DNA of 24,938 nucleotides, from positions 1 through 24,938 of the forward strand of contig MNYV01000135.1 in NCBI GenBank assembly GCA_001873285.1. The letters are read 5' to 3'. The stretch comes from Nitrospirae bacterium CG2_30_53_67. Lineage in GTDB: Bacteria; CG2-30-53-67. The translations under genes and the position numbers were made by a program. Below are positions 1 through 24,938 of the stretch, piece by piece. The notes beneath the pieces are model-generated. The model did not search any database. It saw nothing but the letters and a program-made list of their open reading frames with translations, and was not told where the DNA came from. Position 1 is the first letter of the stretch, and each line of letters begins with the position of its first letter.

Positions 1-1
1 C

Positions 2-145
2 GGGATCATCACGTTTCTCCTCTCGACCCTGGGGGTTTTCATCGGCAATCGTTTCGGGCACCTATTCGAAAACAAGATAGAGGTTCTGGGCGGGCTGATC
101 CTGATCGCGATCGGGATCAAGATACTGGTTGGACATACCTTATAA
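2..145 (+). CDS. mntP: MntP-like manganese efflux pump, C-terminal fragment
   Basis: Frame 2 is open from the window edge to a TAA at 143-145 and gives 47 residues. The peptide begins GIITFLLSTLGVFIGNRFG and continues with an ILGG-like hydrophobic stretch (EVLGGLILIAIGIKIL). This matches the end of the MntP (DUF204) family of inner-membrane Mn2+ exporters, where a glycine-rich helix ends the protein. Only the last helices are present, so the family assignment rests on one short match. It is the only plus-strand gene in the window and converges on the receiver-domain gene with a 23-bp gap, in which I see no clear terminator hairpin. Confidence 0.7.
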   Translation, partial: GIITFLLSTLGVFIGNRFGHLFENKIEVLGGLILIAIGIKILVGHTL

Positions 146-168
146 TATGACCCCTCTCGCTATGCAGA

Positions 169-537
169 TCACTCAGGACTCTGAAACACCTTGGAAATCG
201 TCTGCTTGATACTGGGGAGATTCAAGGGCTTGTCGAAAAACCCTAAAACCCCGAGTTCTTCAGCCCTTTGCCGAGCTTCCTGGGTCCCCCATGCGCTGAT
301 CATGAGAACCTTGGTATCCGGATATTGTTTTCTTATCTCTTCGAGCACATCGAGCCCGCTGATTCCGGGAAGACGGAGATCCAGGATCACGGCATGGGCC
401 GGGTCTTCGCGCATCCCTTCCAGGGCCTGCTCCCCGGAGTTGAAACAAATCACATCATATCCATCCTTGGTAAAGGTCTTGGAGAGGGTCCAGCAGATCA
501 GTTTCTCGTCATCCACGACCATAAGTTTTTTTTTCAA
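169..537 (-). CDS. Stand-alone receiver-domain response regulator (CheY-like)
   Basis: About 122 residues make one phosphoacceptor receiver domain with no output domain. Visible are the acidic pair D9-D10 (VVDDEKLI), the phosphoacceptor D53 in LDLRLPG, the switch Ser81 (MISAW) and Lys103 in FDKPL. The frame also extends upstream to a TTG at 630, but residues before the second TTG at 537 do not look like a receiver, and the 630 start would overlap the chaperone gene. I therefore prefer TTG 537, which has GGGGGAAG about ten bases upstream. The sequence after the first strand (WTLSKTFTKDGYDV) is NtrC-receiver-like. It is the last gene of the molybdoenzyme cluster, so it may relay a signal from a kinase such as the one at 11318-12781. 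Which kinase it serves is inference. Confidence 0.85.
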   Translation of the reverse strand: MKKKLMVVDDEKLICWTLSKTFTKDGYDVICFNSGEQALEGMREDPAHAVILDLRLPGISGLDVLEEIRKQYPDTKVLMISAWGTQEARQRAEELGVLGFFDKPLNLPSIKQTISKVFQSPE

Positions 538-607
538 TGAATGGCTTCCCCCAAAATCATTTGAGAAACAATGACGATATCCATGCAAAGTCACGGACGC
601 CTGCCTG

Positions 608-1288
608 TTAAGAACCGGCAGGAACCTCAATGGATTCCAGTGTCTCCATCTCCATTCCCAGAAAAGCCTCTGTGAGCAGAGACATACCCGTCATAAAATC
701 ATTTTTTGTACGGGACCGGGCCATGGCGCACAACTCCGGGATCCACCGGATCATGTGATTCCGGATAAAGGCCTTCTCGAGGCAAAGGAGTTCCATGGCG
801 TTGTCAGTGTTATTTGCCTTCCACGCCTTTGTCTCTCTCTCACATAAAAAGTGCATGAAGGAGAACTCCAGACCGATAAAATCCGGAAGGTCTTTATAGT
901 CCTTATCCATTTCAGCGCCTGCCTTGTGATATTCGTCCTTCACACTGATCGTATACGGTCCCTGAAGGAGTCCAAGAACCTCTTGCCCGCCTTCTATGCT
1001 TCTTCCGCGATAGACATTCTCATAGGGGGTGAGATACCTTCCTGAAGGAACGATGAAGAGATGGGTATACTCCTGTTTGAGCGCATCAAAGTCCCATGCC
1101 CCGCCGGAGAGAAACCTCTGAAAAGGCGCCGTGACTTCCGGGCCGAAGATCTCTTCAAGGTTCCCGATAAAATCATCACTCAGGAACGTTTCAACCTGTT
1201 CTCTGGTAACGGCGCCGAGGTAGAACTCCGCCAGGAACCTGTAGAGTTCACACCTCGGGCCCGCCAGATCTTTGAGCGCTTCTCTCAT
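608..1288 (-). CDS. TorD/DmsD-family molybdoenzyme chaperone
   Basis: The 226-aa all-helical protein has the TorD-family pattern: EYTHLFIVPSG, then PYENVYRG, and later PDFIGLEFSFMHFLCERE. The family binds the Tat leader and apo-form of a DMSO-reductase-family enzyme in the cytoplasm and holds it back from export until the molybdenum cofactor is inserted. Length is typical (about 200-230 aa). The ATG overlaps the stop of the ferredoxin gene by four bases (ATGA), which implies translational coupling. The obvious client is the Tat-signal molybdoenzyme at 1869-4949. No signal peptide is present, as expected for a cytoplasmic chaperone. The gene family is clear, but the exact member is not, so no symbol is given. 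Confidence 0.9.
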   Translation of the reverse strand: MREALKDLAGPRCELYRFLAEFYLGAVTREQVETFLSDDFIGNLEEIFGPEVTAPFQRFLSGGAWDFDALKQEYTHLFIVPSGRYLTPYENVYRGRSIEGGQEVLGLLQGPYTISVKDEYHKAGAEMDKDYKDLPDFIGLEFSFMHFLCERETKAWKANNTDNAMELLCLEKAFIRNHMIRWIPELCAMARSRTKNDFMTGMSLLTEAFLGMEMETLESIEVPAGS

Positions 1289-1857
1289 TTGGCCGTGAAC
1301 TTTATACTGGGATTGGTATGGCCCGAGTTGTTGAACCCGGCCGGCGCATTCTGACCGGACTCGCTTGCACTGAACGAGTCAACCTTGGTCAAGGTCCTTC
1401 CCAGACAGGTACTCACGCAGGCAGGCGGGAGCCCTGCATCAATCCGATGGACACAGAAGGTGCACTTTTCCACCTTCTTGGTGGCGCTGTTGTACTGGGG
1501 CGCACCGTAGGGGCAGGCAAAGATGCAGTACTTGCACCCCACACACTTGTCCTGGTCAATGAGCACGATCCCGTCCGAGTCCCTCTTGGAGATCGCCCCC
1601 ACCGGACAGGATTTCAAACAGGCCGGATCCGCACAGTGGTTGCAGGACATGCTCACAAAATCCACGCTTACATCTGGATAGCTCCCCGACTCACGGGTGA
1701 AGACCCAGCGGTAGCTCACATGTTCGGGAATTCCGCCCTGGCTCACCGGCATGGGTGACTGCAGGGGCGCCGTCCGGTTTTCGGCCTTGCAGGCAATGGC
1801 GCAGCTCCCGCACCCCGTGCACTTTCCTAAATCTATGCTCCATCCAAGTTGAGACAT
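1285..1857 (-). CDS. DmsB-like 4x[4Fe-4S] ferredoxin, electron-transfer subunit
   Basis: The 190-aa protein carries four cysteine clusters in the order of DmsB/PsrB/NrfC subunits: CTGCGSCAIAC near the N-terminus, CADPACLKSCP, CVGCKYCIFACPYG and CTFCVH with a following CVSTC. This implies four [4Fe-4S] clusters passing electrons to the catalytic subunit. There is no signal peptide, so in this family it would be exported as a complex by the Tat leader of the catalytic subunit. The Shine-Dalgarno (TAAGGAGGTGTAAA before ATG) is near perfect. It lies 11 bp after the catalytic gene and overlaps the chaperone gene. No membrane-anchor subunit (DmsC/NrfD) follows it, so the complex must exchange electrons some other way, most simply through the neighbouring cytochromes. 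Confidence 0.92.
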   Translation of the reverse strand: MSQLGWSIDLGKCTGCGSCAIACKAENRTAPLQSPMPVSQGGIPEHVSYRWVFTRESGSYPDVSVDFVSMSCNHCADPACLKSCPVGAISKRDSDGIVLIDQDKCVGCKYCIFACPYGAPQYNSATKKVEKCTFCVHRIDAGLPPACVSTCLGRTLTKVDSFSASESGQNAPAGFNNSGHTNPSIKFTAK

Positions 1858-1868
1858 TTTACACCTCC

Positions 1869-4800
1869 TTATGAAACCTTGGTTATTTTCACATACGTAT
1901 TAAAGTAGCAGACGCTCCCGCCGATCTTCTCCTGTAGGGGGACATTGGTGTAAACCTTGTCCAGCCGGGAGATCGGGTTGGTCTGTATCCCAGCGCCTCG
2001 CGTGGTATCGTGACCCAGGGCATCTGCCACGCCGTCCACGATGTGGGGTTTGGAGCCGAGCTGCCAGTGACCATAATGGTGCGAGACCCCGACCACACCA
2101 GGGCGGATCCGGTTCGTCACCCAGACCTTGCCGGTCACGCCGGCGCTGTTTGATGCCGAGGTCAGCCTGATCGTGTCCCCGGTCTCCACGCCGAGGGCCG
2201 CAGCATCAGAGGCGTTGATCCAGACGGCGTTCTCAGGCATGACCAGCATGAGCCACGGATTGACCGCAGTCCTGGCCTGTCCGTGGTTCACCAGCTTATA
2301 GGTATTGAGCAGGTAGGGGTAACTTCCCTTATCGTCGTGCACCGAGGTCCCGTCCGAATGCATCAGGTCCTCATAGTGCGGCACGCCGGAATAGTACGTG
2401 CCCGTCACCGAATCCGGAACTCTGACGATGGAATCCAGATAAAAGCGGATGGAGTTGGCATACTTGCTTGTGAGGTGGGCAGTCCCGCTCCCCAGGGGGC
2501 CGGCGCCGTACTCGGTATCCAGGGCCTTGAACACGCCTCCTTTGGCAATGATCTCATCCACGGTCAGGGTGGGATAATCACTGAGCGCGCTGTTCCGGAT
2601 GTTCCGGAGCATGGCATAGGCATAGTCCCAGACGTTGTTGAGATTGTCTCCATTGGTATAGGCGCTGTTCCCCACGGCCTTGATGAGCTTGCTCGCGCCG
2701 TCCACGGTGAAGCTCTTGCTCCCGTCATAGCCCAGGGCCTTGGCCAGCCCGATGTGGATATCCACCACGGCCTTGGTGTTGGGAAGGACCGGCGTATAAT
2801 CGTTGGCGCTTCCGGTCGGGATGGTGGCCCCGATCTCGGCGCCACCGATATCCTTGCCGTCGAACTTGCCCACCACGGGTCGTTGGAAGGACGTTCCCCC
2901 CTGCACCATCCAGGGGATGCCCGGCGTCGAAAACTTCTCCAGATAGGTGGAATCCGGGAGCACGTAGTCGGCCATGGCCGGCACTTCGCCCATGACCGGG
3001 CTGATGGAGACCAGCAACGGAAGCTTGTCGTAGTTGTCGGCCCCGCCGGAAAGGATAGTCCGCTCAAATGTAGCCTGAAGGCCGGGCGTGGAATAGGGCC
3101 AGGCGTTCCAGTAGGTAATCAGGACCTTCATACCGTAGGGGTACTGATCCTCAACGCTCGGAATCACCTCCTGATAGTTGCCATGGAGCCAGAAGGGCCC
3201 CCACATCCGGGTTGCCGGGTAGGTCCCGGTAAAAAGATCTGCCACATCCACGGCATCGTAGAACTTCCCCTTCCGGTCAATACCGATGCTGGAAGAGTAC
3301 GGAGAGTTGGTGACCGTCTCCACGGCCACAACCCCGGTTTTCTCGCCATAACTTGCGCCTCCCTTGGTGCATCCCCCGCGCCAGTCGTAATTGCCGATCA
3401 GGGAGTTCAGATGCTGGATGCAGACCTGGTTGAAAAGACCGTTGGTGTGCTTCACGGCCCCCCGGTAGGTGATGGCCACGGCCTTTTTCCCATGGCTCGT
3501 GAACTCCGTGGCCAGTTCAATGACGTCGGCCTCGGTCAGGCCGCAGATGCCCGCCCATTCGGCCAGGGTCTTGCTCATGGCCTGTGCCTTGAATAATGTG
3601 AAGGCGGACTTGACCGCAATCCCGTTGACCGTGGTATCCACTTCCAGGTCCCCCTCCACCACCGTGGAAGAATTTCCGGCAAACTCGTCCGTAGTTGCGG
3701 TGGAACCCGGGACGGTTGTGGCCGTGCCGCTCACCAGGACCACGTTCTCATGAGCGCCGCCGCCGAGGCCGGCCTCGCTTGCATTCAGATAGGTAGCGGG
3801 GCTCGAGCCGTACTTGACCAGGTAGGTCGCGTCGCTCCAGGTCCATTCATTGTCCGCATTGGCCGCGCCCTTGGTGGCATTTCCAAGATAGGTGGTGTCG
3901 TGAGCGCTGTTCTCGATGATCCATCTGGCCATGCCCAGGGCCAGGGCTGCGTCCTGCCCGGGCTTGATGGGATACCACTTGTCGGCCTGGGCCGCCGAGT
4001 TGGACATGCGGGGATCCACGACCACATATTTGGCCCCGCTGTTTCTTTTGGCCTCCACAAGTTTGCGGCCGTAGGGATTCATGGGGAAGCCGGCCTCAAA
4101 GGGATTGGTGCCGAAGAGAATAATGAATTCCGCTTCCCGAGTGTCCGGCTGCCAGCCTTCGGTCCTGCCCGATCCATACCTGTTCTTGCCTCCGCTCGAC
4201 TTGTACTGCCACGTGATGACCTCGTTTCCGACGTGCCGGGTCGCCTCGCAGATGCTCGTGTGGGTAAGGTCGTAGTTGACCGTGCCCCACCCCGACTTCC
4301 AGATCCTCGAGCTCAGGGTTTTTTCAGTGCTCCTGCCCGGGCAGAAGCCCAGCATGTTCGCGTTTTTCCCCTTCTTGGTGTTGCTGGGATCCATGTAGTC
4401 ATAGCGAGTGGCCGCCGGGATCAGGGCATCAATCTTGGCCGCAATCTCGGAGAAGGCCGTATCCCAGGAGATGGCCTCCCACTCCCCTGCTCCTCTCTCG
4501 GTCCCCGGTTTTCTCCGCAACGGCTGTTTAATCCGGTAGGGATCGTACACGGTCTGAATCCCGGACTGTCCCTTGAGGCAAAGCCGTCCGGGTGTCACGT
4601 CCGCGGTTGAGGTGGCGGTGGTGTAGTCAAGCCTTTCATCGGGTTCCAGGTTGTTCGGATGATAGGGATTGCCGTCGATCTTGAGCAGGACCCCGTCCTT
4701 GACCCGTGCCTGGATGCCGCATCGGGAATGGCACATCTGACAGACGCTCCGAATCACATAGACGCCGGAATCGTATTCCGTGGCATTCGGGTCATTCTGT

Positions 4801-4949
4801 CCGTAGGTCGCGGCCAGGGCTTCATTTTGTTTGAAGAGGCTCGATCCAACCGCGGCGCCTGCGGCCAGTGCGGCGCCGGCCTTGATAAATTTTCTTCGTT
4901 CAATGGATGGATTGAGCCATCCTTTGAGTTGATCGGTCTTGCTCGCCAT
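1869..4949 (-). CDS. Tat-exported molybdopterin oxidoreductase catalytic subunit (Cys-ligand type)
   Basis: The 1026-aa protein starts with a Tat leader (ERRKFIKAG at residues 17-25, then an Ala/Gly-rich hydrophobic stretch). An N-terminal [4Fe-4S] site is C70-x2-C73-x3-C77 and C124 (GRLCLKGQ). The likely molybdenum ligand is Cys234 in HTSICEATRHVGNEV. Cys is typical of the PhsA/PsrA/TtrA/ArrA/SrdA branch, whereas DMSO and TMAO reductases use Ser. FILFGTNPFEAG and VVDPRMSNSA are cofactor-domain signatures. The C-terminal domain ends with GVVGVSHHYGHW-type sequence. About 1020 residues also suits the TtrA/ArrA-like branch. A Gly/Thr/Ala-rich stretch at roughly 385-445 looks like an added surface loop. 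The RBS is AAAGGAG. The substrate cannot be read from sequence; tetrathionate, thiosulfate, selenate and arsenate are candidates. Confidence 0.9.
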   Translation of the reverse strand: MASKTDQLKGWLNPSIERRKFIKAGAALAAGAAVGSSLFKQNEALAATYGQNDPNATEYDSGVYVIRSVCQMCHSRCGIQARVKDGVLLKIDGNPYHPNNLEPDERLDYTTATSTADVTPGRLCLKGQSGIQTVYDPYRIKQPLRRKPGTERGAGEWEAISWDTAFSEIAAKIDALIPAATRYDYMDPSNTKKGKNANMLGFCPGRSTEKTLSSRIWKSGWGTVNYDLTHTSICEATRHVGNEVITWQYKSSGGKNRYGSGRTEGWQPDTREAEFIILFGTNPFEAGFPMNPYGRKLVEAKRNSGAKYVVVDPRMSNSAAQADKWYPIKPGQDAALALGMARWIIENSAHDTTYLGNATKGAANADNEWTWSDATYLVKYGSSPATYLNASEAGLGGGAHENVVLVSGTATTVPGSTATTDEFAGNSSTVVEGDLEVDTTVNGIAVKSAFTLFKAQAMSKTLAEWAGICGLTEADVIELATEFTSHGKKAVAITYRGAVKHTNGLFNQVCIQHLNSLIGNYDWRGGCTKGGASYGEKTGVVAVETVTNSPYSSSIGIDRKGKFYDAVDVADLFTGTYPATRMWGPFWLHGNYQEVIPSVEDQYPYGMKVLITYWNAWPYSTPGLQATFERTILSGGADNYDKLPLLVSISPVMGEVPAMADYVLPDSTYLEKFSTPGIPWMVQGGTSFQRPVVGKFDGKDIGGAEIGATIPTGSANDYTPVLPNTKAVVDIHIGLAKALGYDGSKSFTVDGASKLIKAVGNSAYTNGDNLNNVWDYAYAMLRNIRNSALSDYPTLTVDEIIAKGGVFKALDTEYGAGPLGSGTAHLTSKYANSIRFYLDSIVRVPDSVTGTYYSGVPHYEDLMHSDGTSVHDDKGSYPYLLNTYKLVNHGQARTAVNPWLMLVMPENAVWINASDAAALGVETGDTIRLTSASNSAGVTGKVWVTNRIRPGVVGVSHHYGHWQLGSKPHIVDGVADALGHDTTRGAGIQTNPISRLDKVYTNVPLQEKIGGSVCYFNTYVKITKVS

Positions 4950-4989
4950 AGGATTCTCCTTTCATTACGATAGCTGTAGGATTAAATTT

Positions 4990-5481
4990 TTATTGTGCGT
5001 AAAATTCAATGTCCGTGCCCGAACCATGGCATAACAGGCATTTGGATGTGCTGTACTTCTGGCGAAGCTGACCATTACCCCCGCTGCTCTGATATCCGGC
5101 CTGTATGGACGTCTCCAGAACAATATGTTCGTGGCACCAGACACACTTGGCATTCGTGGTGCTGCCCGAGGCCCAGGGCATCATGGCCGCATGCGCGTCG
5201 GCCCGTCCGTCCGTGGCGGTTCCCGAAGACTTGTTCCCGTGGCAGCTCACGCAGTCGCTGTTGTAGGAAGCGCTGCCGCTGTCGTGCACCGCAACCAGAT
5301 TGGTGGAGAGGGCATCGGCAAGATTCTGATCAATAGCCGCCTGGTCAGATGGGCTGACCGCACTCCCCGTGGCCGGGGCGCTGCCGCCTCCTCCGCCGCC
5401 CCCGGAACACCCTGCAAGGGCCAGCATGACAGTAACACTCGTGCAAAACATGAATCGTGAAACCTGTTTCTTCACTTGCAT
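4990..5481 (-). CDS. Trihaem c-type cytochrome lipoprotein
   Basis: The 163-aa protein has a lipoprotein signal: a charged start (MQVKKQ), a hydrophobic stretch and a lipobox LALAGC with Cys25. A flexible run of glycines follows. The residues after Cys25 are Ser-Gly, not Asp, so retention in the inner membrane is not signalled and an outer-membrane location is likely. Three CXXCH sites follow (CVSCH, CVWCH, CLLCH), each binding one c-type haem. The ORF matches no family I can name. Sitting between the porin gene and the catalytic gene, it could be the surface wire from the porin-cytochrome conduit to the molybdoenzyme. That role is inference. The RBS is AGAAAGGAGCC, and the spacing to neighbours (25 bp and 40 bp) fits an operon. 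Confidence 0.85.
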   Translation of the reverse strand: MQVKKQVSRFMFCTSVTVMLALAGCSGGGGGGGSAPATGSAVSPSDQAAIDQNLADALSTNLVAVHDSGSASYNSDCVSCHGNKSSGTATDGRADAHAAMMPWASGSTTNAKCVWCHEHIVLETSIQAGYQSSGGNGQLRQKYSTSKCLLCHGSGTDIEFYAQ

Positions 5482-5506
5482 AATCGGCTCCTTTCTGCTT
5501 AAAAAG

Positions 5507-7618
5507 CTAAAACTTTAATTTATAAGTCAGGCTGACCGTCTCATTGCGTCCGCCCTGGCCGGATTCAATATCGTCATCATAGTCCTCATGCAGGTATCCC
5601 AGTGTCACATCCGAGCGGTCCGAAACGATCAGATTGAGCCCCAGGTTCACATTCTGATACTGGTTGTCGATCTTGGTCAAGGCGCCCAGATCGGTGGTTC
5701 CTGACTGGATTCTGCTCCGTGAATTTGAAAGTAGAAAGGAAATTAGAAGGTTGGCCTTGGGATTCAACTGATAGCTTGCGCCGAGGGTATAGGTATCACT
5801 GTAACTCTGAAATCCGAGGGCATCCTCCTGCATCACAAAGGTATTCAATGCCGACCAGCGGGTCTTGTCTGAAAGAAGCCAGTTGGCATCTTGAAGGAGC
5901 GCATCCCGCATATAAGCGGCAAAAAGATTCAGGTCATCTCTGACCTGCCACCACCCGTCAAGACTGATGCTGCGGTGACGCGACTCCCAGTCCTGGTCCA
6001 CGGAGTTGGACGCGTTCTTGTCGAGATTCGTGCCGGCGGTGCCGAACCAGGTGAAGTTGTCATTCTTCTGCTTCCCTTCGGTGTAGGAAGCGGAGACAGC
6101 GGCCCGGCCTTTGAGCAGGGAGTAGTCGGCCATGATCCGGCCGTTCCAGGACTTGTCCGGCTCCAGGATCAGGGCCGTATCACCCGCATCTTCATAGGAT
6201 GCAGAAGCCGTGATCAGAAGATCGGAGTAGAGACGGCTGTAGAGGCTCGCCGAATAGATCCATCGGTCCGAATCAATACTGTACGGGCTGGAAAAAGATG
6301 CGATGGCTGCACTGCCGGTCGGTCTCTGAAACTCCCGATCCGTCTGGTCCCTGCGGCCTGAAAGGCGGACCACCGTGTTGTAACGGTCCATACGGTAGGT
6401 CGCGTCGCCGCCGTATTTCCTGCTGGTGATCTCGGCCACGTGCGGGTCGCTGACATTGGAGTCCAGGTCCTTGTATCCGGAAGTCCCCGCCTGCGAGCTG
6501 TTCTCCCGCTGGTTGTAATGGTAAAATCCTGTAAGATCCGTATTCCGTATCCCGGTATAGGTGGCGGATGCAAGGAGTGTGGTCAACTTGATCTCCCCGT
6601 TGTAACCGGCGGCGTCTTGCAGGGCATTGTAGGATTCCTGGTCCAGGTCCGCATAACGGATGCCGAACCGGTAGGAAAGCGAGTCATTCAGGCGGTCCAC
6701 AAGATCCAGAGAGTAGGCATCCTTCTCCGATTCGGGGACAAAATCAATGGACTTGGCCGATGACACCATATTGGAATCGAGGGCCGCCGCATCGGCTAAG
6801 GTGTAGAGGTCATCGGTCTGGAAATTTTCCCTCTGGGCATTGAGAAAAACCCTGAGGTCGTCTTCCCTGACCGGGCCGATATTGAGCTCGGTCCCGATAT
6901 TCACAACCCGGCTGTCAAAGGGTTCGGCGCGGCCCCGCCATCGGGAAGAGATACCGGACGCCGAAACATCGCTCCCATCCAGAATATAGGTCAGGAACTT
7001 CCGGCCCCGCTTGTCCTCGTTGTTGACCCAGACATTCACGGAATTGAGAAGACCCCCCTCGGTCCCTCCCCAGACACTGGAATTCAGCATCATGGAAAGA
7101 TCGGTCTTGCTCCGCTCCACAAAAAACTCGGATGTGGAAGCGTCATTGTTGAACTGAGCCGTGTAGTTGCTCCCCGCAAGACCTGTGGTGATCGGGGCAT
7201 ACTCATCCATGTTCTTTCGGTAGCGCATGTAATCGAGATCAATCTTTACCCCTTCCGCCGGATCCACGGCCAGGAGCATCCGGTCATTTTTGAGCCAGGG
7301 GGCAAAGCGCTGGAGATGGAAGGAAGGATATTCGGCTCCGTTTTTCCGGATCATGAGATCAAGGTTCGGGACATTGAGCCGGTTGTATTTTTCTTCTTCG
7401 GGATAATACTGGTAACGGCTCAGGAAACCGGACGTGCTCGTATCCCCGTTCCGGTCATAGTACTGATCGTCCACCGTGACACTCCCCTGAGCTTCGTACT
7501 TACCGATGTCCGCTGCATAAACAGGGATAGAGAAGAGTCTCATGACAAAAAGCAGGACCAAGGCCCTCCGGGTTCCACTCATCAAGCGATTCATCCATTG
7601 ATTCCATTCCTTGTTCAT
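5507..7618 (-). CDS. MtrB/PioB (DmsF)-type outer-membrane beta-barrel porin
   Basis: The 703-aa protein has an N-terminal signal peptide (RRALVLLFVMRLFSIPVYA, cleaved near residue 35). Alternating-residue strands with many Tyr/Asp/Arg/Ser turns follow, and it ends in VSLTYKLKF with a terminal Phe, the usual barrel-assembly signal. Size and pattern match the MtrB/PioB family (MtrB of Shewanella is about 700 aa), which sheathes a decahaem cytochrome across the outer membrane. No cysteine occurs anywhere in the translation, so the N-terminal CXXC of Shewanella MtrB is missing. The gene follows the decahaem gene after a 186-bp gap. The translation start has GGGGG about seven bases upstream. It is the DmsF counterpart in a dmsEFAB-type order, but no symbol is assigned because orthology is not tested. 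Confidence 0.9.
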   Translation of the reverse strand: MNKEWNQWMNRLMSGTRRALVLLFVMRLFSIPVYAADIGKYEAQGSVTVDDQYYDRNGDTSTSGFLSRYQYYPEEEKYNRLNVPNLDLMIRKNGAEYPSFHLQRFAPWLKNDRMLLAVDPAEGVKIDLDYMRYRKNMDEYAPITTGLAGSNYTAQFNNDASTSEFFVERSKTDLSMMLNSSVWGGTEGGLLNSVNVWVNNEDKRGRKFLTYILDGSDVSASGISSRWRGRAEPFDSRVVNIGTELNIGPVREDDLRVFLNAQRENFQTDDLYTLADAAALDSNMVSSAKSIDFVPESEKDAYSLDLVDRLNDSLSYRFGIRYADLDQESYNALQDAAGYNGEIKLTTLLASATYTGIRNTDLTGFYHYNQRENSSQAGTSGYKDLDSNVSDPHVAEITSRKYGGDATYRMDRYNTVVRLSGRRDQTDREFQRPTGSAAIASFSSPYSIDSDRWIYSASLYSRLYSDLLITASASYEDAGDTALILEPDKSWNGRIMADYSLLKGRAAVSASYTEGKQKNDNFTWFGTAGTNLDKNASNSVDQDWESRHRSISLDGWWQVRDDLNLFAAYMRDALLQDANWLLSDKTRWSALNTFVMQEDALGFQSYSDTYTLGASYQLNPKANLLISFLLSNSRSRIQSGTTDLGALTKIDNQYQNVNLGLNLIVSDRSDVTLGYLHEDYDDDIESGQGGRNETVSLTYKLKF

Positions 7619-7804
7619 CTATGAACCCCCTTTCTTGAAATCGAGAGTATATTTAATAAAGGTTCTTCTCCCATTTAGTGGGTAAAAAGGGTTACGCGAA
7701 TAGGACCCTCGGCCCCTTATGTTTTGAGCACTTCACTTGACCCCTGGAATCCTTGACCCCTTGACCCCTGATGTTTTCACCCACTCTTTTGAGATGATCC
7801 ATAA
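7619..7804 (-). repeat. Intergenic gap with three CTTGACCCC repeats
   Basis: The 186-bp gap between the decahaem gene and the porin gene holds three copies of CTTGACCCC on the plus strand, at 7736-7744, 7752-7760 and 7760-7768; the last two share one base. They read GGGGTCAAG on the coding strand. A short CCCATTTAGTGGG sequence at about 7670 can form a 4-bp stem. I see no ORF with an RBS here. The gap could act as an attenuator, processing site or internal promoter between cytochrome and porin, but no element is convincing enough to name. Confidence 0.5.
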
Positions 7805-8692
7805 TTAATACCTCAGATGCCGGTCCTGATGCGTCCCGTGCTGGGCGCCGTGGCACCCCGTGCATTTCCTGTAGATGGATGCCGCAGGCGTGGCCGCGCC
7901 CGTAGCCGAAGTCCCGTGCTTGGCGGCGGCGAGACTGTGGCAGCGTATACAGGCAAAAGGTTCCGCCACTTTCAAAAGACCCGGATTCACGGTCCCGTGC
8001 GGATTGTGGCAGATGGTGCAGTCCTCGGTGACCGGCGCATGTTCATAGGTCCATGGGCCCTGCTGTTCCTGGTGACAGCCTCCGCACCGTTCGCTCATCC
8101 CGACCAAGGCCAAGGCCTTATCTTCATGGGGATTGTGGCAGTCGGTGCAGGCCATGACCCCTTCCCTCATGGGATGATGATAAGGCATGTTCATCTGGGC
8201 CTTCTTTTCCGTATGGCAGGTCACGCATTTTTCGGTGATGCGGGAATTCCGGAGCCGGTCGCTCTTGACCAGCGCCGGGTCGTCTCCGTGCGGTGCATGG
8301 CAGTCAAAACAGGCGAGCCCCGCCTTCTTATGGCTGCTCGTGTGCCATCCGGTCAGCTTGCTGTTTTGTTTCTGATGGCAGGAGAGGCAGATCTCCGGCG
8401 ACGGGAAGGAGATGGTCTCCCTTCCGGGATTTTCCACATGCCTGCTCCCGAGTCCGTGGCAGCCTTCACAATTCTGATGGGAGGCAAGCGTCTTCATCTT
8501 CTCATGGCACGAAGCGCACTGTTCCGCACCCACGGCCGAGGCCCCCTCCACCTGGTTCCACACGGTCCTCGCCATGGGTTTGTCCGCGGACATGGCCGGC
8601 CTTTCAAGCGTGAATTGAACGGCCAGCACAAAAAACAGGATCAATAAAATATCCAGAAGGAGAATAAAGACATACCCGCTGCTTTTTTTCAT
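7805..8692 (-). CDS. DmsE/MtrA-type decahaem c-type cytochrome
   Basis: The 295-aa protein has ten CXXCH motifs in order: CASCH, CEGCH, CLSCH, CFDCH, CVTCH, CTDCH, CGGCH, CTICH, CIRCH and CTGCH. Regularly spaced extra His residues (SHQN, SRH, SSHK, YHHP, YEHAP) can supply distal haem ligands. The CxxCHNPHG and CxxCHGAQHGTH context is typical of DmsE/MtrA decahaem proteins, which sit inside an MtrB-like barrel and carry electrons through the outer membrane. The N-terminus (YVFILLLDILLILFFVLAV) is a signal sequence or an uncleaved anchor. The RBS is GGGGGG before ATG. It starts the structural gene run after the long regulatory gap and is about the family length (300-330 aa). Confidence 0.93.
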   Translation of the reverse strand: MKKSSGYVFILLLDILLILFFVLAVQFTLERPAMSADKPMARTVWNQVEGASAVGAEQCASCHEKMKTLASHQNCEGCHGLGSRHVENPGRETISFPSPEICLSCHQKQNSKLTGWHTSSHKKAGLACFDCHAPHGDDPALVKSDRLRNSRITEKCVTCHTEKKAQMNMPYHHPMREGVMACTDCHNPHEDKALALVGMSERCGGCHQEQQGPWTYEHAPVTEDCTICHNPHGTVNPGLLKVAEPFACIRCHSLAAAKHGTSATGAATPAASIYRKCTGCHGAQHGTHQDRHLRY

Positions 8693-9090
8693 TTCGCCCC
8701 CCTTATCTTGAATGACTGAACATGGATCGCATACCGGGAAATGTTTTGAAACTTTTGAAAATCTTTTTATTTACAGTTTATATGGACCGACTTTTAAGAT
8801 GAAACAGATCGGAAAATTACCTGATGAATTGCTTTGTGATCCGCTTCTCAGGTTCAGACCGCGAACAAAACGCAATAACATCATCGTTGGACAGTGCAGA
8901 TTTCATGCCAAAACAGCCTGCTCTGATTTTTTAGGAAAACTTTAGAAAGGAATCAACAACTTGAGAGAAGAAGACTTATAGCGCACTGACGATATGACAT
9001 TGAAAAATGTACAGTTTGTATACAGAAGGCCGCCCTGTTCCTGTAAAGTTTATGCGCATTGAACGGCCTATGTATGTATATATCCTTTGC
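8693..9090 (-). promoter_or_regulatory. 398-bp regulatory gap upstream of the decahaem operon
   Basis: This is the only gap over 300 bp in the window. It is AT-rich compared with its neighbours and has no ORF with a convincing RBS. It contains the sigma-54-like motif listed separately and an inverted repeat ACATT-gaaa-AATGT at 8997-9010. A second dyad is formed by GGCCG (about 9029) and CGGCC (about 9063) around an ATGCGCAT palindrome (9052-9059). These upstream dyads are placed where an NtrC-type activator would bind, roughly 100-170 bp before the motif. Binding by the regulator at 9905-11305 is inference. Confidence 0.5.
8895..8910 (-). promoter_or_regulatory. Candidate sigma-54 promoter (-24/-12)
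   Basis: Read on the minus strand the site is TGGCATG-AAAT-CTGCA. It keeps the invariant GG-N10-GC core and differs from TGGCACG-N4-TTGCA at two positions. It points toward the decahaem gene and would give a leader of about 190 nt. A sigma-54-dependent activator gene is encoded just upstream, which makes the site more credible than its sequence alone. Confidence 0.5.
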
Positions 9091-9891
9091 CTATTTCCCT
9101 TGTTTTTCCTGGGAGATATTCTTGAGTTCGCCATTGATGACCTCCTGGTCCGCAAGACGCTTAGCTTTCTTGGCCGATTCATAGGACTCGTCCACCAGTT
9201 TCAGTATTTCATGAAAATCAAAGGAGTGCCATTTGATTTCTGCGAGCCTAAACTTCTCCTCTGCATCCTTAAGCGCTGCGGCCGCGTCAGTCACGGGATA
9301 CCCTTTTTTCCTGGCAAGGGTGACAAACTCTCCGCTCCATTTGACCGTGTTCTTGGCATAGAAGATCAGGTCGAGTGTGGCGTGGGCCTCCTCCGGCACG
9401 CTGGAAGAAAGGCCGCTCTTCGTGTTGTGACAACGGCGGCAGGCGTCGGCCACGTTTTCCGGGGAGAGGATGGCGGTATGCATGGAGCCGTGGCAGGTGA
9501 TGCAGGTCGGCCCGGGCACTTCTACGTTACCGGATAGGAGGGCCTTGTAATGCCTGCTCCGGGTAAATTCCTTCCACTGCGGCTGATGGCATTCGCCGCA
9601 GAGACCGGGTATGTTGGAGCCATGGACCCGGCTTCTCGGATCGGCCGGGCGCAATACGCCGGCATGGGCCTTATCGAGTCGGATATCAGCCGGGTTCCCT
9701 CCATGACAACGGTCGCAGGTCACACCGGCCTTGTCGTGCACCGAGTCCTTCCAGTTATAAAAAGCCTTACCTTCGACTTTGTTCTGCGGCAGGGTCGCGT
9801 GGCAAGCGATGCAGGAATTCCCCTCTGCGGATGCCGGCAGAATCAGGCAGATACAAAACAGCATCTCGGAAAATGAACGTAATGTGGACAT
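9091..9891 (-). CDS. Periplasmic pentahaem c-type cytochrome with helical C-terminal domain
   Basis: The start is ATG 9891, chosen because AAAGGAGGCGGC lies directly before it and a signal peptide (residues 1-22, ending PASA) follows; the frame also extends 10 codons upstream. In 266 aa there are five CXXCH motifs, all in the first two thirds: CIACH, CDRCH, CGECH, CITCH and CRRCH. The remaining 100 residues lack Cys, are rich in Lys/Glu/Ala and look helical, resembling the helical tail of other multihaem cytochromes that pack against a partner. It could accept electrons from the quinol pool or a donor cytochrome and feed the decahaem conduit. It is joined to the regulator gene with a 13-bp gap, so it is co-transcribed with the sensing genes, not with the reductase genes. 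Confidence 0.85.
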   Translation of the reverse strand: MSTLRSFSEMLFCICLILPASAEGNSCIACHATLPQNKVEGKAFYNWKDSVHDKAGVTCDRCHGGNPADIRLDKAHAGVLRPADPRSRVHGSNIPGLCGECHQPQWKEFTRSRHYKALLSGNVEVPGPTCITCHGSMHTAILSPENVADACRRCHNTKSGLSSSVPEEAHATLDLIFYAKNTVKWSGEFVTLARKKGYPVTDAAAALKDAEEKFRLAEIKWHSFDFHEILKLVDESYESAKKAKRLADQEVINGELKNISQEKQGK

Positions 9892-9904
9892 GCCGCCTCC
9901 TTTT

Positions 9905-11305
9905 TCAGATCTCGAAATCACTGATCTTCTTCCTGAGCGTGGTCCTCGTGATCCCGAGAAGTTTGGCCGCCTGAACCTGATTCCCTTGTGAGATCTCCAT
10001 GGCCTTCCGGATCAGAATCTTTTCCACGTTCCCGATGATGGTTTCATAAGGCGCCCGTGAGCAATCCATGCAGCGATTGAGGGCATTCTCGACCATGAAG
10101 GAGAACCCCTTGAGGAAATCCCCTTCCCCATGGATATGCATGGGGATCTCTTCCTTGAAGAGGTCCAGGGAGAGGTAGTCGTATTTGCACATGACCATGG
10201 CCTTCTTCATGGTGTTCTCCAGCTCGCGGACGTTTCCGGGCCAGTCGTAGCTCTGCAGATACTCGACCAGTCCGGTCTCAAACCCCTGAATCCTGAGGCC
10301 GAGGGCGGCATTAAACCGCTGAATGAAATATTCCAGAAAAGCCGGCATATCATCCCTATGGTCTCGAAGCGGAGGGACACGAACGGCCACCACGTTCAGC
10401 CGGTGAAACAAGTCCTGCCGGAACCGGCCCTCCTTTATATGTTTCTCCAGATGCTTGTTGGTCGCGGCCAGGATCCGCGCGTCCGAATGAAGGGTCTCTG
10501 TGCCGCCCAGCCGCTGAAAGCTTCCATCCTGCAGCACGCGCAGAACCTTGGACTGGGTGGCAAGTGACATGTCTCCGATCTCATCAAGAAAAAGAGTCCC
10601 CCCTGCGGCCTGCTCAAACTTCCCCGGTTTTCCCGTGCTGTCTGCGCCGGTGAATGTGCCTTTCTCATATCCGAAGAGTTCACTCTCCAGCAGGTTCTCC
10701 GGAATTGCTGCACAGTTCACAGCCACGAAAGGCCTCTCCGTGCGGAGACTGTACCGGTGCAGGGTCCTCGCGATCAGGTCCTTGCCGGTCCCGGACTCTC
10801 CAAGGATCAGGACGGTGATATCGGACTTGGCCACTTGTCCGATGAGTTTATAGATCTCCACCATCAAGGAGCTGTTTCCGATAAGCCGCTCTTCTGTAAG
10901 CCGGTCATCCTCGGAGACCCGCTCGATCCCGGAGCTTTTCATCAGGCGGCCGGCCTTGAGCGCCCGCTCGATAACCTGGCGCACGGCGGCGATGTCCAGG
11001 GGCTTGGTGAGATAGTCAAAGGCCCCGGCCTCAATGGATAAAATGGCCTTGTCCGTGTCGCCGAAGGCCGTAATCAGGACCACGGGAAGATCCGGCTTGA
11101 ATTCCCTGATCTGTTTCAGGGTCTCCAGGCCGTCCATGCCCGGCAGTTTCAGATCCAGGAGGATCAGATCCGGGGCCGAGTCCCGGACCCTCTCCACGGC
11201 CTGCTCTCCATCCTCGGCCGTGAAGATCTCATACTCCCTGAAAAAGATCTTTTTCAGAAAGTGCCTGACACCCGGCTCATCATCAACAATCAGTATCCTA
11301 TCCAT
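9905..11305 (-). CDS. Sigma-54-dependent NtrC-family response regulator
   Basis: The 466-aa protein has the standard three parts. The receiver has D8-D9 and phosphoacceptor D51 in LDLKLPG. The AAA+ sigma-54 interaction domain has Walker A GESGTGKD near residue 170, Walker B GGTLFLDEIGD near 235 and an arginine-finger region FRQDLFHRL near 298. The C-terminal Fis-type helix-turn-helix is QVQAAKLLGITRTTLRKKI. The L1 loop that contacts sigma-54 reads GTFTGA, not GAFTGA. ATG 11305 is preferred to the GTG two codons earlier. The gene follows the kinase gene by about 12 bp, so the two form a two-component system. The sigma-54-like site at 8895-8910 is its probable target. Confidence 0.93.
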   Translation of the reverse strand: MDRILIVDDEPGVRHFLKKIFFREYEIFTAEDGEQAVERVRDSAPDLILLDLKLPGMDGLETLKQIREFKPDLPVVLITAFGDTDKAILSIEAGAFDYLTKPLDIAAVRQVIERALKAGRLMKSSGIERVSEDDRLTEERLIGNSSLMVEIYKLIGQVAKSDITVLILGESGTGKDLIARTLHRYSLRTERPFVAVNCAAIPENLLESELFGYEKGTFTGADSTGKPGKFEQAAGGTLFLDEIGDMSLATQSKVLRVLQDGSFQRLGGTETLHSDARILAATNKHLEKHIKEGRFRQDLFHRLNVVAVRVPPLRDHRDDMPAFLEYFIQRFNAALGLRIQGFETGLVEYLQSYDWPGNVRELENTMKKAMVMCKYDYLSLDLFKEEIPMHIHGEGDFLKGFSFMVENALNRCMDCSRAPYETIIGNVEKILIRKAMEISQGNQVQAAKLLGITRTTLRKKISDFEI

Positions 11306-11317
11306 AGTCACTCATCG

Positions 11318-12781
11318 TTAAACCGGAAGTAGAATGGAGAAGATCGTCCCCTTCTCCTTTTTGTCCTTGAGCGAAATCTCTCCCCCGTGTTCCTGAATGA
11401 TTTGATACACGATGGATAACCCCAGCCCCGTGCCCTTCTTCCGGGTGGTATAAAAGGGCTCAAAAAGATGTTCCCGAATCGTTTCATCTATGCCCTCTCC
11501 GGTATCCTCGATATCAATCTCCACATCCTCCTCGGAACCGTTTATCGAGGTCCGAATTCGGATCTCCCCGCCATCGGGCATGGCCTGAATGGCATTCAGG
11601 CAGAGATTCCCCACGGCTTCCTCCATCTTCCGCCGATCCACAAAGACCAGGGGAAGGTCTACAGCCGGGAAAAATTTCAGGCGGATACGGGCCGTCTCCA
11701 TCCTGGGGCGGTATTTGCCTGTCACCTCTTCGAGGAATGCGTTGATGTCCACGGGACTGAGATGGATCCTGGGAGGGGCCGCATAGACAAGGAAACGGCT
11801 GATGATCTCATCCATTCTCTGAACATCGTTCAATACCATTTCCCGTTCCTCCATGTCCAGCACGCCGGACGAACCGGGCTCATTCATGGCCTGGATGCAG
11901 AGTTTGATGGAGGTAAGGGGGTTCTTCAGCTCATGGGCCAGGTTGGCCGAAAATTTTCCTATGGCGTTTAGTTTCTCGCTCCGGATCAGTTTCTCCTGTG
12001 TCCGTTGCACCCGTTCAAAGGCCTCCTTGAGTTTTACGGACATTTCGTTGAAGGTCCCGGCCAGTTCGGCGGTCTCGTCCCGGCCCTTCACCTGGATCTG
12101 AGTCCCCCATTTCCCCTTTCCGATATTCTTCGCGCCCCGGATCACATGCAGGAGAGGAAGGATGTACCGCCGGGTCATCAAGAGGCTGACCAGGACCCCC
12201 AGCATAGTCAAAAAGGCCGCCATCCCCCATAACTCTCTTTTAAGGGACCGAACCTGCTTGAGATGGTACGCCCGGGTGATCCCGATCCGCACGTATCCGA
12301 CCTGCATGGTGTTGACCACGATCGGGGTGATGACCTCAAAAATGATCGAGGTCTTCGGGAGGATCAGCGCTTCTTTGCCCGACCAATCAAATCCTGACGG
12401 ATCTTCAAGCTCTTTCCGGTATAGATCCTTGCCCACAAAGGCCAGGAGTTTTTCTTCACGGCCGTAAACGGCGGCATATTCCACAATGCCCTCCTCGGAT
12501 TCCGGCGCCTTCTCTTCTTTTTTTATTTTAAAGACATCGAGGAGCCTGTAGAGGGCGAACAGATCCTCGTAGAGGAGGGGCTCCACGGCCTGGTGCGAGA
12601 GAGCCCTGGCAAGATAGACGCCGCGTTTTCTAAGCTCCGCCTCGGATTCCTTCTCGATATGATTGAAAAAAAATAAACTCAGAACGAAGATCAGGAAAAG
12701 AATCAGGAGGATGCTGGTCACCGACACCTTGAAGGCGAGACTTAAGTACCATCGTGTTTTGAAACGCGCAACTGATTCCAT
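11318..12781 (-). CDS. Membrane sensor histidine kinase (HAMP-HisKA-HATPase)
   Basis: The 487-aa protein has transmembrane helices at about 18-40 and 184-204 enclosing a periplasmic sensor domain of about 145 residues. HAMP follows (about 205-258), then HisKA with phospho-accepting His283 in LAHELKNPLTS. The HATPase domain has an N-box NLCLNAIQA (392-400), G1 DTGEG and G2 GTGLGLSI. All catalytic motifs are intact. The periplasmic domain matches no named sensor fold that I can assign by eye. It is the middle gene of a binding protein-kinase-regulator trio with tiny gaps, which suggests that the PhnD-like protein docks on this periplasmic domain, as AioX is known to do with AioS. Confidence 0.93.
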   Translation of the reverse strand: MESVARFKTRWYLSLAFKVSVTSILLILFLIFVLSLFFFNHIEKESEAELRKRGVYLARALSHQAVEPLLYEDLFALYRLLDVFKIKKEEKAPESEEGIVEYAAVYGREEKLLAFVGKDLYRKELEDPSGFDWSGKEALILPKTSIIFEVITPIVVNTMQVGYVRIGITRAYHLKQVRSLKRELWGMAAFLTMLGVLVSLLMTRRYILPLLHVIRGAKNIGKGKWGTQIQVKGRDETAELAGTFNEMSVKLKEAFERVQRTQEKLIRSEKLNAIGKFSANLAHELKNPLTSIKLCIQAMNEPGSSGVLDMEEREMVLNDVQRMDEIISRFLVYAAPPRIHLSPVDINAFLEEVTGKYRPRMETARIRLKFFPAVDLPLVFVDRRKMEEAVGNLCLNAIQAMPDGGEIRIRTSINGSEEDVEIDIEDTGEGIDETIREHLFEPFYTTRKKGTGLGLSIVYQIIQEHGGEISLKDKKEKGTIFSILLPV

Positions 12782-12792
12782 GGTCCGTCATT

Positions 12793-13713
12793 TCACCTGT
12801 CCGGCAGCCATGATGTCTTCCTGGAGGCCTTTAGAAAATTTTCCATCTCCCGGACCGAATCATAGAGACCAGCGGAAGGCTCCACAAACCGGTCTATCTT
12901 GAGATTTTTCAAGATCTTCTTCCCTTCGGGATCCTGGTCCATGCCGAACAGGATCGCCTGAAACCTCTCCCTGAACGGCTTGGCGGTCTTTGGAGAGACC
13001 ACCACCGGCGGCATGCCGAAAGGCTGGGAGGAAAGAATCACACGCGTCTTCTCCACGCTAAGGTCATTTCTCTCCTTGAGAGAGTCGTAAACCAGGCTGT
13101 CCACGGCCGCCCCGTCCGCGATCCCACGCGCCACGGCTTCAATGGATTTGTCATGACTATGGGTGTAAAAAAAATAAGAGAAAAACTGCTCCGGTATGGC
13201 CCCCTCTTTGCGGATCAGATATTCAGGGTAGAGGGCGCCGGTATTGGAGAGATCATCGGTATAGGCGAAGATCCTCCCCCTAAGATCATCGAAGGTCTTG
13301 ATGGGGCTCTCTTTGGCAACGATGATATAGGATTGATAGGTATCCTTTCCATAAATAATGGGGATAGCCGCCACAGGGAGCTTGAAATTCTGTTCCGCTC
13401 GGAGGTAGGCTCCCGTACAGATAAAGGCGTAGTCCACGGCGCCCAACTCAAGAAGATCGTTCACCTCCTGATAGGTCCGTCTCTGTTTCAGGACGACCCG
13501 TTGACCGAACTTCTTGGATAGATAGTCCAGGAAATCCTGATAATAGGAAAACGTCTTCTCCGGGGAAATCATAGCCGAGATGGCAAAACTGATTTCCTGC
13601 TTCTCATCCCCGATCGGAGTCGAGGACAAGCTTTTTTCCTCACCCGCCCACCCCGGAGGAGCAATCAGGAATAAAAAAAACACAAGACAGACGGCCCAAA
13701 GATACTGCTTCAT
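12793..13713 (-). CDS. PhnD-type periplasmic binding protein, likely sensor accessory
   Basis: Starting at ATG 13713 (MKQYLWAVCLVFFLF) the protein has a clean signal peptide ending near PPGWA and about 306 residues. The frame continues 34 codons upstream, but that part has no signal character. The core matches the phosphate/phosphonate-binding PhnD family: ISAMISPEKTFSYYQDFLDYLSKKFG, then VDYAFICTGAYL, PIKTFDDLRGRIFAYTD and GIADGAAVDSLVYD. No ABC permease or ATPase is encoded nearby. Followed directly by a kinase and a regulator, it resembles AioX/ArxX, the oxyanion-binding protein that triggers a two-component system. Ligand and partnership are inference. The candidate ligand is the oxyanion reduced by the respiratory complex. 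Confidence 0.87.
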   Translation of the reverse strand: MKQYLWAVCLVFFLFLIAPPGWAGEEKSLSSTPIGDEKQEISFAISAMISPEKTFSYYQDFLDYLSKKFGQRVVLKQRRTYQEVNDLLELGAVDYAFICTGAYLRAEQNFKLPVAAIPIIYGKDTYQSYIIVAKESPIKTFDDLRGRIFAYTDDLSNTGALYPEYLIRKEGAIPEQFFSYFFYTHSHDKSIEAVARGIADGAAVDSLVYDSLKERNDLSVEKTRVILSSQPFGMPPVVVSPKTAKPFRERFQAILFGMDQDPEGKKILKNLKIDRFVEPSAGLYDSVREMENFLKASRKTSWLPDR

Positions 13714-13823
13714 TTTATACCCGATCCCATAAAGGCGCGTCCGTTCATCCTTCGCATCAAAGACCTCCCCCTCCATGAAGGTTTTCATCATATCATCTTG
13801 AAATCGGCTTGGCAATAAACTTA

Positions 13824-14762
13824 TCAGGCAAAAAACTGCCGGATGTACCCCTGTGCCACAAAAAGCGTTGCGGCCCCGATCAGCCCCTTGATGAACCTGT
13901 CGGGCATATGCTTCTGTAGCCGCGCCCCCAGGTACATCCCGGCCAGACCGCCCGCGCCGAAAAGCGCGCCGAGGAGCCAGTCCGGCGAGGTGGAGAGACC
14001 CTGAGGCCCCGGGAGGATACTGTAAAAGCCGACCCCGGCAATGGAGGAGAGGAACGTTCCCATGAGTGACGCGCCCGCCACGGTATAGACCGGCAGGTGG
14101 AAAACTGCGACGCAGAAGGGGGCGATGATGGCCCCGCCGCCCACGCCGTAGGTCCCGCCGATGATCCCGACCACAAAGGCGAGAAGAAACATGGCCTGTG
14201 TCCCGAAGGAATATCTTCTTCCCTGAAATTCATATTCGGTCTTTTTCCAGGATATGGAGATGTTGCCGACCATGGACCCGTTGAGGTTTCCATTCACTCC
14301 CATGGGATGATTCGGATTTTTTGGAGATATCCCTTTGGCAATTACCTGATAGAGAAGCCTGACGGCCAGATACAAAAGGACACATCCCACAAAGAACTTG
14401 AAACCTCTCGGGTCCGGGAGGAAATAAACCCGGAGGTAATACCCGATGACAATCCCCGGAAGCGTCCCTAAGATAATTGTCCAGGTCAGCGGCCAGACCA
14501 TGCGCCCCTCTTTGATATACCGGTAGACACCGCTGGGGATGGCCACAATGTTGAAGACGAAATTGGTGGCGCTCACGGCCGGACTGACAAAATGCAGAAC
14601 ACTCATCTGGAAAGGGAGAATCAGAAATGCCCCGGAAACCCCGCCCATGGAAGCAAAGAAGGAGATGACAAAAGCCACTGCAGGAGGGAGCAGAAGCGAG
14701 GTCGTGACTCCGGACACCGGAAAGTGATAGACGAAAAGATTCAGGATATTATAATCGCTCAT
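13824..14762 (-). CDS. TauE/SafE-family anion permease
   Basis: The 312-aa protein has about eight hydrophobic helices and the family's repeated Gly-rich motif: FFASMGGVSGAFLILP in the first half and GIIGGTYGVGGGAIIAPFC in the second. TauE/SafE proteins move sulfite or other small sulfur- or carbon-containing anions across the inner membrane. The ATG overlaps the stop of the STAS-like gene by 14 bp, with GGAGGGAGGATC as a good Shine-Dalgarno, so the two genes are translationally linked. Next to a respiratory oxyanion reductase and a periplasmic anion sensor, export of a sulfur product such as sulfite is plausible. This remains a hypothesis because the family is broad. Confidence 0.9.
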   Translation of the reverse strand: MSDYNILNLFVYHFPVSGVTTSLLLPPAVAFVISFFASMGGVSGAFLILPFQMSVLHFVSPAVSATNFVFNIVAIPSGVYRYIKEGRMVWPLTWTIILGTLPGIVIGYYLRVYFLPDPRGFKFFVGCVLLYLAVRLLYQVIAKGISPKNPNHPMGVNGNLNGSMVGNISISWKKTEYEFQGRRYSFGTQAMFLLAFVVGIIGGTYGVGGGAIIAPFCVAVFHLPVYTVAGASLMGTFLSSIAGVGFYSILPGPQGLSTSPDWLLGALFGAGGLAGMYLGARLQKHMPDRFIKGLIGAATLFVAQGYIRQFFA

Positions 14763-15306
14763 AAACCCAGATCCTCCCTCCGTCTCTCATCTCTTCGGTC
14801 CGTTTGACAAGACGTTTCTTATGAAGATTGAGAAGTCTCGTGCCGCTGGTATTGGCAGGAATCTTCAGAGCGCCGGAGAGATCGTTGGAGTTGATCCTCT
14901 TCTTGCCCTTTATAAAATCCAGGGTCTCTTTGAGGTAATTATTCAGGCTGCCGGTCAGGACTTTCTCTCCATCCCGCGTCTCCGCCATAACGGCAAGCTC
15001 TTTTCGTTCCAGAGCGACTTCAATGTTCTCTTTCTGATTCTCATTCAGACCGGTGAGAAGAATATATTTATCCCCGTACTCGCCGGAGAGCAGGCGCGAG
15101 ACAAGCTTGGCCACAATCTCATCGGCACAGGAAAAATCAATCACCCCGATCTTCGAAAAATCGAGTGCGACCACGGTTCCATCCGGCTCGTTCCCAAGGT
15201 CCCTCTCGATCCGTTCCCGGATCTTCTCTCCCGACGGCCGGGTCACAAGATCGTTTGAGCCATTCTTGAGTTCTTGTTTTAAGAATTTATAAAGATCGTA
15301 TTTCAT
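14749..15306 (-). CDS. STAS-like (DUF4325-type) protein with C-terminal helix-turn-helix-like tail
   Basis: From ATG 15306 (AAAGGAAGAATCGAC before it) the protein is 185 aa; the same frame extends 94 codons upstream inside the neighbouring gene but reads as non-coding there. Residues about 20-110 resemble the STAS-like family: GTVVALDFSKIGVIDFSCADEIVAKLV, then DKYILLTGLNENQKENIEVALERK. The last 60 residues (INSNDLSGALKIPANTSGTRLLNLHKKRLV) look like a winged helix. STAS-like proteins of this type often sit beside a GHKL-type ATPase in anti-sigma-like switches. That pair is not adjacent here, but a GHKL C-terminal end lies at 24763 on the same strand. The gene overlaps both neighbours. Confidence 0.75.
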   Translation of the reverse strand: MKYDLYKFLKQELKNGSNDLVTRPSGEKIRERIERDLGNEPDGTVVALDFSKIGVIDFSCADEIVAKLVSRLLSGEYGDKYILLTGLNENQKENIEVALERKELAVMAETRDGEKVLTGSLNNYLKETLDFIKGKKRINSNDLSGALKIPANTSGTRLLNLHKKRLVKRTEEMRDGGRIWVYERL

Positions 15307-16432
15307 GTCGATTCTTCCTTTTGCACTTCGGGCAGGTCTCCTGATGACAGGCCCTGCAATATGGCCGGCCGCAGGACAAACACGCGGCAAAACATCTTCC
15401 ACAAACGATGTGCAGTCTGTCGTCGCAGACAAAATAGCCGCCGCGTGGATGAAAGCACGATTCGCACGGCAGCGGGTCCAATCCGCCCGAGAGCGGATTA
15501 TAAGTAAGCGGGAAACCCCTTTCCGCAAGCCGCCGCTTGACGGTAATCCGGAACACAGGCGCCCGCGTGTCAATGGTGACCGCCGCAATGGGCTCGATCC
15601 GAATGTTCAGGGCGTACTTGGTGATCAGATCCTGGATCTTTCCTTGCCGCTCCATATCGATCACATTCAGTTTATCCGCCAGGCTGCCCGTGACACCGCC
15701 GTTTCTGCGTCCGATCTTCCGTTCGATTTCGTCTCTGAGAGCCTGATAATATTCAAAGACGCGCTTTACGTCCCGGTTGAGCCTCCGTTCAAGACTCCTG
15801 ATGAACTCCCCCTGGCGCTCCTGCACGATATGCGCGCCGGCGATGCACGCCGACCGGAACGCCTCTTCCGGAAGATCGGATTTCTGCGGCGGTCGTTCGG
15901 TATCGCCGCCCTCCGCATAGGGCTCAAACAGGTTTGCCGTGAGATCCCTCATCCCGCCCTCTACGGTCATCGTCGCACTATTCATGCCGTTTACCAGGAC
16001 CGGCACAATGCCCTCGTGCTTTTCGTCGGACAAGGCAGCAAACTTCAGAAGGACGAGCAGATACGAAACGCCGGTGATCTCCACCTTGTCCATGCGAAAG
16101 ACGGCGTTTTGAAAAACGACCCTTTTTCCAATGAGCCGCGCCGTTTTCCCGACATTCGGAAGCGCGGCATCCAGCCGGGCCGAGGCCACCCTCACTCTTC
16201 CGGCAAACAGCTTGTTCACGGAGCTGAAAAACTCCGAATCATAGGTCGCAGGAACTGCCGACCCGCATGCGCTGCCGTACGAGAATCCGAGCCTCGTGTA
16301 CTCAGGCACGCCCAGCACCGCCGTGATTTCCGGCGGGACAACGGCATCAAGGCAGTCATCCCCTGCCTTGTCCACAATCGCGCCGTGATACGAAAGTATC
16401 TCGGCTATGACGTCAGGCAGCGACTTGTACAT
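15287..16432 (-). CDS. Unrecognised protein with C-terminal multi-Cys zinc module
   Basis: I do not recognise this 381-aa family. ATG 16432 is preferred (GGGAGAGGGGACGC before it) over ATG 16507, which would overlap the helicase gene. Residues about 200-300 are helical and charged (ERRLNRDVKRVFEYYQALRD) and could form a coiled coil. Residues 322-375 contain a dense Cys/His module: CESC, then CDD, HIVCGRCFAACLSCGRPYC and CHQETCPKC, spaced like a RING/LIM-type double zinc site. No catalytic motif is visible. It lies between an SNF2 ATPase and a STAS-like protein with overlapping ends, so it probably works with them, perhaps as an adaptor or nucleic-acid-binding subunit. Confidence 0.7.
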   Translation of the reverse strand: MYKSLPDVIAEILSYHGAIVDKAGDDCLDAVVPPEITAVLGVPEYTRLGFSYGSACGSAVPATYDSEFFSSVNKLFAGRVRVASARLDAALPNVGKTARLIGKRVVFQNAVFRMDKVEITGVSYLLVLLKFAALSDEKHEGIVPVLVNGMNSATMTVEGGMRDLTANLFEPYAEGGDTERPPQKSDLPEEAFRSACIAGAHIVQERQGEFIRSLERRLNRDVKRVFEYYQALRDEIERKIGRRNGGVTGSLADKLNVIDMERQGKIQDLITKYALNIRIEPIAAVTIDTRAPVFRITVKRRLAERGFPLTYNPLSGGLDPLPCESCFHPRGGYFVCDDRLHIVCGRCFAACLSCGRPYCRACHQETCPKCKRKNRHEIRSL

Positions 16433-16496
16433 GCGTCCCCTCTCCCGGCTGTGTTCCCTTTTGACTTCCCGCTCTGAACCCGGACCTCCGACCTTG

Positions 16497-18794
16497 CTAC
16501 ATCTCATAATCCTCGCCGAATATCTCGCTCTCCGCAGTCTTAGCCGTCAAGTACTCCTCTTTGGCCTTGATAAGATCCTTTCCCAAACGCGCGAATCCAT
16601 CCTGAAGCCCGGATGTCCCAGCAGTCTTCGACCAGAGATCCAGAATGATCTCCTCAAAATCCCTCTCCTCTTTTAGGTGGCCCAGGATCGGCTCGATCTC
16701 GCCGATGACCATCTCGAACATGTTGATCTTCGAGTCCAGGATCTCGATGATGTAGTCCTCAATGGTCTCCTTGACAGACAGGTTGAAAATGAAGACGTCC
16801 CGGGTCTGGCCGATCCGGTGGAGCCGTCCGATACGCTGTTCGATGCGCATGGGGTTCCAGGGGAGGTCGAAGTTGATGATGGTGTTGCAAAACTGCAGAT
16901 TCCTCCCTTCACCCCCTGACTCCGTGGAGATGAGGACCGGAACGTCGTTTTTGAACGCCTCGATCGCGGCGTCCTTTGCCTTGGAAGGCAGGTCTCCTCG
17001 GAACATCACCGAGGGGATATCATGACGGTCGAGAAGATCGGCAATGTAATCCATGCTTTTGATGAACTGGGTAAAGATGACCTTCTTTTCGCCCGGATTT
17101 TTTGCGAGGATCTCCATCAGCGCCCGCCCCTTGCCGATCTCCCCAAGACCGTCAATGCCCTCCAGAATATCCTCTGCGCCGATTCTCCCGTTCATGGCCA
17201 GAAGCGTCTGCTTCAGGGCAAAGAAGCTGCTTCCCGCCTCCCGCAGCAAAAGATAGATCGTCTGTTTTTTAAAATCCTGTCTTCTCAGGAACCCGTCAAG
17301 ACGAGCATAGACGTCCTTCTCTATTTCCGAAGGTTCCACCCGGATGGTCGCAGCGAACCGTTTCGGGAGCTTGAGGTCAATGGCGCTCCGGGTGTTTCTG
17401 ATCATGACGTCGCGCAGGAGCTCCCGCAGCCGGTCCTTGTCCGCCGTGTCCTTGAGGTTCCCCTTCCGGAGATATTCCGCCTTAAATTGCTTCTCCGTCT
17501 TGAACTGTCCGGGCTTGAGTATGGTAATCAGATTGAACAACTCGATGAGATGGTTCTGAACCGGCGTGGCCGTGAGCAGCAGGATGAATTTCTTCTGAAG
17601 CTTGTTCACCAGCTTCCAAGAAAGCGTAGAACGGTTCCGAAGGTGATGCGCCTCATCCACGACCACGAGATCGTAAAACGGCTCCGCAGCCCGCGGCATG
17701 TTCTTGGCGCTCTTGGCCGTATTCAGCGAGGCGATGATCAGCCGCTTCTTCCAGAAGCCATCCGGGTCTTCTGCGAATGCGCCGTCATCCGTGGTCACAA
17801 ACTCGAGGCCGAACTTGGCCTGCATCTCCTCCTTCCACTGCGAGACCAGCGGCGCCGGTGTGAGAACGAGGACGTTTCTTGCCATTCCCCGCATCAGGTA
17901 TTCTTTGATGATCATCCCGGCCTCAATGGTCTTGCCCAGCCCCACCTCGTCGCACAAGAGCGCCCGCCCGTGAAACTGTTTGAGCACCTTCTTGGCGGTC
18001 TCGATCTGGTACCAGTACTTTTCAACCGACACCATCGCGCTCAAACATAAAAGGTCATCGAACCCGCTCTGGACCGTGAGATAGGCGTAATCAATGTAGA
18101 GGAGGATCTCTTTGAGGGAAGACCGGCCCGATGTGACGAAGGACGATATGAGATCTTCCCGCAAAGGCTCGATTCTGACCGGGACGGAATATGCCGGAAG
18201 AGGAGTGACCGCCGGCGGCGCGGACGTGGGAGCAGAGGCCTTGCGCGCTTCCCGTCCTGCGGCAGGGCTTCCGCCTGTTCCTTTTTCTCCCGGTTCTCTG
18301 CCCGGCCCAGCGGTCCGAGATTCCGGCGTCCGCTCCGATTCCTGCTTTTCCGGATGGATGCTTAGGTTCGAGAACCGAGACGCATGTTTGCTTGCCGTCT
18401 CATGCTCCTTGTATCGTATAAAGGCATCCAGATCGGACAGTGCCCGCTTGGGACTTCGATCCGCGCGTCTGCCCGGCTGAATCTTCTGCAATGCCCTGGC
18501 TCTATTCAGATGCACCCTTGCCTGATCGAGATTCCCCAGCTCCGCCTCCAGACGACCGAACAGCCACACATCGGACCACAACGGGCCGGCCTTCACGAGC
18601 TTGTTCAGCCAGCGTTTTCCGAGTTCGTAGTTCTTCCACTCGAAAACGCAGAAATCGACCATCTCACGCGTCAGCTCATCATCGGCAAATTGATCCAGGA
18701 GCTTCTCCATGCACCGGTAGGCCCGCCTGTATTCCTGCTTCCGCCGGAATTTCTTGTAGGACTTATAAATATCGTCGGGGGTTTCGAACAACAT
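16497..18794 (-). CDS. SNF2/HepA-type helicase-like ATPase with TPR-like N-terminus
   Basis: The 765-aa protein starts with about 110 helical residues of TPR-like spacing (EYRRAYRCMEKLL, LGNLDQARVHLNRARAL). A Pro/Ala/Glu-rich linker (about 140-205) follows. The SNF2 core has motif I DEVGLGKTIEAG (282-293), motif Ia LTPAPLVSQW, motif II DEAH (380-383), motif III LLTATPVQN, motif IV VIFTQF, motif V STESGGEGRNLQ and motif VI RIEQRIGRLHRIGQ. All catalytic residues are present. The RapA/HepA-like family translocates on double-stranded DNA and is common in bacterial defence islands. The start has GCGAGGAG before ATG. Transcribed first of the three-gene run, it is followed by the zinc-module gene. 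Which system it belongs to is unknown. Confidence 0.9.
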   Translation of the reverse strand: MLFETPDDIYKSYKKFRRKQEYRRAYRCMEKLLDQFADDELTREMVDFCVFEWKNYELGKRWLNKLVKAGPLWSDVWLFGRLEAELGNLDQARVHLNRARALQKIQPGRRADRSPKRALSDLDAFIRYKEHETASKHASRFSNLSIHPEKQESERTPESRTAGPGREPGEKGTGGSPAAGREARKASAPTSAPPAVTPLPAYSVPVRIEPLREDLISSFVTSGRSSLKEILLYIDYAYLTVQSGFDDLLCLSAMVSVEKYWYQIETAKKVLKQFHGRALLCDEVGLGKTIEAGMIIKEYLMRGMARNVLVLTPAPLVSQWKEEMQAKFGLEFVTTDDGAFAEDPDGFWKKRLIIASLNTAKSAKNMPRAAEPFYDLVVVDEAHHLRNRSTLSWKLVNKLQKKFILLLTATPVQNHLIELFNLITILKPGQFKTEKQFKAEYLRKGNLKDTADKDRLRELLRDVMIRNTRSAIDLKLPKRFAATIRVEPSEIEKDVYARLDGFLRRQDFKKQTIYLLLREAGSSFFALKQTLLAMNGRIGAEDILEGIDGLGEIGKGRALMEILAKNPGEKKVIFTQFIKSMDYIADLLDRHDIPSVMFRGDLPSKAKDAAIEAFKNDVPVLISTESGGEGRNLQFCNTIINFDLPWNPMRIEQRIGRLHRIGQTRDVFIFNLSVKETIEDYIIEILDSKINMFEMVIGEIEPILGHLKEERDFEEIILDLWSKTAGTSGLQDGFARLGKDLIKAKEEYLTAKTAESEIFGEDYEM

Positions 18795-18843
18795 TCCAAG
18801 ACTCCTCGCTTAGTGGTCCTTTTCGTAAATCAAGATTCACGAC

Positions 18844-19692
18844 TCATTCCAAATATTTAAAGTTTAGATTAAGCTTACTCTTCTTAATCTGTAAATCGAG
18901 ACTGAATATGTTGTTGATTTCTATTCCCAATGGAGTAAGAAAAACTCTATCATAGCTTAAACTCGACTTAATCCTATCTACCAGTCCTAATTCCATGCAC
19001 CACAGGTTCGAGGCCAAGTCTATATCAGGATTAAAATTGGCAATATAGTCTTTGCCATTCTGGGTCAAAACAATCAAATCATTCCGCGCTTCTATCATTT
19101 CAAAATCCAGCGCAAGTCTCAAATAGCACCTGAAATTTGTCGTTTGGGGTGAAGTGAAATATTTTGCCAATTCTTTCGAATTAAGAATCTCTTTAGAATA
19201 ATCATAGAAAGGCTTAAGAATTTTATTGAGCCATCTTAAATAACAGATGGTATAGTTGGATGGCTTGGGCAGGGCCAAGCCGAAGCTCAGACTTAAACGA
19301 TCAACTGTAGATGTATAAAGATTCTTTACTTCATTTAAAGAATAAGTCCGAACCAATACGTCATTTGCCAATCCGAAAGAATCAATCTTCTGCCTAATGT
19401 TCTTTTCGGCCTCAATAGCGTAAATCATGCAATATTCCGTATTCTTTACAAAGTTGACGTTCTTATAATTTAAGACTTGATCGAAGCAATAATCTATTTT
19501 GGCCTTTTCTTCCAAAAGTGTTTCGAGTTCTACAATCAACTGATTTCTTTTAATATCTTCCAGGATAAAATCTATCCTACCAAAGTCGGTTGAAACCTGT
19601 TCCCCCCTCTTGACCGCTATTTTAAAATTCAGCGCATCTGAAAGATAGTCCAAATTATTCAGCAACGTCCATTGAACAAGTGACTCATTCAT
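18844..19692 (-). CDS. Type II restriction endonuclease-like protein with ELE active site
   Basis: The 282-aa protein starts at ATG 19692, which overlaps the stop of the chimeric gene (ATGA); a TTG two codons earlier is possible. Residues 38-57 read FGRIDF...VELE, a PD-(D/E)xK-like pattern with D41, E55 and E57, where the lysine is replaced by Glu as in BamHI. The C-terminal half contains a winged-helix-like segment (KELAKYFTSPQ to LTQNGKDYI). The gene is clearly AT-rich compared with the GC-rich SNF2 gene next to it, a sign of transfer. Upstream lies a broken methyltransferase, so the cognate modification enzyme is missing or is one of the two intact ones in the island. The family name is uncertain. 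Confidence 0.65.
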   Translation of the reverse strand: MNESLVQWTLLNNLDYLSDALNFKIAVKRGEQVSTDFGRIDFILEDIKRNQLIVELETLLEEKAKIDYCFDQVLNYKNVNFVKNTEYCMIYAIEAEKNIRQKIDSFGLANDVLVRTYSLNEVKNLYTSTVDRLSLSFGLALPKPSNYTICYLRWLNKILKPFYDYSKEILNSKELAKYFTSPQTTNFRCYLRLALDFEMIEARNDLIVLTQNGKDYIANFNPDIDLASNLWCMELGLVDRIKSSLSYDRVFLTPLGIEINNIFSLDLQIKKSKLNLNFKYLE

Positions 19693-20474
19693 GACCAAAC
19701 ACCCACCTGATCGAACCCGATGGTCTCACAGAACTTGATGATCTCTTCTCTTATGGGTATGATCTTGTATCTCCCGTAATAGACCGAGCGCGCAAACTGG
19801 TCGCCGATGTTCACGCAGAGACGGCAGCCCTTGTGCAGTACCCGGCAGCACTCCTTCCAGATAAGGTTCAGGTTATTGATGTAGTCTTCGTAATTATCGT
19901 TGAACCCGATTTGATTTCCGTTGCCGTAGTCCTTCAGATGCCAATACGGAGGCGATGTGATGACAAGATGTATGCTCTCTTTCATGTCAAAACCCTTCAT
20001 TGATTTTATGTCGGCGGCACGAATCGGCAACCCGAGAGATTTGAGAACCCGTTGTCGCTCCGGCCAAACCGTTCCCGTAGTATCCAAAGTCTGGAACTCT
20101 ATCGCGACGAAGTCTTTTACCTTGCCGGCTTTAGCGGAAATCAGGAAGTAGTCCACGCTGCCGCCTGGTATCGACACTTCCGGGATCACATGGAATTCGT
20201 TTCCCGGCTCGTGCAGCGTCAGCAAATGAACGCAGTCTGTAAAAACTTGTTTGCGCTCCAACAGTCGGTTTGGGCAGATGATTATTTTTTTCGCATCTTG
20301 TCCGTATCTAACCGAGCAGGTTCCAATTGAAATGGCTGGCTGGCTTTTACGAACCTTGAAGCAGCGCGTGTTAGTGAACGGGCACCACTGTCTCTTAATA
20401 ATCTGTTCCCATTTAACGCCCTTTATCTTCTTAGTCGGGTAACCGAATAGCTCAAGCACTTTGTTTTCATTCAT
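19689..20474 (-). pseudogene. Chimera: N-terminal half of NotI-like endonuclease joined to methyltransferase core
   Basis: The open frame is 261 aa but joins two unrelated pieces. Residues 1 to about 163 match NotI-family endonucleases: LFGYPT, WCPF, GTCSV and IICPNR, with Cys31, Cys38, Cys53 and Cys67 forming the family's Fe-binding Cys4 site. The catalytic stretch is GGSVDYFLI...FVAIEFQT, ending at SMKGF. From about residue 165 the sequence is a DNA methyltransferase: SIHLVITSPPYWHLKDYG, then ECCRVLHKGCRLCVNIGDQFARS and FCETIGFD, breaking off at VGVWS before the rest of the fold. Neither half is complete, so neither activity is expected. The junction maps near base 19982. The stop overlaps the next gene's start. 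Confidence 0.75.
19871..19977 (-). repeat. Methyltransferase-segment repeat, copy in chimeric gene
   Basis: This 107-bp segment encodes TSPPYWHLKDYGNG to YINN and aligns without gaps to 21662-21768. The outer 54 bp (19924-19977) match the other copy at 53 positions. The inner 53 bp (19871-19923) match at only 42, and nearly all differences are at third codon positions. Beyond 19977 the similarity stops at once. Confidence 0.85.
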
Positions 20475-20486
20475 CGGATATTGGTC

Positions 20487-21566
20487 CTATAGAAGGATGT
20501 GACATCTGCGCTCCGCAATGCGTAGGTACTCTTGGGATAAGTCGATGCCTATTGATTTTCTGCCAAGTCGCAGCGCCGCGAGCATCGTTGTTCCGGTTCC
20601 ACAAAAGGGATCAAGCGCAACGCCGTTCCCGGGACAAGTAGCCAGAATGGGAATCTTGCAAAGGTCTTCAGGATAAGCGGCAAAGTGCTCGTCACGTTGC
20701 TGGGTGTCCTCGGGGAGGATATCCCATACATCTCTCGGTTTGCTGCCTTGAGGGTGATATCTCAGAAAATAAAATCCTTTTTCGGACAGTTCTCTGGCCC
20801 TCCCAGACACCTTTTCGGAATTCGAGTGCGTTGTGCGCTGTTGTCCTCTGATGATCATCCGAAAATCCGCGACCTTCCCCTTTCTCATATCGTCAAGCAG
20901 AGAGTTCAGCGCAAGAAGCGCGTTTTTCTTCTCCTGCGGCGTCAGTGCGGAAGATAGTTCTATTTGCCGCTTGTATCTCACACCGCTTACGCCTGTCGCG
21001 GATACAATGGCGCCGTTCACTACTTTACTTTTTTTCGGGTTTGATCGAATAGCATCAACATCGTAATAGTATCCCTTCGGCGACTTGACAAAATGAAAAA
21101 CATATTCATGGACATTCCCGAGCTTGTCGAGAGCATTGTCCGGCCCGCCCTTTACCTTGTTCCATATCACATCATTCCGGAGAACCCAACCTTGTCTGTC
21201 GGTGAGCTCAAAGGCTACTCTCCAGGGAATGCCTAACAGACGTTTGTTCTGATAAGTATCTCCGATGTTCAGCCAAAAAGACCCCGTGTTTTTCAGAACG
21301 CGCTTAAGTTCAAAAAATACCGCTGATAGTTGAAGGATATAATTCTTATAGTCGTCCTCAAGACCGATACCAGTGACGGCGTACTGCCTCTGACCCCAAT
21401 AAGGCGGACTCGTCATGCAGCAATCAACTGATTCCGCAGGGAAGGCTCTAAGCACTTCCAGTGCATTGCCGCAGATAAATAACGGGCGTACTGATGAGCC
21501 TCGAAGGTAATCCGCTAATTCCCGATCAACGGCATCTATGACTATGGTTGCTGCTTGTTCTCGCAT
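20487..21566 (-). CDS. DNA methyltransferase, N4-cytosine-type (TSPPYWGQR)
   Basis: The 359-aa protein has catalytic motif IV TSPPYWGQRQY at residues 52-62 and the SAM-binding motif I DPFCGTGTT near 319-327, the beta-class order. The TSPPYWGQR form is typical of N4-cytosine enzymes. Between them lie NTGSFWLNIGDTY, LRNDVIWNK and a target-recognition region of about 100 residues (about 190-290). All catalytic motifs are intact and the length is normal. The gene lies 12 bp upstream of the NotI-like chimera and is the natural partner of that endonuclease, so the NotI-like system seems reduced to its methyltransferase. AAAGG sits seven bases before the ATG. Sequence specificity cannot be read by eye. 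Confidence 0.88.
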   Translation of the reverse strand: MREQAATIVIDAVDRELADYLRGSSVRPLFICGNALEVLRAFPAESVDCCMTSPPYWGQRQYAVTGIGLEDDYKNYILQLSAVFFELKRVLKNTGSFWLNIGDTYQNKRLLGIPWRVAFELTDRQGWVLRNDVIWNKVKGGPDNALDKLGNVHEYVFHFVKSPKGYYYDVDAIRSNPKKSKVVNGAIVSATGVSGVRYKRQIELSSALTPQEKKNALLALNSLLDDMRKGKVADFRMIIRGQQRTTHSNSEKVSGRARELSEKGFYFLRYHPQGSKPRDVWDILPEDTQQRDEHFAAYPEDLCKIPILATCPGNGVALDPFCGTGTTMLAALRLGRKSIGIDLSQEYLRIAERRCHILL

Positions 21567-21605
21567 AGTATGCCTTTCTGTTCTGTTTAAGTTCTTTCGG
21601 TATTT

Positions 21606-21857
21606 TTATGATGCATTGCTACCTTTTTCACCGAACGCAGAGGGAATCATCGAGAACTTAAGATTGTTGATATAGTCCTCATAACTGTCGTTGAATCCGA
21701 TCTGACTTCCGTTACCGTAGTCCTTCAGTTGCCAATACGGAGGCGATGTGATGACAAGATGTATGCTCACTTCTTTCAGCTCTTGCATTCTGCGGCCGTC
21801 ACCGATGATAATGGTGTTTTTGGGAGACATATTTTTTACCTCTGCTTTAATAGCCAT
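21606..21857 (-). pseudogene. 5' fragment of a DNA methyltransferase gene
   Basis: From ATG 21857 (MAIKAEVKN) the fragment gives NTIIIGDGRRMQEL and SIHLVITSPPYWQLKDYG, the start of an N6A/N4C methyltransferase with motif IV. After YINNL near 21663 the homology stops, and an unrelated tail (FSMIPSAFGEKG) leads to a stop. Only about 83 residues remain and the SAM-binding motif is missing, so it cannot be active. The ATG overlaps the stop of the 88-aa gene. It is homologous to the methyltransferase part of the chimera at 19689-20474, which carries the continuation missing here. Confidence 0.75.
21662..21768 (-). repeat. Methyltransferase-segment repeat, copy in 5' fragment
   Basis: This is the partner of 19871-19977. 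The 54 bp at 21715-21768 differ by one base from 19924-19977, and the 53 bp at 21662-21714 differ at 11 positions. A contrast this sharp inside one codon-aligned segment suggests recombination or gene conversion with a breakpoint near 21715. Confidence 0.85.
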
Positions 21858-22113
21858 ATATCTTTTCGTATCTGTCTTCCGTCCACTCCCATATCGAGAC
21901 ATCGTGCTTGCCTGATTTGTTTATGCCCCCAGGTTCATAGCCACAGTCAGAGGCAATTTCTTCGAAAACTCTCGTAGCTTCCTCAAGTGAACCAAAATGA
22001 TTTACTTCGACTGCTACTCCTTGTTTGACCCACACAACTACATATTCTGCTATACATGGCTCCGGCATCATATAACAAATAACGCCATCTTCATTGATAA
22101 ATACATCATCCAT
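21847..22113 (-). CDS. Small unrecognised protein, 88 aa
   Basis: ATG 22113 is preceded by GGAGGAAAAGGAAAGG, a strong ribosome-binding region. The frame is also open to 22164. The product starts MDDVFINEDGVICYMM and looks like a small alpha/beta protein with strands (AEYVVVWVKQGVAVEV) and a helix (LEEATRVFEEIASD). It ends in an acidic, aromatic tail (IWEWTEDRYEKIYGY). I do not recognise the family. It is translationally coupled to the truncated methyltransferase. In-frame upstream, after a TAG, lies an 18-codon ORF with a perfect RBS, so this could be the remainder of a longer gene. Confidence 0.55.
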   Translation of the reverse strand: MDDVFINEDGVICYMMPEPCIAEYVVVWVKQGVAVEVNHFGSLEEATRVFEEIASDCGYEPGGINKSGKHDVSIWEWTEDRYEKIYGY

Positions 22114-22164
22114 TCCTTTCCTTTTCCTCCGCTGCAACGCAATATGACTGTTTTGGAAAATCAA

Positions 22165-22221
22165 CTACAACCAAGTAATACGACCAGAGAATTCGGAAAC
22201 CGTTCTCCAGTCATCCATCAT
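22165..22221 (-). other. 18-codon ORF with perfect Shine-Dalgarno, in frame with the next gene
   Basis: The ORF MMDDWRTVSEFSGRITWL starts at ATG 22221, five bases after AAAGGAGG, and ends in TAG at 22165-22167. The very next codon (22164) continues an open frame into the 88-aa gene. It may be a leader peptide, the start of a gene broken by a nonsense change, or a remnant. Its size alone is not evidence of function. Confidence 0.35.
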
Positions 22222-22344
22222 GTCATCCTCCTTTGGTTAGGGATTTGAGTGGACAAACATCGTAACCGAAGAGGCGACAGACCGCCAATACTTAACCCCA
22301 GAACTTGGAGGGAAGATCCTAACTCTTACAATTTAAAAATCGCC

Positions 22345-22506
22345 CTATCTCTTCTTGGTTCTTTTTTTCATAGCAACGTTTTCTGCCTTTTTCGTAGTCA
22401 GGTCACTACCCACCAATTCATCACAGATGTCAAACAGATGATAAACATCCCAGCTTGTCGCCTCAAATCTAATTCGTGCTCTTGATACGTACTTTTTACC
22501 GTTCAT
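22345..22506 (-). CDS. Small basic ORF, 53 aa, unrecognised
   Basis: ATG 22506 to TAG 22345-22347 gives 53 residues beginning MNGKKYVSRARIRFEATSW and ending in a basic tail (MKKRTKKR). GAGGG lies nine bases before the ATG. The middle (DVYHLFDICDELVGSDLTTKKA) could form a helix. The size and basic ends suit a small nucleic-acid-binding protein, but no family is recognised. It is in the same orientation as its neighbours, between the SfiI-like methyltransferase and the 18-codon ORF. Confidence 0.4.
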   Translation of the reverse strand: MNGKKYVSRARIRFEATSWDVYHLFDICDELVGSDLTTKKAENVAMKKRTKKR

Positions 22507-22510
22507 TTGT

Positions 22511-22540
22511 AGAAACCCTCAGGAAACCCCGTGGGTTTCT
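22511..22540 (-). promoter_or_regulatory. Two-choice hairpin over the RBS of the 53-aa ORF
   Basis: On the plus strand GAAACCC occurs twice (22512-22518 and 22523-22529), followed by GGGTTTC (22533-22539). In the transcript one AGAAACCC can pair with the near GGGTTTC (3-nt loop) or with the far one, which contains the GAGGG Shine-Dalgarno. The second fold would hide the RBS. It could also be part of a terminator for the gene upstream, though no U-run follows. Confidence 0.3.
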
Positions 22541-22570
22541 GCCCTTCGGGTCCCACTAAGGATAATTCCG

Positions 22571-22641
22571 GAAGCTGCGCGCCAAACAGCATGACGGCTT
22601 CATGCCACGTCCGTCTTGATCGGCTTGTTGGGGGCTGCTTC
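22571..22641 (-). other. Imperfect inverted repeat resembling an integron attC site
   Basis: The repeat spans the end of the SfiI-like methyltransferase gene. Nested pairs are GAAGC/GCTTC (22571-22575 with 22637-22641), GCCAAAC/GTTGGGG (22581-22587 with 22627-22633) and GACGG/CCGTC (22593-22597 with 22611-22615), around a 13-nt centre. Spacing and order resemble attC (RYYYAAC...GTTRRRY). Each core deviates from consensus at one base, and no integrase is in the window. The protein tail it encodes (PNKPIKTDVA) has the look of a cassette gene running into attC. Confidence 0.3.
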
Positions 22642-23616
22642 ACTGCTTTTTCGCGTTAACTGAAATAAATCGAGATTCTCTTGTTTGCCCTTCATAAGAG
22701 CAAGCGTGAGCGCTCTCTTTGCTAAATCAACAGATGAGGGACAAACATCAACTCCAATAAATCGACGATTCTCACGAATCGCGGCGGTTGCCGATGTCCC
22801 GCTCCCTACGAAGCAATCCAGAACCAAGTCGCCAGGATCAGTGAGCAACCGTATTACCCGTCGCGGCAATTCAAGCGGAAACTTGGCTTCATGATCATCG
22901 TTTGCGCGCACTGAAGGTATATACCATACCCCACGCGAACCCCATGTCGTCCATTCATCGTCTGTTAAGCGATCCTTATCGACCTTTGTATGCCCCGGTT
23001 TCCAAAATATGTATATGTACTCGAACTCGTCAACTGCTCTGTAACTCATGGTGTGCCAGCGAGAATTTTCCCACGCGGCATCTTTGACCCAGGCTCTACG
23101 GTCATATAGATAGAGTCCACAGTCTAAGGCGTACTGTTCGATCATGCCGCCGACGAGCTTGACTCGGGTCTGTGTTTCATACTTCCCACCTCGGATGTTG
23201 TTACCCTTCATTCTCCGGTCGACCGTTTGCTCGCTGCAGCCAAGTATTGCGGCAATTTGCTTACGATTGAAACCCGGATGCCTGGACCATACCTCAAGCA
23301 CCTTCTCACGTGTTATATCGTTCCGTTTTCTGCGCGATATATTTTCAGCCATTATTCTCGGCATATCCGGATCTTTAAAACAAAGTATATCCGCGATATT
23401 GATAGCGAGAAACGCTCCCGGTTTCAGAATAATTGAATGAGCTTCAATCGTGCGACGTAATAGGTTTTTCCAATCAAAAAAGGACATATCACGTTCGTAA
23501 GCTTTTCCAACATGATAGGGGGGCGACCATACACTGAGTGCTACTGTATTAGCATCAATATGTTCAGCAAGATTTCTAGCATCCCCCTCATAAATGTTAT
23601 CGGGTTCATATTTCAT
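22600..23616 (-). CDS. DNA methyltransferase of the SfiI-like system, with internal helix-turn-helix
   Basis: From ATG 23616 (GGTGAGGTG before it) the protein is 338 aa. Motif IV SPPYHVGK is at 31-38, and SAM-binding motif I DCFVGSGTSA is near 267-276, a beta-class arrangement of an N4C/N6A enzyme. Between them, residues 95-140 hold an extra basic segment with a clear helix-turn-helix (KQIAAILGCSEQTVDRRM), which probably serves in target recognition. The frame also opens 23 codons upstream, inside the endonuclease gene. The start lies eight bases after the SfiI-like endonuclease stop, so the two form one R-M unit. The C-terminal 15 residues run into the inverted repeat at 22571-22641. Confidence 0.85.
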   Translation of the reverse strand: MKYEPDNIYEGDARNLAEHIDANTVALSVWSPPYHVGKAYERDMSFFDWKNLLRRTIEAHSIILKPGAFLAINIADILCFKDPDMPRIMAENISRRKRNDITREKVLEVWSRHPGFNRKQIAAILGCSEQTVDRRMKGNNIRGGKYETQTRVKLVGGMIEQYALDCGLYLYDRRAWVKDAAWENSRWHTMSYRAVDEFEYIYIFWKPGHTKVDKDRLTDDEWTTWGSRGVWYIPSVRANDDHEAKFPLELPRRVIRLLTDPGDLVLDCFVGSGTSATAAIRENRRFIGVDVCPSSVDLAKRALTLALMKGKQENLDLFQLTRKSSEAAPNKPIKTDVA

Positions 23617-23623
23617 ACACACC

Positions 23624-24343
23624 TCACCCATCCCATTTGGAGTTAATGGTACGATCTTCTGAATTATACTCAACTGTCTGGACACGCCAGACAGCCTTCA
23701 GTTTAAGGCGATGGAAGCTGAGTCGAACGCGGAACTCTTCTCCACGCGAAGGAGCGTTGCGTCCCGCGATCCATATTGTATCATGGGCATTTGGATTATA
23801 GCGGTCTTGGAGAATGCCACTCGGGATTGCCGCAAGTGTTAGTTGCTTAAGCCTGTAGTTTTCATGCTCGTCTTCATAATGATAATGGGCCAGTAACGTC
23901 GTTGTAATGAATGCTTGCCCACCATGTACGGATACGACCGGCAAATCGCCTCTTTGCTCCACCTCTCGGCCACTTCTTACTTGGCGAATGGCTAACGCCA
24001 ACTGTGACATCTGCATGGTCGCACTACTACTATTTTTCTCGGCCTTGCTATCAACGAAAAGAGCCTGTCGAGCCGAGAACTCCGGCAAGATAATGTATCT
24101 CGCTTTGCGGTAATCAACATTGCCAAGAATCCTTTGCTGAACTTGATAGCCGCCAAGCCGATCCAACATTTCCCTTGTAATATCTTCCGCAATATCTTTT
24201 GGATCATCCGAACTTTGCTTGAAAATGTCGAAAGCGTCATAACCGAAATCAAAGGCGGCAGCATAGAGAGACCTGAGACTCTGTTTCTCGATTGCCTCTA
24301 TCTCATCCGGTGTTAAATTGTTTGGGTCTCGTAGATGTTTCAT
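23624..24343 (-). CDS. SfiI-family type II restriction endonuclease
   Basis: The 239-aa protein aligns by eye along its length with R.SfiI as I remember it: LTPDEIEAIEKQSLRSL near the start, DIAEDITREML, VDYRKARYIILP, QALFVDSKAEK and, near the end, RYNPNAHDTIWIAGRNAPSRGE. VDSKAEK fits the SfiI catalytic VDAKAS region, with Asp and Lys in place. SfiI acts as a tetramer bridging two GGCC-type interrupted sites. This protein is a little shorter than SfiI (about 269 aa), ending soon after VEYNSEDRTINSKW. ATG 24343 is preferred; a GTG at 24364 with AAGGA only three bases away is the alternative. Its methyltransferase follows directly. Confidence 0.85.
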   Translation of the reverse strand: MKHLRDPNNLTPDEIEAIEKQSLRSLYAAAFDFGYDAFDIFKQSSDDPKDIAEDITREMLDRLGGYQVQQRILGNVDYRKARYIILPEFSARQALFVDSKAEKNSSSATMQMSQLALAIRQVRSGREVEQRGDLPVVSVHGGQAFITTTLLAHYHYEDEHENYRLKQLTLAAIPSGILQDRYNPNAHDTIWIAGRNAPSRGEEFRVRLSFHRLKLKAVWRVQTVEYNSEDRTINSKWDG

Positions 24344-24390
24344 TATGAATAAATCTCTTCCCACTCATCCTTCAATTCTTTATATACCTC

Positions 24391-24570
24391 TCATGTCATC
24401 ATCTGCTCGCATTCGGGGCAGAAGCCGTCACAGCCGTCGTCGATGTAAGTGAAGCCGAGCTCGCTATATATTTTGTTAAACTGTTCGGGGTCGGCGGCAT
24501 ATTGCTCAAATTTTCCGACTCTCTCATTGAATTTTGTTCGTAATGCATCTTTGTCGCAATCTTTTCCCAT
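24391..24570 (-). CDS. Small Cys-rich protein, 59 aa
   Basis: ATG 24570 follows AGAAAGGAGTGACAG, a textbook RBS. The product begins MGKDCDKDALRTKFNERVGK and ends DGCDGFCPECEQMMT, with Cys47, Cys51 and Cys54 as half a zinc site; Cys5 may complete it. It is mostly helical and acidic. It has no helix-turn-helix, so it does not look like the usual R-M controller (C protein), although it holds the first position in the R-M operon downstream of a strong promoter. No family is recognised. It could be a phage-antagonist sensor, a controller of another type, or a passenger. Confidence 0.6.
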   Translation of the reverse strand: MGKDCDKDALRTKFNERVGKFEQYAADPEQFNKIYSELGFTYIDDGCDGFCPECEQMMT

Positions 24571-24645
24571 CTGTCACTCCTTTCTGTCCCCACTCATCCT
24601 CATCTGCAAAGTGAGAGAGTTCTTTATCTTTATTCAATGGATTCA

Positions 24646-24674
24646 ATTGAAGCATAAACATGGGAGGTTGTCAA
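24646..24674 (-). promoter_or_regulatory. Strong sigma-70-type promoter of the R-M operon
   Basis: On the minus strand the -35 box is TTGACA (24669-24674), the spacer is 17 bp, an extended -10 TGC precedes TTCAAT (24646-24651), and the start site is near 24639. The leader to the 59-aa gene is about 69 nt. The -10 box lies inside the perfect palindrome TTCAATTGAA (24642-24651), and ATTCAAT is repeated at 24632-24638, so an autorepressing operator is plausible. Confidence 0.65.
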
Positions 24675-24762
24675 CAAGAATTTTACGAAACCCATAAGAA
24701 AATAACTTGAAAAGAAAAACATCGGGTAGGAAGAGGCTCTTAAAAATTCTGAAAGGAATAGA

Positions 24763-24938
24763 CTATACCTCCGGCAGCATGATGTTGATCTGGGCGCCAG
24801 GGAAAGGGGCAAGATTGCGTTCGCGCTCTTTGCCCCAGACCCATTCGGGAATGATGGAGAGCTTTGCTGTTCCCGAACGGATGGAGAGTTTGCCGTTCCA
24901 CTCCTTCACAAACCGCCGCACGCCCGCCAGCCCCTGGC
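24763..24938 (-). CDS. GHKL-type ATPase, C-terminal fragment
   Basis: The frame is open from the right edge to a TAG at 24763-24765, giving about 58 residues. GLAGVRRFVKEWNGKLSIRS, a Ser-Gly-Thr-Ala run, and FPGAQINIMLPEV at the end match the closing part of GHKL/histidine-kinase-type ATPases that pair with STAS-like proteins. The GLAGVRRF stretch looks like the G-box region. The gene body lies outside the window. A 192-bp gap with the R-M promoter separates it from the small Cys-rich gene. The call rests on a short match. Confidence 0.55.
   Translation of the reverse strand, partial: QGLAGVRRFVKEWNGKLSIRSGTAKLSIIPEWVWGKERERNLAPFPGAQINIMLPEV

Follow-up and report, generated by a model that had tools for sequence, protein, structure and literature searches.

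In the known DmsEFAB systems of Shewanella and Ferrimonas, a complex of an outer-membrane conduit and a molybdoenzyme respires soluble acceptors outside the cell, at its surface. These two genera were also the only ones recovered in a survey of genomes encoding both dmsEFAB and mtrCAB (PMC9732548), and a study of the TtrA/SrdA/alternative ArrA family noted an unnamed lineage sister to it (Wells 2023, PMC10100899). In the literature that we searched, with subscription papers and preprints outside its scope, we found no description of a conduit associated with an enzyme of the TtrA lineage. Here we analyzed a 24,938-nucleotide window (contig MNYV01000135.1 of Nitrospirae bacterium CG2_30_53_67) that contains a DmsEFAB-like architecture in which the enzyme comes from an uncharacterised lineage of oxyanion reductases of uncultured phyla, an arrangement apparently assembled more than once. 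Gene content, protein families, sensor-pocket residues, phylogeny, the promoter match, and a GspD in the genome are observed directly; every electron-transfer step and the location, substrate, and direction of the encoded system we infer, and we give a probability of roughly 0.45 to its being a conduit-coupled reductase that respires a soluble oxyanion, with arsenate as the likeliest one.

In the direction of transcription, the structural genes on the minus strand encode a pentahaem cytochrome, the decahaem cytochrome, a barrel candidate free of Cys, a trihaem lipoprotein, a molybdoenzyme exported by Tat, a ferredoxin with 16 Cys, and a TorD chaperone (Table 1). A sequence-only reading had described positions 608 to 9891 as a complete locus with 18 haem motifs; every gene it named is present and co-oriented, and the CXXCH counts of the decahaem (10), pentahaem (5), and trihaem (3) proteins agree with its total, but the locus is longer than that reading described, as regulators extend to position 14762 and a receiver protein to 169. 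The dmsEFAB-like layout that it proposed is supported. The receiver-only regulator downstream of torD is also found in two loci of the same candidate class (L030 and L031). Scanning the window for Rfam families and tRNAs gave no matches.

Table 1. Coordinates of the features in the window and the evidence for each
Feature	Position	Strand	Evidence or remark
Receiver-only response regulator	169..630	-	Response_reg 88 bits; true start may sit within the ORF
TorD-family molybdoenzyme chaperone	608..1288	-	PF02613 (Nitrate_red_del/TorD) 89 bits
Four-cluster ferredoxin subunit, DmsB-like	1285..1857	-	16 Cys; TIGR02951 154.7 bits
Catalytic molybdoenzyme subunit	1869..4949	-	Tat signal, [4Fe-4S], Cys234 predicted Mo ligand; TtrA-sister lineage
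Trihaem lipoprotein	4990..5481	-	3 CXXCH; lipobox LAGC-S; Gly-rich tether CSGGGGGGG
MtrB/DmsF-like outer-membrane barrel candidate	5507..7618	-	703 aa, no Cys, position
Dispersed repeat copy, between decahaem and barrel genes	7736..7760	-	Genome-wide repeat
Decahaem cytochrome, DmsE/MtrA family	7805..8692	-	10 CXXCH; TIGR03508
Candidate sigma-54 promoter TGGCATGAAATCTGCA	8895..8910	-	Before decahaem gene; GG-N10-GC
Periplasmic pentahaem cytochrome	9091..9891	-	5 CXXCH
NtrC-type sigma-54-dependent response regulator	9905..11311	-	Sigma54_activat 233 bits, Response_reg, HTH_8
Membrane histidine kinase	11318..12781	-	HAMP, HisKA, HATPase_c
Periplasmic oxyanion-binding sensor protein, AioX/ArxX/ArrX type (predicted)	12793..13713	-	Pfam Phosphonate-bd 212 bits
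TauE/SafE-family permease, possible anion exporter	13824..14762	-	Pfam PF01925 134 bits

By family scores and tree position, the catalytic subunit is a predicted Cys-ligated member of a lineage sister to TtrA-type enzymes. R206 and H230, neighbors of the predicted ligand, are conserved along with it, and the only CXXCH motif in the protein (residue 70) is part of the [4Fe-4S] Cys motif and not a haem site. TtrA was the best NCBIfam match (307 bits, with an equivalog cut-off of 1750), and trees built without named SrdA or alternative ArrA reference sequences placed the subunit sister to TtrA-type enzymes, not inside them, and in a clade apart from ArrA. Canonical TtrA membership is ruled out by this score, by the sister position, and by the operon, among whose genes we found no TtrC/NrfD membrane subunit; ArrA membership is ruled out as well (149 bits to a cut-off of 1600, separate clade). 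The AF2 model of the subunit (pLDDT 84) had ArrA 6cz7 as its top fold match.

Upstream of the structural genes lies an XSR-type arsenic-oxyanion sensor module that was absent from the sequence-only reading and that offers the strongest hint as to the substrate. The top PDB match of its binding protein was ArrX (6x6b, E value of 2.6e-49), followed by AioX, and six of seven AioX pocket residues are kept (Y88, C106, Y131, S161, H192, and D210, with Thr at S163), among them the arsenic-binding Cys106. The AioX pocket has been tied to arsenite/arsenate sensing via an RpoN promoter, and selectivity is not set by the pocket residues alone (PMC5908839). Sensors with the Cys pocket also adjoin other TtrA-like branches (L079, L080, and L100-L113). 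The kinase has its nearest relatives in same-class genomes, and the NtrC-type regulator forms a 100% clade with its L030/L031 counterparts. The candidate sigma-54 promoter, one of two such matches on the minus strand of the window, has 10 of 12 consensus bases, and similar sites precede structural genes in L030, L046, and L050. We found no convincing case of tauE beside related loci, and its link with the locus is not conserved.

Genes for Acr3 or ArsC lie near the same core in loci of NC10, Phycisphaerae, and Wallbacteria, although there are none within the window itself. This proximity is only suggestive: arsenic genes were near the core in 5 of 33 loci versus 0 of 31 controls (P = 0.053), or in three lineages versus none (P = 0.24). 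The position that we take to be ArrA Lys198 is His239 in the catalytic subunit, which counts against the arsenate reading. It is possible, if somewhat doubtful, that an outer-membrane conduit-coupled reductase of this kind uses an acceptor in the TtrA/SrdA range, such as tetrathionate, selenate, or another S/Se oxyanion; the family includes tetrathionate, selenate, and arsenate (Wells 2023, PMC10100899), and the best NCBIfam match, the sister position, an ExtI-type selenite/tellurite porin gene adjoining the L062 locus, and the TauE gene adjoining the sensor all point in this direction. The score is far from the TtrA cut-off, however, and no AioX/ArrX-type sensor was found in the TtrA reference loci (L188-L192).

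The decahaem cytochrome (295 amino acids, 20 Cys) scored 189.9 bits against TIGR03508 (DmsE family), about 2 bits below the cut-off of 192.2, and it adjoins the barrel gene as DmsE adjoins DmsF, with the barrel recognized by position and weak homology only. This barrel candidate is the weakest of the gene calls; it ends in Phe, scored 21.5 bits against TIGR03509 (cut-off 240), and had a pLDDT of 27 in an AlphaFold model from two sequences only; the call rests on its position, its composition, and a 27%-identical homologue (L153) that likewise follows a decahaem gene. Strong homologues of the pentahaem cytochrome were found only in L030/L031, confining it here to the candidate class of the window. 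The trihaem lipoprotein has the features of an adaptor at the outer membrane, as it matches PF22113 (MtrC/MtrF domain II/IV; 32.1 bits, cut-off 30) and has Ser, not Asp, at lipobox position +2 with a Gly tether, where same-class loci without a conduit have CDD. Similar trihaem proteins occur in relatives without a conduit, so the protein is no proof of a surface site; the type II secretion protein GspD, also encoded in the genome, is likewise not discriminating, since conduit-less relatives have it too. A NapC-like 11-haem protein is encoded elsewhere in the genome.

By catalytic-subunit clade and conserved core order, the locus belongs to a trihaem-molybdoenzyme-ferredoxin-TorD lineage, most members of which have this core with no adjoining decahaem/barrel pair; their hosts include Gammaproteobacteria, Nitrospinota, NC10, Planctomycetota, and the candidate class of the window. 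Since most close relatives have no conduit genes beside the core, the enzyme is primarily a respiratory module, and the conduit is an addition to it. In a second, distant branch (Acidobacteria and one "Deltaproteobacteria" MAG) a decahaem/barrel pair occupies the same place, and a search for the gene order elsewhere, proposed with the original reading, recovered decahaem-barrel-trihaem-molybdoenzyme-ferredoxin in this separate branch (L060, L062, L067, L088, and partly L186), so the association of conduit and enzyme is recurrent. No homology between the two barrel types was detected by hhalign with shallow profiles, and an AU test rejected a single clade for the window and second-branch enzymes; these two results suggest that the conduit was probably recruited twice. 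Rejection of decahaem monophyly was borderline (P = 0.053). We infer that the enzyme core, which elsewhere occurs without a conduit, gained one here and, separately, in another branch.

The frequency of conduit-less cores also speaks for an unlikely arrangement in which the enzyme is periplasmic and the decahaem/barrel pair lets electrons in from, or out to, partners or minerals beyond the cell, as when arsenite oxidation is linked to an external acceptor or the reductase draws on external electrons. The decahaem of the window groups with a proteobacterial one that is paired with a barrel in a locus lacking a molybdoenzyme, and AioX and ArxX are sensors that control arsenite oxidases (PMC5908839), both in keeping with this arrangement; yet the sensor is closest to ArrX, the trihaem lipoprotein resembles an outer-membrane adaptor, and the gene order parallels DmsEFAB, whose DmsAB is outside (PMC9048795). 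A standard Shewanella-type extracellular DMSO reductase would match in gene order and companion subunits but is very improbable, because the catalytic subunit scored only 173 bits against TIGR02166 (DmsA/YnfE; cut-off 778), has Cys234 instead of a Ser ligand, and forms a separate lineage in trees; DmsA membership is thereby ruled out, in agreement with the initial placement of the subunit on another branch, and the position inside a DmsA clade that was to refute the sequence-only reading did not occur. The gene pattern is far beyond chance, and although the contig is short, lies within a MAG, and has different nearest relatives for enzyme and regulators, we reject chance neighbors or misbinning since the regulator, pentahaem, and kinase are closest to same-class genomes, the gene order recurs in other genomes, and a genome-specific repeat inside the operon (266 copies in its own genome at ≤3 mismatches, 0 in the control) argues that the contig is correctly binned.

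As a conduit-coupled oxyanion reductase, the enzyme would be proofread by TorD and exported folded through Tat, and a type II system may carry it to the surface, as with Shewanella DmsAB. Electrons would pass from menaquinol to an inner-membrane NapC-like multihaem cytochrome, the periplasmic pentahaem, the decahaem within the barrel, and the trihaem lipoprotein as an MtrC-like adaptor, and then through the four-cluster ferredoxin and [4Fe-4S] to Mo-bisPGD with Cys234. The AioX/ArrX-type protein would sense the oxyanion, and the kinase and the sigma-54 regulator would relay its signal to the promoter that precedes the decahaem gene. Only tentatively do we extend this to an enzyme of an uncharacterised molybdoenzyme lineage that works at the outer surface as an oxidoreductase of arsenate (or arsenite), through a porin-cytochrome conduit; different barrel families would then have supplied the conduits, which this core would have acquired at least twice. 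If true, evolution has put together cell-surface respiration on dissolved chemicals more than once, and it becomes a testable general principle that oxyanion enzymes are wired to the outside in a modular way; the genes would also be candidates for a part in arsenic (or Se/S) cycling that surveys based on ArrA or TtrA would miss.

Among known systems, the locus shares with the Shewanella DmsEFAB(GH) extracellular DMSO/iodate reductase the grouping within one operon of a decahaem, a candidate barrel, a Tat molybdoenzyme, a four-cluster ferredoxin, and a chaperone of the TorD type, but it differs in its TtrA-sister catalytic subunit, in the extra trihaem lipoprotein gene between barrel and catalytic subunit, in sigma-54/XSR regulation, and in its far-off host. 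The TtrA/SrdA/alternative ArrA family (Wells 2023, PMC10100899) is the nearest known lineage, with the same Cys ligand and Tat export, whereas here the electron supply is haem based, with no NrfD/TtrC membrane subunit. The sensor module has the binding protein, kinase, sigma-54 regulator, and conserved arsenic pocket of AioXSR, ArxXSR, and ArrXSR, but with the Thr substitution and attached to a different enzyme family. Finally, the decahaem, the candidate barrel, and the MtrC/MtrF-type domain of the trihaem protein recall the MtrCAB, MtoAB, and PioAB conduits, although the barrel is far below the TIGR03509 cut-off and the terminal partner is a molybdoenzyme.

Every gene that a sequence-only reading had assigned to an extracellular molybdoenzyme respiration locus is present on the minus strand, and its haem count is reproduced as 10 + 5 + 3 motifs in the decahaem, pentahaem, and trihaem cytochromes; the molybdoenzyme CXXCH at residue 70 is part of an iron-sulphur motif. 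The upstream regulator and pentahaem block shares its direction with the structural genes, and sites comparable to the candidate sigma-54 site precede the structural genes of three other loci (L030, L046, and L050). Promoter type and regulator agree, because the window response regulator has a sigma-54 activation domain. Misbinning of the contig is argued against by the dispersed repeat between the decahaem and barrel genes, which occurs 266 times across the genome when up to three mismatches are allowed, about 80 of these copies being exact, and never in a reversed control. Besides an SfiI-type restriction enzyme, the restriction-modification island encodes several DNA methylases, of N6 and N4 types, and an SNF2 helicase that scores as DrmD/BrxH-like.

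Features of the window
Feature	Position	Strand	Remarks
Upstream block	14762-9091	-	TauE-type permease, binding protein, histidine kinase, sigma-54 regulator, pentahaem cytochrome
Candidate sigma-54 site	8910-8895	-	TGGCATGAAATCTGCA; inside 398-bp pentahaem-decahaem gap
Decahaem cytochrome	8692-7805	-	First structural gene after promoter
Dispersed repeat, 25 bp	7736-7760		GGGGTCAAGGATTCNAGGGGTCAAG
Barrel candidate	7618-5507	-	Next after decahaem
Trihaem lipoprotein	5481-4990	-	Next after barrel
Molybdoenzyme, catalytic subunit	4949-1869	-	
Ferredoxin	1857-1285	-	
TorD chaperone	1288-608	-	
Receiver-only regulator	630-169	-	Last gene after TorD
Restriction-modification island	16497-24364		
SfiI-type restriction enzyme	23624-24364		Within island

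The catalytic subunit does belong to another branch than DmsA, as had been proposed. Against NCBIfam models it scored 307 bits for TtrA (cut-off 1750), 211 for PhsA (694), 173 for DmsA/YnfE (778), and 149 for ArrA (1600), and its lineage is sister to a group of reference TtrA and TtrA-like enzymes, apart from ArrA; the TtrA and ArrA references are the top-scoring matches to those two models, themselves under the strict cut-offs and named by similarity. Membership of DmsEFAB, TtrA, and ArrA is rejected on score and tree position. Cys234 is the predicted Mo ligand, R206 and H230 occupy ArrA-like positions, and His239 stands at what we take to be Lys198 of ArrA; the closest folds to the predicted structure (pLDDT 84) are those of ArrA and polysulphide reductase. 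A TtrA/SrdA/alternative-ArrA family, plus a seemingly novel sister lineage, was described by Wells et al. 2023 (PMC10100899). In the wider lineage, two subunits (L013 and L063) have SIG and SIR in place of SIC, without the ligand Cys, and may be non-catalytic or use a different ligand.

Among solved structures the binding protein best matches ArrX (2.6e-49), then AioX, and of the AioX pocket residues (Y88, C106, Y131, S161, S163, H192, and D210; PMC5908839) it differs only at S163 (Thr). The Cys-containing pocket is retained in nearly all sensors adjoining this enzyme lineage; Cys106 is Gly in L098, and the sensors of a betaproteobacterial side group (L100, L102, L106, L107, L109, and L111-L113) keep Cys106 with D210 replaced by Ser. 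Sensor-kinase fusions near ArrA genes (L198 and L199) also carry Gly, so some arsenate-linked sensors do without Cys106. Arsenite is the ligand of AioX and ArxX, arsenate that of ArrX, and pocket residues by themselves do not set selectivity (PMC5908839). The core has an Acr3 or ArsC gene in its vicinity in 5 of 33 loci (L047, L048, L051, L056, and L057) versus 0 of 31 controls (p 0.053; p 0.24 counted by lineage). Taken together, sensor relatives, pocket residues, and these neighbors make an arsenic oxyanion the leading candidate substrate.

Loci gathered by genome-contig scan and genome searches share a constant core of trihaem, molybdoenzyme, ferredoxin, and TorD genes, often alongside a binding protein, kinase, and regulator. 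As far as contigs reach, most have no decahaem/barrel pair beside the core, including the nearest enzyme relatives (L045, at 60% identity, L039-L044, L090, and L096) and the same-class L030 and L031. As in the window, the pair precedes the trihaem or molybdoenzyme gene in L186 and in L060, L062, L067, and L088, which form a distant enzyme branch. A single clade of the window enzyme with that branch is rejected (AU p 5e-121), homology between the barrels was not detected, and the decahaems formed a single group in 0 of 200 bootstrap trees (AU p 0.053). Recruitment of the conduit twice is the simplest reading; alternatively, a single ancient acquisition may have been followed by many losses and one replacement.

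The trihaem protein of L041 (759-2615) has grown to nine haem motifs via repeated single-haem cytochrome domains; a Methanosarcinales MAG member (L058) has a kinase, regulator, NrfD-sized protein, MoeA, and a sensor whose pocket is retained except S163T. The loci of the betaproteobacterial side group are ordered molybdoenzyme, ferredoxin, Fe4S protein, TorD, and trihaem, several with a second molybdoenzyme nearby. L062 carries a second, divergent sensor-kinase pair (1-1960) and, adjoining its conduit-bearing locus of the second kind, an ExtI-type selenite/tellurite operon porin (15024-16115).

The window's sigma-54 regulator falls in a 100%-supported clade with same-class genomes, where the kinase, binding protein, and pentahaem cytochrome also find top matches, whereas the catalytic subunit does not group there (AU p 2.5e-4). 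Given these differing affinities, an older locus specific to the class had parts of it replaced or joined by the enzyme and, probably, by the conduit. TorD leans toward the same class (88% support), the ferredoxin tree gave no supported placement, and the locus is missing from the searched same-genus and same-family genomes, which returned weak molybdoenzyme matches only.

The outer face of the cell is a candidate location for the enzyme. In its favor, the trihaem protein has an MtrC/MtrF-type domain, a Gly tether, and Ser at lipobox +2, where the lipid Cys is followed by Asp-Asp in class relatives that lack the conduit, although the sorting rule by these residues comes from E. coli and may not hold in this host. 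Against an outside location, the trihaem proteins of L062 and L067 have no lipobox, and the core occurs elsewhere without an adjoining conduit. GspD in the window's genome favors the outside but is encoded in conduit-less relatives too. The proposed DmsEFAB-like layout stands as to gene order and also favors the outside: in that system DmsAB is secreted to the outer face by the type II system (PMC9048795). Electrons could come from menaquinol through the NapC-like 11-haem protein (L157).

The sequence-only reading is confirmed as to what is present and supported in part as to what it means. The architecture is recurrent, and the arsenic hypothesis is testable. As far as anatomy tells, the locus would work like DmsEFAB, which it resembles in anatomy but not in membership, and on the tests made its enzyme lies outside both TtrA and ArrA.
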